Below, one piece after another: positions 1 to 64,000 of a DNA stretch of 64,000 nt (the stretch's first letter is position 1; every line of letters starts with the position of its first letter). The notes under the pieces are model-generated. The model searched no databases, was not told the origin of the DNA, and was given only the letters and a program-made list of their open reading frames with translations. The position numbers and the translations under genes are program-made. Origin of the DNA: Oceanicaulis sp. HTCC2633 (lineage in GTDB: Bacteria > Pseudomonadota > Alphaproteobacteria > Caulobacterales > Maricaulaceae); assembly GCF_000152745.1 (NCBI RefSeq), contig NZ_CH672428.1:430916-494915 (forward strand), read 5' to 3'.

Positions 1-765
1 AAACAGGAAGAGGCCTTCCTGTTCCATTCGGTGCTGTCGCTGTATCTCAATTGCGGCTTGCTGGACCCGCTGGAAGTCTGCCGCAGGGCTGAAGCCGCCT
101 ACAAGCAAGGTCAGGCGCCGCTGAATGCGGTTGAGGGCTTCATCCGTCAGATACTCGGATGGCGCGAATATGTGCGCGGCGTCTACTGGCGTTTCATGCC
201 CGATTATCTTGAACGCAATGCGCTTGAGGCCAAGCGCAATCTGCCGGATTTCTACTGGTCAGCGGACACGGATATGGCGTGCGTGCGTGATGTCATCATC
301 ACCACCCGCAAGCATGCCTATGCGCACCATATCCAGCGTCTGATGGTGACGGGCAATTTCGCCTTGCTCGCCGGCGTCGACCCCAAAGCGGTCAATGAAT
401 GGTATCTGGCGGTCTATGCCGACGCCTATGAATGGGTCGAGGCTCCAAACACACATGGCATGGCGCTGTTTGCAGACGGCGGGCTGATGGGGACCAAGCC
501 CTATGCAGCGTCCGGCAGTTATATCAACAAGATGAGTGATCACTGCAAGCAGTGCAGCTATGCGGTGAGCAAGAAGAACGGCCCCAAGGCCTGCCCGTTC
601 AATTATCTCTATTGGAACTTCCTGATGGAGAACCGGGATCGGCTAGAGGGCAATCACCGTTTGTCCATGATCTACAAGACGTTGGACCGGATGAGTGACG
701 AAAAGCGTGCGGCGGTCCGCGATGACAGCCAGCGTTTCTTCAAACGGATCGGCATTGAGCCATGA
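1..765 (+). CDS. FeS bacterial cryptochrome/(6-4) photolyase, C-terminal part (partial, cut by window start)
   Basis: The reading frame is already open at base 1, so this is the last 254 residues of a larger flavoprotein of about 500 aa; the GTG at 31 is internal. Four cysteines (codons at 52, 544, 553 and 592, with a CxxC pair in the middle) match the four [4Fe-4S] ligands of the FeS-BCP/PhrB family. The surrounding sequence, such as GWREYVRGVYW, NEWYLAVYADAYEWVEAPNTHG and CPFNYLYW, is typical of its FAD-binding helical domain. Characterised members repair (6-4) photoproducts in DNA using light, FAD and a lumazine-type antenna. The SDR gene follows after 9 bp, so the two probably share a transcript. 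The promoter lies outside the window. The family call is firm; the exact repair substrate is inferred. Confidence 0.92.
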   Translation, partial: KQEEAFLFHSVLSLYLNCGLLDPLEVCRRAEAAYKQGQAPLNAVEGFIRQILGWREYVRGVYWRFMPDYLERNALEAKRNLPDFYWSADTDMACVRDVIITTRKHAYAHHIQRLMVTGNFALLAGVDPKAVNEWYLAVYADAYEWVEAPNTHGMALFADGGLMGTKPYAASGSYINKMSDHCKQCSYAVSKKNGPKACPFNYLYWNFLMENRDRLEGNHRLSMIYKTLDRMSDEKRAAVRDDSQRFFKRIGIEP

Positions 766-774
766 GGATTTGTG

Positions 775-1563
775 ATGAGTGCGCCTGAACCTGCGAAACC
801 CTCTGATGGCGTGTGCTGGCTGACCGGGGCCAGCTCCGGCATTGGCGAGGCCCTGATCGCTGATCTCGTTAAAGAGGGTTGGCGGATAGCAATCTCGGCC
901 CGGAGTGAAGACAAGCTCAAGGCGCTGGCGGACCAGTACCCCGGCTTTGTGTTCGCTTATCCCGTCGACATCACCGATGACGCTGCTGTCGCCCGGACCG
1001 TTTCGAAGATCGAAACGGATCACGGTCCGATCGCCCGTGCGATCCTGAATGCGGGCGTCTATCTTTCCATCAACGCCGAGAGGCCCAACTTCGACGATTA
1101 CGCCAAGACCTTTGATGTGAATCTGAAGGGCGCGGCCGCGTGCATATGCGCGCTGACGCCGCTCATGTGCGAGCGTCGATCCGGTCAGATCGTCATCGTT
1201 TCCTCCGCCACCGCTTTCGGCGGCATGCCGACCTCCACCGCCTATGGCGCAACCAAGGCCGGGCTCCTGAACATGGCGGAAGGCCTCGCGATCGAGCTGC
1301 ACCGTTATGGCGTTCACATCCAGTGCGTTACGCCGGGCTTCGTCGATACGCCCGCCCAGGATGACAATGACTTTCCCAAACCCTTCATGGTCAGCGCCGA
1401 AACCGCTGCGGCACGCATCTGCAAGGGCATGCGAAAGACGGGCTTCGAGATCACATTCCCGCGCCGTTTCACCTGGGCCTTGAAACTGATCTATGCGCTG
1501 CCACGCGACTGGCACATCGCGCTGGTGCGCAAACAGACCGGCTGGAACAAGCCGCCAGAATGA
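775..1563 (+). CDS. SDR family NAD(P)-dependent oxidoreductase
   Basis: A 262-aa classical short-chain dehydrogenase/reductase. The Rossmann glycine motif TGASSGIG is near residue 20, NAG lies mid-protein (LNAGVY), and the catalytic tetrad includes Ser in IVSSA and the YGATK (YxxxK) motif. ATG at 775 is preferred over the GTG at 772 because a GAGGA Shine-Dalgarno at 764-768 is 6 bp upstream of it. The substrate cannot be read from sequence. The gene sits 9 bp after the FeS photolyase and ends at a bidirectional terminator shared with the convergent Cfa-like operon, so a role in photo-oxidative or membrane-lipid stress is a contextual guess only. Confidence 0.88.
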   Translation: MSAPEPAKPSDGVCWLTGASSGIGEALIADLVKEGWRIAISARSEDKLKALADQYPGFVFAYPVDITDDAAVARTVSKIETDHGPIARAILNAGVYLSINAERPNFDDYAKTFDVNLKGAAACICALTPLMCERRSGQIVIVSSATAFGGMPTSTAYGATKAGLLNMAEGLAIELHRYGVHIQCVTPGFVDTPAQDDNDFPKPFMVSAETAAARICKGMRKTGFEITFPRRFTWALKLIYALPRDWHIALVRKQTGWNKPPE

Positions 1564-1564
1564 G

Positions 1565-1590
1565 AAAAGCCCGCTCTCGAGCGGGCTTTT
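1565..1590. terminator. Bidirectional intrinsic terminator between SDR and cfa-like genes
   Basis: A perfect 26-bp palindrome, AAAAGCCCGCTCT followed by its reverse complement, gives a GC-rich stem ending in T4 on both strands. It lies between the stops of two convergent genes and can serve both. Confidence 0.9.
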
Positions 1591-1608
1591 CCTTATCCGG
1601 TAACGCGC

Positions 1609-2850
1609 CTAGCCTCGTGACAGCGTGAACTGGCCGACATCGATCCGGCCGGTGCGGAACCCCGCCTCGCAATAGGCGAGGTAGAAATCCCACATGCATT
1701 TGAACCGGTCATCAAAACCCATGGGTTTGATGGTGGACCAGGCGTCATTGAACCGGTCTTTCCAGACCTTGAGCGTGTCGGCGTAGTCGAGCCCGAACTG
1801 ATCGGTCTTGACCAGTTCAAGGTCTGCGGTGCGGAAGCAGTCTTCCAGCTTCTCCACGCTGGGCATCATGCCGCCCGGGAAGATGTAGCGCTGGATGAAG
1901 TCGGCGCGCTTGGAATAGGTGTCGAAGAGATCATCCCGGATTGTGATGATCTGGAGCCCGGCCTTGCCGCCCGGCTGGAGAACGTCCGAGACCTTGGAGA
2001 AGAAGCTTGGCCAGAATTCCTGACCCACCGCTTCAAACATCTCGATCGAGGCGACCCGGTCATAGGTTCCGGTCTCGTCGCGATAATCCTGAAGCTTGAT
2101 CTCGACCTTGTCGGACAGGCCCAGGCGCTCCATGCGCGCGATGGCGTAATCGCGCTGCGCCGGCGACAGGGTGAGGCATGTGACCCGTGCGCCGATTTCG
2201 CCTGCGGCGTATTCGGCGAAGCCGCCCCAGCCGCAGCCGATTTCCAGCACGTGATGCTCCGCCTTCAGGTCCATGGAGCGGGCGAGGGCGGCGTATTTTT
2301 CGGTCTGCGCGTCCTTGAGGGCCGTGACGCCGCCGGTAAAACGCGCCGACGAATAGGTCATCGTCTCGTCCAGCCACAGCGCGTAGAAGTCGTTGCCGAG
2401 GTCGTAATGGGCCTCGATATTCTTGCGCGCTTGGGTTTTCGTATTCGCGCGGCTCAGATGATAGAGCCAGTGGAAGAAGCGCGTGATCGGTCCGCCGCGT
2501 GTAATGTGCGCCATCTCGTCAAGATTGGCGGAAAAGACGGTCAGGACTGCAGCGAGATCCGGCGTGGTCCAGTCACCATCCATGTAGCTCTCTGCAAAAC
2601 CCACATCTCCGCCAGCGATCACCTTGCGAACAACGGAGTAATTGCTGAGCTCCATGACCGCATCAGGGCCGGGTCGTCGCCCCTCGAACTGGATCGCGCG
2701 GCCGTCCGGCAAGCGAACGGTCAGGGTTCCCACCTTCAGCTTGAGCAGCATGCGCAGGGTCAGACGCACCCCGCGCGGCACACCCTTGAGGCGGTCGATA
2801 ACAGCCGAAGAATCAGCCCGCACCAGCGGGTCGGCGGCGAAGTCGGTCAT
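1609..2850 (-). CDS. Cyclopropane-fatty-acyl-phospholipid synthase (Cfa) family methyltransferase
   Basis: A 413-aa SAM-dependent methyltransferase of the Cfa family acting on unsaturated acyl chains of membrane phospholipids. Visible features are YDLGNDFYALWLDETMTYSSA, the SAM-binding LEIGCGWGGFAEYAA near residue 200, and the YDRVASIEMFEAVG segment. It is the last gene of the photolyase/FAD/DUF1365 operon on the minus strand, 47 bp after the DUF1365 stop. In Rhodobacter sphaeroides a Cfa-like enzyme belongs to the RpoE/ChrR singlet-oxygen regulon, and related methyltransferases take part in furan fatty acid synthesis. Whether this copy makes cyclopropane or another methylated lipid cannot be decided from sequence. 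Confidence 0.9.
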   Translation of the reverse strand: MTDFAADPLVRADSSAVIDRLKGVPRGVRLTLRMLLKLKVGTLTVRLPDGRAIQFEGRRPGPDAVMELSNYSVVRKVIAGGDVGFAESYMDGDWTTPDLAAVLTVFSANLDEMAHITRGGPITRFFHWLYHLSRANTKTQARKNIEAHYDLGNDFYALWLDETMTYSSARFTGGVTALKDAQTEKYAALARSMDLKAEHHVLEIGCGWGGFAEYAAGEIGARVTCLTLSPAQRDYAIARMERLGLSDKVEIKLQDYRDETGTYDRVASIEMFEAVGQEFWPSFFSKVSDVLQPGGKAGLQIITIRDDLFDTYSKRADFIQRYIFPGGMMPSVEKLEDCFRTADLELVKTDQFGLDYADTLKVWKDRFNDAWSTIKPMGFDDRFKCMWDFYLAYCEAGFRTGRIDVGQFTLSRG

Positions 2851-2897
2851 TGGCGGCTCCGTCGGTTACGCACTCGCGTATAACGTTAAGTTTACAA

Positions 2898-3719
2898 TTA
2901 ATTCCGTCCGACGCCAAATCCAGAGCGATCCGAACGGGAAACGGGACGGGCTGTGGACGCTTCAGGGTGAGAGGCGTCACGGCTGTGATAGACCGCGCCC
3001 TTGATCCATAAACGCAAGGCTTCCCAGTGGATGGCCAGGATGGTCTTGAGGCTGGAGAAGGGCTGGGTCACGAATAGTTTCACAAGGCGAGAAGAAGTCA
3101 GCGCCTCGCGTTTCATCGCCATGGTCGCGAGGAAATCCGGACCTTCATCACGCTGTTTGAAGATGGTCAGATGAAAGCGATCGCCGGGCTCGCGCAGGGT
3201 GAACTCATAGCGTCCCGCCCGGTCAAAGAAGGGCGAAACGTGAAAGACCTTATCCGCGTCATGGGTCTGTAGGTCGCCCGGTTGGGCCTTCGCCACATAG
3301 CAATGGCTGTCGCCGAACGTGTTGTGGACCTGATAGATCACACCCTTCAGCCGTCCATCAGGGCTGCAGGCGAAATAGATCGACAGCGGATTGAACTGAT
3401 AGCCGAGCACCCGAGGTGCGCTCAGCAGCGTGATGGTGTCGGATTCGGTCAGTTCAATCGCGTGTTCGGATAGAAGCCGCCGCGCCCAGCCTGACAGATC
3501 ACCACCATCGCGCGGGCCATGATCCCGGGGCTCGAAGCTGAAGAGATTGAACCGACCGATCGAGAAGAGCCGGCTCAAACGACTGGCCTCCGGCAAGCGG
3601 TCCAGATCCAGCAGGATCGACCCCAGCCGGTAGCTGAACCGGTGCAGGAAAGGCGCACGGCGCTCGTGCACGGTCTTGCCGATGTATAGCGCGCCAGGAG
3701 GGGGAGCGGCGACAGCCAT
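2898..3719 (-). CDS. DUF1365 domain-containing protein
   Basis: A 273-aa protein of the DUF1365 family, with the family-typical stretches LYIGKTVHERRAP, RLGYQ-like VLGYQFNPLSIYF, VHNTFGDSHCYV and KVFHVSPFF. Starting at MAVAAPPPG (ATG at 3719) leaves one base between it and the FAD oxidoreductase stop at 3721. A longer reading from 3791 would overlap that gene and add only a Pro-rich tail. The biochemical function is unknown. The gene is regularly found between an FAD/NAD oxidoreductase and a Cfa-like methyltransferase, as here, which suggests work in the same lipid-modification pathway. Translation is almost certainly coupled to the upstream gene. Confidence 0.9.
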   Translation of the reverse strand: MAVAAPPPGALYIGKTVHERRAPFLHRFSYRLGSILLDLDRLPEASRLSRLFSIGRFNLFSFEPRDHGPRDGGDLSGWARRLLSEHAIELTESDTITLLSAPRVLGYQFNPLSIYFACSPDGRLKGVIYQVHNTFGDSHCYVAKAQPGDLQTHDADKVFHVSPFFDRAGRYEFTLREPGDRFHLTIFKQRDEGPDFLATMAMKREALTSSRLVKLFVTQPFSSLKTILAIHWEALRLWIKGAVYHSRDASHPEASTARPVSRSDRSGFGVGRN

Positions 3720-3720
3720 A

Positions 3721-5082
3721 TTACTCGGCCGCGACATGGGCGGCGGCGGGTTTGCAGGGGGCGGGGCGGGCCCAGTGTCCGCCGTCCACATCGCCTTCGA
3801 CGAACGCCCAAGGAATCTGGCCGCCCAGCCTCAGGGCCACGCGAAGGCCGGAGCGGAAACCGTCCTCATGGAAGCCATAACCGAGCCAGGCGCCGGCGAA
3901 CCAGGTATGGCGCACGCCCTGGATTGAATTGAAGATCCGTTGCGCGGCCAGCGCCGGCGCATTGAATTGCGGGTGATCGTACTGATAGCGCCCGAACACC
4001 GTCTCCTCGCGCGGCTGGCGCACCGGGTTCAGCGTCACGAACAGCGGCCTGTCGGACCGGATGCCCTGCAATCGATTCATGTCATAGGTGACCGCCGCTT
4101 CTTCACCCCCTTCGCGCAGATAGGTCCAGGCGGCCTGCGCGCCCTTTCGGGCTGGAGTCAGGGTGGTGTCGCAGTGCAGGACCGCTTCGTTAGCGCCATA
4201 ATGGATCGCGCCCAGCATCTGACGCTCGTTCTCGTCCGCGTCCGAAAGCAGGCGCAGCGCCTGATCGGAATGGCAGGCGAGGATGACTTCATCGAACTGA
4301 TGGCTTTGCCCGGTCGCGTCGGTGACGGTAACGCCAGTCGCATCACGGCGAACGCTGACAGCCTCGCTGCGGAAGGCGACACCCGCATCGTGAAGATCAG
4401 CTTCGATCTTGCGCACATAGGTTCGGCTGCCACCCTTGACCGTATGCCATTTGGGACGCTTGGCGTGCATCAGACGGTGGTTCTTGAAGAACTGCACAAA
4501 GGTCTCGGCCGGATAATCGGCCATCGCATGTTCGGAGGTCGACCAGATCGCCGCGCCCATGGGCAGGAGATATTGCGTGCGGAAGGCCTCGCCGAGTTTC
4601 AGCTTGTCGAGATACTGGCCCAGGCTCAGCCCCTCGAATCCACCCGCTTCCAGGTCGCGTTGCGCCTGACGGTTGAAGGTCAGGATATCGCGCAGCATGC
4701 CCATATAGCGCAGATTGAAAAGGTTGGCGGGGTCCGCAAAGAGACCGGACAGCCCATTGGAAGACCATTCAAATCGGCGATCCAGGCTGAAGCCGAAACT
4801 CATATCGGTCTGGAAGCTCTCGATGCCCAGATGCGCGAAGAGGGCGATCAGATTGGGATAGTTGAGCGGATTGAAGACGATGAATCCCGTGTCCACATCG
4901 ATCTCGGCGCCATCGTAATCGATGCGGACGGTATTGGCGTGGCCGCCGAGCCGGTCGCGTTTTTCGAACACGGTGACGTCATGGACATTGCGCAGCGCCC
5001 AAGCGGCGCCGAGACCGGACACGCCTGCGCCAATGACGGCGATGCGGGCAGGCGAGTTGAGAGAGGTCAAATTGGGGCTCAT
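3721..5082 (-). CDS. FAD/NAD(P)-binding oxidoreductase (COG2907-type amine-oxidase fold)
   Basis: A 453-aa flavoprotein. The N-terminal dinucleotide motif VIGAGVSGLGAAWAL lies near residues 15-30, followed by the family segments GGHANTVRID and DTGFIVFNPLNYPN. The start (ATG at 5082) overlaps the photolyase stop by 4 bp (ATGA arrangement), and the stop is one base from the DUF1365 start. Family members are predicted flavin-dependent desaturases or oxidoreductases. Association with Cfa-like methyltransferases in the singlet-oxygen regulon of Rhodobacter suggests oxidation of a membrane fatty acid; the exact reaction is inference. Confidence 0.88.
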   Translation of the reverse strand: MSPNLTSLNSPARIAVIGAGVSGLGAAWALRNVHDVTVFEKRDRLGGHANTVRIDYDGAEIDVDTGFIVFNPLNYPNLIALFAHLGIESFQTDMSFGFSLDRRFEWSSNGLSGLFADPANLFNLRYMGMLRDILTFNRQAQRDLEAGGFEGLSLGQYLDKLKLGEAFRTQYLLPMGAAIWSTSEHAMADYPAETFVQFFKNHRLMHAKRPKWHTVKGGSRTYVRKIEADLHDAGVAFRSEAVSVRRDATGVTVTDATGQSHQFDEVILACHSDQALRLLSDADENERQMLGAIHYGANEAVLHCDTTLTPARKGAQAAWTYLREGGEEAAVTYDMNRLQGIRSDRPLFVTLNPVRQPREETVFGRYQYDHPQFNAPALAAQRIFNSIQGVRHTWFAGAWLGYGFHEDGFRSGLRVALRLGGQIPWAFVEGDVDGGHWARPAPCKPAAAHVAAE

Positions 5083-6521
5083 CCGGCGTCCTTGATCTTT
5101 TCAAATGCGGCGAGGGCGCGCTTGCGCGCTTCACCATGGTCCACGATCGGCTCGGGATAGGTCTCCCCTAAGGTCACTCCGGCTCGGGACAACACGGATT
5201 TCTCTGCCGTCCAGGGCGCGTGAATGACCTTGTCGGGCAAATCCGCAAGCTCTGGTATCCACTTACGAAGATAGTCGCCCTTCGGATCAAACTTTTCCGA
5301 CTGTCCGACCGGATTGAAGACGCGAAAATACGGCGCGGCGTCCGCCCCCGAGCCGGCGGTCCATTGCCAGGATGCCGCATTGCTGGCGAGATCGGCGTCC
5401 ACGAGCGTATCCCAGAACCAGTCCTCACCGCGACGCCAGTGGATGAAGAGGTCCTTGATCAGGAAGCTTGCGACAATCATGCGCACGCGATTGTGCATCC
5501 ACCCCGTCGCCCACAGCTCGCGCATGCCCGCATCCACGATCGGATAGCCGGTCTGGCCCTTTTGCCAGGCTTTCAGCTTGTCCTCACACTCGTCCCATTC
5601 AAACGCGTCGAACTTGGACTGGAAGTTCGCTTCGGGCAGATCAGGGAAGTGATAAAGCAGGTTGTAGCTGAACTCGCGCCAGGCGATCTCGCTGAGATAG
5701 GTGTCCGCGCCGCCCGTTCGGGCATGATCGGATTGCTTGACCGCATGCCAGACCTGGCGCGGGCTGATCTCGCCGAAATGCAGATGGGGCGACAGCCGTG
5801 AGGTGCCGCTTTGACCGGGCAGATCGCGCCGGTCGGAATAGTCAGAGACTGCAGCCTTGAGAAACTGTCCCAGCCGGCCATGGGCCGCCGCTTCGCCCGG
5901 CGTCCAGTTCTCCTGGAGGCCGCCGGACCAGTCCGGTTTCGTGGGTAGAAGGTCCAGATCATCCAGCGACAGTCCGCCCTCATGGGCGTGAAGCTGCAAG
6001 GCGTCCGGCCGACCTGTTGGTTCTGCAGGCGTGTGATCGGCTTTCAGCGATTTCCAGAACGGGGTGAAGACCTTGTAGGGATTGCCTGTTTTTGTGGCGA
6101 TGTCCCAGGGCTCCACGATCAATGAGCCATTGAAGGACCGCGCCCTGACGCCACGATCCTTGAGGGAAGACTTGATCGCTTCATCGCGCTTGCGCGCCCA
6201 GGGTTCGTACAGCCGGTTCCAGAAGACCGTGTCCGCGCCCGTTTGTTCGATCAGCGCATCCAGCTGTTCCTGCGCCTCGCCCTTCATCAGGGCAAGCTCG
6301 CCGCCCAGCTGTTGAAGGTCGGAGGCAAGTGAGGCGAGGGAATGATGAAGCCACCATCGGCTGGCGCCGCCGGGTCTCCAGTCGCCGGGAGCGTCATCAT
6401 CCAGAATGTAAACTGGGATCACAGGCGCGCCGGTGGCGGCTGCGGCCTGAAGCGCGGGATTGTCGGCCAGTCTGAGGTCCTGTCGAAACCAGACAATGAC
6501 GGGCGGGTTCGGATCGGCCAT
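5079..6521 (-). CDS. phrB: Class I deoxyribodipyrimidine photolyase
   Basis: A 480-aa DNA photolyase that repairs UV-induced cyclobutane pyrimidine dimers using blue light. The N-terminal antenna-binding Rossmann domain starts with VIVWFRQDLRLADNPAL. The C-terminal FAD domain carries GTSRLSPHLHFGEISPRQ, the WREFSYNLLYHFP segment, and the conserved RMIVASFLIKDLFIHWRRGEDWFWD and DADLASNAASWQW blocks including Trp residues of the electron-transfer chain. It is the first gene of a four-gene minus-strand operon. A TGATCC-N18-TATAG promoter lies 43-71 bp upstream of the start, which argues for control by a singlet-oxygen-type ECF sigma factor. Confidence 0.95.
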   Translation of the reverse strand: MADPNPPVIVWFRQDLRLADNPALQAAAATGAPVIPVYILDDDAPGDWRPGGASRWWLHHSLASLASDLQQLGGELALMKGEAQEQLDALIEQTGADTVFWNRLYEPWARKRDEAIKSSLKDRGVRARSFNGSLIVEPWDIATKTGNPYKVFTPFWKSLKADHTPAEPTGRPDALQLHAHEGGLSLDDLDLLPTKPDWSGGLQENWTPGEAAAHGRLGQFLKAAVSDYSDRRDLPGQSGTSRLSPHLHFGEISPRQVWHAVKQSDHARTGGADTYLSEIAWREFSYNLLYHFPDLPEANFQSKFDAFEWDECEDKLKAWQKGQTGYPIVDAGMRELWATGWMHNRVRMIVASFLIKDLFIHWRRGEDWFWDTLVDADLASNAASWQWTAGSGADAAPYFRVFNPVGQSEKFDPKGDYLRKWIPELADLPDKVIHAPWTAEKSVLSRAGVTLGETYPEPIVDHGEARKRALAAFEKIKDAG

Positions 6522-6563
6522 GGGTGTGAATGCATGCCTTCTGGGACGAGGGATGGTGTCAGG

Positions 6564-6592
6564 CTATACGGCGCCTTATATCCTTTGGATCA
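6564..6592 (-). promoter_or_regulatory. Putative RpoE/ChrR (ECF11)-type promoter of the photolyase operon
   Basis: On the minus strand TGATCC (6592-6587) is followed by an 18-bp spacer and TATAG (6568-6564), about 43 bp before the photolyase ATG. The -35 element and the spacing match the Rhodobacter RpoE consensus (TGATCC, 18 bp, TA-rich -10). The downstream genes are of the kinds found in that regulon. Confidence 0.6.
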
Positions 6593-6643
6593 GGATGCGA
6601 CGCAGTCGCCCCAGGACCAAGCGCCAAGTGGAGACGCTTTCTC

Positions 6644-7504
6644 ATGAATCCGAACACTGTCGTTGAAATTCCGCTGCCTCATGGCGGCGTGCTGGAAATG
6701 GGCAATGAGAAGCCTCTGACCATCATCGCCGGACCGTGCCAGCTGGAAAGCCGCGAACATGGCCTCGAGGTCTCCCAGGCGCTGAAGGAGATCGCGGACC
6801 GGACCGGCGTGAAGCTCGTCTACAAGACCTCGTTCGACAAGGCGAACCGCACCAGCCTGTCCGGCAAGAGGGGGCTTGGTCTGTCCGCCTCCATGGATGT
6901 GTTCAACGAGATTCGGGAGACCACCGGCCTGCCGCTGCTGACCGACATCCACACCGAGGAACAGTGCGCGATTGTCGCCGAGGCCGCAGACATCTTGCAG
7001 ATCCCGGCCTTCCTCTGCCGTCAGACCGACCTTCTGATCGCTGCGGCGAAAACCGGCAAGGTGATCAATGTCAAGAAGGGCCAGTTCCTGGCCCCGTGGG
7101 ACATGCCCAATGTGATCGGCAAGATCACCGGCGCGGGCAACGCCAATGTCATCGCCACCGAGCGCGGCGCCAGCTTTGGCTACAATACTCTTGTCGTGGA
7201 CATGCGCAGCTTCCCGATCATGAAGCAGACGGGCGCGCCGGTCGTGATGGATGCGACCCATGCGGTGCAACAGCCGGGCGGTCAGGGCGGCTCGTCGGGC
7301 GGTCAGCGCCAGTATGCGCCGCATCTGGCGCGCGCATCGGTGTCTCTGGGCATCGCAGGCGTCTTCATGGAGACCCACCCGGACCCGGATAATGCCCCGT
7401 CAGACGGCCCCAACATGATCCCGCTGAACCGTTTCGAAGAAGTGGTGCGCGATCTGATGGCCTTTGACGCGCTGGCCAAGTCCAATCCCGTCATTCAGCT
7501 CTAA
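6644..7504 (+). CDS. kdsA: 3-deoxy-8-phosphooctulonate (KDO-8-P) synthase
   Basis: A 286-aa cytosolic enzyme condensing arabinose-5-phosphate with PEP to KDO-8-phosphate for the LPS inner core. Diagnostic segments are TIIAGPCQLESREH near the N-terminus, YKTSFDKANRTS, GLPLLTDIHTEEQ, QIPAFLCRQTDL, NVKKGQFLAPWDM and the VMDATHAVQQPGGQGGSSGGQR loop. ATG at 6644 matches the usual KdsA N-terminus; the frame runs upstream to 6530 but that extension is not family-like. hldE follows after 17 bp, so the two form an LPS-core unit. The gene is divergent from the photolyase operon. Confidence 0.96.
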   Translation: MNPNTVVEIPLPHGGVLEMGNEKPLTIIAGPCQLESREHGLEVSQALKEIADRTGVKLVYKTSFDKANRTSLSGKRGLGLSASMDVFNEIRETTGLPLLTDIHTEEQCAIVAEAADILQIPAFLCRQTDLLIAAAKTGKVINVKKGQFLAPWDMPNVIGKITGAGNANVIATERGASFGYNTLVVDMRSFPIMKQTGAPVVMDATHAVQQPGGQGGSSGGQRQYAPHLARASVSLGIAGVFMETHPDPDNAPSDGPNMIPLNRFEEVVRDLMAFDALAKSNPVIQL

Positions 7505-7521
7505 TCGCTCAGGAGAGCGTC

Positions 7522-8988
7522 ATGTTGCGTGAACGGGCCGCGCATATCCTGGCCGCCATCCAGAACCGCCGCGCCGTCGTGCTGGGCGATCTGCTGTATG
7601 ACAGCTTCGTTTATGGCGATACGCATCGGATTTCCCGCGAAGCGCCAGTGCCGATCCTCTCCGAGAAGCGCCGGACCGCGATGCTGGGGGGCGCGGGGAA
7701 TCTGGCGCGCAATCTGTCCAGCCTGGGCGGTGAAGTGCGACTGATCTCGGTGGCGGGCACGGATGCGGATGGTGAAGCCGCAGTCGAGCTGGTCAAAGCC
7801 GCCTGTGGCGATGCGGACGGCGTGGTGCGAACCTCAGGCCGTCCCACCCCGTCCAAGATCCGATATGTCTCCAACAACCAGCAGATGTTCTGCGTGGATC
7901 GGGATCCGGGCGCGGCCATAGACGCCGAGACGGAGCAGGTCTTGTTGGCTCGCATCAAGACAGCCCTTCAAGACTCTGACATTCTTATTGTTTCAGACTA
8001 TGGGCGAGGCGTCATCACGCGCGATCTCGTCCAGGCGGCCATTGCTCTGGCGCGCGAGGCCGGAAAGCCAGTCAGCGTGGATCCGCGCGGTTCTGACTAT
8101 TCGCGCTATGACGGCGCCAGCATCATCAAGCCCAATGCGGGCGAGCTGGAAGCGGAAACCGGACTGCCTGTCCGCTCTGATGAGACGGCGGCGGATGCGC
8201 TCATGGCCCTCAAGACCAGCCTGGCGCGGACCGATGCGGTCATGGTGACCCGAGGCGGGGCGGGCATGACGCTTCTGGATGAAAACGGAGCGGTGCATCA
8301 TCACAGGTCTCGCCCCCGCGAGGTCTATGACGTTTCCGGTGCGGGCGACACGGCTCTGGCCGGCCTGTCGCTGGCGATGGCGGCGGGCGCGGCCCTGAAG
8401 GATGCGATGGCCTTCGCCGATCTCGCTGCGGGCGTCGCGGTCGGGAAACCCGGAACAGCAACCGTGTCCCCTGAAGAAGTGCTCGACGCCGCCGAAGCCG
8501 GGCAGGAAGCGCCGGACTGGCGCATCATGTCCCGCCCGGCCATGGCGAAGCTCTCGCACGAATGGCGTCAGAACGGCCTGAAGGTCGGTTTCACCAATGG
8601 CTGTTTTGATCTGCTGCATCCTGGTCACTTGTCGGTGCTGCGCCATGCCGCCTCGGTCTGTGACCGTCTGATCGTAGGACTGAACGCCGACGCCTCGGTC
8701 AAGCGACTGAAGGGCGAGAACCGTCCCATCAATGACGAAATGACCCGCGCCACCATGCTGGCCTCGCTCGAGATGGTTGACCGGGTCGTGATCTTCCAGG
8801 AGGACACGCCCGCCGCCCTGATCGAGGAGGTCGCGCCTCATGTCATGATCAAGGGGGCAGACTATGTGGCGGAGGAGCTTCCGGGCGCGGACTTCATGCG
8901 CAGAAGCGGCGGCGAGATCGTGCTCGCGCCGCTGATGGATGGTCTCTCCACCACGAACATCGTCAACAAGCTTCGAAACGAGCGCTAG
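7522..8988 (+). CDS. hldE: Bifunctional heptose-7-phosphate kinase / heptose-1-phosphate adenylyltransferase
   Basis: A 488-aa two-domain enzyme for ADP-heptose synthesis for the LPS core. The N-terminal PfkB-type kinase domain (about residues 1-320) shows MLGGAGNLARNLSSLGG, VDPRGSDYSRY and the catalytic VSGAGDTALAGL. The C-terminal cytidylyltransferase-like domain shows FTNGCFDLLHPGHLSVL (HxGH) and MIKGADY. AGGAG at 7511-7515 precedes the ATG by 6 bp. It is co-oriented and close to kdsA. The stop overlaps the stop of the convergent DUF3089 gene inside one CTAG tetranucleotide. Confidence 0.96.
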   Translation: MLRERAAHILAAIQNRRAVVLGDLLYDSFVYGDTHRISREAPVPILSEKRRTAMLGGAGNLARNLSSLGGEVRLISVAGTDADGEAAVELVKAACGDADGVVRTSGRPTPSKIRYVSNNQQMFCVDRDPGAAIDAETEQVLLARIKTALQDSDILIVSDYGRGVITRDLVQAAIALAREAGKPVSVDPRGSDYSRYDGASIIKPNAGELEAETGLPVRSDETAADALMALKTSLARTDAVMVTRGGAGMTLLDENGAVHHHRSRPREVYDVSGAGDTALAGLSLAMAAGAALKDAMAFADLAAGVAVGKPGTATVSPEEVLDAAEAGQEAPDWRIMSRPAMAKLSHEWRQNGLKVGFTNGCFDLLHPGHLSVLRHAASVCDRLIVGLNADASVKRLKGENRPINDEMTRATMLASLEMVDRVVIFQEDTPAALIEEVAPHVMIKGADYVAEELPGADFMRRSGGEIVLAPLMDGLSTTNIVNKLRNER

Positions 8989-10199
8989 CCGTCAATCGGC
9001 GTGATCGGGGCGGTCTCGACCTCGACCGGGGCATCAAGCGGCGGCGCATATCGCGCTTCGTCCGCCAGGATCGCCTGCAGCGTGTCCAGACGAGACTGCG
9101 CATTGGCGCGAATGTCCATGTAGAACAGGTTCGCAAGACGCACACGACGATCCTCCGCCAGACGTCCGGGACGACGCAGAGCGCGGGCGCGAGGCTGATC
9201 GATCATCAGAAGCCCGCCCTGACATTGCGCGCCGGTCTGGTTCGTCATGGGCGAGGGCGCATCACTGAGGCTGAGCTCCGCCGCCGCAGCAGCCCCCTTG
9301 TGCAGGCGGGCCGGGGCGTAGTCCTCATTCGCCGTCCAGAGGACGGGATTGACGCACAACAGGGCGCGATCCTCGATCGGGCTGATCTGCCCCTGTGCAT
9401 CAATGGCGCGCGAGCGCAGGGTTATGGCTTCGATCCGGCCTGTCTCTTCAGGGCGGACTGCAATCCAGCCGGTCAGGCATCGCGCTTCAGCCGGATCGGT
9501 GCAAACCGGTATGGTCGACAGCGGACCGGCCAGAAGATCGAGCGGCGTGGGCGCCTCGATGATGTAGGCTGCGATCAGGCGTCGACGCACGTCCTCATCG
9601 GGGGCGACGCGCCGGGCGAGCACATCAAGCCCGATCGCGCCGCCCTGACCGACGCCCACCAGGAAGAAGGGCTGTTCGGGATCAAGCTCACGCAGGAACT
9701 GCGTAAAGGCGCGCTGAACGTCCGATTGCGCCAGCTCGCGCGCCAGCACGGAATCCTCACGATTATTCATGAAGGTGTAGAGTGAGGCCTGGCGATAGCG
9801 CGGGGCGTAGAGCTGGACATCCTCCACGAGGAAGGGCGCTGCATAATTGGGCAGGATGATCTGCGCCACCTCCACCGCTTCCTGCGGACGATCATAGGGC
9901 GCGTTCCAGTGCGAACCGCCGTCATAGGTGGTCGGGTGAATGAAAAACACGGCCGGATGGCCTGCTTCATCGCCAATCCGCACCTCCGGGCGCGCAGCCC
10001 AGGCATCGTCCTGAGTGTAATCCGGGGCCGGCGGACGGTCATAGGTCTGAAACGGCACGCCGGGGTCAAGGAAGGTCTGGAAGATCTGATCGCGCATGAT
10101 CACGGCGCTGAGCGCCACAAGGGACATGAACACGGTCACAGCGGTGATCAGGCCCCAACGGAGCCAAGCGGAAAGAGGGAGGTTGAAGGGGCCGGTCAT
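8985..10199 (-). CDS. DUF3089 alpha/beta-hydrolase-like membrane-anchored protein, nucleophile apparently lost
   Basis: A 404-aa protein of the DUF3089 family, recognised by PAVFFIHPTTYDGGSHWN and AQIILPNYAAPFL. An N-terminal hydrophobic segment (about residues 12-34) suggests a signal anchor with the rest in the periplasm. At the place of the nucleophile elbow the sequence reads FLVGVGQGGAIGLDVLARR, with Gly where the family normally has Ser in GHSQG. Catalysis by the usual triad is therefore doubtful. ATG at 10199 is chosen; ATG at 10220 in the same frame is possible. It is divergent from the DUF502 gene and convergent with hldE. Substrate unknown. Confidence 0.8.
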   Translation of the reverse strand: MTGPFNLPLSAWLRWGLITAVTVFMSLVALSAVIMRDQIFQTFLDPGVPFQTYDRPPAPDYTQDDAWAARPEVRIGDEAGHPAVFFIHPTTYDGGSHWNAPYDRPQEAVEVAQIILPNYAAPFLVEDVQLYAPRYRQASLYTFMNNREDSVLARELAQSDVQRAFTQFLRELDPEQPFFLVGVGQGGAIGLDVLARRVAPDEDVRRRLIAAYIIEAPTPLDLLAGPLSTIPVCTDPAEARCLTGWIAVRPEETGRIEAITLRSRAIDAQGQISPIEDRALLCVNPVLWTANEDYAPARLHKGAAAAAELSLSDAPSPMTNQTGAQCQGGLLMIDQPRARALRRPGRLAEDRRVRLANLFYMDIRANAQSRLDTLQAILADEARYAPPLDAPVEVETAPITPIDG

Positions 10200-10317
10200 A
10201 TGCACACTCTTACGCCTCATGGGGGAGGAACAGCAAGGGTCCGCCTTGATTCTGCTCCTGTTCACAGGCATTTCAGTCAGGCGTCTGATTTGGGCGCTCT
10301 AGATGGAGTGACGCCCC

Positions 10318-11040
10318 GTGCTTCGCTGGCTCCGCAACCGCTTCCTGACCGGCGTCGTCGTCGCCGCGCCGATCGGCATCACCTTCTGGCTGATCTACAG
10401 CTTCGTCACGTTCGTGGACCGGGTCATCAAGCCCCTGGTTCCCGCACGCTACAACCCTGAAAGCTATCTGCCTTTCGCCATACCGGGCATGGGCCTGCTG
10501 ATCGCGGTGCTGGGTCTGACCCTTCTGGGCGCGCTTGCGGCGAACATCTTTGGCCGCAGCCTGCTGGATCTGGGCGAGCGCGTCCTGAATGGCGTGCCGC
10601 TGATCCGCAACATCTATGCGGCTCTGAAGCAGATCGTCGAAACCGTGTTCCAGGGCCAGCAAAACTCGTTCAAGGAAGTGGTGCTGGTGGAATACCCCAT
10701 GGCGGGCAGCTATGCGGTGGCGTTTGTGGCCTCGGCCGGGCGCGGCGTGATCCGTTCGGTTGTGGGTAAGGGCGATGAAGTGATCGGCGTGTTCATTCCG
10801 ACAACGCCGAACCCGACTTCGGGCTTTCTGCTCTTCGTGCCGCGCTCCAAGGCCATTCCGCTCGATCTCACCGTGGAAGAAGCGGCCAAGCTGATCATCT
10901 CCTTTGGCATGGTCACGCCGGACCGTCTGCCAGACGGGGCGATTCCGCAGGCCGAACCGGGCAAGGCGGGCGCAGGCCTGATGCCCGATGACACGCCGCC
11001 CTCTGATCAGACCGATGAGGAGTCGGACACCCAAGCATAG
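10318..11040 (+). CDS. DUF502 family membrane protein
   Basis: A 240-aa protein of the DUF502 family with two N-terminal membrane segments (about residues 8-32 and 58-82). The conserved GVPLIRNIYAALKQIVETVF and VVLVEYPMAGSYAVAFV segments are followed by a soluble domain and an acidic tail. GTG at 10318 is the start, with GGAG at 10304-10307 upstream. It stands alone and ends at a strong terminator. Molecular function is not established; plant relatives (LAZ1/COV-like) are only distantly informative. Confidence 0.85.
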   Translation: MLRWLRNRFLTGVVVAAPIGITFWLIYSFVTFVDRVIKPLVPARYNPESYLPFAIPGMGLLIAVLGLTLLGALAANIFGRSLLDLGERVLNGVPLIRNIYAALKQIVETVFQGQQNSFKEVVLVEYPMAGSYAVAFVASAGRGVIRSVVGKGDEVIGVFIPTTPNPTSGFLLFVPRSKAIPLDLTVEEAAKLIISFGMVTPDRLPDGAIPQAEPGKAGAGLMPDDTPPSDQTDEESDTQA

Positions 11041-11041
11041 A

Positions 11042-11071
11042 AAAACCCCCGGGCGTTGGCCCGGGGGTTTT
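11042..11071. terminator. Bidirectional intrinsic terminator between DUF502 gene and csp
   Basis: AAAACCCCCGGGC, a GTTG loop, then the exact complement GCCCGGGGGTTTT. It serves the + strand DUF502 gene and the convergent cold-shock gene. Confidence 0.92.
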
Positions 11072-11093
11072 CTCTGATCGGATGAGGATCAGA

Positions 11094-11306
11094 TTAGTCG
11101 GCGTTCGCCAGCGAACCGGCAGAGGTCTTGCCGCTGCGCTTGTCCACTTCTTCTTCGAAAGAAATGCGTTGGCCTTCTTTGAGCTCGGGCATGCCTGCGC
11201 GCTCAACGGCGGAAGCGTGCACGAACACGTCCTTGGAGCCGTCGTCAGGCTGAATGAAGCCGTAGCCTTTGGTGGAGTTGAACCATTTCACAATGCCGGT
11301 AGCCAT
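11094..11306 (-). CDS. Cold-shock protein (CSD, CspA family)
   Basis: A 70-aa single cold-shock domain starting [18 protein letters not shown], with both RNA-binding motifs visible (KGYGFI as RNP1 and VFVHASAV as RNP2). ATG at 11306 is preferred to an upstream in-frame start at 11330 because it matches family length and has an AAGGAC ribosome site about 9 bp before it. Members are single-stranded nucleic-acid-binding RNA chaperones. It lies 176 bp downstream of recG on the same strand, leaving room for its own promoter and a long 5' UTR, as is usual for csp genes. Confidence 0.95.
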
Positions 11307-11482
11307 TGTTGAGTGTCCTTTTGTAGACAAGAATTAAGCACCATAACCCCCGAGTGGAGCTGTGGCGGACATCGACATGTGGAGGGAGTGGAGTTCAGCG
11401 CAAAGCGCTAGTGACCGAAAACCTGGCCATAAATCGATTAGCGGCGTTCTAGCAGAATTTCAGACGCTTCACCAGCGTTATC

Positions 11483-13576
11483 TCATCCAGACCGCATCAG
11501 GCGGACGCCCTCATCGCGTTCGAACAGGTATAGCAGGGTGCGCAGGGCTTCTCCGCGCTCGCCAGCAAAGACCTCCTCGCGCGCCGTTTCGTACTGGGCG
11601 GCGTCGCTGGCGAGCTCCAGAAGATCGGCATGAGCGGCAAGATCGGCGATTCGGTAATCCGGCAGGCCTGACTGTTTGAGACCCAGCGGGTCGCCCGAGC
11701 CGCGCAAGCGCCAGTCTTCCTCCGCGATGACAAAGCCATCATCGGAACTGCGCATGATCTCGAGTCGGGCGCGCGCCGTCTCCCCAAGCTGTCCGTGATA
11801 GAGCAGGAGGCAGGTTGAGGGCTTGTCGCCTCGGCCAACGCGTCCGCGCAGCTGGTGCAATTGCGCCAGGCCAAAGCGCTCGGCGTGCTCGATCACCATG
11901 ATGGTGGCGTCAGGGGCGTCGACCCCCACCTCAATCACTGTGGTGGCCACCAGAACATCGATTTCACCCGCCCGGAAATCTTCGGCCGCCTTCTGCTTGT
12001 CTCTCGCCGGCATCCGTCCATGGACGAGACCGATGCGGGCCTCGGGCAGCATCTCACTCAACATGTGATGGCGCGCCTCGGCGGCGGCCAGATCAGACAC
12101 ATCGCTGTCTTCAACAAGCGGACAGACCCAATAGGCGCGCTCCCCCTTGGACAGGGCGCGTTTCAATCCTTCGACAATCTCATGGAGCCGCTCGCCCGAG
12201 ACGACGCGGGTGTCGGGCGGGATGCGGCCCGCCGGTTTTTCATCCAGACGGCTGACATCAAGATCGCCGAATGCGGCGAGGGTCAGGGTGCGGGGGATGG
12301 GGGTTGCGGACATGGCGAGCACATCCGGGGCGCGGCCCTTCATGGTCAGCTTGCGGCGGTCAGAGACGCCGAAGCGATGCTGCTCGTCGATCACCACAAA
12401 GCCAAGGTCAGAGAATTCGACGCTGTCCTGAAAGAGCGCATGGGTGCCGCAGATGACCTGGGCGTCGCCGGAGGCGATCTGAGCCTCGATCTCCTTGCGC
12501 GGTTTGCCCTTGTCGCGGCCGGTCAGGGCGACGACGGAGACGCCCGCCGGTTCCAGAAGGGCGGTCAGCACCTTGGCGTGTTGGCGGGCGACGATTTCCG
12601 TGGGCGCCATCAGCGCAGTCTGCACCCCCGCCTCGGCGGCGTGGGCGGCGCAGAGCGCGGCGACGAAGGTCTTGCCGGAACCCACATCACCATGAACGAG
12701 CCGCATCATGCGCTGGCTTGAGTCCATATCGGTCTTGCAGGCCTCGAACGCGCGCATCTGCGCGCCGGTGGGGGTGAAGGGGGCGTGCTCAAGCACCTTG
12801 ACGACGATCCGGCCATCGCCCGACAGGGGCCGCCCCTTGCGGGCCTTGCGGTCTCGTCTTGCCAGCTTCAGGGCGAGCTGATGGGCGAAGAGTTCATCAA
12901 AGGCGAGGCGTTTGCGAACAAGGGCGCTCGGTTCGAGATCAAGGCCTGATTGCGGGGCGTGCAGTTCCAGAAGCGCCTCGCGCCAACCGAGCCAGCCTTC
13001 GCGCGCTTTGAGCGGCGCGTCGATCCATTCAGGCAGGTCGGGCAGGGTGGAGAGCGCCTCGCGCATGGCCTTGCGCATGACATTGATCGAAAGCCCGGCG
13101 GTGAGCGGATAGACGGGCTGAAGCAAGTCCGCGTCCTCGACCTCTTTGGGGTCCGCGATCAGGTCGGGATGGACGATCTGAATCTCGCTGGCGAAACGTT
13201 CCGCTTTGCCCGACACGATCCGGCGCGACCCCTCCGGTAACATGCGGCGCAGATAGTCGGATTTGGCGTTAAAGAAGATCAGATGCAGCCAGCCCGTCTC
13301 GTCGCGCATCCGCACCTTGTAGGGCTGCTTCATCGTCGGGCGGGGAATGTGCGCCTCCACCTCCGCCTCGATGGTGACCAGCGTCTGCGCGCCGGCATCT
13401 CCGGCATCGGAGATCGACACCCGGTGCGTGCGGTCCACCAGACCCGTGGGCGCGGTGAAGACCAGATCCTTCACCCGTGGCCCCGCCACCTTCTCCATCA
13501 GGGCCGCAAGCCGCGGCCCCACGCCCTTGAGCGTGGTGAGATCAGCAAACAGCGGGAAGAGCGATTGTGGGCGCAT
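11483..13576 (-). CDS. recG: ATP-dependent DNA helicase RecG
   Basis: A 697-aa replication-fork remodelling helicase. The N-terminal wedge/OB domain begins with DLTTLKGVGPRLAALM. The helicase motifs are GDVGSGKTFVAALCAAHA (Walker A), DEQHRFGV, MSATPIPRTLTLAAFGD, TTVIEVGVDAPDA and QLRGRVGRG, and the tail includes the RecG-typical WRLRGSGDPLGLKQSG. ATG at 13576 starts the family-like MRPQSLFPLF; a TTG 21 bp upstream is unlikely. It is divergent from sdhE, with mfd nearby, as in related Alphaproteobacteria. Confidence 0.96.
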   Translation of the reverse strand: MRPQSLFPLFADLTTLKGVGPRLAALMEKVAGPRVKDLVFTAPTGLVDRTHRVSISDAGDAGAQTLVTIEAEVEAHIPRPTMKQPYKVRMRDETGWLHLIFFNAKSDYLRRMLPEGSRRIVSGKAERFASEIQIVHPDLIADPKEVEDADLLQPVYPLTAGLSINVMRKAMREALSTLPDLPEWIDAPLKAREGWLGWREALLELHAPQSGLDLEPSALVRKRLAFDELFAHQLALKLARRDRKARKGRPLSGDGRIVVKVLEHAPFTPTGAQMRAFEACKTDMDSSQRMMRLVHGDVGSGKTFVAALCAAHAAEAGVQTALMAPTEIVARQHAKVLTALLEPAGVSVVALTGRDKGKPRKEIEAQIASGDAQVICGTHALFQDSVEFSDLGFVVIDEQHRFGVSDRRKLTMKGRAPDVLAMSATPIPRTLTLAAFGDLDVSRLDEKPAGRIPPDTRVVSGERLHEIVEGLKRALSKGERAYWVCPLVEDSDVSDLAAAEARHHMLSEMLPEARIGLVHGRMPARDKQKAAEDFRAGEIDVLVATTVIEVGVDAPDATIMVIEHAERFGLAQLHQLRGRVGRGDKPSTCLLLYHGQLGETARARLEIMRSSDDGFVIAEEDWRLRGSGDPLGLKQSGLPDYRIADLAAHADLLELASDAAQYETAREEVFAGERGEALRTLLYLFERDEGVRLMRSG

Positions 13577-13656
13577 GGCGCTAGCATCGCCCGTCAACTG
13601 GATTCGGGAAAGTCTCGCCCTTCACCCGTCCGCACCCGCGCGCTATATGCGCTGTC

Positions 13657-13980
13657 ATGAGTGATAATCCGTTTTCCGATCCGAACACGCCCATTGATCC
13701 GCAAGACCGCCTGAAGCGTTTGACCTTTCGCGCCTGGCGGCGGGGCTTCAAGGAGGCGGACCTGATCATGGGCCGCTTTGCAGATACGAAGCTCTACTCG
13801 TTGTCGGCGGAGGAAGTGGACGAGTTCGAGCGTCTGCTCGATGCGCCGGACACCGAAGTCTATGGCTGGATCTGCGGCACCATCGAGACGCCGCCGAACT
13901 ATGAGGGGCCGGTGCTGGACGCGCTGAAAGCCTTCGACTTTGAAGCGCTGGCCGATCAGGGCGACGGTCCGTCGAGCTAA
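13657..13980 (+). CDS. sdhE: Succinate dehydrogenase assembly factor (SdhE, DUF339)
   Basis: A 107-aa small protein with the hallmark RRGFKEADLIMGRF, containing the RGxxE motif needed to promote covalent flavinylation of SdhA. Further family features are ELxEFERLL-like DEFERLLDAPD and a WI segment (YGWICG). It acts in the cytoplasm on succinate dehydrogenase before membrane assembly. It is placed between divergent recG and mfd, a common alphaproteobacterial order. Confidence 0.93.
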   Translation: MSDNPFSDPNTPIDPQDRLKRLTFRAWRRGFKEADLIMGRFADTKLYSLSAEEVDEFERLLDAPDTEVYGWICGTIETPPNYEGPVLDALKAFDFEALADQGDGPSS

Positions 13981-13993
13981 CACAACACACCGC

Positions 13994-14060
13994 GTCATCC
14001 TGACGAACATCAGGACCCAGTAGGGACGCGGCATGGGTCCCGGATGAAGTCCGGGATGAC
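13994..14060. repeat. REP/BIME-like inverted repeat pair
   Basis: Two inverted copies of a GTCATCC...GGACCCA unit at 13994-14018 and 14034-14060. The second half alone is a near-perfect palindrome (GGTCCCGGATGAAGTCCGGGATGAC). This form is a widespread intergenic palindromic repeat in Alphaproteobacteria. It fills the 147-bp gap between sdhE and mfd and may act as an mRNA 3'-end structure. Confidence 0.7.
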
Positions 14061-14127
14061 GACCCAGAGAACCAATCACCCCCCGTCATTCTGGCGCGGG
14101 GGCGAAAGCCTATGAGGACGCCTCGAC

Positions 14128-17612
<3,485 letters not shown>

Positions 17613-17616
<4 letters not shown>

Positions 17617-18848
17617 CCGGTCTTGGCGGAGCTGAAGGGCAGGACGTTCGACCGGCGCACCATCTGCTCGATCAGCGCGTCGGCCTGGGTTTCGCCTGCG
17701 GCGTCCTCGATGGAGGGGGTCAGTTCGAGCCGGAAGGGCTTGAGCGGATCCGCCCCTTCATAGGCGGTGCACTCGGCGATCGCGGAGACCCGGTTGGACA
17801 CCATTTTCGCTTCGGTCTGAGGCGTGCTGGGCAGGGCGATGAGGAAGCGGTCCCGGGCCAGGCGCACCACGAAGTCCTCGGCGCGCACGCAATGGCGCAG
17901 CATGCCGGCAAACTGGTTAGTCGCCTTGGCGAATCCGTTCGCCCCGGCGTCTTGAGGCGCGCTGACGCCCAGCATGATCAGGCTCATCGGCTCGAGACGC
18001 GCCGCGGCATGGTCCATCAGGCTTTGAAGATGCACGCGGCCGAAGCGTTCATTGTAGAGATCTGACTCGGTATCGAGCAGGCTGGGCAGGCGACAGGCCT
18101 CAAGGCGGGCCTTGGCGAGACGGCGGCGTCGACGTTCGGACGCCAGCGCCATCACGCGATCACGCATTTCATCATTGCTGGCGTTGTCCGACAGGATGTC
18201 GGACGCCCCGCGGGCAAAGGCTTCATCCGCGCCCGCGTAATCGGTGTCCGCGGTCAGAAGGATCGCCGGCGTGTGATAGAGCCGGGTGTTGCGGCGCATG
18301 GCCGAGCACACCGTATGGGCCAGACCGGCGTCCGGACGCGTATTCAGGATCACCGCGTCAAAGGTGCGCTCGTGCAGGTAATCGAACGCATTGAAGGTCG
18401 AGAACGCTGCGATCGTCTGGATGCCGGCGCGCGACATCGCAAACTGCAGTCGCATGAAGGACGGGCCGGGCGCGCCCACGAACAGCACCGTGGAGTCGTC
18501 CTGGTTCACGGGCACGGGCGCGGGCTGATAGCCGGCTTCCTGCGCGCTTTTCAGACGCAGTTGGGCTGTGTGTTCCAGGACCTTCAGACGCGACAGGGCG
18601 CGCAGACGCGACGCGATCTGGATCGGATGCGCATTGTCGGGAAGGCGAGCAGCGACGCCCTCGGCCGCATGGCCGCCAATCGCCAGATGCAGGATTTCAG
18701 AAGACAGATCAGAACTGACGGAGGCGAAGCTGACGACGGCCTCACAGCCCGGTTCGATATGACGCGCGACCTGAAACCCCATTTGAGCCAAATGCTCAGC
18801 GGTTTCCTGCGCCCTGGCGTCATCGCCCATGACTGCAATGGAAAACAT
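17613..18848 (-). CDS. PopA-like protein: REC-like domains with degenerate GGDEF and intact c-di-GMP I-site
   Basis: A 411-aa protein. The N-terminal half looks like two receiver-type domains; the second is clearer (TVLFVGAPGPSFMRL to GASDILSDN). The C-terminal part (about 250-411) is GGDEF-like. The catalytic GG(D/E)EF site is replaced by ARDRF at residues 331-335, so cyclase activity is unlikely. The RxxD inhibitory c-di-GMP site is kept as RAED at 322-325, five residues upstream, as in PleD. This matches Caulobacter PopA, a c-di-GMP effector that directs cell-cycle regulators to the pole. ATG at 18848 is the real start; the open frame continuing to 20021 is antisense to the CoA-transferase gene. 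Confidence 0.7.
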
Positions 18849-18950
18849 CCGCCCCGTCTGCCCCCCTCGACCCGAGGCGACAAGATTGTGTCGTTCTGAG
18901 TTCAGTGTCAAAACTTTGATTCCTGAAATTGTCACAAAGCGATTTTGCTC

Positions 18951-20099
18951 ATGCCGACCGATACGAAAGCACAAGGCCCTTTGCGTGGCGTTAAAGTCCT
19001 GGAATTTGTTGGACTGGGCCCCGCGCCCTTCTGCGCGATGCTGCTGAGCGATCTGGGCGCGGAGGTGGTGCGCATTGATCGCCCCCATGCCGGGGGAGGA
19101 GGCCCTGCCGAAGTGCTGGCGCGCGGACGGCGTTCTGCAGCGTTCAATCTCAAGAGCCCAGGCGCGGTCAAAGCCTGCCTGAGCATGATGAAGAGCGCAC
19201 ATATCGTGCTTGAAGGCTATCGGCCCGGTGTGATGGAGCGTCTGGGGCTGGGCCCCGAAGAGGCGCTCAAGGCCAACCCGGCGCTGGTCTATGGCCGCAT
19301 GACAGGCTGGGGTCAGTACGGCCCGCTCGCCCATGCCGCCGGTCATGACCTCAATTATATCGCGCTGACCGGCGCGCTCGACGCCATCGGCCCGAAGGAC
19401 AAGCCCGTGCCGCCCGTCAATGTGGTGGGCGATTTCGGCGGCGGGTCTATGTATCTCGCAGTGGGGGTTCTGGCGGCGCTGCACCATGCGCGCACGACAG
19501 GCGAAGGACAGGTGGTGGACGCCGCCATCGTGGACGGGGCGGCCCATCTCATGGGCGCGGTCCATCAGCTCGACGCCATCGGCATGTGGAGCCAGCCGCG
19601 CGGGGAGAACCTGCTCGATGGCGGCGCGCCCTTTTATGACGCCTATCGCTGCGCGGACGATGCCTTCGTGTCCATCGGCGCGCTGGAGGGGGAGTTCTTC
19701 CAGCTTCTGATCGACAAGCTTGGCCTGTCTGATCACCCCGCCATGCAGGCTCAGTATGACGCAAAGAGCTGGCCAGCCATGCGCCAGACCTTTGAAGAGA
19801 CCTTCGCCAGCCAGCCCCAGGCGCACTGGATCGATCTGCTGGACGGAACCGACGCCTGTTTCGCGCCCGTGCTGGATACAAAAGCCGCCGCTGAAAACCC
19901 GCACATGAAGGCGCGCGGGGTCTTTGTGGAGGTGGAGGGCGTGCGTCAGGCGGCGCCCGCGCCGCGCTTCTCGCGCACGCCCGGCGCGATCCAGAGCGTG
20001 GCGCCCGTCCCCGGCGAGCATACCGAAACCGTGCTGAGAGACTGGGGCTTTTCGGATGCAGAGATTGCAAACCTGAAAAACGACGGGGGATTAGGCTGA
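18951..20099 (+). CDS. CaiB/BaiF family CoA transferase, alpha-methylacyl-CoA racemase type
   Basis: A 382-aa family III CoA-transferase-fold protein. The segments GLGPAPFCAMLLSDLGAEVVRID, GHDLNYIALTGALDAIG and PPVNVVGDFGGGSMYL closely follow alpha-methylacyl-CoA racemase, which epimerises 2-methyl-branched acyl-CoA for beta-oxidation. The GHD and GDFGGG blocks contain the family catalytic His and Asp positions. ATG at 18951 is chosen over TTG at 18945. It is divergent from the PopA-like gene, with about 100 bp between. Substrate specificity is inferred only from similarity. Confidence 0.85.
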   Translation: MPTDTKAQGPLRGVKVLEFVGLGPAPFCAMLLSDLGAEVVRIDRPHAGGGGPAEVLARGRRSAAFNLKSPGAVKACLSMMKSAHIVLEGYRPGVMERLGLGPEEALKANPALVYGRMTGWGQYGPLAHAAGHDLNYIALTGALDAIGPKDKPVPPVNVVGDFGGGSMYLAVGVLAALHHARTTGEGQVVDAAIVDGAAHLMGAVHQLDAIGMWSQPRGENLLDGGAPFYDAYRCADDAFVSIGALEGEFFQLLIDKLGLSDHPAMQAQYDAKSWPAMRQTFEETFASQPQAHWIDLLDGTDACFAPVLDTKAAAENPHMKARGVFVEVEGVRQAAPAPRFSRTPGAIQSVAPVPGEHTETVLRDWGFSDAEIANLKNDGGLG

Positions 20100-20188
20100 C
20101 AGCCTGGACCAAGAAGGGCTAAACAGACGCGACTCCAGGCGATCGGCGCCCGGAGCCGTGTCTCACACAGGTCTGAACGCTGCGCTCC

Positions 20189-21106
20189 ATGTCGCTGATC
20201 AAGCTGAAATCCCTGATCCGCCGCGCCTGGGACATTCCAGCGCTCAAGGTCACCGTCCGCGCAATCGATCGCATGATGGCGCGCGAGGTGATGCTGTTTG
20301 CGGGCGGGGCCGGATTCTTTGGCCTGTTGGCGCTGGTGCCCGCCGTGCTGGTGGCGGCGTCGGTCTATGGTCTTGTATTTTCGGAGGATGACGCCGTTGC
20401 GCAGGTGGCACGCTTGCAGGTGACAGCCGTCCTGCCGCCCTCGGCGCATACCTTCCTGACCTCGCAATTGTCCCAGCTCGCCGGCTCATCCAACACCTCC
20501 CTGACCGTGCAGGGCGTGATCGCGCTGTTCATCGCCTGGTTCGCAGCGGCGCGCGGGGCCAAGGCCATCATTGCAGGCCTGAACCAGATCGCGAGGCGAG
20601 GCGATCTGCGCAACATCCTGCACTTCAATCTGCTCGCCATGGGCGCGGTGATTGCGGGCGGGGCGCTGCTGGTCATGGCCAATCTCGCCATCCTGACCAT
20701 TCCCAACATGATCCGACCGGCCCTGCGGATGCTGGGCAGCGATGCGGCCGATTTCGGCGCCAGCCTGATCAATGAATGGTCAATCTCCTATCTGGCCATG
20801 CTGACCGCCCTGTTGCTGCTATACCGGTTCGTGATGCAACGGGCGGGCGAGACCAGCTGGACGGCCTCCTTTATCGGCGCGGCGACCGCGGCCACCATCT
20901 GGCTCATCGCCTCCAAGGGTTTCACCCTATATGTGGCGACAATCGTGAACCCCAGCACATACGGACCGCTGGGCACGCTGATCGTCTTTCTGTTATGGGT
21001 CTACTGGACCTCCTATGCGGTCTTTTTCGGCGGCGCTCTTGGCGTCGAGATTGACCGTCACCGGGGCGAGGCGCATCCGGACCAGAAGCCCCCGACAACG
21101 GAATAG
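20189..21106 (+). CDS. YihY/BrkB family inner-membrane protein
   Basis: A 305-aa integral membrane protein with about six hydrophobic helices. It shows the YihY/BrkB features AGGAGFFGLLALVPAVLVAASVYG near the N-terminus, SWTASFIGAATAATIWLIASKGFTLYV, and YGPLGTLIVFLLWVYWTSYAVFFGGALGVEID at the C-terminus. The family was once called ribonuclease BN by mistake; its role, probably in transport or envelope processes, is not settled. It stands alone between the AMACR-like gene and the CoA-transferase pair. Confidence 0.88.
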   Translation: MSLIKLKSLIRRAWDIPALKVTVRAIDRMMAREVMLFAGGAGFFGLLALVPAVLVAASVYGLVFSEDDAVAQVARLQVTAVLPPSAHTFLTSQLSQLAGSSNTSLTVQGVIALFIAWFAAARGAKAIIAGLNQIARRGDLRNILHFNLLAMGAVIAGGALLVMANLAILTIPNMIRPALRMLGSDAADFGASLINEWSISYLAMLTALLLLYRFVMQRAGETSWTASFIGAATAATIWLIASKGFTLYVATIVNPSTYGPLGTLIVFLLWVYWTSYAVFFGGALGVEIDRHRGEAHPDQKPPTTE

Positions 21107-21148
21107 GGGCTGGTTTTCAGTCTGGAAACGGCTATAAACCGGACCAAA

Positions 21149-21164
21149 TTAAACGAGCGTTGAA
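21149..21164. promoter_or_regulatory. Candidate operator upstream of the 3-oxoacid CoA-transferase genes
   Basis: TTAAACG-AG-CGTTGAA is a palindrome with 7-bp arms and one mismatched pair, 25 bp before the subunit A start. It resembles TetR-type fatty-acid/acyl-CoA regulator boxes (AAAC-N-GTTT), but the regulator is unknown. Confidence 0.35.
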
Positions 21165-21188
21165 TTATTCAGGGAAGGAGACGGCGCA

Positions 21189-21884
21189 GTGGCGGACAAG
21201 GTCTACCCAGACGCAAAAACGGCCCTAGACGGGCTCACTTTTGACGGCATGACCGTAATGGCGGGCGGCTTCGGGCTGTGCGGCATTCCGGAGAACCTGA
21301 TCACGGCGCTGCGCGACAGCGGCGCCAAGGATCTGACCGTCATCTCCAACAATGCAGGCGTGGATGATTTCGGTCTCGGCCTGCTGCTTCAGACCCGTCA
21401 GATCAGGAAGATGGTCTCCTCCTATGTGGGAGAGAACAAGACCTTCGAGAAACAATATCTGAACGGCGAGCTGGAGCTGGAGTTCAACCCCCAGGGCACG
21501 CTGGCCGAGCGCATCCGCGCTGGCGGCGCCGGCATTCCGGGCTTCTATACCAAGACGGGCGTCGGCACGCTGGTCGCTGAAGGCAAGGAGCACAAGGAGT
21601 TCAACGGCGAGACCTATATCATGGAAACCGGCCTTGTGGCCGACATCTCCATCGTGAAGGCCTGGAAGGCGGACAAGGCGGGCAATCTCGTCTTCCGCAA
21701 GACCGCACGGAACTTCAACCCGATGATGGCGACCGCCGGCAAGGTGACCATCGCCGAGGTCGAGGAAATCGTCGAGAACGGCGAGCTGGACGCCGATCAC
21801 ATCCACACGCCGGGCATTTTCGTGCAGCGCCTTGTCCAGGGCACGTTCGAAAAACGCATCGAGCAACGCACTGTGCGCGCCTAA
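21189..21884 (+). CDS. 3-oxoacid CoA-transferase subunit A
   Basis: A 231-aa alpha subunit of succinyl-CoA:3-ketoacid CoA-transferase, with the N-terminal [19 protein letters not shown], the [15 protein letters not shown] block and [23 protein letters not shown]. With subunit B it activates acetoacetate to acetoacetyl-CoA. GTG at 21189 has GGAAGGAGA close upstream. Subunit B follows after 16 bp, so they form a two-gene operon. A palindrome upstream may be an operator. Confidence 0.94.
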
Positions 21885-21900
21885 GCGGGAGGATCGAAGA

Positions 21901-22548
21901 ATGGCTTGGACCAGAGAACAACTGGCTGAACGCGCGGCGAAAGAGCTGCAGGACGGCTTCTATGTGAACCTCGGCATCGGCATCCCGACGCTGGTGGCGA
22001 ACCACATTCCCGACGGCATGGACGTCACCCTGCAGTCGGAAAACGGCATGCTGGGCATGGGTCCGTTCCCGACCGAGGACGAGGTGGACGCCGACCTGAT
22101 CAATGCTGGCAAGCAGACCATCACCGAGCTGAAGAAGACGAGCTATTTCAGCTCGGCCGACAGCTTCGCGATGATCCGCGGCGGCCACATCAACCTGTCC
22201 ATTCTGGGCGCGATGGAAGTGTCTGAAAAAGGCGACATCGCGAACTGGATGATCCCGGGCAAGATGGTCAAGGGCATGGGCGGCGCGATGGATCTCGTCG
22301 CCGGCGTGCAGCGCGTGGTGGTGATCATGGATCACACCAACAAGGCGGGCGAGACCAAACTGCTCAAGGAATGCTCCCTGCCTCTGACCGGCAAGGGTTG
22401 CGTGGACCGCGTCATCACCACGCTGGGCGTATTCGACGTGGTCGAGGACGGCCTCAAGCTCGTCGAACTGGCTGACGGCGTGACCCTTGATGAGGTCGCC
22501 GAGAAGACCGAAGCCAAATACACGGTTGCGGACGGTCTGGCGGCTTAA
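21901..22548 (+). CDS. 3-oxoacid CoA-transferase subunit B
   Basis: A 215-aa beta subunit carrying the catalytic glutamate in [11 protein letters not shown], with [15 protein letters not shown] and [15 protein letters not shown]. It pairs with the subunit just upstream. ATG at 21901 is taken, with GGGAGGATC before it. The open frame reaching back to 21832 overlaps subunit A and is not family-like. A strong terminator follows 24 bp after the stop. Confidence 0.94.
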
Positions 22549-22571
22549 GCGGCTGACCTCTCTGAAAACAG

Positions 22572-22603
22572 AAAACCCCGGGGCACGCACTCCGGGGTTT
22601 TTT
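22572..22603 (+). terminator. Intrinsic terminator after CoA-transferase subunit B
   Basis: AAAACCCCGG is paired with CCGGGGTTTT across a 10-base loop and followed by further T residues. The upstream A-run could also let it serve the convergent serine dehydratase gene. Confidence 0.88.
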
Positions 22604-22625
22604 GTTCGTCAGGACTGAAAAGAGA

Positions 22626-24011
22626 TCAGCACACCGGCACGTTCACCGCGAGACCGCCGGTGGAGGTCTCCTTGTACTTGTCATTCATGTCCGCTGCGGT
22701 CTGGGCCATGGTCTCGATCACCTGATCCAGTGACACCTTGTAATCGGCATCCTGGCTCATCAGAGCAAGGCGCGCGGCGTTGATCGCCTTGATGGCGCCG
22801 ATGGCGTTGCGCTCGATACAGGGGATCTGCACCAGCCCACCCACCGGATCGCAGGTCAGGCCCAGATTATGCTCCATGGCGATCTCGGCGGCGTTCTCGA
22901 TCTGACGGTTTGTGCCGCCCAGCGCCGCGGCCAGACCGCCCGCCGCCATGGAGCAGGCGACGCCGACTTCACCCTGGCAGCCGGCTTCGGCGCCCGAAAT
23001 GGACGCGTTCTGCTTGTAGAGCGCGCCAATGGCGGCGGAGGTCAGGAAGAAGCGCGCAATGGCGTCCGGATCATTGGACCGTCGATGATGACGATCATAA
23101 TAGCGCAGCACCGCAGGAATGATCCCCGCCGCGCCATTGGTGGGCGCGGTGACGACCTTGCCGCCCGCCGCATTCTCCTCATTCACCGCCATGGCCCAGA
23201 GATTGACCCATTCCATGGAGGCGAGGGGGTCGGTCTCGGCGCGCGCGGCTTCCGCCATCAGTTTTTCGCGCATGACCGGCGCGCGGCGCTTCACGTTGAG
23301 ACCGCCGGGAAGCACCCCGCGCTGCCCCAGACCGCGATCAATGCAGCCTTCCATGGTCTCGGTGACCCTTGCGATCCAGCCGCGCACCTCGCCCTCCTCA
23401 CGGAAAGCGATTTCATTGGCCATCATCAGCTCGGGGATAGTCAGGCCTTCGCGATCACAGATCTCCAGAAGCTCATCGCAGGAATTGAACGGATAGGGTT
23501 CCCCCTTGAGCGCCTCGGCCGCAGAGTTGCGGCCCGCCTCGGCTTCATCAATGACGAAACCGCCGCCAATGGAGTACCAGATTTCTTCGCGCAGGACTTC
23601 ACCTTCCTTGTCAAAGGCCATGAATTTCATCGCATTTGAGTGGAAGGGAAGGCGTTTCTCGCCCCGGAACAGCAGGTCGTGTTCCCGGTCGAAGTCGATC
23701 TCGCGGCGGTCCAGCAGTTTGAGGGTTTTCTCGGATGTGATGCGCTCGATCCGGGCTGGCAGGGCATCAGGATCGGCGCCTTCAGGCGTCACGCCTTCCA
23801 GACCCCACAGGATCGCCTTGTCAGTGGCGTGGCCCGAGCCCGTCAGCGCCAGCGAGCCATAGGCTTCCGCCTGCACACGCGCGACCTTCTCAAGGCCATG
23901 CTCTTCCTCCACGCGCTCGAGGAACAGCCGCGCCGCCTTCATCGGGCCCACCGTATGGGAGCTCGAGGGACCAACGCCGATCTTGAAGAGGTCGAAAACG
24001 CCAAAATGCAT
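22626..24011 (-). CDS. sdaA: L-serine ammonia-lyase (iron-sulfur dependent serine dehydratase)
   Basis: A 461-aa fused single-chain L-serine dehydratase converting serine to pyruvate and ammonia. The N-terminal FDLFKIGVGPSSSHTVGPM marks the beta domain. The C-terminal alpha domain contains AEAGCQGEVGVACSMAAGG and LTCDPVGGLVQIPCIERN, which hold the cysteine ligands of the [4Fe-4S] cluster, and ends in a Cys (NVPVC) near the active site. The start is 2 bp after the stop of the small AsnC-like gene, so it is the last gene of an amino-acid catabolic operon with tryptophan dioxygenase. Confidence 0.95.
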   Translation of the reverse strand: MHFGVFDLFKIGVGPSSSHTVGPMKAARLFLERVEEEHGLEKVARVQAEAYGSLALTGSGHATDKAILWGLEGVTPEGADPDALPARIERITSEKTLKLLDRREIDFDREHDLLFRGEKRLPFHSNAMKFMAFDKEGEVLREEIWYSIGGGFVIDEAEAGRNSAAEALKGEPYPFNSCDELLEICDREGLTIPELMMANEIAFREEGEVRGWIARVTETMEGCIDRGLGQRGVLPGGLNVKRRAPVMREKLMAEAARAETDPLASMEWVNLWAMAVNEENAAGGKVVTAPTNGAAGIIPAVLRYYDRHHRRSNDPDAIARFFLTSAAIGALYKQNASISGAEAGCQGEVGVACSMAAGGLAAALGGTNRQIENAAEIAMEHNLGLTCDPVGGLVQIPCIERNAIGAIKAINAARLALMSQDADYKVSLDQVIETMAQTAADMNDKYKETSTGGLAVNVPVC

Positions 24012-24013
24012 GA

Positions 24014-24280
24014 TCAGTCGAGCCCTTGTCCGCGATCAGGCGTGAAGGCGTTGAAACAGATCAGGGTCTGGGTGTCCTTGACCCCGGAAATGGTCTGGAC
24101 GGATTTGTTCACGAAGCGGCCGATATCGGCGTCATCTTCAACCGCAAACTGGGCCAAGAGATCAAACTCGCCGGACACCGAATGCACCTGACGCGTCTCG
24201 CTCACCGTGTCCACGATCGCGGAGGCGACGTCATAGGTGCGACCCAGCTCGCATTTGATGAAGATGTAAAAGCTGCGCAT
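24014..24280 (-). CDS. Stand-alone Lrp/AsnC effector (RAM) domain protein
   Basis: An 88-aa protein consisting only of an AsnC/Lrp C-terminal ligand-binding (RAM/ACT-like) domain. It begins MRSFYIFIKCELGRTYDVA and continues with VSGEFDLLAQFAVEDDADIG. No helix-turn-helix is present, and the strong AGGAGG site before its ATG shows the short form is real. Such stand-alone domains may bind amino acids and modify a partner. The gene sits 13 bp after kynA and 2 bp before sdaA, so a sensing or regulatory role in Trp/Ser breakdown is plausible but unproven. Confidence 0.88.
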   Translation of the reverse strand: MRSFYIFIKCELGRTYDVASAIVDTVSETRQVHSVSGEFDLLAQFAVEDDADIGRFVNKSVQTISGVKDTQTLICFNAFTPDRGQGLD

Positions 24281-24293
24281 GTGCGCCTCCTGA

Positions 24294-25142
24294 TCAGAGT
24301 TGGGTGCGGACGGTCCAGAGTTCCGGGAACAGACGCAGATCGAGCGCCTTGACGAGATAACTCACTCCGCCCGAACCGCCGGTGCCGCGGCGGAAACCGA
24401 TGATACGCTCGACGGTCTTCATATGGTTGAAGCGCCATTGCTGGAACTTTTGTTCCAGATCGACCAGCTTTTCCGCAAATTCATAGAGTTCCCACCAGCG
24501 CGCCGTGTCGAGATAGACCTCGCGCCACATGGCTTCGATCTCGGCGGACGGTTCGTAGGATTGCGACCAATCGCGGTCAAGTTGGGCTTCAGGCACCTTC
24601 GCGCCCTGACGCGCGGCAAGCTTGAGCGTCTCGTCATAAAGCGAGGGCGCATGAAGGGCCTGGGTAACGGCCGCATGCGCTTCGGGTTCATTGGCGAAGA
24701 CGCGAGACAGGGCTGCGTTCTTGTTGCCCAGACGATATTCGAGAATGCGGTATTGATGGCTCTGAAAGCCCGAGCTTTGCCCCAAAGCGTCGCGGAATTT
24801 CAGGTAATCGGCGGGCGTCATGGTCGATAGCACCGACCAGGACTGGGTCAGCTGTTCCTGGATGCGCGCGATCCGGGCGAGCATCTTCATCGCCGGACGC
24901 ACTTCATCGTTCTGCAGATGGGCAAGGGCGCCGTCGAGCTCGTGGAGGCATAGCTTGAGCCAGAGTTCTGACGCCTGATGGATGATGATGAACATCATCT
25001 CGTCATGCTGATCGGTCAGCGGCGCCTGGGCGCTGAGCACCTGTTCGAGTCCCAGATAGCGGCCATAGGAGAGGCCCTTGTCGGGATCCCAATGAATGTC
25101 CTCGTCCTGGAGATCGACCGAGGTCTTGAACTGCTCGCTCAT
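24294..25142 (-). CDS. kynA: Tryptophan 2,3-dioxygenase
   Basis: A 282-aa haem enzyme opening the indole ring of L-Trp to N-formylkynurenine, the first step of the kynurenine pathway. Family blocks are YGRYLGLEQVLSAQ, HDEMMFIIIHQASELWLKL, SGFQSHQYRILEYRLGN, QQWRFNHMKTVERIIG (haem-ligand His region) and GTGGSGGVSYL. ATG at 25142 has AAAGGAC upstream; extension to 25226 is not supported. No kynurenine formamidase or kynureninase gene is in the window. Confidence 0.95.
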   Translation of the reverse strand: MSEQFKTSVDLQDEDIHWDPDKGLSYGRYLGLEQVLSAQAPLTDQHDEMMFIIIHQASELWLKLCLHELDGALAHLQNDEVRPAMKMLARIARIQEQLTQSWSVLSTMTPADYLKFRDALGQSSGFQSHQYRILEYRLGNKNAALSRVFANEPEAHAAVTQALHAPSLYDETLKLAARQGAKVPEAQLDRDWSQSYEPSAEIEAMWREVYLDTARWWELYEFAEKLVDLEQKFQQWRFNHMKTVERIIGFRRGTGGSGGVSYLVKALDLRLFPELWTVRTQL

Positions 25143-25248
25143 GACTTGTCCTTTCGCACCGCCCCGCATGTAGACAGGACCGCGCAGACGGGCAAGCCGC
25201 ACGGCCTGTCTTCGCCAGAGCCGCATAAGGCGGAGCGCTTTGACCCGG

Positions 25249-25923
25249 TCAGACCAGGGTGAAGCGAAGGGGAGGCAGATTTGAAACGACCGCTTCCACC
25301 TGGTCCCCCGGCATCACCGGCCCAACCCCCGCCGGCGTGCCGGTATAGATGAGATCGCCCGGCTCAAGCCGGAAAAGGCCTGACAGGTGTGACACCACTT
25401 CGGCGCTTGACCAGATCATCTGTTCGAGATCGCCTGTCTGGCGCGTCTCACCATTGACGCTCAGGCTTATGGCGCCGCTTTCCGGCGCTTGCCCGGGACG
25501 GATCAGGCCGATGGGCGCAGACTGGTCAAAACCCTTGGATGCGTCCCAGGGCCGCCCAGCCTTCTTGGCCTCGGCCTGAAGGTCGCGCCGTGTCAGGTCC
25601 ACCCCTGCGGCTGCGCCATAGATCAGCATCTTCGCCCGTTCCGGGCTCAGATCAGTCCCGCCGGCGCCCAGCGCCAGAACCAGCTCCACCTCGTGATGAA
25701 GGTCCTGCGTGGCGGGCGGGTAGGCGACTTCGGGGCGCGTTGCGACTGCATCGCGAGGCTTGGAGAAAAAGAACGGCGCCTCGCGATCCGGGTCAGCGCC
25801 CATTTCACGGGCATGGTCGGCGTAATTGCGCCCGACGCAGTAAATGCGCCTCACCGGAAACTGACCACCGCCTTCCACCGGCACCATCGTTTCAACCGGC
25901 GGATTGATCACATAAGCGGTCAT
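25249..25923 (-). CDS. Fumarylacetoacetate hydrolase family protein
   Basis: A 224-aa FAH-fold enzyme with the N-terminal RRIYCVGRNYADHAREMG, then HHEVELVLALG (metal-binding HxExE-type acidic residues), the GVDLTRRDLQAEAKKAGRPW loop and the C-terminal YTGTPAGVGPV. Relatives are fumarylpyruvate hydrolases or acylpyruvases. The exact substrate cannot be read; position ahead of kynA suggests aromatic amino acid catabolism. AGGAG lies just before the ATG. Confidence 0.9.
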   Translation of the reverse strand: MTAYVINPPVETMVPVEGGGQFPVRRIYCVGRNYADHAREMGADPDREAPFFFSKPRDAVATRPEVAYPPATQDLHHEVELVLALGAGGTDLSPERAKMLIYGAAAGVDLTRRDLQAEAKKAGRPWDASKGFDQSAPIGLIRPGQAPESGAISLSVNGETRQTGDLEQMIWSSAEVVSHLSGLFRLEPGDLIYTGTPAGVGPVMPGDQVEAVVSNLPPLRFTLV

Positions 25924-26047
25924 GACGAGGCTCCTTCACGTCGGGATTCGCTGACAGTTTAGGCAGGCCGCGCTTGCGTGGGAATGCAGGCTGTCCTTAT
26001 TACGCTGCGCATACCGTTTTCGTTCCCCTGCCTTGAGCGGACGCCAG

Positions 26048-27256
26048 ATGACCCAGTCCAAGATTTATGACGCCGTGGTTCTGGGCGCAGGCGCAGCCGG
26101 ACTGTTCTATGCGGCGCAGGCGGGCGCTCTGGGTCTGTCGGTCCGGGTTCTGGATCATTCGAGCAAGCCCGCCGAAAAGATCCGGATTTCCGGCGGCGGG
26201 CGCTGCAACTTCACCAATCTGGGCACAAAGGCGTCGAACTTTCTGTCGCGCAATCCGCATTTCGCCAAGTCTGCGCTCGCCCGTTACACGCCCACCGATT
26301 TTCTGGCGCTCATGGAGCGTCACGGTCTGAGCTGTCATGAGAAGACACTGGGTCAACTCTTCTGTGACCAGAAGTCCGGCGCGATCATCCAGATGCTGCT
26401 CGACGAGATGGAGAGCGTCGGCGCGGAGCTCAAACTGGGCGTCGAGATCAGGCAGGTGCGCCATGCGGACGACGCCTTTCACCTCGAAACCTCACAGGGG
26501 CCGGTGAACGCCCAACGCCTGATCGTGGCGACCGGCGGGCTGTCCATCCCGAAGATCGGTGCCAGCAGCTTCGCCTATGATCTGGCGCGACAGTTCGGCC
26601 ATGAGGTGATCACCCCCGAACCGGCGCTGGTGCCGCTGACCTTTGAGGGTCAGATCAAGGAGCAGTTCGCTAGCCTGTCCGGGGTCGCGACGCCCGTCAT
26701 CGCACGCGCAGGGCAGGGGCGGTTTGAAGAAGCCATGCTCTTCACCCATCGGGGCCTGTCCGGCCCGGCGATCCTGCAAGTGTCTTCCTACTGGTCACCC
26801 GGCGAGGAGATCGGCATTGATCTGTTCGCCGGTCAGTCTGGCGCCGATCAGCTCAAGGCGCTCAAGCGCGACATGCCGATGAAATCGCTGAGCAAAGCGC
26901 TGGAAACCCTGCTGCCCAAGCGCCTTGTCGACTATATGGCGCAATCCGGTCTGATGCCGGACTGGCCCCGGCTGGCGGATGTCTCCCATGCTGATCTTGA
27001 AGCGCTCGCAAGAACCTTGTCCGACTGGCGCCTGAAGCCTGCGGGTACGGAAGGCTGGCGCACCGCCGAAGTGACGCGTGGCGGCGTCGACACGGATGGT
27101 CTCTCATCGAAGACGATGGAGAGCCGTATAGTTTCAAACCTTTATTTCATCGGAGAATGCGTCGACGTTACAGGCTGGCTGGGCGGCTATAACTTCCAAT
27201 GGGCCTGGGCGAGCGCCTACGCCGCCGCACAGGCCAGTTTTGAAAGCCAATACTGA
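26048..27256 (+). CDS. BaiN/HI0933 family FAD-dependent oxidoreductase
   Basis: A 402-aa flavoprotein. The N-terminal AVVLGAGAAGLFYAAQAGALG is a dinucleotide fold, followed by the family signature ISGGGRCNFTN, then TGGLSIPKIGASSFAYDLARQFGH, TRGGVDT and the C-terminal GECVDVTGWLGGYNFQWAWASAYAA. Family members include YhiN and BaiN; the physiological substrate in most bacteria is unknown. ATG at 26048 (MTQSKIYDAVVLG) is the likely start. A small membrane-protein gene begins 7 bp after the stop. Confidence 0.9.
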   Translation: MTQSKIYDAVVLGAGAAGLFYAAQAGALGLSVRVLDHSSKPAEKIRISGGGRCNFTNLGTKASNFLSRNPHFAKSALARYTPTDFLALMERHGLSCHEKTLGQLFCDQKSGAIIQMLLDEMESVGAELKLGVEIRQVRHADDAFHLETSQGPVNAQRLIVATGGLSIPKIGASSFAYDLARQFGHEVITPEPALVPLTFEGQIKEQFASLSGVATPVIARAGQGRFEEAMLFTHRGLSGPAILQVSSYWSPGEEIGIDLFAGQSGADQLKALKRDMPMKSLSKALETLLPKRLVDYMAQSGLMPDWPRLADVSHADLEALARTLSDWRLKPAGTEGWRTAEVTRGGVDTDGLSSKTMESRIVSNLYFIGECVDVTGWLGGYNFQWAWASAYAAAQASFESQY

Positions 27257-27263
27257 GGCTGTC

Positions 27264-27767
27264 ATGCGTCTTCGCCAGATCGCCGCCGCGCTGCTTGCGC
27301 TCTCCGCCTTCAATCTCTGTCTGATGATCCCGGGCGGCCCGATCGAAGCCCGCGACTTCAGCGCCTATCCGGCGATCGTGCTGGCAGGGTTCAATATCTT
27401 CCTGACCGTGCTGGGCCTGGGCAGTTTCATCCTCGCCTGGTTCATGGGATTTCGGACCTACAGCAAGGGCTTGCTCGCGGGGCTGGCGGGGCTTGGATAC
27501 TTCGTGGTCTACGCCATCGATCTGGGCGACCTCTTCCCGGTGTCCCCGGTCGCCATGCCGCACAATCTGTTCGTGCTGGAATGGCTCGGCCTCGTCCTCT
27601 CGGTCCCGCTGATCATCGTCGCGGTGCGGCTTGTAATGGTCGCGCAGGGCGGTGAGAGCCCCGAAGCGCAGCCCGCAATCACCCTGTCGCGCCCGCTGGT
27701 GATCGCGCTTGGCGGGCTCGCGCTCGCCATTGTGGTCTTCGCGACCTATGCCGCGATGTCGGGCTGA
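27264..27767 (+). CDS. Four-helix membrane protein of unknown function
   Basis: A 167-aa hydrophobic protein with about four membrane segments (roughly residues 4-22, 38-60, 70-92 and 112-165, the last stretch probably two helices). No recognised domain. It starts 7 bp after the flavoprotein gene and is convergent with the CoA-transferase gene. An in-frame ATG at 27240 would overlap the upstream gene; ATG at 27264 is preferred. Confidence 0.7.
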   Translation: MRLRQIAAALLALSAFNLCLMIPGGPIEARDFSAYPAIVLAGFNIFLTVLGLGSFILAWFMGFRTYSKGLLAGLAGLGYFVVYAIDLGDLFPVSPVAMPHNLFVLEWLGLVLSVPLIIVAVRLVMVAQGGESPEAQPAITLSRPLVIALGGLALAIVVFATYAAMSG

Positions 27768-27774
27768 TCGTAGG

Positions 27775-29262
27775 TCAGTTCATCCGGCCGGTTTCGGTCA
27801 GGCGAACATGCCAGGACAACGCCTCTTCGAGCACATGAGGCGTATGTCCGCCGCGCTTGAGCGCCCGGTCGTAATAGTCCTGCAAATGCTCGCGATAGGC
27901 GGGATCGGCGCAATTGCGGATGATCAGCGGCGCGCGCTCACGCGGGGCGAGGCCGCGCAGATCGGCCAGTCCGTGCTCGGTGATCAGGATGTCCACATCA
28001 TGCTCGTTATGATCCACATGGCTGACCATGGGCACGACCGAGGAAATGCCGCCGCCCTTGGCGGTCGCCTTGGTGACGAAGATCGACATATGACCATTGC
28101 GGGCGAAATCGCCTGATCCGCCGATCCCGTTCATCATCTGCGTGCCCGCCACATGGGTCGAGTTGACGTTGCCGTAGATGTCGAACTCGAGCGCCGTATT
28201 GATGCAGATGATCCCGAGGCGCCGCACCACCTCGGGGTGGTTGGAGATTTCCTGCGGGCGCAGGATCAGCCTGGACTTGTAGCGCGCAAAGTCCGCCATC
28301 ACCTGATGATAGCGGTCCTTGGACAGGGTGAAGGAGGAACCCGAGGCGAAATCGAGCTTGCCCGCATCAAAGAGATCGAAGGTGGAATCCTGCAGGACCT
28401 CGGAATACATCTTCAGATTATGAAACGGGGTATCGATCAGCCCGTGCATCACCGCATTGGCGATATTGCCAATCCCCGCCTGTAGCGGCTGCAAGGTCTC
28501 GGTCAGCCGGCCCTGCTTGACTTCATGCTTCAAGAGATCCGTGAGGTGACCGGCAATGGCGCGCGTCTCGTCATCCGGGTCCGCGACCGGGGCGGAGCTG
28601 TCGAGCTTTTCGGAAATGACGATGGCGGCGATCTTCTCGGGATCGATCGGGATGAAGGGCATGCCCACCCGGCTCTCGGGCGAGACGATGGGAATGGGCA
28701 TCCGCACCGGTCGCCGAGTGGGTATGAAGATGTCGTGCAAGCCTTCAAGATTGTGAGACTGGGTGAGGTTGATCTCCACGATCACCTTCTCGGCGAGGAT
28801 GGCGAAGCTTGCCGAATTGCCCACCGAGGTAGTCGGAATGATCCCGCCTTGCTCGGTAATCGCGACGGCCTCGACAATCGCCACATCCACCGGGCCGAGC
28901 TGGCGCGTGCGCAGCATCTCGACGGTTTCAGACAGGTGCTGATCGACGAACATCACCTCGCCGGCATTGATGGCCTTGCGCAGCGCCGGGTCCGCCTGAA
29001 ACGGCATGCGCCGCTTGAGGACGTGCGCCTCCATCAGGGATTTGTCGAGATCATTGCCGAGTGACGCGCCGGTGATCAGGCTGATCTGCAAGGGATGCGT
29101 CTTCGCCCGTTCGGCCAGCGCCATGGGCACCGCCTTGGCTTCACCGGCGCGGGTGAAGCCGCTCATCCCCACCATCATGCCGTCCTTGATCATAGCGGCG
29201 GCGTCATCGGCGCTGACAATACGGCCCATCAGGTCGCGGCGGCGGACGCGGTCTTCATACAT
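27775..29262 (-). CDS. Acetyl-CoA hydrolase/succinate (acetate) CoA-transferase
   Basis: A 495-aa class I CoA-transferase of the acetyl-CoA hydrolase/succinate CoA-transferase group. Visible segments are GMMVGMSGFTRAGEAKAVP, ITGASLGNDLD, EAVAITEQGGIIPTTSVGNS, the QAGIGNIANAV block and the C-terminal SVVPMVSHVDHNEHDVDILITEHGLADLRG. It moves CoA between short acids such as succinate and acetate or propionate. ATG at 29262 has AAGGA 8 bp before it; the neighbouring ATG at 29271 abuts that site and is less likely. Confidence 0.9.
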   Translation of the reverse strand: MYEDRVRRRDLMGRIVSADDAAAMIKDGMMVGMSGFTRAGEAKAVPMALAERAKTHPLQISLITGASLGNDLDKSLMEAHVLKRRMPFQADPALRKAINAGEVMFVDQHLSETVEMLRTRQLGPVDVAIVEAVAITEQGGIIPTTSVGNSASFAILAEKVIVEINLTQSHNLEGLHDIFIPTRRPVRMPIPIVSPESRVGMPFIPIDPEKIAAIVISEKLDSSAPVADPDDETRAIAGHLTDLLKHEVKQGRLTETLQPLQAGIGNIANAVMHGLIDTPFHNLKMYSEVLQDSTFDLFDAGKLDFASGSSFTLSKDRYHQVMADFARYKSRLILRPQEISNHPEVVRRLGIICINTALEFDIYGNVNSTHVAGTQMMNGIGGSGDFARNGHMSIFVTKATAKGGGISSVVPMVSHVDHNEHDVDILITEHGLADLRGLAPRERAPLIIRNCADPAYREHLQDYYDRALKRGGHTPHVLEEALSWHVRLTETGRMN

Positions 29263-29362
29263 GTCAGTCATCCTTGAAGGCGGGCAGGGCGCAAGCGCCT
29301 GACTTCCATACCTGAAGCGGGCTGTGAAGCGTGGCTCCATGCCGCAGCGCGCACCGAGGGCG

Positions 29363-30064
29363 CTAAACCACGGCCCCAAACATCGCGCCAATGCCCGCCG
29401 TCAGCGCCATGGCGAGCGCCCCCCAGAAGGTGACGCGCACCGCCGCCTTGGTGACATTGGCGCCGCCGACTTTCGCGCCGACACCGCCCAAAAGAGCCAG
29501 AAACACCAGGGAGGCCGCGCTGACGCCCGCGCTAAGTAGCTGGGCCGGCATCAGAAGAACCATCAGCAAGGGCAGGGCTGCGCCCACCGCAAAGGTCGCC
29601 GCCGAGGTGAACGCCGCCTGGATCGGGCGCGCCGTGTTGATCTCGGATATGCCCAGCTCCTCGCGGGCATGCACGCCGAGCGCATCCTTCGCCATCAGCT
29701 GGTCCGCCACCTGAAAGGCGAGGCCTTCCTCAAGGCCGCGCTCCATATAGATGCGGGCCAGCTCCTCACGCTCGAATTCTGGCTGATCGCGGAGCTCGGC
29801 GCGTTCGCGCGACAGATCGGCTTTCTCGGTGTCAGACTGGGAGCTGACCGAGACATATTCCCCGGCCGCCATGGACATGGCCCCGGCGACGAGACCCGCC
29901 ACCCCGGCGATTAGGACATCCGACGTCGCCGCAGACGCCGCGCTGACCCCCACAATCAGGCTGGCGGTGGAGACGATGCCGTCATTGGCGCCCAGCACCG
30001 CGGCGCGCAGCCAGCCGACACGGGCGACGAGATGGTGCTCGGCGTGTTGGTGAAGTCGGGACAT
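29363..30064 (-). CDS. VIT1/CCC1 family transporter
   Basis: A 233-aa membrane protein of the vacuolar iron/manganese transporter-like family, with WLRAAVLGANDGIVSTASLIVGV in the first helix, GAMSMAAGEYVSVSSQSDTE in the second, and a cytoplasmic metal-binding-like helical insert rich in Glu (RELVAR-like EREELARIYMERGL). Three further helices follow. Such proteins export Fe2+/Mn2+ in exchange for protons. GGAGGGTGAC stands directly before the ATG. Substrate metal is inferred. Confidence 0.9.
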   Translation of the reverse strand: MSRLHQHAEHHLVARVGWLRAAVLGANDGIVSTASLIVGVSAASAATSDVLIAGVAGLVAGAMSMAAGEYVSVSSQSDTEKADLSRERAELRDQPEFEREELARIYMERGLEEGLAFQVADQLMAKDALGVHAREELGISEINTARPIQAAFTSAATFAVGAALPLLMVLLMPAQLLSAGVSAASLVFLALLGGVGAKVGGANVTKAAVRVTFWGALAMALTAGIGAMFGAVV

Positions 30065-30158
30065 GTCACCCTCCGATTGTCAGATTTCACCAGACTAACG
30101 GTCGTCGGGTCTTGCTGAAACGGAAAGTGAGAACTGGAGGCTGAGGCAATTCGTCCTG

Positions 30159-31589
30159 TCAGTGGATGCGCTCTATAGGCGGCACGGACCAGCTGCCAAC
30201 GATCACGGCCTCTTGAGGCTCATAGGTACGGAAGATGGCTTCAAACTTGCCCGCAGGCGTGGGGATCCAGACGATGCCGTCAGAGGTTGGCCGCTCACGA
30301 GACAGCTGAAGAACAATCGAGCCGTCTGCGGCGCGAACAAGGTCTGAGGAGCCAGAATTGATGGAGTGCCGGTCGAGCGGCGTCTCATAGAAGAAGAGGC
30401 GACCATCTGCATCTGGCTCGTAAAGACTGAGCGACCAGAAGGCCTCAACCGGAACCCCCTCTGATGGGATCACCATCTGATAGGTTTTGGCGCCATTGAG
30501 CTCTTCGCCCGCCTCATCGGTTTCAGTCCGGAAGTATCGCGCATCTTCAGTCCTCAAGGCGCCAAACCCGATCAGCGCGATGGCGGCGCGCACCACATCA
30601 TTCTCGCCATAATCGCCCAGGGTGACAGGCGGCGTGTTCCAGCCCATCCGGCTTTGTGTGCGTGACAATCCCTGCCGTACACGCGGCAGGGCGCGGGGCA
30701 GCCAGCGAGACCAGGCGAGGCGCGCGCCCAGCGACAGATCCTCCCAGGCATTGATGCGGCCGGGAACGATGCCTTTCCTGACAAAGTGCGCGGACCGCTC
30801 CACTTGAGGATGACCGGGCGAACGCCCCAGCACTTCATTGGTCAGCGCCAGAAAGCTTTCAGGCTCCATGTCCGCAGGTGCGCGCGTAATGAAGCGGCGG
30901 GGCTGGACCTCGGGATCAACCGGCTCGACAGAGATGCCGCTCTGCACCTGCCGCGCAGCCTCCAGATCCTCAACGCCCGCCACGAAGGTGCGCGCAAGCA
31001 ACCAGGCGTCATTACTGAGCATCCGGATCACGAAAGGTCCGTCCTCAAGAGGACTGTCAGGTCCGATGATCAGATACTCGCCCGGCGCGCCTTTGCGGCC
31101 ATGGGCGCCAACCATGCGCTGGTCGGTGAACATATCCATAAGCGCGATGGACAGATAGCGTTCGCCATGCTCTGACACGATCAGCCGGACCGGCGTTTGG
31201 GACAGTTCCAGCACCGCCGATGTGTAAAGCGTGTCATTGTTCGGCGCGGTGACAGAGCGGATGCGTTCGTCGGCGAGATCACGCACATGGATATGGCGAT
31301 TGATCAGCACGTCCGCGCCGCCCGCCCGTTGCGCCGCATCCGCCAACGCCTCTTCGGAGATGAGCCTGTCCCCGACATGGATCTGACCGGAGAGGGCCTG
31401 CATGGAGCGCGCAAATTCATAGGGGCCGAAAGCGTAGAAGAAGGCTTCCACGACGGTGCCGTCGAGCGCGCCCGTCATCTGGTCAGTGCGGGAATCGGGG
31501 TCAAAGTCTGGCGCACAGGCGCTGACGCCCAGTAGTCCAAACGCTGACAGATTATACAGCGCTGCACGACGGGTGAGGGATGGTCGCAT
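30159..31589 (-). CDS. DUF1254/DUF1214 domain lipoprotein
   Basis: A 476-aa exported protein. The N-terminus has RR, a hydrophobic stretch and a lipobox-like LLGVSAC, so it is probably a lipoprotein. It then has a DUF1254 domain (about 45-190; NNDTLYTSAVLELSQTPVRL, YLSIALMDMFTDQ) and a C-terminal DUF1214 domain (about 350-460; EAFWSLSLYEPDGR-like, SINSGSSDLVRAADGSI). ATG at 31589 has AAGGGTGA at good distance. Function is unknown in most bacteria. It is divergent from a TetR gene whose operator covers its promoter region, which suggests it is the regulated target. Confidence 0.88.
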   Translation of the reverse strand: MRPSLTRRAALYNLSAFGLLGVSACAPDFDPDSRTDQMTGALDGTVVEAFFYAFGPYEFARSMQALSGQIHVGDRLISEEALADAAQRAGGADVLINRHIHVRDLADERIRSVTAPNNDTLYTSAVLELSQTPVRLIVSEHGERYLSIALMDMFTDQRMVGAHGRKGAPGEYLIIGPDSPLEDGPFVIRMLSNDAWLLARTFVAGVEDLEAARQVQSGISVEPVDPEVQPRRFITRAPADMEPESFLALTNEVLGRSPGHPQVERSAHFVRKGIVPGRINAWEDLSLGARLAWSRWLPRALPRVRQGLSRTQSRMGWNTPPVTLGDYGENDVVRAAIALIGFGALRTEDARYFRTETDEAGEELNGAKTYQMVIPSEGVPVEAFWSLSLYEPDADGRLFFYETPLDRHSINSGSSDLVRAADGSIVLQLSRERPTSDGIVWIPTPAGKFEAIFRTYEPQEAVIVGSWSVPPIERIH

Positions 31590-31636
31590 GGTATTCACCC
31601 TTTCTCAGGCGCCTGCCTTTAATGAGGAAACGATTC

Positions 31637-31658
31637 CATATGTACACTCGTACATATG
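31637..31658. promoter_or_regulatory. Operator for the TetR-type regulator
   Basis: A perfect inverted repeat, CATATGTAC-ACTC-GTACATATG, with 9-bp arms, centred in the 84-bp gap between the divergent DUF1254 and TetR genes. It is placed to block both promoters. Confidence 0.75.
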
Positions 31659-31673
31659 ATTGCGGAGTGAAAG

Positions 31674-32312
31674 ATGCGTCAAGAGAACACGCCCCGACGG
31701 CGCGGACGTCGCAGAGCGGACGCGCCCGATGGCCGGGAGGCGCTGATCCGGGCCGCCACGCGACACTTTGCAGATTTTGGATATGAAGCGGCGGGGCTTC
31801 GCGCGATCGCGAAGGCCGCGAATGTCGCGCCCAATCTGGTGGCCGTGCACTTTGGCGGCAAGGAAGGCCTCTGGCAGGCTTGCGTGGACTCGTTCGGTCA
31901 GATGCTGGAGGGCAAGATTGCGGCGCTTCAGGCTCTCGCGGCTGACGAGCAGATGAGTGCGAGAGATCGTCTGGAGCTGATCATCCGCATGACCGCTTCA
32001 TTCTATGATCAGAGCGCCGATGTGCGCGGTTTCATTGCGCGCGGCAGCCTGGAGCCCGTCCCCAAAGGCCAGATCATCGCCGAGCAATTGTTGCAGCCGC
32101 TTTATGAAGCGGCGCGCCCGCTGATCCAGCAAGGCATCGACGAAAAGATCATACCGATCCAGGACCCGGCGCTGGTCTTCGTGATGATCAACGCAACCCT
32201 GGGCCAGCCCGATCGCATGGCCACAGCGCTCGCCGTGCTGTCGCCTGATACGCCGAGAGATCATGTATCCGAAAGGGTCGGCGAGGCGCTGACCAGACTG
32301 CTTCTGAACTAG
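31674..32312 (+). CDS. TetR/AcrR family transcriptional regulator
   Basis: A 212-aa regulator. After a basic leader ([20 protein letters not shown]) the HTH is clear: [36 protein letters not shown], at about residues 22-66. The C-terminal helical ligand domain is like that of CerR/DUF1956-type repressors. It very probably represses itself and the divergent DUF1254 gene through the 9-bp inverted repeat between them. The ligand is unknown. Confidence 0.92.
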
Positions 32313-32365
32313 GGAGAAATCGCAGGGCTCGCGGTGCAACTCGGACAAAGCAGGGCTCTGTCTGG

Positions 32366-32453
32366 TGGCGGAGGGGGAGGGATTCGAACCCCCGGAACCT
32401 CGCGGCTCAACGGTTTTCAAGACCGCCGCAATCGACCACTCTGCCACCCCTCC
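32366..32453 (-). tRNA. tRNA-Ser (anticodon UGA)
   Basis: On the minus strand the sequence begins GGAGGGGTGGCAGAGTGG and ends CCCCTCC-G-CCA. The anticodon stem-loop is GGTCTTGAAAACC with anticodon TGA, followed by a long class II variable arm and the GGTTCGAATCC T-loop. The 7-bp acceptor stem pairs fully, and CCA is encoded (32366-32368). Confidence 0.96.
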
Positions 32454-32588
32454 GTCACATCCGTGTTTAGCCCGGAGACAGGTGAGGGCACAAGCGCGCC
32501 CCGCTGACGCCTTGCAGTCGACGCGGCTCAAAATGCTGCACTGCCCCATAAAAAGCATTTATCGCTGCCATCAAAGCAATCATTTTGA

Positions 32589-35084
<2,496 letters not shown>

Positions 35085-35109
35085 CGTCCGCTTCCATCTG
35101 ACCTGATGG

Positions 35110-35142
35110 GCAAGGGCCGCGGTTCCAAATCGCGGCCCTTGC
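35110..35142 (+). terminator. Hairpin after katG
   Basis: GCAAGGGCCGCG and CGCGGCCCTTGC form a perfect 12-bp stem around a 9-base loop, 25 bp after the katG stop. There is no T-run, so termination may be inefficient or Rho-assisted. Confidence 0.6.
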
Positions 35143-35223
35143 TGCATCCATGCCGCCTGCGACACGCACTTTCGCCACACTTGGCTTGAATTACACTGGC
35201 TCCCAGCGAACCAGGGTCCGTGC

Positions 35224-35817
35224 ATGTCCTTCACGAAACTGCGCCTGCTGCATTCAGGCCTCGCCATTCTGACCGTCCTCATCCTGGCCGGCTGTACGGG
35301 GCAGCCGCCTCAACAGCCGCGTCTGGGGCGTCAGGCGCCAGCCGTTCACCCCGCGCCGCCTCCGCCCGTGTTCACACCGGATGAGGATACGCCGCGCAGC
35401 GTGGAGACGGGGCTCGCCAGCTGGTATGGGCCGGGTTTTGAGGGTCGCCAGACAGCGAACGGCGAAATTTTTGATTCTACACAGCTGACTGCTGCGCATC
35501 GCACCATGCGACTGCCCAGCCGGGCGCGGGTGACGCGTCTGGATACGGGCGCCAGCATCATCGTTCGGGTGAATGATCGCGGCCCATATATCGACGGCCG
35601 CCTGATCGATCTCAGCCACGCCGCCGCGCAAGCCCTCGGCTTCACCGATGACGGGCTTGTGGAGGTGAGGGTGGAGGGTCTGGGTCCGGCAGATCGGCGT
35701 GACCGCGCCGCGCCGCCCGTCTTTTTTGATCCTGAAACCGGTCCGCCCGGAGATCACACGCCGTCTTTCACCCAAAATCTGGACGCCACGCTTCAGCCAA
35801 GTTCCGATGAAGGCTAG
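35224..35817 (+). CDS. rlpA: RlpA-like septal lytic transglycosylase lipoprotein
   Basis: A 197-aa outer-membrane lipoprotein candidate. The signal peptide ends in a lipobox (LILAGC), then a Pro-rich linker, then the double-psi beta-barrel domain GLASWYGPGFEGRQTANGE ... RVNDRGPYIDGRLIDLSHAAAQALGF. RlpA cleaves denuded peptidoglycan strands at the septum in Pseudomonas. A SPOR domain is not visible, as in many short alphaproteobacterial forms. dacC begins 55 bp downstream. Confidence 0.92.
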   Translation: MSFTKLRLLHSGLAILTVLILAGCTGQPPQQPRLGRQAPAVHPAPPPPVFTPDEDTPRSVETGLASWYGPGFEGRQTANGEIFDSTQLTAAHRTMRLPSRARVTRLDTGASIIVRVNDRGPYIDGRLIDLSHAAAQALGFTDDGLVEVRVEGLGPADRRDRAAPPVFFDPETGPPGDHTPSFTQNLDATLQPSSDEG

Positions 35818-35872
35818 GGTGTCCGCAACCGCCGCCGATTCCGCTTCAACCGCCAATCCCGGGACCCTCATC

Positions 35873-37018
35873 ATGCGTCGACTGCTCTGCCTGCTCGCCC
35901 TGATCACTGTCAGCCTGTCGCCGTCCGCGATGGCGCAGAGCGCGTTTGACACGCGCGCCTCCCACGCCGTGATCCTGGATTACGAGAGCGGGGACGTGCT
36001 GTTCTCCAAGAATGGCGAGGAGCCGATGCCGCCGGCCAGCATGTCGAAGCTGATGACCGCGCTCATGGTCTTCGAGGCTCTCGAGGATGGGCGGTTCACG
36101 CTCGACACCTCCTTGCCGGTCAGTGAGAACGCGTGGCGGCGAGGCGGGGCGGCCTCGGGGTCCTCCACCATGTTCCTCGATGTGAACTCCCGCGCCGAAG
36201 TCGGCGATCTGATCCGGGGCATCATCGTGCAATCAGGCAATGACGCCTGCATCGTGGTGGCGGAAGCGCTTGGCGGCACGGAAGAGAACTTCGCCCAGAT
36301 GATGACCGAGCGCGCCCATGAGCTGGGTCTTGAGAGCGCCAGCTTCGCCAACGCGACGGGCTGGCCCGATCCTGATCACCGGATTTCCGCGCTGGATCTT
36401 GCGCGCCTGGCCCGCCACATCATCGAGACCTATCCGCAATACTATGACATCTATTCGGAAACCGAGTTCACCTATAACGGCATCCGTCAGTATAACCGCA
36501 ACCCGTTGCTGGGCGTGTTTGACGGCGCGGATGGGCTGAAGACCGGCCATACCGAGGAATCCGGCTATGGCCTTGTCGCCTCGGCGGAACGCGACGGCGA
36601 GCGTCGGATCGTTGTTTTCAACGGCATGGACTCCAATCGCGCGCGGGCGGATGAATCCGAGCGCCTGATGCGGGCTGCGTTCTCAGAATTCTCGACCGTG
36701 GACCTTGTCGAGGCCGGCGAGGTTCTGGGTGACGCCGAGGTCTATCTGGGCGTGGCCCCGCGTGTGGAGCTGCGCGCCGCTGAAAACCTGTCCTTTGGCC
36801 TGCATCGTCGCGATCGCGACGGCGTCACCGCCGAACTGGTCTATCAGGCGCCCCTGCATGCGCCGGTTCAGGAGGGGGACATTGTCGGTCAGCTGGACGT
36901 CACCTTGCCCGATGGTCGCGAGATGAGCGTGCCGGTTGAAGCCGCCCAGTCTGTCGCCCGCAAGGGCGCGATGGGCCGGGCTGGCGCGGCCTTGGCGCGT
37001 CTGATCCGTGGCGGTTGA
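35873..37018 (+). CDS. dacC: D-alanyl-D-alanine carboxypeptidase (PBP5/6 family)
   Basis: A 381-aa low-molecular-weight penicillin-binding protein with a signal peptide (MRRLLCLLALITVSLSPSAMA). The active-site motifs are SMSK (SxxK) in PPASMSKLM, SGN in IVQSGNDAC, and KTG in DGLKTGHTEESG. A C-terminal PBP5_C-like domain begins near residue 270. It trims the terminal D-Ala of peptidoglycan pentapeptides in the periplasm. ATG at 35873 is preferred to in-frame upstream starts because it yields the signal peptide. tmk starts 4 bp after the stop. Confidence 0.92.
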   Translation: MRRLLCLLALITVSLSPSAMAQSAFDTRASHAVILDYESGDVLFSKNGEEPMPPASMSKLMTALMVFEALEDGRFTLDTSLPVSENAWRRGGAASGSSTMFLDVNSRAEVGDLIRGIIVQSGNDACIVVAEALGGTEENFAQMMTERAHELGLESASFANATGWPDPDHRISALDLARLARHIIETYPQYYDIYSETEFTYNGIRQYNRNPLLGVFDGADGLKTGHTEESGYGLVASAERDGERRIVVFNGMDSNRARADESERLMRAAFSEFSTVDLVEAGEVLGDAEVYLGVAPRVELRAAENLSFGLHRRDRDGVTAELVYQAPLHAPVQEGDIVGQLDVTLPDGREMSVPVEAAQSVARKGAMGRAGAALARLIRGG

Positions 37019-37021
37019 TCC

Positions 37022-37657
37022 ATGACCCAAGGTCGTTTCATCACGCTGGAAGGCGGGGAGGGCGCGGGGAAGACCACGCTGGCCAAGGCCTTGTCTGAGT
37101 CCCTGGAATCGCAGGGCGTCAGAACCCTGATCACGCGAGAACCCGGCGGCACGCCCAATGCCGAAGCCCTGCGCAATTTGCTGGTGGAGGGTGATACCGA
37201 ACGCTGGTCCGCCCTGTCTGAAACCCTGTTGTTGTATGCCGCGCGCGTTGACCATGTGGAGCGCCTGATCCGGCCCTCCCTCGATCAGGGCATCTGGGTG
37301 ATCTGTGACCGCTTCTCGGACTCAACGCGCGCCTATCAGGGCGCTGCGGGCGGCATGTCGACGGCGCAGATCGATGAGATCGACCGCGCCAGCATGCATG
37401 GTTTTGGCCCGGACCTCACCTTTGTCGTGGATCTTGATCCTGAGACCGGCCTTGAGCGCACGCGTCTTCGCGGCGAAGGCGCCACGCGCTTCGAGCGCAA
37501 GCCGGCCGCCTTTCACCATGCTCTTCGCGTCGCCTTTCTGGATATCGCACGCGCGGCGCCAGAGCGCTGCGTGGTGCTTGATGGCGCCATGCCGGCGGAT
37601 CAGGTTGCGACATCGGCCTTCGAGATCCTGACCCAACGCCTCGGAGCGCTGAAGTGA
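37022..37657 (+). CDS. tmk: dTMP (thymidylate) kinase
   Basis: A 211-aa P-loop kinase phosphorylating dTMP to dTDP. It shows FITLEGGEGAGKTTLAKAL (Walker A), TREPGGTPNAE, the DRFSDSTRAYQG motif and the LID region with LRGEGATRFE. It lies 3 bp after dacC, and its stop overlaps the GTG of holB by 2 bases, so translation of the three is coupled. Confidence 0.96.
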   Translation: MTQGRFITLEGGEGAGKTTLAKALSESLESQGVRTLITREPGGTPNAEALRNLLVEGDTERWSALSETLLLYAARVDHVERLIRPSLDQGIWVICDRFSDSTRAYQGAAGGMSTAQIDEIDRASMHGFGPDLTFVVDLDPETGLERTRLRGEGATRFERKPAAFHHALRVAFLDIARAAPERCVVLDGAMPADQVATSAFEILTQRLGALK

Positions 37658-38694
37658 GTGGCGAGGATCGCCCAGAAGCGGACCGGGAAGGGGGGCTGCC
37701 CCACCCTCGTCGCGTCTACGACCTGTTCGGACAGGATGCGGCGCTCAACGAGGCCGAAGCCGCGATCAGCAGCGGGCGCATGCATCATGCCTGGATGGTG
37801 TCGGGGCCCAAGGGCGTGGGAAAGGCGAGTTTCGCCTACCGTCTGGCCCGACGACTGCTGGGCGCCCGGGCGACTGACGAGGCGGGACTGGCGAGCGATC
37901 CGGACGATCCGGTCTGCCGCCGGCTTGAAGCGCTGTCGCATCCTGACTTCCTTCTGATCCGTCGCCCCTATAACGACAAGACCGGCAAGCTGAAGGGCGA
38001 GATCCCGGTCGAGGAGGCGCGTCGTGCGCCGGAATTCTTCTCCAAGAGCGCCAGCGGCAAGGGGTGGCGGGTCTGCATCGTCGACAGCGCAGACGAACTG
38101 AACGTCAATTCCGCCAATGCTTTGCTGAAAACTCTTGAAGAGCCGCCTCAGCGAGGCTTGCTCATTCTTATCGTGAATACGCCCGGGCGCCTGCTCCCGA
38201 CGATCCGATCGCGCTGCCGTCGTCTGATCCTTCGCGCGCCCAGCATTGAAGCCACGACGCAATGGCTCATGGACCGCCACCAGATGAGTGCTGATGAAGC
38301 GCAGCGCGCCGCAATGCTGGCGCAGGGCGCGCCGGGCCGTGCGCTCGCTTTGGCGGAAACCGATGCGCCCGCCTTGATGGCCACCATCGATACGGCCTTG
38401 TCCGGTCTGCCGCGCCTCGATCGCGCGGCCATCGCACAAATCGCCGCCTCGGCTACGCGCAAGGGCGGGGAGCAAATCAAACCGATCACGCTCGATTTTC
38501 TGGTGGCGGACGCTCAGAACCGCGCCCGCGCCCTGGCGCTTGAAACCGGCGGTGCGGACAGGGCGGGCGCCTGGGTGGAGGCGGCCGACCGCCTGACCCG
38601 TCTGGCGAGAGAGAGCGAAACCCTCTACCTCGACCCGAAACAGACACTCTACGCCGCATTCGGGCTGATGCAGGATGCGGCCCAAGCGGACTGA
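37654..38694 (+). CDS. holB: DNA polymerase III subunit delta'
   Basis: A 346-aa clamp-loader subunit. The AAA+ fold shows HHAWMVSGPKGVGKASFAYRLA (Walker A), the VDSADELNVNSANALLKTLEEPP block typical of delta', and SRCRRLILRAP (SRC motif). The GTG start overlaps the tmk stop. The usual zinc-module cysteines are sparse (a single VCRRLE is visible). In many Alphaproteobacteria metG lies between holB and tatD; here tatD follows after 6 bp. Confidence 0.93.
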   Translation: MSGEDRPEADREGGLPHPRRVYDLFGQDAALNEAEAAISSGRMHHAWMVSGPKGVGKASFAYRLARRLLGARATDEAGLASDPDDPVCRRLEALSHPDFLLIRRPYNDKTGKLKGEIPVEEARRAPEFFSKSASGKGWRVCIVDSADELNVNSANALLKTLEEPPQRGLLILIVNTPGRLLPTIRSRCRRLILRAPSIEATTQWLMDRHQMSADEAQRAAMLAQGAPGRALALAETDAPALMATIDTALSGLPRLDRAAIAQIAASATRKGGEQIKPITLDFLVADAQNRARALALETGGADRAGAWVEAADRLTRLARESETLYLDPKQTLYAAFGLMQDAAQAD

Positions 38695-38700
38695 GACCTG

Positions 38701-39483
38701 ATGCTGATCGACACCCATATCAATGTTCATGGCGAGGATTACGCCAACGATCTGGACTCCGTTCTGGACGCCGCTCGGGATGCGGGCGTCTCTCCGATGA
38801 TCGCAATCTGCTGTCGCCTGCATGAATTCGAGCAGGTCGCCGCCATCGCGGAAAAGCATGACGACGTCTATTGCACCATTGGGGCCCACCCGCATCACGC
38901 CAAGGACCGGCCTGACATCACAGCCGATGAACTGCTGGACATCGCCCGGCATCCCAAGGTCGTCGCCATTGGCGAGACCGGACTTGATTTCCATTACAAT
39001 TACAGTCCGGCCGAAGATCAGTATCCCTCACTGCGCGCGCATATCGAGGCGGCGCGTCGCGCTGATCTGCCGATCATCCTGCATTGCCGGGACGCCGATC
39101 AGCAGATGGCGGAGCTTCTTGAGGACGAAATGGGGAAGGGGGCGTTCCGGCCGCTTCTGCACTGCTATACCGGGGGCTCCGAGCTGGCGCGACGCGCGGC
39201 CGCGCTCGGCGCCTATTTCTCCGCATCGGGCATCATCACTTTCAAGAAGGCCGAGGATGTCCGGTCCGTCTTCCGTGACATCGTGCCTGAGGACCGGGTG
39301 ATTGTGGAGACGGACTGCCCGTATCTGGCGCCTGTTCCGCATCGGGGAAGGCGCAATGAACCTGCATACTTGCCACATGTTCTTGACAAGCTGTGCGAGG
39401 TGAAGGGCTGGTCATCCGAGGAAGGTGCCGAACGCACCACGCAGGCGGCTCTGCGTCTGTTTGACCGGATCCGCATCGCATGA
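38701..39483 (+). CDS. TatD family metal-dependent hydrolase
   Basis: A 260-aa TIM-barrel hydrolase of the TatD DNase group, with IGAHPHHAKD, VVAIGETGLDFHYNYSPAEDQ, LPIILHCRDADQQ, PLLHCYTGG and VETDCPYLAPVPHRGRRNEPAYL. At the first metal motif the sequence is DTHINVH, so the usual HxH reads HxN. Whether this changes metal binding is unknown. Its last 4 bp overlap the MBL-fold gene. Confidence 0.9.
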   Translation: MLIDTHINVHGEDYANDLDSVLDAARDAGVSPMIAICCRLHEFEQVAAIAEKHDDVYCTIGAHPHHAKDRPDITADELLDIARHPKVVAIGETGLDFHYNYSPAEDQYPSLRAHIEAARRADLPIILHCRDADQQMAELLEDEMGKGAFRPLLHCYTGGSELARRAAALGAYFSASGIITFKKAEDVRSVFRDIVPEDRVIVETDCPYLAPVPHRGRRNEPAYLPHVLDKLCEVKGWSSEEGAERTTQAALRLFDRIRIA

Positions 39484-40343
39484 CGTCGGGCCCGGTGATC
39501 AGAGCCCGCATCCTGGGCTGTGGATCATCAGGCGGCGTGCCGCGCATTGATGGAGACTGGGGGGCGTGCGACCCCAGGAACCCGAAAAATCGACGGTCCC
39601 GCTGTAGCTTGCTAGTGGAACGCGCACACAGCCTGGAGGCCCTCAAGGCAGGCGAAGCCACGCGCTTGCTGATTGATACATCTCCGGATTTACGTGAGCA
39701 GATGCTCTCGGCAGGCGTCACCAGCATTGATGGCGTCGCCTTTACGCACGCCCATGCGGATCAGGCGCACGGCATTGATGACGTCCGGGCGTTTGTCTAT
39801 CGACGCGGCGCCCGGCTCGACGCAATGATGAATTCGCAAACGCAGTCGCTGTTGCGCGCGCGCTTCGGCTACATCTTTGAGACGCCAGAGGGCTCAGGCT
39901 ATCCGCCGCTCATGCGGGATCATGGCCTTGAAGCGGGCCAGACCGCCAGCATTGACGGTCCGGGCGGTAAGATCGAACTTTCGCTCTTTGATGTGGTTCA
40001 TGGACGGGAACCGTGCAGCGGCGTTCGCATCGGGCCGCTGGCTTACACGCCGGACGTGAACGGCCTCGACCAGAAAGCCATGCAGGCGCTGTCAGGGACA
40101 AGCCTCTGGATCGTGGACGCACTGCGTGACAAGCCGCATCCCAGTCACGCGCATGTCAATCTGGCGCTCGACTGGCTGTCGCAGATCAAGCCCCGGCTTG
40201 GCGTCCTGACCAATCTTCATATCGATCTTGATTACAAGGACCTCCTGGAACGCCTGCCAGAGGGCGTCAGGCCGGCTTATGACGGCCTCCAGATAATCCT
40301 CGCGCCGTCAGATGGCGCCTTGATTGATCTGAGCCGCATATAA
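39480..40343 (+). CDS. MBL-fold metallohydrolase (PhnP-like)
   Basis: A 287-aa metallo-beta-lactamase-fold enzyme. The N-terminal RILGCGSSGGVPRIDG and the metal motif THAHADQAHGIDDVRAF identify the PhnP/phosphodiesterase-like branch; the second Asp-His of the motif reads DQ. Further metal ligands are in VVHGREPCSGVRIG and the C-terminal VLTNLHIDLDY. It is the usual end of the tmk-holB-tatD run. The start overlaps tatD by 4 bp (ATGA). Natural substrate unknown. It is the last chromosomal gene before the island. Confidence 0.9.
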   Translation: MTSGPVIRARILGCGSSGGVPRIDGDWGACDPRNPKNRRSRCSLLVERAHSLEALKAGEATRLLIDTSPDLREQMLSAGVTSIDGVAFTHAHADQAHGIDDVRAFVYRRGARLDAMMNSQTQSLLRARFGYIFETPEGSGYPPLMRDHGLEAGQTASIDGPGGKIELSLFDVVHGREPCSGVRIGPLAYTPDVNGLDQKAMQALSGTSLWIVDALRDKPHPSHAHVNLALDWLSQIKPRLGVLTNLHIDLDYKDLLERLPEGVRPAYDGLQIILAPSDGALIDLSRI

Positions 40344-40435
40344 TCCAAATTTTTTCTCATAATATATCTTATGCGCAGGCCCGGTACTTTCAAAACTGGT
40401 GCATTGACTAAACTCCTTCCCGATCTTCTCGCTAT

Positions 40436-40459
40436 CGCGTTTCAAATCAACGAAACGCG
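40436..40459. repeat. Candidate att core: perfect 8-8-8 inverted repeat
   Basis: CGCGTTTC, an 8-bp spacer (AAATCAAC), then GAAACGCG. Two exact inverted arms around a 6-8 bp crossover is the form of a tyrosine-recombinase core site, and it lies 317 bp before the first recombinase gene. No second copy was found by eye at the right end. Confidence 0.4.
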
Positions 40460-40481
40460 TGATCCATGAATTGGGAATCGT

Positions 40482-40658
40482 GTGAAGACACTAGATCACG
40501 TATTATGCGTGACGAAAGATCTCAATAAAAACATACCTCATTCTACAGCCATCACTAATATAATTCAAAATGATCGACAAATTGTCGAAAACAGGCCGAA
40601 GCAAGTTATTAGGAAAAGGGATGGAAATCACCACTACACAATAAAATTGGTGCACTAG
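40482..40658 (+). CDS. Doubtful 58-aa ORF in the island junction
   Basis: A GTG-initiated frame of 58 codons followed by TAG. The product is basic and hydrophilic (ends RKRDGNHHYTIKLVH) and has no recognisable domain or strong ribosome site. It could be a remnant or a real small protein of the island. Low confidence. Confidence 0.2.
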   Translation: MKTLDHVLCVTKDLNKNIPHSTAITNIIQNDRQIVENRPKQVIRKRDGNHHYTIKLVH

Positions 40659-40775
40659 AAGTGATATGAATTTCAGATGAGGCTTTTTATAATACTGATT
40701 CTATTGCATGATCAGGTCTGCCCTTGACGCCGCATAGGGCTTGCTCACCGAAACAGCCATCTTCAGTTTTGCCTT

Positions 40776-42023
40776 ATGTCGCTCTGCCAAGCTTCCCGTG
40801 CACAGCTTCCATCATTTCTTGCTGGCCCATACCTGGTTCACCCCAGAACGAGCACCCCTCGTTATTGGGCAACCATCTACGCTCTCAGAAATTGGTCCGG
40901 GAACGCTCAATCGACGATCAGGAAGAAATTGCGGGCAATTGAGAGGCTCTACAATTTCGCGATGGAGCTCTACGGCTATGATGTCTTGGACCGTTTCATC
41001 GCGAGCTTGGCAACCGATGAGCTAGATCGCACTCTTGAGGCCTATTTCATTGCCGAGCGAAACCGAGCCGCTCGCTCCGGCGCAGACATCAACCGCGCTT
41101 GGCGCACCACCAGAGACTTTATTCTCGAGACGCTCCAGGATCTGTCGCATACATCAAACGATAAAGCGAAGCTGCACGAATTATCGTCTCACATAAAACG
41201 CTGGGAGCTGAGATATAGAAACCTCTCTCCGAATCCGATTCCGAAAAGAATCCATGTCTTACGTGCCCTGCCAGCACGGGTGATTGAAGAGCTCTACACA
41301 CTCTTTAAGCCCGATAGCCCGGATAATCCGTTTCGCTCAGAGCCGCAACGCTGGCGTAACATGGCGATCCTCCTTTGCCTGCTGCATCAGGGCCTAAGGA
41401 GGAGCGAGGCGCTCCTTCTGGCGGCCGATGCCGTCAAAACCGGAACCGACGAACGCACGCTCAAACCTCGCTACTGGATGAACGTCCAGAACCAATTTGA
41501 AGACGAAGATCCGCGCTATTGCGACCCGCCTTCAATCAAGAACTCTCAGAGCATCCGGCAGATACCGCTGTCGCGTGAAGTTGCTGAATATATTGATGCC
41601 TACGCTACGAACTATCGAGGACGGTCCCCTCACCCTCAGCTATTCCTCAACAATCGTGGCGCCCCTCTAGGCGTCAGAGGGTTGGGTCGTATTTTCGATC
41701 GCGTATCAACGCTGTTGTCAGACGACGCCAAGCAGGCGCTTCAAGAAAATCTTCGTCGGCCGCGCATCAGCGCTCACGATTTCCGTCACACCTGCGCAGT
41801 GATCCGGCTCGCTCACTTCCGAGCGCATGGGAACGACGAAGACGACTCTCTGGCTCAGCTCCGTGCTTTCTTCGGCTGGACCTACACCTCCAACATGCCT
41901 CGGCTGTACGCCCGCGCTTATTGGGAGCGCCAGATCGAAACGGTTTGGAACGACGATTTCGATGCGCACGTAGATGCGCTCAGAACCATTGAACCGGGTG
42001 GGTGGAAAGAGTGTCTCAGCTAG
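40776..42023 (+). CDS. ginA: Tyrosine recombinase, first of three (GinA-like)
   Basis: A 415-aa site-specific recombinase. An N-terminal SAM-like DNA-binding region is followed by the catalytic domain, with Arg208 in GLRRSEALLL, His334 and Arg337 in SAHDFRHTC, Trp in FFGWTYTSN at the usual His/Trp position, and nucleophile Tyr378 in RLYARAYW. All key residues are present, so it is probably active. Its end overlaps the next recombinase gene by about 22 bp. Three such genes plus a small fourth match the ginABCD operon of GInt mobile islands, which is required for excision and integration. It sits at the island's left end. Confidence 0.85.
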   Translation: MSLCQASRAQLPSFLAGPYLVHPRTSTPRYWATIYALRNWSGNAQSTIRKKLRAIERLYNFAMELYGYDVLDRFIASLATDELDRTLEAYFIAERNRAARSGADINRAWRTTRDFILETLQDLSHTSNDKAKLHELSSHIKRWELRYRNLSPNPIPKRIHVLRALPARVIEELYTLFKPDSPDNPFRSEPQRWRNMAILLCLLHQGLRRSEALLLAADAVKTGTDERTLKPRYWMNVQNQFEDEDPRYCDPPSIKNSQSIRQIPLSREVAEYIDAYATNYRGRSPHPQLFLNNRGAPLGVRGLGRIFDRVSTLLSDDAKQALQENLRRPRISAHDFRHTCAVIRLAHFRAHGNDEDDSLAQLRAFFGWTYTSNMPRLYARAYWERQIETVWNDDFDAHVDALRTIEPGGWKECLS

Positions 42024-43576
42024 ACTTCGACTTTGGACCAAACGGGCGCTCCAAGGCTCTTCCTGCAGATGAAAACGTCAGGCATGTCGCCGATGCGTTG
42101 GGCGCGCTCCCGAAGCACGTCCGATATTTTGACGAGTATGAAGAGAAAATTCGAACGATCCACACGGAAGAAGATGTTTGGCAGATCGAGGCAAACGGCA
42201 AAGCGATTAGGGTCGATTTCTCAAACTTCGACGGGCCGTTCAGGACCATCTTAAAGCACTTTGGAGCTCACCGGCTTCAGAAAAACGCAATTACCGGGTG
42301 TATCCATCTTGTGACTCTTGCGACTACAGGAGGCATCCAGTCACATTTGATTGCGCACGCTTGCACAGGACCCAACGAGGGTCTCGAATTCCTCAGCATT
42401 GGATACTTCGCTAGAGCTAAGCAAGTAACAAACTCATTTTATTTTTCGACCGGTAAAGCGCTCCTCTATTTCTTTAGCGATCTTAGCCTAGCTGGCTGGG
42501 AAGAAGCGCACTCCAATATTCTCAGGACCGTAAGGTCGCCGATTGCGAGTTCCAAACATCGGGCAGTACGTGACGGCTCGGCGATTCTAACGTTCGAAGA
42601 AGAACGCAAGGTGATTGATCACCTAGACGAACTCAGCGCGGCGATACGGCAAGGGGATGAGACGAAGCTACCAACAGAGATCCTCCGCGACTCCGCCATC
42701 CTCATGCTTTGCTTTCAACACGCAATGCGGCCTATCCAGATTGCGAACAGGAACGTGGCCCACGTTCGCGTTAGAGAAGCGGAGGATGGACAAGCTATTG
42801 TCCACCTGACTTTTCGGTACGCGAAACAACGAACGCGTCAGAAAATTCAGGAACAAACCAGAAAGATCAAACGCGATTGGGCTCCCATTCTGGTCGCCTG
42901 GCTTCGCCGGCGTGAGGAGCTCGAAGGCAGCCTCCGCCTGGACAGGGCTGAGTCGCTCTTCGGTGTACCGCCTCAGGAAGTTACTCGGATCGTCAGAGGC
43001 CTCACTGAGGCCCTCACCGGTATCCGCAGAACACCCTACCAGCTTCGACATACGGCAGCCCAGAGAAAGGCAGACGCTGGATGTTCCAGGCTCGAGCTGG
43101 CTGAGTTCCTGATGCACTCCGATATCGATACGGCCGATGCTTACATCGAGATGAGCCCGACCCAGGCGGAGAAAATCAATGCAGCCTTGGGCCTGTCTCC
43201 CCTCTTTCAAGCGATCGACGCATCCCTGAAGTCCAAGAGCGTGGACCTGGAGGAGCTAAACAAACTCCCCGAAGACCAACAGGTCTCAGGCGCGCCACAC
43301 GGCCATCTGATCGCCGGCATCGGCGGCTGTGCGATCGGTCAGTCCTTCTGCCCTAAAACACCCGCCCTCGCCTGCTATGATTGTCACAAGTTCATGTACT
43401 TACGCGAGATTGAGGTTCATCGCACAGCGCGCGACTCAATCCGAAAAATCGTCGGCGAGTTCATAGACACAAACAAGGGAGACAAGGTCACTCCCGCTTT
43501 CGGCCAGCTTCGGCGCGTTCTTGAGACCGTCGAGTCGATAATTTCGGGTCTGGAAGGCTCGGAGGCGGGCCAATGA
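42002..43576 (+). CDS. ginB: Tyrosine recombinase, second of three (GinB-like)
   Basis: A 524-aa recombinase. Catalytic-domain residues are Arg243 in AMRPIQIAN, then YQLRHTAAQR with Arg349 (the first His of the HxxR box is Tyr346), and Tyr381 in DTADAYIEMSP. The long C-terminal tail carries a Cys-rich stretch (GGCAIGQSFCPKTPALACYDCHKF) that looks like a zinc-binding site. GTG at 42002 is used; GTG at 42011 is also possible. It overlaps ginA by 22 bp and ginC by 4 bp, so the whole set is translated as a coupled unit. Confidence 0.82.
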   Translation: MERVSQLDFDFGPNGRSKALPADENVRHVADALGALPKHVRYFDEYEEKIRTIHTEEDVWQIEANGKAIRVDFSNFDGPFRTILKHFGAHRLQKNAITGCIHLVTLATTGGIQSHLIAHACTGPNEGLEFLSIGYFARAKQVTNSFYFSTGKALLYFFSDLSLAGWEEAHSNILRTVRSPIASSKHRAVRDGSAILTFEEERKVIDHLDELSAAIRQGDETKLPTEILRDSAILMLCFQHAMRPIQIANRNVAHVRVREAEDGQAIVHLTFRYAKQRTRQKIQEQTRKIKRDWAPILVAWLRRREELEGSLRLDRAESLFGVPPQEVTRIVRGLTEALTGIRRTPYQLRHTAAQRKADAGCSRLELAEFLMHSDIDTADAYIEMSPTQAEKINAALGLSPLFQAIDASLKSKSVDLEELNKLPEDQQVSGAPHGHLIAGIGGCAIGQSFCPKTPALACYDCHKFMYLREIEVHRTARDSIRKIVGEFIDTNKGDKVTPAFGQLRRVLETVESIISGLEGSEAGQ

Positions 43577-45870
43577 CCCTTATATCGTGCCATCCAGCGT
43601 TCGATCGCTTCCTTGAAAGCTATAAGAGCATCGCGAAGGCAAATGGTGTGTCCTGGCACACGCCAACCGACGAAGCCGGACAAATTATCAAGGCGTTCAG
43701 ATGGGATCTCAACGAAATCACTGGCGCTCCTAAACCGCCAGCTTTTTACCTGAAGGACCTAGGCACCGACCTAGCCACGCTAAAGGCGCTGGCATCTGGA
43801 AATCCCGAGCAAAATCACTCACTGGAAAAGATCCCTCTGTCGGATGGTTGGGCTGACCTGATCAAAGCTCTCACGATCCGCTCTTTGTTCGAGTTACGGA
43901 ACAGCGCTCACTATACTTGTAATGCTATCGGTCGTTCTGTGAGGGCCCTTGCGAGCTGCTGCTCTGGAAGTGAGCCTTGGGAAATAACACGCGAAGATGT
44001 TGTGCGCGCCCTCGGTGTGCTCGAGAAAATCGACAAGAACCAAAAGCTTAAATCTTTGGCGGAGGCGCAAGTTGTAATTTTCGACACCCTTGGCCTTTCC
44101 GCCCACTGTCCGCTTAATCGGAAACGATCTTCGGGACAAAGTCGCAATCGGGACACTACCATTATTCGTGCGTCGATTGATGATCGACGTAAAGGGGATC
44201 GCCTGCCGGGCGCGACGGAGTTCTGGGAGCTTTTGCGGATCCTTCTGGAGGAACAACCCCTTGGCTCATACGACGCAGTTCGCTTCTTGGCGGCCGAACT
44301 ACACCTCCTCATGGGCTTGAGGGTCGGGGAAACTGTGACTGTTCCGGTTGATCCGCTTGTCAGCCAATCCTACTTCGACCCTCGTGGTGGGAAGCCTTCG
44401 CTTATTGGAGGAGTCGATCGCACTCTTTTCCTGCGTCACTTCGCAGAAAAACAGGAGCTAAGCGACCATACTGGGGCGATACATGCCGAAGCCACCACGT
44501 CCGTGTTGCGTCTGTTTGAACAGCGGATTTCGGAGCTCGTCGAAACCGCCACCAGGATGACCGCGCCGCTAAGGCAGAGACTCACCTCCCAGCTTAAAAC
44601 AGGCCGCATTCTTCCAGAATTTGAGCTTGATGAGATTGTCTCACTTGAAGATGTCTTCACGCAGCTAACAGGGAACCCGTTCGGGCTTGATGGTGCGTTC
44701 AACTTGGACCTGGCGGAGAAATACCGAGCCACATTCGATGTCGAAGTGCTTCACGAAATCCGTGACTATCAAGCTCGGCTGAAACGAGACAGAGCGAACT
44801 ATACCCAACCGCTGCGGACATTTTTCGGACGGAAGGAAAATGCATGGATCCCGCGAATACTAATCGATCCAGCAGATGCGAGCCGACGCCTTATCAATGT
44901 CCGCATCCCTATCGGTGAGCTTGAGCGACAAATCCGACTGAACATACCCACCAAGCTCAGCGACACAGAACCTTTCCCGCTTGAGGGAGGCCGTGAACTC
45001 AAGGCCGACCAGTCCCTATTCCTTGTTCCCAAGCGGGCGCTGATTGAAGGGAGAAACGGTGGGGTTTGCGACATTACCAGGTACGCGTTCGTAGGGCGGC
45101 TAACACCTTCTGACCTCGGGATGGCTTTTGGAACCCAGAAAGTTGGGAAGGGCGCCAGCCAGTCGTTCTATGCGAAGTACGGGAAGCCAGAGTTTCGATC
45201 TCTCAACTTCAAGAGCCACTCCTCGCGTCACATGCACAATAACGAGCTGTTCGCGGCCGGTGTCGCCGATACGATCATCACCAACCGCTTTGGCCGAAAA
45301 AGCGTCGCACAAAGCCACGAATACGACAGCCGAACTCTGGCCCAGGAGCTCGACGCCATGGAGCTGCCAGACGGTTCGGAAGATCTACTGACGGGTCCGG
45401 CGCGCGACGCTTTCAAGCTGATCAGCGCCGGCCGCGCACAGGGCCCGATTGCCGATGAGTTCCGGCGCATTCAGGAAGCGGAAGGTGATGAGGCCGCAAT
45501 CGTTTTCCTCGCCACAGAAGCCGACGGCATGCAGATCACGCCCTACGGCCTGTGCATGAATTCCTTCGTCGTGGAGCCCTGCCCTAAACATCTTGAGTGC
45601 TTCAATGGATGCTGCCACCTCGTGAGAACAGGATCGGCTCTAGAGGAGCGACAGCTCGACAAGCTCGCCGGCCGATACCGCACCCTGCTCAGCACCATTG
45701 ATAAACACCCTGGCACGCAGGCCTCGAAAGCGGCGGCCCGCCGCCAGGCCGAAGAGCGCCTGACGGCCATCGAGCAAGCGCGCGGCGCCGCACCGGGCAA
45801 GCAAGTGTTTCCGGACGGCCCGGATCTGGGCAAGCGCTATGGGGAGAAGAAGATCGAGGGCCTGCTGTGA
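43573..45870 (+). CDS. ginC: Large tyrosine recombinase, third of three (GinC-like)
   Basis: A 765-aa protein with a long N-terminal region and a catalytic domain showing Arg250 in MGLRVGETV, His549-Ser-Ser-Arg552 in SHSSRHMHN, and Tyr584 in QSHEYDSRT. The distance between Arg250 and the HxxR box is unusually long, due to an insert of about 200 residues. A Cys/His-rich tail (CLKHLECFNGCCHL-like, near residues 675-687) may bind zinc. It overlaps ginB by 4 bp (ATGA) and ginD by 4 bp. Large recombinases of this kind also occur as TnpB in Tn554. Confidence 0.8.
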   Translation: MTLISCHPAFDRFLESYKSIAKANGVSWHTPTDEAGQIIKAFRWDLNEITGAPKPPAFYLKDLGTDLATLKALASGNPEQNHSLEKIPLSDGWADLIKALTIRSLFELRNSAHYTCNAIGRSVRALASCCSGSEPWEITREDVVRALGVLEKIDKNQKLKSLAEAQVVIFDTLGLSAHCPLNRKRSSGQSRNRDTTIIRASIDDRRKGDRLPGATEFWELLRILLEEQPLGSYDAVRFLAAELHLLMGLRVGETVTVPVDPLVSQSYFDPRGGKPSLIGGVDRTLFLRHFAEKQELSDHTGAIHAEATTSVLRLFEQRISELVETATRMTAPLRQRLTSQLKTGRILPEFELDEIVSLEDVFTQLTGNPFGLDGAFNLDLAEKYRATFDVEVLHEIRDYQARLKRDRANYTQPLRTFFGRKENAWIPRILIDPADASRRLINVRIPIGELERQIRLNIPTKLSDTEPFPLEGGRELKADQSLFLVPKRALIEGRNGGVCDITRYAFVGRLTPSDLGMAFGTQKVGKGASQSFYAKYGKPEFRSLNFKSHSSRHMHNNELFAAGVADTIITNRFGRKSVAQSHEYDSRTLAQELDAMELPDGSEDLLTGPARDAFKLISAGRAQGPIADEFRRIQEAEGDEAAIVFLATEADGMQITPYGLCMNSFVVEPCPKHLECFNGCCHLVRTGSALEERQLDKLAGRYRTLLSTIDKHPGTQASKAAARRQAEERLTAIEQARGAAPGKQVFPDGPDLGKRYGEKKIEGLL

Positions 45871-46379
45871 CGGTCGGCATCTCCCCTTCCCCGTTTGAAG
45901 CGCCCTGCCCGGAGCTGGGCGCCGTGTGCCGAAGGCTTGCTGAACAAGGGCGTAAGATCACCCTGCGCGCCGCCGCGGCGGAACTGGGCGTCGCGCACAC
46001 GACCCTCTCTCGTGACGCCGCAAAACGGCTTCAGCTGGGAGAATGCCAGAAGCTTGCCGAAACGGTCCTGCGCATCGCTCGGAACAACCGGGGGCGGCTC
46101 GGCGTCGAAGAGAGCGAGATGCTGGCCGAAGCAAAGCGCAAGATCGCCAAACTCGAGGAACAGAACGCTCTTCTCATCGCCTCCCATCAGGCGATGATCA
46201 TGGCCGTTGGTGAACTTGGAGGCATGCGCGCCTGGCGCCGGTTCTTCGAGGATTATCAGTCAATTGTCGATCGACTTGTGGATTACGGAGCTATCCCTCA
46301 AAGGGCCAAAATCATTAATTTCGCTGAGAGATCTGCGAGTGTGAGAAAAGACCAAGCTGGCGATCAGAACACTGAATAA
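45867..46379 (+). CDS. ginD: Small HTH/coiled-coil accessory protein of the recombinase operon (GinD-like)
   Basis: A 170-aa protein with a helix-turn-helix-like segment (about residues 30-55: ITLRAAAAELGVAHTTLSRDAA), an acidic/basic coiled coil (about 75-105: EESEMLAEAKRKIAKLEEQ), and a basic tail. It overlaps the third recombinase by 4 bp. The position and form match GinD of GInts and the TnpC accessory protein of Tn554-type elements, which help the recombinases bind DNA. The start codon at 45867 is GTG. Confidence 0.72.
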   Translation: MTVGISPSPFEAPCPELGAVCRRLAEQGRKITLRAAAAELGVAHTTLSRDAAKRLQLGECQKLAETVLRIARNNRGRLGVEESEMLAEAKRKIAKLEEQNALLIASHQAMIMAVGELGGMRAWRRFFEDYQSIVDRLVDYGAIPQRAKIINFAERSASVRKDQAGDQNTE

Positions 46380-46499
46380 TCATAATGAATCCAGAGGCTT
46401 GAAGTCGGCTTTCAATGCAAAACCGGTTTCATCGGTGTTTTCTCACACATAGAGCCCCAAAAGGCCCGGCCTGGCAACTCATTGCATAGCATGCACTTT

Positions 46500-46527
46500 T
46501 TGACATTCTGGGGATATCTGACATAAA
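46500..46527 (+). promoter_or_regulatory. Sigma-70-like promoter for a predicted small RNA
   Basis: TTGACA at 46500-46505, a 16-bp spacer, then CATAAA at 46522-46527. The expected start site (about 46533) falls on the first hairpin of the structured region ending in the terminator at 46625. Confidence 0.45.
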
Positions 46528-46531
46528 GCGT

Positions 46532-46648
46532 GTGTGCCGAGAGCGATGAAAGACGGCACACCAGCCCTAAGGGTGCCCGCGGTGCGCGGCGGAAACTGGT
46601 ATTCGCGCGATCTTAGGATCAGAGACGGGCCCTGCGGGGCCCGTTTTT
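46532..46648 (+). ncRNA. Predicted small structured RNA
   Basis: No protein frame is evident, but the segment folds in order: GTGTGCCG (46532-46539) with CGGCACAC (46554-46561); a CCAG...CTGG pair (46561-46564 with 46596-46599) enclosing CCC-TAA-GGG and CCGCG-GTG-CGCGG; and a terminator hairpin (46625-46644) with T5. With the promoter just upstream this gives an RNA of about 115 nt. I do not recognise it as tmRNA, 6S, SRP or RNase P RNA. It lies between ginD and the RiPP operon. Confidence 0.45.
46625..46648 (+). terminator. Intrinsic terminator
   Basis: ACGGGCCC, a TGCG loop, GGGCCCGT and then TTTT. It could end both the recombinase operon and the predicted small RNA. Confidence 0.88.
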
Positions 46649-47337
46649 CTTAGCGCCTGCAATTAAAGGTATTCAGCTCCGCTTTGGCGTAGGAGCGGAC
46701 ATTAGTTCACTCCTCTCAGGATATGCTAATCCCGTGCACCAAGTATAGGCAGGGGCACCCGGCCTCGCGACAAGTATTATAGAAGCCACCTTATCTCTCG
46801 CGATGGCATCAAAATAGAGAACCCTAGCCGTAGTAGAGAGCACTCGCTAGTATTGGATGGCCCCACTCTGCACAACGTCATAGCCAGTCTACATAATCAC
46901 TCCGACACCCCACTGACATGATCACTGAAGGCAAAATCCAGCTACAGACCATACATCGCTGAGACTCAGAAAATTCAAATCTGTCAACGTACGGTTGAAT
47001 GGTTAGAGGTGCCGCATATGAATCTTTGAATTTCATCTCGGGCTTCTCACTAGAGTAAACATGTAGGATGGTACAGACACGTATTAATAGTAGCCCTTAA
47101 ATTGCAAGCCCTAAACTACAACTATGGGTTTGCATTTGTAAGCAATTTTCTCCGTATGGGGTTGATGCTTAGCAATGGCTGTGCATATCTTATATGGCGT
47201 GAGAGCGCATTAACTTTCAACTTATGGCTAGCAGGCGTGTTCGACTTTTAGCTATTGAAAAGATCAACATGCATCGGATTAATGAGTAACGCCCTCCTAT
47301 CCGGATAGATCTGCAGCCAGCTTCTAAGGAGTAAGTA
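46649..47337. other. AT-rich leader region upstream of the RiPP precursor
   Basis: 689 bp with many stops in all frames. It presumably holds the promoter of the RiPP operon; TTGAAA with a TAAT-containing -10-like element lies near 47255-47285, but this is weak. No repeat or gene remnant was recognised. Confidence 0.4.
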
Positions 47338-47535
47338 GTGTCAGATCCTAGAAAAGAACAGATCGAAGAGAACCCGGTGAGCGATGAATACGCTGGTGAA
47401 GAAATTCCCGCAGAGCTTTTATCAAAAATTGCCGGTGGCTATGATACGGAAAATGGCGGTGGGGATGGTTGGGACGGTCCCAGTAACAACACCGCGTCAA
47501 ACGGTGCCTACGCAAAGGCCTGGGGAAGAACCTAA
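47338..47535 (+). CDS. RiPP precursor peptide with double-glycine leader
   Basis: A 65-aa peptide. The acidic leader (residues 1-34) ends in ELLSKIAGG, with Leu at -7, Ile at -4 and Gly-Gly at -2/-1, the recognition pattern of C39 peptidase exporters. The predicted core (35-65) is Gly/Asn-rich with aromatic triplets Tyr35-Asp-Thr37, Trp45-Asp-Gly47, Tyr58-Ala-Lys60 and Trp62-Gly-Arg64. Three-residue cyclophane enzymes join an aromatic side chain to the beta carbon of the residue two positions later; YAK, WGR and YDT fit, WDG does not. The GTG start has a perfect AAGGAG 6 bp before it. A radical SAM gene follows after 65 bp, with a hairpin between. The core has no Cys. Confidence 0.8.
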   Translation: MSDPRKEQIEENPVSDEYAGEEIPAELLSKIAGGYDTENGGGDGWDGPSNNTASNGAYAKAWGRT

Positions 47536-47543
47536 ATAATAAA

Positions 47544-47581
47544 GCGAGGCAGTGTCCCTTAATCCAGGCACATTGCCTCGC
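47544..47581 (+). terminator. Hairpin between precursor and radical SAM gene (attenuator)
   Basis: GCGAGGCA and TGCCTCGC form a perfect 8-bp stem with a 22-base loop. There is no T-run. The position right after a precursor gene suggests partial termination or mRNA protection that keeps the precursor above the enzyme level. Confidence 0.6.
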
Positions 47582-47600
47582 CACTCAATTGGTAGCCCAT

Positions 47601-48794
47601 ATGAATAATGAACGAAATATTTTACAGGCTGTTCTCAAAGTAAGCGAGCGCTGTAATATCAGTTGTACTTACTGCTATTTTTTTAATGGGGCCGATAATA
47701 GCTATAGTGATCACTCTGCAATTATTTCTGAAAGTAGCGTTGATGAAGTGTGTTTGTTTTTAAGGCAACAAATAGAAGAGCTTGATCTGACATATGTTAC
47801 AGTCGCACTGCATGGCGGAGAGCCGCTGCTTATGAAGAAGCAACGGTTTGAATCAATGCTAGAGAAGTTGTCTACATGTTCTGACAAAGTTGACATAGAG
47901 TTTTATCTCCAAACAAATGGCATGCTTTTGGATGAGGAATGGATAGCGTTATTTTCGAGATATAAAGTTAGGGTCGGTATAAGCCTCGATGGCAACAAGG
48001 AAATTAATGACCGTCATCGCATAGACAAAAAACAAATTGGCACATATGAACGTTCAATTTCAGGCTTGCGATTAGTTCAAGCTGCAATTTCAGAAGGCAA
48101 GCTTCCCGAATCTGGGATCTTGTGCGTAATCAATCCAGAAGTGGATGGTGGCTCAACCTATCGTCATTTTGTTGATGATCTTGGTGTCAAGAACTTAGAT
48201 TTTTTACTACCAGACGAATCTCATGATACATTCAACACTGCTAATAGCGGTAAGTATGCTAACTTTCTAGTATCTGTATTCAGGGAGTGGGTGGCTGACA
48301 ATAATCCCAATATATCAATACGGTTCCTAGAGTACCATTTACACTTATTGACTAGAAATAAGGCGGATCGAAGAATACAGCGTGATTATGATGCTAGTAA
48401 GTACATAGTTACTATTAGTTCAGATGCGACGATTGCACATGATGATATTTTTCGAAGCATGAATCCGAAAATGTTTACAAATTTATTGCATGTAAGTGAA
48501 TCATCTATATCAGAGCTTTATCTATCCAGTGATGGAAAGCAAATAGACGCCGCGCATAAGACCTTACCAGATGATTGCACAGGTTGTATTTGGTCTGACG
48601 TTTGTCGCGGTGGGTATCATCTAATCCATCGATACAAAGAAGGCTCTTTATATAATAATAGATCAGTCTACTGTCACGATATAGATATAATTCTAGGCAC
48701 AATGGTAAATACAATGAGCAAAGCAGGAGTACTACGTAAAGAGCTTCTCGAAGAGTTTAGTGGAGTAATTAATGATAAAATCGTCCTTACTTAA
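47601..48794 (+). CDS. Radical SAM/SPASM-like RiPP maturase (candidate cyclophane-forming enzyme)
   Basis: A 397-aa radical SAM enzyme. The cluster motif is Cys18-x3-Cys22-x2-Cys25 in CNISCTYCYFFNG, followed by HGGEPLL (SAM-binding GGE) and QTNGMLLDEEW. The C-terminal auxiliary-cluster region has Cys326, Cys329, Cys335 and Cys358, in CTGCIWSDVCRGGYHLIHRY and SVYCHDI. This tail, with GG, HRY and N-x-S-V-Y-C, is like the XyeB/GrrM/FxsB group that forms cyclophanes in triceptides. No separate RRE domain is seen. ATG at 47601 is taken; TTG at 47589 is possible. It overlaps the peptidase gene by 23 bp. The AT-rich composition differs from the host. Confidence 0.87.
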   Translation: MNNERNILQAVLKVSERCNISCTYCYFFNGADNSYSDHSAIISESSVDEVCLFLRQQIEELDLTYVTVALHGGEPLLMKKQRFESMLEKLSTCSDKVDIEFYLQTNGMLLDEEWIALFSRYKVRVGISLDGNKEINDRHRIDKKQIGTYERSISGLRLVQAAISEGKLPESGILCVINPEVDGGSTYRHFVDDLGVKNLDFLLPDESHDTFNTANSGKYANFLVSVFREWVADNNPNISIRFLEYHLHLLTRNKADRRIQRDYDASKYIVTISSDATIAHDDIFRSMNPKMFTNLLHVSESSISELYLSSDGKQIDAAHKTLPDDCTGCIWSDVCRGGYHLIHRYKEGSLYNNRSVYCHDIDIILGTMVNTMSKAGVLRKELLEEFSGVINDKIVLT

Positions 48795-50427
48795 ATTTTT
48801 TCCCTTCATATTGATTAGTTATGCCACCATTCCTATCAGTGAAGCGAATGAAAATCCTTACGTTGAAATCACGGTTAATCAGAATTCTGATGCATCATGG
48901 ATCGTAGATCTTGTCATACCTAATGATAATTTAGGCTTACTTGAGCTGAGGGAGATGCGTTATACGCATGAAAATTGTGAGCCGATAGAATATAGCCTTA
49001 TTGAATATAGTGGCGCTGAATACAACTCAGAACATTCTACAGAATCAAGAATGTATTTTAGTCCTATCAATCAAGAAGCGCTACGTATATCCTATCTTGT
49101 AACTGCTCAGGAATATAGGGGAAGTCATTCTATCGATTCGATGTCGGGGTGCAGTTCCCTAATGGACTTTGGTGAATATTCACTACTTGACGGCAAAGCT
49201 TTGTTGTTGGCTTTACGCCCCTTGAATATGGAAGGCGTTCCATATCGTTTTGGTGACACCAGATTTACATACTCGAGTGAATTTGAGGAACCTTCGTATC
49301 TATCAGACGGAAGCTATGAAGGTAATAATTCTTGGATTTTTAATAGGGCAGATGATCTTTGGTTCTCATTTTTAGCTGCAGGAAATTGGGAGTCGAAAAT
49401 AATTGAAATTCAAGATGGTCCCACCTTGAGTTTAGTGTATGCAGATCAAGTGTCGAATGAAGCTTCAGAGTTAAGCACCTTAATCACTGATACTTTTGAG
49501 TCGCTTGAAGATCGATGGGGTAATGCGGAAGTTGACACATACTCAGTCTTAATTTCACCTCCAATTTTAGACGCGGGAAGTTTTGGTCAATATACCGGAC
49601 TTGCTAACCCTAATTCTTCTGCCATTCATCAGGGTGTCGGTCTAAATAAACGGCACTTGATGACACTCATCGTGCATGAAATCGCTCACCATTGGATGCC
49701 ACGTCTGCTAGGAATGGTAGATCAGGACACTTGGATTGGAGAGGGATTAGTTGAACTTGTAACATACATAGAACTAGTCAAAATGGGCTATGTGGAAGAA
49801 GATTTTTTGGTGAGCCGAATTAATCGATCTATATCGAACCTTCAATCAAATTATGAAGTATCGCAACTTGACTATGACTTTGGTATCATTTCTTGGATTG
49901 CTGCAACCCAATTCACAAATACAGACCTAACTGGTGACCGGTTTGACAACCTAATTGAAGCACTAGAAGAAGAATCGGAACAGACTCTTACTTCTGACAG
50001 ATTCTGGGGGCACTCAGAACTACCGACTATAGAATTCAATTCTGAAGATAATAGTATTCTGATCTCGCATCTTCCTTGTCAATTCAGCATCAACGGTAGC
50101 GAATATGAGCTGATAGAACACGCTTGGCCGACATACGAGAGGGGTTTTGTTTTATCCAATACGGTGCCGGGTCTTATAGAAAGAATCATCCCTGGAAGCG
50201 CTGCTGAAAGAACAGGTTTAAATAGTGATGACACGATTTTTCTAATCGATAGCTTTGGTTATGGTGACATCCATAACTCAGTTATTATACATTATTCTAG
50301 AGATCAGCATACTAATTCAGTTGCTTATCTTCCTATTGGTGATCCAGGGCCAGTTGTATATCCTCAGTACGTCTCATCCCTAATGGCAGATCTATATCAA
50401 GAGAGTCAAAGATGCACAAATTTGTAG
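48772..50427 (+). CDS. Exported HExxH metallopeptidase, M61-like, with PDZ domain
   Basis: A 551-aa protein with an N-terminal signal peptide (LLKFFPFILISYATIPISEA). A beta-rich N-terminal half is followed by the zinc site His302-Glu303-Ile-Ala-His306 (HEIAHHWMP) with Glu324 in WIGEGLVEL, 18 residues after the second His. This is the gluzincin form of M1/M61 aminopeptidases. Residues about 440-500 (RGFVLSNTVPGLIERIIPGSAAERTGL) are a PDZ domain, as in M61 glycyl aminopeptidases. It probably acts in the periplasm. In this operon it may trim the leader remnant or the exported product, or give self-protection. It overlaps the radical SAM gene by 23 bp and the hydroxylase gene by 16 bp. Confidence 0.82.
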   Translation: MIKSSLLKFFPFILISYATIPISEANENPYVEITVNQNSDASWIVDLVIPNDNLGLLELREMRYTHENCEPIEYSLIEYSGAEYNSEHSTESRMYFSPINQEALRISYLVTAQEYRGSHSIDSMSGCSSLMDFGEYSLLDGKALLLALRPLNMEGVPYRFGDTRFTYSSEFEEPSYLSDGSYEGNNSWIFNRADDLWFSFLAAGNWESKIIEIQDGPTLSLVYADQVSNEASELSTLITDTFESLEDRWGNAEVDTYSVLISPPILDAGSFGQYTGLANPNSSAIHQGVGLNKRHLMTLIVHEIAHHWMPRLLGMVDQDTWIGEGLVELVTYIELVKMGYVEEDFLVSRINRSISNLQSNYEVSQLDYDFGIISWIAATQFTNTDLTGDRFDNLIEALEEESEQTLTSDRFWGHSELPTIEFNSEDNSILISHLPCQFSINGSEYELIEHAWPTYERGFVLSNTVPGLIERIIPGSAAERTGLNSDDTIFLIDSFGYGDIHNSVIIHYSRDQHTNSVAYLPIGDPGPVVYPQYVSSLMADLYQESQRCTNL

Positions 50428-51581
50428 ATATTATTAAAGGTACATCAAAAGAAGAATTCTTCGAGAAATACTATGGACAGCGCCTCCTTCGTAGTCATTT
50501 AGGTATTGAATCGGTATTGACCCTGATTGATTGGGATAAATTTAATTCATTGCTCGACATTACTACAGTGCACAATGGAAAAAACATTGGTTACTCAAAA
50601 AGTGGGGAGGCTGAATTTAATCCTTCTAGTATATGGCTCCAAAATGGAAAGCTGTCCTCGCAAGAAGTGAGCAACTTAATTTCCACCGGCCACACGTTTA
50701 TAATTAACTCTATACATACACGGTTAAATAGTTTCGACTCCCTAGCAAATGATATGCAATCTGTATTCAGGGAGGACGTCAATTTCAATATTTACCTATC
50801 CCAAAAGCCTGAAGTCGGTTTTGGTCTCCATTGGGATGATCATGATGTGTTTGCTATACAGGTTTATGGTCGAAAATATTGGAAAGTTTTCGGCTTTAGT
50901 GAACCCCATCCCCTCGAAAGGAAAAAGGGAAAACAATTTAAAGAACATATAGAGCCAATTTGGGAAGGCTATCTAGAGCAAGGCGACTGTTTATATCTTC
51001 CCAGAGGCATGTGGCATTCAGTAGTTTCTACAGGCATACCGTCCATGCATATCACCTGTGGGGTGAACGGCTTCACATCTATAGACATCTTAAATTGGAT
51101 GGTTGCTCACGCCAAAGATTGTGATCTTCTAAGAAAGGGCATTGCTCCGAATTGCTTGGATTTTAAAGATACATCAGATGCCATTCAAGATTGGGTATCT
51201 GATTTTCTCAAAGACAATCCAGTAGAGCGCTATTGGGATGATAAACAGGCTCATAGATCACCTAGATCTATAGCGAATTTTCCATCTTCTTTAAATGTAA
51301 CGTGGACCAGTAATAGCGACGCGTGTAAAATACGTTACATGGGTCCCGAAAACCCACTTACTTGGAACTCTGACAATTCCACCTTTGTTGTCATTAATGG
51401 TAAGGAATATAAATTCGACTTGGATATAAAACCACTTGTTGATCTAATATTTGAGAATATTGAACATGATTCAAAGCAAATTCTTAATAAGGCGGATGAT
51501 ATAGGTGCTTCAGATAAGCTATTAGAATTACTAAAAACACTAGAGTACGATGGTGTTATTTCTCGTGTGAATTATGAATAG
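50412..51581 (+). CDS. JmjC/cupin-type Fe(II)/2-oxoglutarate hydroxylase
   Basis: A 389-aa protein like the ribosomal-oxygenase (RoxA/YcfD) and cupin_8 JmjC enzymes. The iron triad is visible: His140-x-Asp142 in LHWDDHDVFAIQVYGRKYW and His202 in LPRGMWHSVVS. Lys in GRKYWKVF and the following strand resemble the 2-oxoglutarate site. No signal peptide, so it acts in the cytoplasm. As the fourth gene of the coupled RiPP operon it probably hydroxylates a side chain of the core peptide, before or after crosslinking. ATG at 50412 overlaps the peptidase gene by 16 bp. Confidence 0.83.
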   Translation: MHKFVDIIKGTSKEEFFEKYYGQRLLRSHLGIESVLTLIDWDKFNSLLDITTVHNGKNIGYSKSGEAEFNPSSIWLQNGKLSSQEVSNLISTGHTFIINSIHTRLNSFDSLANDMQSVFREDVNFNIYLSQKPEVGFGLHWDDHDVFAIQVYGRKYWKVFGFSEPHPLERKKGKQFKEHIEPIWEGYLEQGDCLYLPRGMWHSVVSTGIPSMHITCGVNGFTSIDILNWMVAHAKDCDLLRKGIAPNCLDFKDTSDAIQDWVSDFLKDNPVERYWDDKQAHRSPRSIANFPSSLNVTWTSNSDACKIRYMGPENPLTWNSDNSTFVVINGKEYKFDLDIKPLVDLIFENIEHDSKQILNKADDIGASDKLLELLKTLEYDGVISRVNYE

Positions 51582-51599
51582 TCATATATGTGACACTCA

Positions 51600-52318
51600 T
51601 TTTTACCCCGCTTTGCGAGAGTCTTAGGGTGATTTGAGCCCTCTTTGATTACAGTACAAGAGGCCATGGCGCGAAGCCTTGACAGAGCTGGGCGCCCTGC
51701 CCGGAGGTGAAGATCAGGCAACGATAACCCACAGGCTTCATCCAGCTGAGCTGCGAGTGACGTCAAGTCCGCCGTTAGCCGCTCAGAACGGGTCTCGCTT
51801 GCGGCAGCGAGAGGAAGAACGCCTCATTGAGATGCTCGCGACGGAGCCTGCCATTGAAGCTTTCCACAAAGTCATTCTACCAGCGCATCCAGCTAGATGG
51901 CGACACGATCGCCAGATGGCTAGGGTTAGGCGATTAGGCAAAGTCTTTCGCGTGTGCAGTCATCAATCACCGCCAGTATCCTGAATCAACCTCCGTCGGT
52001 GAGCTGTTTGGTGAGGGTCCACAGGCATCTGCGTCTCGATCACGCGCCACGCCCGCCGTCTGTTCATCTCGAAGACCATCCGCAGATGCGCCAGAGCTTC
52101 GCGTCAAGCCGCGGCACCACCACGTCTTCCCAAGAGCTCTTTCAGCACTGTGTTATCCGGCATTCCTTTGGCGAGATGCAACTTCAGCTAGCTATTCTCT
52201 TCCTTGAGCACCCTAGCCGTTTGTCCACTGACGCACCTATCCCGGCGAATTTGCACTTCCGCCAAAGGCGTTACCGCCTCCTGCACGCGCAGGACAGCAA
52301 TGACCTGTAATACGATAA
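51600..52318 (-). pseudogene. Decayed IS3-family transposase (OrfB-like) remnant
   Basis: Read on the minus strand, pieces of an IS3-group transposase appear in different frames with stops between. These include KLHLAKGMPDN near 52160-52190, DDCTRE-like text near 51950, ESFNGRLREHLNEALFLSL near 51810-51870 (the conserved end of the integrase core) and a tail ending near 51600. No intact frame and no clear terminal repeats remain. It separates the RiPP operon from the Fic gene and shows past IS activity in the island. Confidence 0.75.
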
Positions 52319-52539
52319 AAACGTGAACGCTGCATCGCTCATCCCTTATTTCGGCCAACCCCTCCCCTTCCCTGGAGGAGTTTCAGGGTTTCACTTCATT
52401 TTCCACAATGGCGTGAAAATCAAAACTGCAAAAACATGTTCCTACAAGATCGTTACAATCTGCTGCGCTCAATCATAAGATAAGTTCTGCAAAAGGTAGT
52501 GGATTCATATTTCTGAAGGTGATTTTGTTTTTACTTAAA
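52319..52539. other. Short AT-rich spacer
   Basis: No gene, repeat or RNA was seen between the IS remnant and the Fic gene. Confidence 0.4.
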
Positions 52540-53391
52540 TCAATCATCATATTGGTTTATATATTTGAGATAGTTGTGATATTTTACTATAATATCCATA
52601 ATAGTGCCGGCAAAATATTCCCAATTGTTTTTAATGTATAAATTCAGATATGACTTTAATAATTCACCTGAAAATAAATACTGCATAGGGCCCAACGGGA
52701 GTGATGGCTTCGCGATAATATCATAATTCATCAGGTCTATTATAAAAAGTGCTCTTGCGGTTCTTCCGGTACCATCCAAAAAAGGATGGGTTGTGTTAAA
52801 GTCAGCAAATCGCCGAATTGCCCAAAGAAGTGGGGTGTGATAATCTGATATCTGGCGATTTTCACGTATAAAGAGACAATCCTCTATCTCCGATGTTTTA
52901 GGATATACAACTCTATACCCTCCAGGGCCACGGCTGGTCTGGGCACGATTCGTTCGAAATTGTCGCTCTGAGCCGTACAGCCAGCTGCCGAGACCTTCCA
53001 TCGCTTCAACACCTCCAGCTCCTGGTGTGAACGCATTGCGATAGGCGTGCACGATGGCTTCTGTGCTGGGTCTAAGAAAAAATCGCCTCAAGCTTGGACC
53101 GCCCCCCTCTATTTTAAAGTATTTAGAGCGAATAGATTTTATGTCATGCTCCAACTGATACGCGAGACGCAATTCCAATCCGAATACATCTTCAGTATTT
53201 TTCCAAACTAGATCGCTCTCACAAAGCATGGACTGAACGGCGAGAGAGCGCTCAACAAGTCCTGGTGATGAGACATCCGGCAGGGCACTAATCCGGACGT
53301 GATGTTCATCTCCTTTCAAGATATATGTCTTGGGAGCAACTCTATCAGTTTTAGAGTATGATTCCCTATCAAACCCGCTTTCTGACATCAT
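52540..53391 (-). CDS. Fic domain protein
   Basis: A 283-aa protein. The Fic motif begins at His202: HPFLDGTGRTARALFI, against the canonical HPF-x-(D/E)-GN-(G/K)-R. The catalytic His, the acidic residue and the Arg are kept, but Asn is Thr. A DUF4172/Fic_N-like N-terminal part is suggested by GSSA-free text around residues 30-60, but this is not certain. Fic proteins add AMP or other nucleotide parts to target proteins. No antitoxin partner is adjacent. AGGTGA precedes the ATG at 53391. It is alone between the IS remnant and the exporter genes. Confidence 0.88.
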   Translation of the reverse strand: MMSESGFDRESYSKTDRVAPKTYILKGDEHHVRISALPDVSSPGLVERSLAVQSMLCESDLVWKNTEDVFGLELRLAYQLEHDIKSIRSKYFKIEGGGPSLRRFFLRPSTEAIVHAYRNAFTPGAGGVEAMEGLGSWLYGSERQFRTNRAQTSRGPGGYRVVYPKTSEIEDCLFIRENRQISDYHTPLLWAIRRFADFNTTHPFLDGTGRTARALFIIDLMNYDIIAKPSLPLGPMQYLFSGELLKSYLNLYIKNNWEYFAGTIMDIIVKYHNYLKYINQYDD

Positions 53392-54109
53392 CTATCACCT
53401 AATTTCTTACCGACAATGTAGATGATCACCTCGAATGGGCGTATCGCCTAATAACTCCTTCAGAGTCGAGCAAGTCGGAATCCGGACAGTATCGCTATAA
53501 CTATTATTATCCACCATTTTAGCTGAACTTAGAAGTATGATCGCATCCAAAATTGCGAATGGCTTCCTCTATAATTCGATGAGATAGCAGCCGCACCCAG
53601 CGTTTCAGTCCAATTAAATGCAACCTACAATAGCTCATGATTGTCAGCTCTCTATTCAGACTTTTAGGCAGGTAAAGATCAAAATGCTCCTCATGCTAAG
53701 TACTAATTTTTGTCTCTAATACAGTTCCGATAAAGGCTCAAATGAATGCGATGATCCCAAAACATACTTAGTCTCGAGCATTTTCTCGAAAGCGCCACTG
53801 ACTGACGTTTCAAAAAATACTAACTGCCGAAACGCCGCGCTTTCTGGCCACATTACCCTCGCGATTGACTATTCCAGACTAGGCGACCAACACACCGACG
53901 TTCGCTCATCCAAACGCTTAAGGTTTGATGTCAGATGATTTTTCAGGCGAGAGCCTTCGGTCCCACATTGCCCACCATCGGTTCGCCTACGCTTCACATA
54001 TGAGGACATGGCCCTTCCCTTGTTCCCCCTTGCCCGTATGACAAGACGGCCCAAGGAATATCGAGCCCCCCGTTTCAACAAAGCGTGCATAAGAATCTCG
54101 ACGAAGATT
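53392..54109. other. Gene-poor region upstream of Fic and downstream of the exporter
   Basis: 718 bp without a credible gene. A minus-strand frame at 53869-54090 (73 aa, basic) has no family features. It may hold IS debris and the Fic promoter. The exporter's 3' end overlaps a hairpin at 54092-54111 (AGAATCT, 6-base loop, AGATTCT). Confidence 0.4.
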
Positions 54110-56260
54110 CTAATCTGCGTTCTTGCTGGTTCTCTTACTCGTCATGACCGAACGGTCGATTAGATGGACACGGCCGCCGACTATAGTCACCACCCGGTCC
54201 GCCCGTTCCACCAATGCGGGTCGATGGGCCACGACGATGCGGGTGATGGGCATCTGGCTGATAGAGTCGGCGATGACATTCTCAGTCGCAGGATCGAGAT
54301 TGGCAGTGCCCTCGTCCAGGATCAAAATCCTGGGATCGCGATAGAGAGCCCGGGCCAGAAGCACGCGTTGCCGCTGTCCACCCGACAGGGCGGAGCCCAT
54401 ATCGCCCACCAGCGATAGGAACTGCATAGGCATGGCGGCGATTTCATCATGGATGCGTGCGGCATGGGCGGCCGCATGAATCCGCTCCATATCCATATCG
54501 GGATCAAAGAAGCTGATATTATCCGCAATGGTGCCGGAGAGCAGCTGGTCATCCTGCGCCACCACTCCCACCTGGGCGCGCCAGCGCCGCCAGCCGATTG
54601 TATTCGCAGGCTTTCCATCCAGAAGGATCTCGCCTTCATCAGGTACATAAAGGCCCAGCATGAGTTTGAGCAGCGTAGACTTCCCGCCGCCGGAGGCACC
54701 AGTTATAGCAACAAATTCACCCGCCCTCACGTGTAGATCTGCGCCAGACAAGACGGGACGATCCCCGGCACCGTATTTGAAGACCACATTGCGGGCCTCG
54801 ATCTCGCCTGTAATGTCCTCGAGTATGCCAGTCTCCGCACCAAGTGTTTCATCGCGTTCCGTATGGACAATGTCGCCGATCCGTTCCAGGTGCAGGCTTA
54901 GAAGGCGTAAATTAAACGCCTCGTTGATCAGAGCCATGACCCGGTCGGTAAATGTCTGGCGGAAGCTGAGATAGGCGAACAGCATGCCCACTGAGAAGCC
55001 ATCGCCCGCCAGAATCATCTGCCCAGCCAGGTAAACGACAAAGATGGTCTGAATCCCTGCAATGCAGGTCTGGAGTGCATTGCGGATGATCTCGAACCGA
55101 CTCAGCGAGAACTTCCGGTTCACCGTATAGGCAAACAGATTGCGCCAGGTACTCTCGCGTTCACTTTCTCGACCCATCAGTTTGAGTGTGCGCGAAGCGC
55201 GCACACTCTCGATCAGATGGCTTTGCTCCTTGGCCTGAGCGACGATGGCTTGTTCACTCCGTCGTCGCACCACCGGGTAAAAGGAAAAAGTGATGATCAC
55301 GCTCAGCGCCAGAGCGACCAGAACCACCATCGTCAACGTGACCGAATAGAAGAATAGAATCACCAACGCGACCAACGCCATGACCCCGTCGATCAACGCA
55401 GTCGCTGCGCCCCGGGTTAATACATCCTGGATGGGCCGGGTCGACTGCACACGCGAGAGAATGTCACCCACGTGGCGCTTTTCATGAAAGCTGATTGGCA
55501 GGCGCAGCAGATGACGGACCATATTTCCGATCATCTGGAAGGTCATCAATTGCCCCACGACCTGCAGGGCATAGGCGCGCAAGGCGGTCAGCCCTGCCTG
55601 CAGGATCATCAGGGAGCCAAACCCAAGCGCAAGAACCGCCAGCAGCCCTGGATCACCGCGGGCGATCGCCTCGTCGATCACCAGCTGGATGTAGAAGGGC
55701 GCAGCGAACACCGCCACCTGCAGCACGGCGGACAGGACGATGATTTGTCCGAAAGAGGCCCAGAACCCCTCCATTTTAGACCACAGGCTAGTTAGGTGTG
55801 TGGATTGGGTGGCGCTTACGGGCTCGAATTCGTCCGCAGGGGTCAGTTCAAGTACCACTCCGGTGAAATGCTTAGAGGCCTCTTCAAAGCTCAGCGTCCG
55901 CTGCCCCATGGCCGGATCATGCACGGTGATGGACTTCGGCGTTGCCTTGGCTAGGACCACGAAATGATTGAGGTCCCAGTGCATAATAGCGGGCGTGCGC
56001 ACCTTGCTCAGCGCTGCCAGCTCCACCTTCAGCGCCCGTGTTGCGAGCCCCAGCCCGTCGGCCATGGTCATCAGGGTTCGCAGGCTGGCTCCGGAGATGG
56101 ACAGACCGGTGCGCTGGCGCATACCGTTGAGATCCACATCATGACCGTGCCAGCGTGCCACCATGGTCATGCAGGCCAACCCGCATTCGGCCGTTTCGGC
56201 TCCCATGATGATCGGTAGTTTGCGACCCTTGAACAGGTTCAATGCATCGTCTCGGGTCAC
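54110..56260 (-). CDS. Peptidase-containing ABC transporter (C39 PCAT), RiPP/bacteriocin exporter
   Basis: A 716-aa transporter with three parts. The N-terminal C39 peptidase has Cys26 (ETAECGLACMTM), His99 (HWDLNHFVVL) and Asp115 (VHDPAMG), the catalytic triad that cuts after double glycine. The membrane domain (about 165-440) has about six helices. The ATPase shows GASGGGKSTLLKL (Walker A), LSGGQRQRVLLARAL (signature) and ILILDEGTANLD (Walker B). It cleaves a GG leader and exports the core through the inner membrane. GTG at 56260 is preceded by an AGAGGCG site. It follows the HlyD gene after 70 bp. The RiPP precursor at 47338 is the only GG-leader peptide I found in the island, so it is the best substrate candidate. 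Confidence 0.93.
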   Translation of the reverse strand: MTRDDALNLFKGRKLPIIMGAETAECGLACMTMVARWHGHDVDLNGMRQRTGLSISGASLRTLMTMADGLGLATRALKVELAALSKVRTPAIMHWDLNHFVVLAKATPKSITVHDPAMGQRTLSFEEASKHFTGVVLELTPADEFEPVSATQSTHLTSLWSKMEGFWASFGQIIVLSAVLQVAVFAAPFYIQLVIDEAIARGDPGLLAVLALGFGSLMILQAGLTALRAYALQVVGQLMTFQMIGNMVRHLLRLPISFHEKRHVGDILSRVQSTRPIQDVLTRGAATALIDGVMALVALVILFFYSVTLTMVVLVALALSVIITFSFYPVVRRRSEQAIVAQAKEQSHLIESVRASRTLKLMGRESERESTWRNLFAYTVNRKFSLSRFEIIRNALQTCIAGIQTIFVVYLAGQMILAGDGFSVGMLFAYLSFRQTFTDRVMALINEAFNLRLLSLHLERIGDIVHTERDETLGAETGILEDITGEIEARNVVFKYGAGDRPVLSGADLHVRAGEFVAITGASGGGKSTLLKLMLGLYVPDEGEILLDGKPANTIGWRRWRAQVGVVAQDDQLLSGTIADNISFFDPDMDMERIHAAAHAARIHDEIAAMPMQFLSLVGDMGSALSGGQRQRVLLARALYRDPRILILDEGTANLDPATENVIADSISQMPITRIVVAHRPALVERADRVVTIVGGRVHLIDRSVMTSKRTSKNAD

Positions 56261-56330
56261 GCGCGCCTCTGGGGAAATTGGCTGCCTGATTCAGGCTTTG
56301 GTCTTGCAGGCTTGAAACCGTACGCCATCC

Positions 56331-57575
56331 TTACCCCCTGCGTCCGGCTGCGAAGAGCGGATCGAAAAGCCATTCGATCAAACTGCGCCGGTCAAGAATT
56401 ATATCAGCGTTTAACAGCAGGCCCGGCTGAAGCGGAATGGTCTCGCCATAGGCGTCGACCTCTGCGCGTTCTAGCATCGCCTCCACCCGAAAAACCGGTT
56501 CTTGCAGGTTGAGGCCGGGGATGGCAGCCTCATTCGGGGCTAGCACGGTACGCGAGATGGCGGTGATGGTGGCCTTACCCGAGCCAAAGCGCTGATGAGG
56601 ATAGGCCTGATACATCAAGCGGACATCCTGTCCTACATGAATGAAGCCAGCGGCTCGGGTGGGTAAATAGAGCTCGGCTACTAACTCTCCATCCTCGGGC
56701 ATCAACACAGCGACGGTCTCGCCCGGCGCTAGGGTCTGGCCTTGCCGTACGGGCAGGGCCGCTACCCGGACATCGGCCGGGGCAGTGATGACGCCCTCGT
56801 TGCGGGCGCTTTGCGTTGTGATGCGCTCATCCAGTGCTGCGCGTACGGAGGCTGCGCGAGCGCGCTCGGCTTCGATCTGCAAGGGAAGAGATTGAAGCGC
56901 AGCGCGAACTTCAAGAATCTGACGGGAGATCGTGGCGTCGTTGCGTTCCAGCGCGGCCAGCTCCTGGCGCGCGGCAAGCGCCATGAGACGACGGTCATCG
57001 AGCTCCCGGCCCGACATATAGCCTCGCTCTGATAAGATTACCGCGCGCTCTATCTGTTCATCGGCGAGTGTGATGCGTTCGCGCTGCAAGCTGATCTGGC
57101 GCGAGAGCCCGGCCCGCTCGGTCATGAACCCGTGCAACGCGCCTGTAAGCCGGGCTTCATCCTGTTCCATGCGGGCGATTTCAGCATTGGCACTGCGCTC
57201 GGCGGCATCGGTTTGTGCTTGTAGTGCGCTCATCACGCGTGCGCCCGATGCACCGTCCAGCGTGTCGGTATCGAGCCGCAAACGGGCGAGCGGGGCACCG
57301 GCGGACACGATATCGCCTTCCTGCACTAAAAGAGCCTCGATCTGGCCGCCTTGCAGGGCCAGGGCCCTGATCACGCCTTGGTCGGGTGTCAGCCAGCCCT
57401 GCACCATTTCCTTACGCGAATAGCTTGCAGTACTTGCGAAGATCACAACGCTGGCGATGGTGAGCGACGCAATCGCGATCAGAAGCTTTAACGGCAAAGG
57501 CAGAGCTAGAACCACTTCACCATCCAGCCGTTGCGTTGCGTGCTCCATGGCCTCCTTATGAAACAGGTTGGACAT
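56331..57575 (-). CDS. HlyD family periplasmic adaptor of a peptide exporter
   Basis: A 414-aa membrane-fusion protein. One N-terminal transmembrane helix (about 30-52: LKLLIAIASLTIASVVIFA) is followed by a biotinyl/lipoyl-like half (IEALLVQEGDIVSAGAPLARL), a long coiled-coil hairpin (about 115-250), the second lipoyl half (GVITAPADVRVAALPVRQGQTLAPGE) and a C-terminal beta-barrel. It links the C39 ABC exporter to an outer-membrane channel, probably a host TolC. ATG at 57575 has AGGATC close upstream; a longer frame from 57617 is not needed. Confidence 0.92.
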   Translation of the reverse strand: MSNLFHKEAMEHATQRLDGEVVLALPLPLKLLIAIASLTIASVVIFASTASYSRKEMVQGWLTPDQGVIRALALQGGQIEALLVQEGDIVSAGAPLARLRLDTDTLDGASGARVMSALQAQTDAAERSANAEIARMEQDEARLTGALHGFMTERAGLSRQISLQRERITLADEQIERAVILSERGYMSGRELDDRRLMALAARQELAALERNDATISRQILEVRAALQSLPLQIEAERARAASVRAALDERITTQSARNEGVITAPADVRVAALPVRQGQTLAPGETVAVLMPEDGELVAELYLPTRAAGFIHVGQDVRLMYQAYPHQRFGSGKATITAISRTVLAPNEAAIPGLNLQEPVFRVEAMLERAEVDAYGETIPLQPGLLLNADIILDRRSLIEWLFDPLFAAGRRG

Positions 57576-58343
57576 AGATCCTGCCCTCAAATTAGAATCT
57601 GAAACAGGAAACCACATTCCCGTAAAAGGTTTTTAATTATAATAATTTCCCTCATGAGGGGAGCGCAAGTGCTAATGTGTCAACATGGATATCACTTGCC
57701 CCAAGCCCATCGCCGCGATGACCTAGGAGTATTAAAGTCCCACGGACGATACTTTGCTGGCGTGACATCAGAACCAGAACTGGTTGATTATGATCTCTCT
57801 ACCGTGGCTTCTTGATGGGCGTCACGCGATGAGATGGTAAGACTCGCCTATGAAATAAGCCTATTCCTAGCTTACGCGCTCTGCACCGTCGCTTCCAGGA
57901 ATTACAGTTTACGAAAGGTTCAGAACGTTCTGGCCACAGCATCGTTGGGATCTGAATCCCGATGACGAAGATCTTAGCCCTGCTTCGAAAGAGAACATGT
58001 CGCTGACCCGTCCAAGTGTCCCGCTCGCGCACATGTAAGACGAAGACTGCGTCAAATGCTGCGAGAGGATCGCCCACTGCAAAGCCCGCGAATGGTCGCT
58101 ACCGGGATCTGCCAGTTAGGCGCAGGAGGGGACGTAAAAACTAGCGGGTACTTGCGGCCCTAAATATGTTCATCTTAACGCGCAATCCTATCGGCAACAC
58201 GACTCCAGATGGCCGTCTTTAATTACAGAATCACGGGCAAGCGGTCTTTGTGGAGAGCTCAGAGCCAGAAACCGACGGCAAATCGATGTTTCAAGTCTTG
58301 AGGTCCGGCATACTCGAAAAAGCATTACCGCAAATCTGCCCCG
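57576..58343. other. Intergenic region with unrecognised remnants
   Basis: 768 bp. Next to hlyD a 12-bp palindrome CCCTCATGAGGG (57649-57660) and an AT-rich stretch with a minus-strand TATAAT (near 57633) may be the exporter promoter. A 92-codon minus frame at 57799-58077 has no family features and is probably not a gene. Confidence 0.4.
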
Positions 58344-60602
58344 CTACGGCTTCAGCGCTTCGCGTTGCGCACGCGCAGTGAGATCAATGCCCAAGACCTT
58401 GACTGCGTCGACACCAAGCATTTCACGCGCCAGCGTTTCCCCTAAGGTTTGAAGCCTCTGAACCAGTTTTGCAAAGTCGACCACTTCACCTCCTGGGATT
58501 CGCCAGGTGCTTTGGCGACCCTGATTCACTAGAACAAATAGCCCCATCGATGAGTGACGATCTCTGAGATAGTCTCTGCAGAGCTGGTTCTCCAAGCGCT
58601 CAAAAAGTTTGGAGCCACTCCACTTCTCAGCCAATTTAAGTTCAATCGGAACTGGGCCATCAAAACCTGTCCCGAAGAAGCGAAGGTCAATGCGCTTCGC
58701 GTCAGCAAGCTCGTCCTCATTCGCAATGGTGTAACGACCGTTCGCACGCCGTCGAAGCTCCCAGCTAAGGAAATTTCGCATTTCTACTTCCTGCTCGATC
58801 TTTAAAAGAGTCGTTGCGACGCTGCTGTCACCATCTTCAAGGTCGGCTTTAAGGTCGGAGAATCTATGGACCGCCAGGTCAAATAGCTCCTGGTGATTTT
58901 TCGGTGTCCGTTCCTGTTCGCGATGAAATTCCAACACCTGCTTTGCTGACCACTTTTGTCCCTCCGCGTCCGTTTGCGCCTTTCTTCTGGCCTTTAAGAG
59001 ATACCAAGAGCGAGCCGAGTCGTGAGGATGCTCTCGTGACAGCAAGTGCAAGGCAGAGAACGCGGCTTTGCCGGGTATCTCTTCAAGAAGCGATGTTAGG
59101 CGGTCTCTTGCGTTCTGGGCGTTGTCACGGAGATTTGGCGTGTAGACGCCCTTACCGACCCGGTCGATATCATCCTCTATCCGCACAATGGAATGGACTA
59201 TCTCTATCAAGCGTTTGAGATGGACAGGCTCTCTAAAGGCATTCCGGGCGCTGATCCCAGAACTATGATGACTTCCAACCAGTCGTGTGATGAATCCCAT
59301 GACAAGTTGCAAACCATCGTCATCGGCAAAGCTAGGCAGTCGGTCTTCTAACGCCTCAAGTGCCTCCTGCGGTGCGACGCCTGCCCAGGTCGCGAACCAA
59401 ACAGCAAGATTATCGATCCGGACCAGTGTCCGGGATTTACGCGCCGCAAGCCGTGCGATTTCATTTGAGCTGATAGAAGACCCGTTGATGATTTTGTGCA
59501 GCTTCTCAAGCGACTGAAGATTATCAGGTTCTCTCCGGAGGCGTTTGAGCATGGGGGGGGCTACGCGGTCCCATAGCCATTGACCACTCCAGCTTACGTC
59601 ATACAGCAGGTAGTGGAGTTCACGGTCTTTGGTCGCTTGGTCGAGCTCGTAATTGATCTCTGTAAGCACAAGTGTCGTGATCAGATCAGGGAACCGCTGA
59701 AAGACATGCTGGAGCCAATACGGGAAGCCGTTGAGTTCCTTGACGGCGTAGCGGAAAGCAATCCCCGCTTCGGCTTCCGTGAGATTACTAGCCCAGTCTT
59801 TCGTTTCGCTGGCTTCGATACCCAAGCCAACCATGCCGAGTATGGTCGAGAATGAAATGCTATTGGCGGGTGCGCCTTCTGAGACTAGCTTTGGCGAATT
59901 CTTGCGCCAGTAGGCTACCACGCCATCGCGGAAAGCTCGCGCGACCTCGGCACCTAACTCAGGTTCGAGAACGTTCCAGTCGGAATAAGTGTACTGGTTC
60001 CGATCCTCACTTAGACACCGAAGACGTTCGTACACATATTCTTGCGCATTGCTGACCGCAGTTGGATCGTCAAATCTGGGATTTCTAAGGTGATCAACAT
60101 TCTTTGAAAGCCAGTCCCGCCAAGACCTGTGTGCTTCGTCTCGTTTGCGTTCCCGCTCTCGCTGGCTACGCTCGTAGTCGCGCTCCGACTGCTTATGTTT
60201 GCGTCGGGTAGAGTCAACTGGGGGGTGCATCAGTTTGCCGAGCTCTGCTTCCAGCGCGCCATCTCCGCTGGCGACTCGCCAAAGCGCTTTCCGATCTGCT
60301 GGTTTTCGACCTGAGTCCACATAGATGCTGAAGGCAAGGGACAGGGCGACAAGTTTGTCGTCCAGAAGATCACGCTCCCCAATCATTTGGACGGTCCGCC
60401 CGAAATCCTTCGTGTCGAAACGCGCAAATGACTTCCAGTAGCCACCTTGAATGAAGTGGGTGAGGCGTCGCCCCTCTTTTCGATCCAACGCGCGCTCGCG
60501 CCCGATATCTTCCCAGAAAATCGCGTCATTTAGCTCAGACCAGGAAGGCACTGATTTCGAGAGGTGGCCCTTCAGGTCGCGCAGACCACCGGCTTCATAC
60601 AA
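58344..60602 (-). CDS. Large helical protein with C-terminal PD-(D/E)XK-like nuclease domain (putative defence effector)
   Basis: A 752-aa protein without a recognised N-terminal domain; most of it is predicted alpha-helical with repeats of HEAT-like character. The last 120 residues look like a restriction-endonuclease fold: Asp639 (AKRIDLRFF), Glu654 and Lys656 (PIELKLAEKW), then LENQLCRDYLRD, the D...ExK pattern seen in nuclease effectors of NTPase-linked defence systems. Only a TTG at 60602 is available as an early start. It overlaps the ATPase gene by 31 bp with a -1 relation, so translation is coupled, or the two may be joined by frameshift. Function is inferred from partner and motif. 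Confidence 0.6.
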   Translation of the reverse strand: MYEAGGLRDLKGHLSKSVPSWSELNDAIFWEDIGRERALDRKEGRRLTHFIQGGYWKSFARFDTKDFGRTVQMIGERDLLDDKLVALSLAFSIYVDSGRKPADRKALWRVASGDGALEAELGKLMHPPVDSTRRKHKQSERDYERSQRERERKRDEAHRSWRDWLSKNVDHLRNPRFDDPTAVSNAQEYVYERLRCLSEDRNQYTYSDWNVLEPELGAEVARAFRDGVVAYWRKNSPKLVSEGAPANSISFSTILGMVGLGIEASETKDWASNLTEAEAGIAFRYAVKELNGFPYWLQHVFQRFPDLITTLVLTEINYELDQATKDRELHYLLYDVSWSGQWLWDRVAPPMLKRLRREPDNLQSLEKLHKIINGSSISSNEIARLAARKSRTLVRIDNLAVWFATWAGVAPQEALEALEDRLPSFADDDGLQLVMGFITRLVGSHHSSGISARNAFREPVHLKRLIEIVHSIVRIEDDIDRVGKGVYTPNLRDNAQNARDRLTSLLEEIPGKAAFSALHLLSREHPHDSARSWYLLKARRKAQTDAEGQKWSAKQVLEFHREQERTPKNHQELFDLAVHRFSDLKADLEDGDSSVATTLLKIEQEVEMRNFLSWELRRRANGRYTIANEDELADAKRIDLRFFGTGFDGPVPIELKLAEKWSGSKLFERLENQLCRDYLRDRHSSMGLFVLVNQGRQSTWRIPGGEVVDFAKLVQRLQTLGETLAREMLGVDAVKVLGIDLTARAQREALKP

Positions 60603-62650
60603 CCGGCCCGCTGAGACTTTCGGAATAGTCCCAGGAGGGGTTGGGCGAGGACGCTGGCGTGTTGGCTATCTACCAGCCTTGAAAGGCCTGCTGCGGTGGG
60701 TTCTATCAGCCATGCATACTGTTCGGAGACCTCGCAACCATATCGGTCAATAAGCGGTTCCTTTTCCAACAATGCGGCTAGGCAAGTCAGCATCGTAGGG
60801 AGATCGTCGATAGCCAGGCGATCGACGAACCCTGTCACCGCGTCGTCAAGTTCGTCCGCCCTGTGCGGGTTAGCGTCTGCAACCTTTCTGAGACACTGAT
60901 CCAACCAAGCAATACTATGCTTAGTGGCCGGGGCGCGAAAAAGTAGCTGGGACAACCAGTCGCGCTTTAGTGGGGCGTTTTCTGCCGCAAACGCCGTCCT
61001 GATGGTGCTCAAATCCTCTGGGCTTGCGACCGCTTCAACCGCCCGAAATGCGGCGATCCGGAGGTGCTTTTCGCTTGCAGGGTTCGACGCAATGGCAATG
61101 GCTTCTGATGCCGCGCTGCCCAACTCGCCCTGCCAGATCATTCGGACGAGGAAGCTAAGGACTTTGGGGTCATTCTTGTACTGCTTGATAAGCTGCTTGA
61201 TGTCGTCGGTGACATCGTCAGCAGCGAACCTCTGTACAGCCGCATAGTCGGTGACTGAGTGGTTGGATTTGTTCTCTGCAAGCCGCTCGCATACAGACCG
61301 TAAAAGTCGTCGCCGGGCTTCAGGCGCGAGCTGGCTAGGGTCGCCGCCCTCAAATAGCACCTCGGGTTCGATCCGTTCGACGCGGTCCCGAATTCTCTGA
61401 TCAAATATGGCTAGCCAAGGCAGGACCAAACGGAGCCGGGGTACAACCACTTCGAGCCCGTACTGGGTCCGAAAGAAGAGCTGTTCAATGGTCTGCCGCG
61501 AGGTCGGCTTTGCCAGAAGATCTCTGAACCAGACTGCAGCCAGGTATTCGCGGACGGATCGGTGGTGAAAGCGAACGGTCCCATAAATAGCTTCGTCAAA
61601 CACTGGGCGCGCCAGCAGAGCCGCGATGTCAGTGGCGTTCCAATCCGGAAGAAGATCACGGGCCGACAGGCCCGCCTCAGAGGACACGCCGTCGGGAACC
61701 TGAATATTGGGCTCCGCGGTGAGAACCGAAGCGCCAGCAAGACGGCACGCCGCCTCCTTAAGTCTCACGAGCTGGATTGGTCTGGCCTCATCCCGCGTCG
61801 GGTCCCGCTCGGCCAGACGTCTATCAACGCTCGCCTCAATGATTTCGAGCCTTGAGCCAATCTTTTTGTGTTGCGACCAGAAGCCGACCAGTTCCTCAAG
61901 GTCTTGTGGCCTGGAAGTGAATGACCAAGCATCAGCGCGCTCTACGGCTTCCAGAAATTCACGAGTGTCGGAAATCCCCCGAGCCTGCAGGAAGGCCTCG
62001 ACCTGACTACGGTTAAGGTCATTCAGGGCTACAACAAGGAATGATGAATTGGCGTCTGCCTGAGGTTTGCTCTCTTGCGCTTTGCCGGTGCCTGACGCCC
62101 CATCATCTGGTGCTGTCTGGATGGGGGCGAACGGGATCTCCTTCGCGCATAAGGCTCGGTCGGTATTGGGCCTCCAGGCAGAGGCGCGCCCCGTTATAAC
62201 CACATGTAGACGCTGTCTAGTCGACGCTACTTTGCGACCGATCCGCTTGATCGCTTTTTCAAAGTCCCCCGGATCACGGAGGCGCGCTTCATCAACCGAG
62301 TCGAGAAAAAGCCACGCCTCGTGGTCTGCTGCCAACCAAGCCTCAAAGTCCGTTAGGCTACCTTCTTCAAAAGCGATTTCGTCGATTGCGTCAGTTAAAT
62401 GCTCAAGCCGCAGGAAGAATGCGCTCTTGCCCTCGCTAATCAGGCGCTTGGCCGCATTCCTGATCTCTTCAGTTTTGCCGGACCCTGCCTCGGACAAAAT
62501 GATGACACGTCGATGCGTGAGAAGGTCAGACCACTTTTTGTAATTTGAACGACCGAGGAGGGCGAGATACTCGGATTGATCATCATCGACGTCTCCGAGC
62601 TCGCGGAATGTTCGATCAAGATCGATGAAATAGTCTTCTGAGGGGCGCAT
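60572..62650 (-). CDS. STAND/NACHT-like P-loop ATPase with helical repeats (putative defence sensor)
   Basis: A 692-aa protein. The P-loop is SEAGSGKT at 53-60 (VIILSEAGSGKTEEIRN), Walker B is WLFLDSVDEAR at 113-123, and a sensor-like VVITGRASAW follows. This is the NACHT/AAA signalling-ATPase style, with Asp-x-x-Asp-Glu in Walker B. The C-terminal half (about 400-690) is helical, HEAT-like (RRLLRSVCERLAEN; RIAAFRAVEAVAS; ATKHSIAWLDQCL). It probably senses a phage or plasmid signal and activates the nuclease-like protein encoded just downstream, overlapping by 31 bp. ATG at 62650 has no strong ribosome site. Confidence 0.68.
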   Translation of the reverse strand: MRPSEDYFIDLDRTFRELGDVDDDQSEYLALLGRSNYKKWSDLLTHRRVIILSEAGSGKTEEIRNAAKRLISEGKSAFFLRLEHLTDAIDEIAFEEGSLTDFEAWLAADHEAWLFLDSVDEARLRDPGDFEKAIKRIGRKVASTRQRLHVVITGRASAWRPNTDRALCAKEIPFAPIQTAPDDGASGTGKAQESKPQADANSSFLVVALNDLNRSQVEAFLQARGISDTREFLEAVERADAWSFTSRPQDLEELVGFWSQHKKIGSRLEIIEASVDRRLAERDPTRDEARPIQLVRLKEAACRLAGASVLTAEPNIQVPDGVSSEAGLSARDLLPDWNATDIAALLARPVFDEAIYGTVRFHHRSVREYLAAVWFRDLLAKPTSRQTIEQLFFRTQYGLEVVVPRLRLVLPWLAIFDQRIRDRVERIEPEVLFEGGDPSQLAPEARRRLLRSVCERLAENKSNHSVTDYAAVQRFAADDVTDDIKQLIKQYKNDPKVLSFLVRMIWQGELGSAASEAIAIASNPASEKHLRIAAFRAVEAVASPEDLSTIRTAFAAENAPLKRDWLSQLLFRAPATKHSIAWLDQCLRKVADANPHRADELDDAVTGFVDRLAIDDLPTMLTCLAALLEKEPLIDRYGCEVSEQYAWLIEPTAAGLSRLVDSQHASVLAQPLLGLFRKSQRAGCMKPVVCAT

Positions 62651-63217
62651 GGGATGTCTTATGGAAGGGATATTTTACCTTCAAGGGATTCGGCCGAGGG
62701 TGGGAGCCCGTTGGCGGAAATGGCATCTCGAACATAGGAATATACGGGCAGGAATTGACCCAGCCCCCTGATCCGGGCCGGAGGTTCTGAGGGCCTGACC
62801 ACGGTTGGTCCGCTATCGGGATTTTCCGGACAAAGATTTTTACTGAACCGTTTTCCGCCTACGGCGGTTGCGCTCACCCACGCCGCGAAGCGCAAGCGCT
62901 TCACAGCGCGGCCGAGCACTCTGAACAACGAGACCGAAGAGTCACATCCCAGGTTTTTTTCAGTCCGGACGGGACGCACCATTTTTGATGAAATGACCGC
63001 GCACCAGTGATCTAGCGACGTGCACACGGATCAGCTTGTTAGAGCTGAATGTTTTGCCCGCACCATTCCGCGAAAGTTCCGCCTTTAGTACCTTTCTCGG
63101 CAGGTCTCACTGGCCCGCATTGGTGACAAACTTCAAATTAAACACGTTTGTTATCTTGATATTCTCAACCCGCCCCTCACACTCCTGAATAAGTTCACTG
63201 AGTGATGGAGGCGATTC
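62651..63217. other. Right junction region of the island
   Basis: 567 bp without a credible gene. It holds a 16-bp palindrome GAAGCGC-AA-GCGCTTC (62887-62902) and a CCGCC-TAC-GGCGG hairpin just before it. A 122-codon minus frame here is compositionally GC-skewed and not convincing. The island's right end is probably inside this stretch. Confidence 0.45.
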
Positions 63218-63982
63218 ATGCCGACCTCGACAGATCTATCGGACCTGCGCCGCACCTTCCTGAGCCGGGCCCATGACGACATCCAGGCCTTGCACGCCCG
63301 CCTGCAGACCGATGGAGGATCTGACGTTGATCCAGATTTGCTGGATGACGTCGCGAGGCTGTCGCATCGACTCCTGGGGTCGTACGGATCCTTTGGTTTT
63401 CCAGCCATGGCTCGCAATTTCGAGCTCATCGAGGAGGTCGCCCTCACCCAGCTTTCTTCGGACCTTGATGCTCGCCCCGCATTGAAACAGACGCGCCTGC
63501 CGGACATGATCGCCGACATGCTCGATCAGGCGGGCGTGCTCAGGGATCTGGGCTATGAGCCTCGTACCGAAGACCTGTCAGTGTCGCCCCTTGTGGACCC
63601 CAGGGACAACAAACGCATTCTCTTTGTGGATGACGACACCAATCTTCATGGCCTCGCTGAGATGTATCTCAAGGAGGAAGGTTATTCTTCAGTCATTTAC
63701 GAGACATGCGCCAAAAACGCGGTCGAATACCTCAGCGCGCATTCCGTCGACGCCATAATCTGCGACTGGCAGCTTGAGGGCGACAATGGTCTCGACCTGC
63801 TCAGGAAAGTTCGCTCGGGCGGCTTGCAGCCCTCACGGGAAACGCCGTTCATTTTCATGACCGTCCCCTCCTCAAAGCAGGCGATCGAACGCGCCGGCCT
63901 GTACCGGCCGGATGGCTATCTCCTCAAACCCTTTGACGCGCATCGCCTTCATGGCGTTCTGGGGCGCGCGCTCGCGAACTGA
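63218..63982 (+). CDS. Hpt-REC two-component protein
   Basis: A 254-aa protein. The N-terminal phosphotransfer (Hpt) domain has His50 in ARLSHRLLGSYGSFGF, the form HRL-x-GS-x-G-x-FGF. The C-terminal receiver domain (about 132-250) shows the acidic FVDDD, phospho-acceptor Asp183 in IICDWQLEGDNGLDLL, Thr215 in FIFMTV and Lys237 in YLLKPFDAH. It relays phosphate inside a multi-step pathway; no partner kinase is in the window. GGAGGC lies just before ATG at 63218. Its composition is chromosomal, so it marks the right flank of the island. Confidence 0.88.
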   Translation: MPTSTDLSDLRRTFLSRAHDDIQALHARLQTDGGSDVDPDLLDDVARLSHRLLGSYGSFGFPAMARNFELIEEVALTQLSSDLDARPALKQTRLPDMIADMLDQAGVLRDLGYEPRTEDLSVSPLVDPRDNKRILFVDDDTNLHGLAEMYLKEEGYSSVIYETCAKNAVEYLSAHSVDAIICDWQLEGDNGLDLLRKVRSGGLQPSRETPFIFMTVPSSKQAIERAGLYRPDGYLLKPFDAHRLHGVLGRALAN

Positions 63983-64000
63983 TCGGACACGGTGGGTAAC

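Follow-up and report, generated by a model that had tools for sequence, protein, structure and literature searches.

An operon in Oceanicaulis sp. HTCC2633 that looks like a triceptide-type RiPP cluster with an M1/M61-like peptidase and a JmjC oxygenase

The operon and its surroundings

The DNA considered in this study, referred to as the window, is a stretch of 64,000 nucleotides from Oceanicaulis sp. HTCC2633. From 47338 to 51581 on the + strand it carries one tight operon of four genes, encoding in order a RiPP precursor, a radical SAM enzyme, a zinc peptidase predicted to be exported, and a JmjC oxygenase. The four packed genes and the GG-leader precursor reported in an earlier, sequence-only reading of this DNA are thus all present, the frames of all four genes are intact, and the catalytic residues are retained.

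The precursor gene (47338..47535, + strand) starts with GTG, has AAGGAG upstream, and encodes 65 amino acids: a GG leader (ELLSKIAGG) and the core YDTENGGGDGWDGPSNNTASNGAYAKAWGRT, which contains neither Cys nor His and whose end, Y-x-K-A-W-G-R, is conserved. Compared with NCBIfam and Pfam, the precursor gave no match at E ≤ 1. The gene of the radical SAM/SPASM-like, XyeB-like cyclophane maturase follows at 47601..48794 (+ strand; ATG at 47601, stop at 48794). A TTG at 47589 is also open and is a possible alternative start. Between the two genes lies an RNA hairpin (47544..47581, + strand) of −27.9 kcal/mol, lacking a U run, with a z of −6.36 and a stability equalled by none of 200 shuffles; its role is probably to balance expression. 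The peptidase gene (48772..50427, + strand) begins inside the last 23 bp of the maturase gene, and its own last 16 bp are shared with the JmjC gene (50412..51581, + strand).

Beginning 2.5 kb downstream, on the − strand, is a pair of genes for a C39 peptidase-ABC transporter (54110..56260), of the kind that cleaves at GG and exports, and its HlyD-type adaptor (56331..57617). Neither this pair nor the hairpin was mentioned by the earlier reader. The exporter is shared within the genus and possibly recruited: of 13 congeners that have no XyeB-like match, 3 possess it, in the company of GG or GA peptides that resemble class II bacteriocins. Since congeners carry it with other peptides, it was not accepted as a dedicated part of the cluster. 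One of these congener peptides, used as a query against the window genome, gave no clear match (best E 0.06).

The low GC content of the operon's enzyme genes (38–40%, with the window near 62%) and the character of the neighboring genes suggest that the operon was apparently acquired horizontally, together with an island. Four overlapping upstream genes (40776..46379, + strand) are probably a mobile-island module; one matches an integrase over cut-off, one below it, and two give no such match. The repeats considered as island ends included nothing convincing, and scans for promoters and terminators found 18 and 12, as compared to 16.7 and 10.7 in shuffled sequence. A Fic protein (HPFLDGTGR; 52540..53391, − strand) has an uncertain link to the cluster. 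Proteins with a Fic motif adjoin the C39 gene in loci L083 and L080 and the precursor in L086; with the window Fic protein as query, none of these was recovered at E ≤ 1e-3. A defence function for the island genes was set aside, PADLOC having matched only the Fic protein among the seven proteins given to it.

The radical SAM maturase

The best scores of the radical SAM enzyme are all to cyclophane-forming maturases: XyeB (TIGR04496; E 3e-103, 345.4 bits, under the curated cut-off of 450), then YhhB (263 bits, short of a cut-off of 445) and FxsB (213 bits). The model of the sulfatase maturases scores 164 bits as against 345 for XyeB. The enzyme looks, as the sequence-only reading proposed, to be of the triceptide type, and it shows the traits of such maturases: kinship to these three families, a CxxxCxxC motif and a set of four C-terminal Cys, the latter invariant in an alignment of seven members. 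On a tree, the window enzyme and that of locus L075 form a separate clade with support of 100/100. Identity is 47–48% inside this clade and at most 39% to the other relatives returned. Viral contigs yielded no confirmed relative of the enzyme. The operon looks like a triceptide-type RiPP cluster belonging to a distinct XyeB-like clade. The chemistry of the relatives is described in PMC11002830: the bond made by XncB runs from Trp C6 to C-beta of an Arg or Asn, and the one made by YhhB from Tyr C3 to C-beta of an Arg.

A sister operon and the conserved core

Locus L075, from a MAG of the same genus (Alphaproteobacteria bacterium bin.34), contains all four genes in identical order. Identity to the window is 45% for the precursor (9692-9898 in L075), 48% for the radical SAM enzyme, 26–27% for the peptidase and 37–38% for the JmjC enzyme, with tblastn E values, against a database of 86 fetched loci, of 5e-10, 1e-118, 2e-52 and 2e-86, respectively. 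The L075 genes differ from those of the window in their GC content (62–70%), the L075 exporter is on a separate contig, and the L075 spacer, unlike that of the window, folds no better than its shuffles. The orthologous operon was found in L075 only, among 78 loci from a scan restricted by pattern, in which 80 of 133 relatives were retained. A conserved precursor thus lies beside the closest maturase homologue found, and this recurrence of four genes together with a shared core end is what I take to be the decisive comparative evidence for the cluster.

The two precursors share the core end Y-x-K-A-W-G-R, so that both triplets of the clade, YxK and WGR, are kept in 2 of 2 precursors, which supports two of the three crosslink sites proposed earlier, YAK and WGR. 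The third, YDT, was offered with a "perhaps"; it is FGS in L075, and WDG is lost there likewise, and both were dropped as sites. YAK and WGR also agree with aromatic-x-[N/R/K], the pattern usual in cores of the Xye type. Precursors encoded beside Xye relatives have terminal cores of the kind GGWVNAFARWDKKF, and a hand-picked set of 18 Xye-like cores contains 41 instances of aromatic-x-[K/R/N], the shuffle mean being 14.9 and none of 5000 shuffles reaching the observed number. The reverse arrangement, K/R/N two residues before the aromatic, occurs 27 times in the same cores, a control that has no shuffle mean of its own. The excess is due in part to selection, the cores having been chosen as Xye-like, and to composition and kinship. 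Taking these observations together, crosslinks at YAK and WGR seem to me highly likely.

The peptidase and the oxygenase

The window peptidase (HEIAHHW...EG) has the HExxH motif and a downstream E within W..EG, a trait that M61 enzymes have in common with M1 enzymes, invariant in all ten aligned rows. The earlier description of a secreted HEIAHH peptidase with a PDZ domain is borne out in its motif and its hydrophobic N-terminus; the PDZ domain, near the C-terminal end, is matched by Pfam weakly and under its cut-off (E 0.016). Export is predicted from a signal judged by eye. A homologue in locus L150 has, also by eye, a lipoprotein-like start.

The family assignment draws on several comparisons. 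The window protein has no match to PF05299 and a match to Peptidase_M1 below cut-off (E 1e-3), and one member of its group, from L103, matches PF05299 (24.3 bits, cut-off 22). Peptidase profiles A2 and A3 match at 98% when compared. When profile A2 is compared with solved sequences, the top hit is 3cia, an aminopeptidase of family M1 (E 2e-5), and 7xyo reaches E 0.017. With the model fold, in contrast, 4fgm (titled aminopeptidase N family) comes first, 7xyo second and third, and 8j9c (titled M61, as is 7xyo) is also among these matches, at E 5e-16 to 6e-14; M1 enzymes rank after them, from E 5e-13. The superpositions are poor (TM 0.40–0.50, rmsd 12–13 Angstrom) and the model is middling (mean pLDDT 62.5). 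The enzyme is best called M1/M61-like, with M61 favoured on the strength of the fold and one relative. The M61 structure 7xyo, from Myxococcus fulvus, is likely MfuP, to judge from species and family. Plasmids gave no match to the peptidase at E 1e-5. Profile A2 matches 46 of 398 genomes of the phylum, the best hit besides the window gene (4e-9) covering part of the profile, and I read these matches as general M1/M61 enzymes.

The oxygenase has a JmjC domain of the ribosomal-oxygenase type (PF08007; E 8e-26, 90.5 bits against a cut-off of 22) and would use Fe and 2-oxoglutarate. The HxD...H motif noticed earlier is H140, D142 and H202, invariant in an alignment of six rows. Its relatives by sequence and by fold are NO66, MINA and YcfD, on a model of middling quality (mean pLDDT 60.6) that superimposes poorly (rmsd 18–21 Angstrom in the top rows). 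Such a kind of enzyme is consistent with the +16 hydroxylation step that had been suggested. Its C-terminal tail is predicted to consist of strands (316–336) and then helices (337–379), with a pLDDT of 48–70 in that block; the winged-helix-like tail of ribosomal-oxygenase JmjC proteins is made of three strands and then three helices. The JmjC protein was abandoned as a search handle as too general, 54 of 385 genomes of the class having a match.

Hydrolases and oxygenases beside other XyeB-like genes

The wider sample consists of 82 loci (the 78 scanned and L062–L065), near-duplicates included, and some of its reading frames were chosen by a simple longest-ORF rule. One of four classes of hydrolase is present in 36 of the 82, two classes in none, and 46 lack all four. 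The classes are aspartyl proteases (17 loci, at E ≤ 1e-4), M61-like peptidases (11), S9 peptidases (4) and other alpha/beta hydrolases (4), counts that are not independent, because some of the loci recovered had themselves served to train the profiles (5 aspartyl, 2 S9, 4 alpha/beta; the M61 profile was trained on nine rows from eight loci besides the window, the JmjC profile on five besides the window). At E 0.01 the counts become 21, 11, 4 and 5, and the one overlap is a single protein matching both the S9 and the alpha/beta profiles. The S9 match in L095 lies more than 6 kb off, on the other strand. An aspartyl protease, in place of which the window has an M61-like peptidase, is meant here as the usual companion in these loci, and not as a published criterion for XyeA/XyeB. 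A C39 gene is near the maturase in 44 of 82 loci if the peptidase part is required, and in 46 by a looser count that possibly takes in other ABC proteins.

A JmjC gene is found near the XyeB-like gene in 5 of the 82 loci. Apart from L075 on the tree are L115, on a long branch, and L145/L148/L150, making three branches in all. L150, from the distant myxobacterium Enhygromyxa salina, brings together a precursor-like ORF with Y-x-Q and M61-like, XyeB-like and JmjC genes, and may be read as an independent recurrence of that combination beside a Y-x-Q peptide. Among aromatic-x-Q precursors, the residue just ahead of the aromatic is N or D in 12 of 17 triplets where a JmjC gene is present and in 6 of 31 where it is absent (Fisher p 0.0013). 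The precursors, ten in number, are related and come from eight loci, and some of their triplets are located in leaders or in an upstream frame. As a clue to the JmjC target this preference for N or D was rejected: it is post hoc, and the window departs from the pattern.

A broader proposal may be drawn from these loci, one that I advance tentatively and think less likely than not to hold: a single exported hydrolase would occupy a standing slot, filled by at least three folds (aspartyl, M1/M61, and alpha/beta including S9); a subset of loci would have a JmjC enzyme whose winged-helix-like tail may serve as an RRE-like binder of the leader; and the window operon would make a bis-cyclophane peptide, Y(x)K-A-W(G)R, that is hydroxylated and, once exported, cleaved by an M61 endopeptidase.

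Proposed pathway and its alternatives

The explanation I favor, and consider reasonably probable as a whole, is a triceptide-type RiPP pathway comprising crosslinking, hydroxylation, export and cutting by the peptidase. Judging from motif conservation and the chemistry of the family, the radical SAM enzyme would form two bonds, one from the Tyr58 ring to the Lys60 beta carbon and one from the Trp62 ring to the Arg64 beta carbon, and so close two three-residue cyclophanes with Ala61 between them. The JmjC enzyme, which likely acts on this peptide, would then hydroxylate one side chain of the core. Because His is absent from the core, a target of the Arg/Lys or Asn/Asp type would be likelier than the His target of NO66 and MINA53. 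Leader removal after Gly34 and export of the core would fall to a C39 peptidase-ABC/HlyD exporter, in the simplest case the pair encoded nearby. Outside the cytoplasm the M61-like peptidase, with high probability a participant, would act on the modified core and finish it.

Would the peptidase mature the product or protect against it? I incline modestly to maturation. The second choice, a credible one though distinctly less probable, keeps the same pathway and makes the peptidase a periplasmic immunity protein that destroys product re-entering the cell, the type I exporter bypassing the periplasm. The export signal and the lipoprotein-like start of the L150 homologue agree with such a role, the operon contains no further gene recognised as conferring immunity, and the occurrence of one hydrolase class, never two, in 36 of the 82 loci is what one would expect of an interchangeable function, either protective or trimming. 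Against this, the periplasm may be where the exporter releases the peptide, and MfuP (likely 7xyo) is described in PMC10885120 as an M61 endopeptidase specific for the modified core; it appears to serve core modification, although the same source calls its function not completely understood.

The remaining alternatives alter or dispense with the pathway. That the radical SAM enzyme installs some other linkage or modification (another register, an ether, an epimer), Y-x-K-A-W-G-R being kept for recognition, would be in keeping with a clade of only two known precursors whose maturases are so distant from other relatives; I think it unlikely, given that the three best curated families form cyclophanes and that both triplets, with their basic third residues, fit the known i,i+2 rule. 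It is still less likely that the JmjC enzyme is a ribosomal-protein hydroxylase caught in the operon. Its relatives and the commonness of such proteins would allow this, yet its gene overlaps that of the peptidase, holds the same place in L075, and recurs near XyeB-like genes on three tree branches, while the genome has a separate JmjC paralogue (G000:C1:1537922, 32%). Least probable is a decayed or silent cargo making no working product: the low GC content and an island with recombinase-type genes might suggest it, against which stand the four intact frames with their catalytic residues, the ribosome site and stable hairpin, and the conservation of the gene set in L075 despite 48% identity. 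On present sequence evidence, then, the operon very probably yields three-residue rings, hydroxylation and cutting of a short peptide.

Comparison with known systems

The operon is a concrete, small and expressible set that would join cyclophane formation, JmjC hydroxylation and post-export cutting on one peptide. If the favored pathway is true, a JmjC step is added to XyeB-like triceptides, and the role of the exported hydrolase near many XyeB-like maturases becomes testable. No described cluster with this exact gene set was found in the open-licence literature searched.

The nearest known family is Xye (XyeA/XyeB; XncB of Xenorhabdus and the xenorceptides). In both systems a precursor with a GG leader is followed by a radical SAM maturase, the maturases being related, and both have triplets of the form aromatic-x-[N/R/K], a protease that is exported, and an HlyD and C39-ABC exporter. 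They differ in that the window maturase falls below the XyeB cut-off; the precursor is unmatched by XyeA (TIGR04495; 0 families at E ≤ 1, the control L076 scoring 88 bits against a cut-off of 33); an M61-like peptidase replaces the aspartyl protease; a JmjC oxygenase is added; the exporter is on the opposite strand; and the core ends in WGRT. According to PMC12971899, xenorceptides inhibit BamA, a protein of the outer membrane, whence the antibiotic interest in related peptides. Xye cores commonly have Phe as their last residue and the window core does not, so the same target is not implied.

The oxygenase recalls BipG/BpmG, JmjC enzymes whose hydroxylation site is a basic residue within a crosslinked RiPP triplet (PMC12707348, PMC12257519), in the case of BipG an Orn in biphenomycin (PMC12707348). 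The crosslinks there are biaryl, made by a B12 radical SAM enzyme, and the Orn is made by an arginase; no arginase was recognised at the window cluster. The peptidase recalls MfuP, an M61 enzyme that stands beside a GG-cutting exporter in a class II lanthipeptide cluster (PMC10885120), its substrate being a lanthipeptide and not a radical-SAM product. In YhhABC, on a Vibrio plasmid, the oxygenase YhhC is smaller (196 aa by coordinates) and of another name, and no peptidase is annotated in the Vibrio stretch; the likeness is in a triceptide maturase followed by a 2-oxoglutarate oxygenase, the genes overlapping, with YhhB linking Tyr to Arg (PMC11002830).

The operon and its island

The four-gene set described in the sequence-only reading is present at 47338-51581 (+). 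A RiPP precursor gene (47338-47535; good ribosome site, GG leader) is followed by a radical SAM gene (47601-48794, ATG 47601 being the most probable start), a peptidase gene (48772-50427) and a JmjC gene (50412-51581); the overlap is 23 bp between the radical SAM and peptidase genes and 16 bp between the peptidase and JmjC genes. A hairpin lies between precursor and radical SAM genes (47544-47581; 12-pair outer stem, no U run; -27.9 kcal/mol, z -6.4, with 0 of 200 shuffles equally stable), and it may set the ratio of precursor to enzyme. The corresponding spacer of L075, the locus with all four genes in a same-genus MAG (Alphaproteobacteria bacterium bin.34), gains no stability over its shuffles (z 0.09).

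GC content is 51% in the precursor gene, 38-40% in the three enzyme genes and near 62% in the window's first 40 kb. The operon falls within an island of about 40.4-62.9 kb, its ends drawn from GC and gene content only. Recombinase-type genes stand at its start, one with an integrase match above the cut-off and another with a match below it. Two large overlapping genes at 58344-62650 (-) are a possible island defence or regulatory pair; the STAND NTPase match of one is weak and under the cut-off, and PADLOC found no match for either. A Fic protein (52540-53391, -) carries HPFLDGTGR, in which Thr replaces the motif's usual Asn; Fic-motif genes also occur by the exporter in L083 and L080 and by the precursor in L086.

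The maturase and its closest relative

The radical SAM enzyme scores 345 bits against the curated XyeB model, 263 against YhhB, 213 against FxsB, 164 against the anaerobic sulfatase maturase model and 119 against the dynobactin DynA model. Since every score is below the curated cut-off, I do not file it as XyeB. A seven-member profile, scanned against genome contigs of 84,980 species, gave 133 relatives, the best 80 of which represent 78 distinct loci; with L062-L065 these make up the 82 XyeB-like loci (near-duplicates among them) considered below. Only one of the 14 other genomes of the genus has a XyeB-like match (G753, which I take to be the MAG of L075). In a tree of 90 rows the window and L075 maturases group with full support, outside both the enterobacterial Xye rows and YhhB/FxsB; several long branches meet deeper in the tree, and placement there is uncertain. 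In a family relative (G775), the XyeB-like gene at L206 6907-7978 is apparently broken, in several pieces and differing frames.

L075 is the best among the best 80 of the 133 relatives. It has precursor, radical SAM, peptidase and JmjC genes in the window's order and strand, so the close homologue does have a precursor beside it. That precursor (GTG start at 9692) is 45% identical to the window's and shares the MSD start, the leader end and Y-x-K-A-W-G-R. Identity is 48% for the radical SAM enzyme, 26-27% for the peptidase and 37-38% for JmjC, as against 66% for the protein at window 7522-8988, a thin yardstick of one protein, which would make the operon genes either faster-evolving or separately acquired. 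The GC of the enzyme genes (38-40% in the window, 63-70% in L075) favors separate gains of the two operons.

Expected crosslinks

Precursors next to Xye relatives have cores at their ends such as WVNAFARWDKKF. In 18 cores hand-picked as Xye-like (window and L075 included), an aromatic is followed two positions later by K, R or N 41 times; shuffles average 14.9, and none of 5000 reaches the observed count. The reverse control, K/R/N two residues before an aromatic, gives 27, and the excess is thus partly one of selection, composition and kinship. According to the review PMC11002830, XncB links Trp to the C-beta of Arg or Asn, and YhhB links Tyr to Arg. By these linkages and the pattern of the cores, YAK and WGR, both kept in L075, fit as crosslink sites. 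The third proposed site, YDT, is FGS in L075 and was rejected, as was WDG, lost in L075.

The JmjC oxygenase

The oxygenase was correctly recognized: it matches PF08007 at 90.5 bits, and its nearest solved relatives are NO66, MINA and YcfD-like enzymes, by sequence and also by model fold, though with large rmsd. For its tail, the prediction is three strands followed by three helices. PMC12710340 describes fish and algal PF08007 proteins that carry fused RRE-like domains, as well as bacterial JmjC homologues from RiPP-like contexts; by analogy, the tail might bind the leader. PMC12707348 and PMC12257519 describe BipG/BpmG, JmjC enzymes of RiPP pathways that hydroxylate Orn in biphenomycins. The core has no His, which disfavors a His target. 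A JmjC gene is near the maturase in 5 of the 82 loci, all five of them training rows of the profile; no further locus was found.

The peptidase and exported hydrolases

The proposed M61-like peptidase with PDZ holds as M1/M61-like, with M61 favored; PDZ is a weak match. Pfam gives only Peptidase_M1 (E 1e-3) and PDZ (E 0.016), both below cut-off. A two-row profile finds the solved M1 enzyme 3cia first (E 2e-5), then LTA4 hydrolase (0.007) and the M61 entry 7xyo (0.017). Five proteins, encoded at four other XyeB-like loci, are related to the window and L075 peptidases by profile comparison (98%, E 9e-14); one of them, from L103, is above the M61 cut-off. In the zinc-site region the relationship extends to further proteins (95.5%, 96.6%). 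In the predicted structure (mean pLDDT 62.5, rising to 80-90 in blocks near the zinc site), 4fgm, 7xyo (Myxococcus fulvus M61) and 8j9c (M61) rank before M1 enzymes, superposition being poor.

An M61-like peptidase lies within 7 kb in 11 of the 82 loci, three of which (L063, L087 and L143) contributed no training rows. Others have an aspartyl protease (17), S9 (4) or other alpha/beta hydrolase (4). Together the four classes cover 36 loci, the sum of their counts, and hence never share a locus; the remaining 46 loci lack all four. On the maturase tree, seven M61-like rows (window, L075, L150, L087 and L143 left out) need 4 changes, at least 3 of them forced. With labels shuffled, 98 of 500 trials needed no more changes, which marks the label as scattered. 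Separately, a protein at L133 11224-11934 has relatives, making 14 of 82 loci in all: directly after the maturase in 13 (235-252 aa), 3 kb further on in L096 (271 aa). The L133 protein, the member tested, matches nothing in Pfam at E<=0.5.

Both M61-like and JmjC genes are present only in L150 and L075 among the 82 loci. In L150 (Enhygromyxa salina, Myxococcota), a small ORF containing YTQ, HNQ and YNQ precedes M61-like (lipoprotein-like start), radical SAM and JmjC genes, all closely packed on one strand. Its maturase belongs to a different clade from window/L075, and thus the same enzyme set goes with a different triplet type. That clade (L063, L135, L145, L148, L149, L150, L151) has precursors rich in Y/H/F-x-Q triplets between Gly runs. 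In a post hoc count (L115 included), N or D precedes the aromatic in 12 of 17 triplets where a JmjC gene is present and in 6 of 31 where it is absent.

Exporters

A C39-ABC/HlyD pair starts 2.5 kb downstream of the operon on the opposite strand. Four of 14 congeners encode a C39 protein with 75-76% identity to the one in this pair (one of the four with an in-frame stop codon), and three of the four lack a XyeB-like match; their loci hold GG or GA peptides resembling class II bacteriocins. The L075 genome has the pair on another contig, beside such a peptide. The window pair is therefore probably a shared exporter. A C39-ABC gene is within 7 kb in 44 of the 82 loci, L075 and L150 not among them.

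The peptides beside the genus's shared exporter are Gly/Ala-rich, with GG or GA leaders (L168 5657-5884; L203 6237-6470; L204 6804-7172, -; L205 7127-7495, -); in L168 the HlyD end occurs twice, flanking an insert. The window genome has a second HlyD/C39 exporter (L169 6608-15559, in G000:C1:1222000-1238000; C39 gene at G000:C1:1229887). It adjoins a 632-aa protein whose start, MCGIAAIID, is like that of glutamine-dependent asparagine synthetases, and L169 is possibly another peptide cluster.

Comparison with known systems

In an open-license literature library with few subscription papers, no described cluster with this gene set appeared in titles, abstract beginnings or text passages. Most of the sequence-only reading is supported; the changes are that YDT falls away as a crosslink site and that the peptidase becomes M1/M61-like. 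The nearest parallel for the peptidase is MfuP of M. fulvus (presumably structure 7xyo), described in the review PMC10885120 as an M61 endopeptidase that adjoins a GG-cutting exporter and cuts a lanthipeptide core, with specificity for the core in its fully modified state, its function incompletely understood. The operon is noteworthy for its gene combination, and it makes the question of the exported hydrolases testable; its novelty lies in that combination, within a known kind of system.
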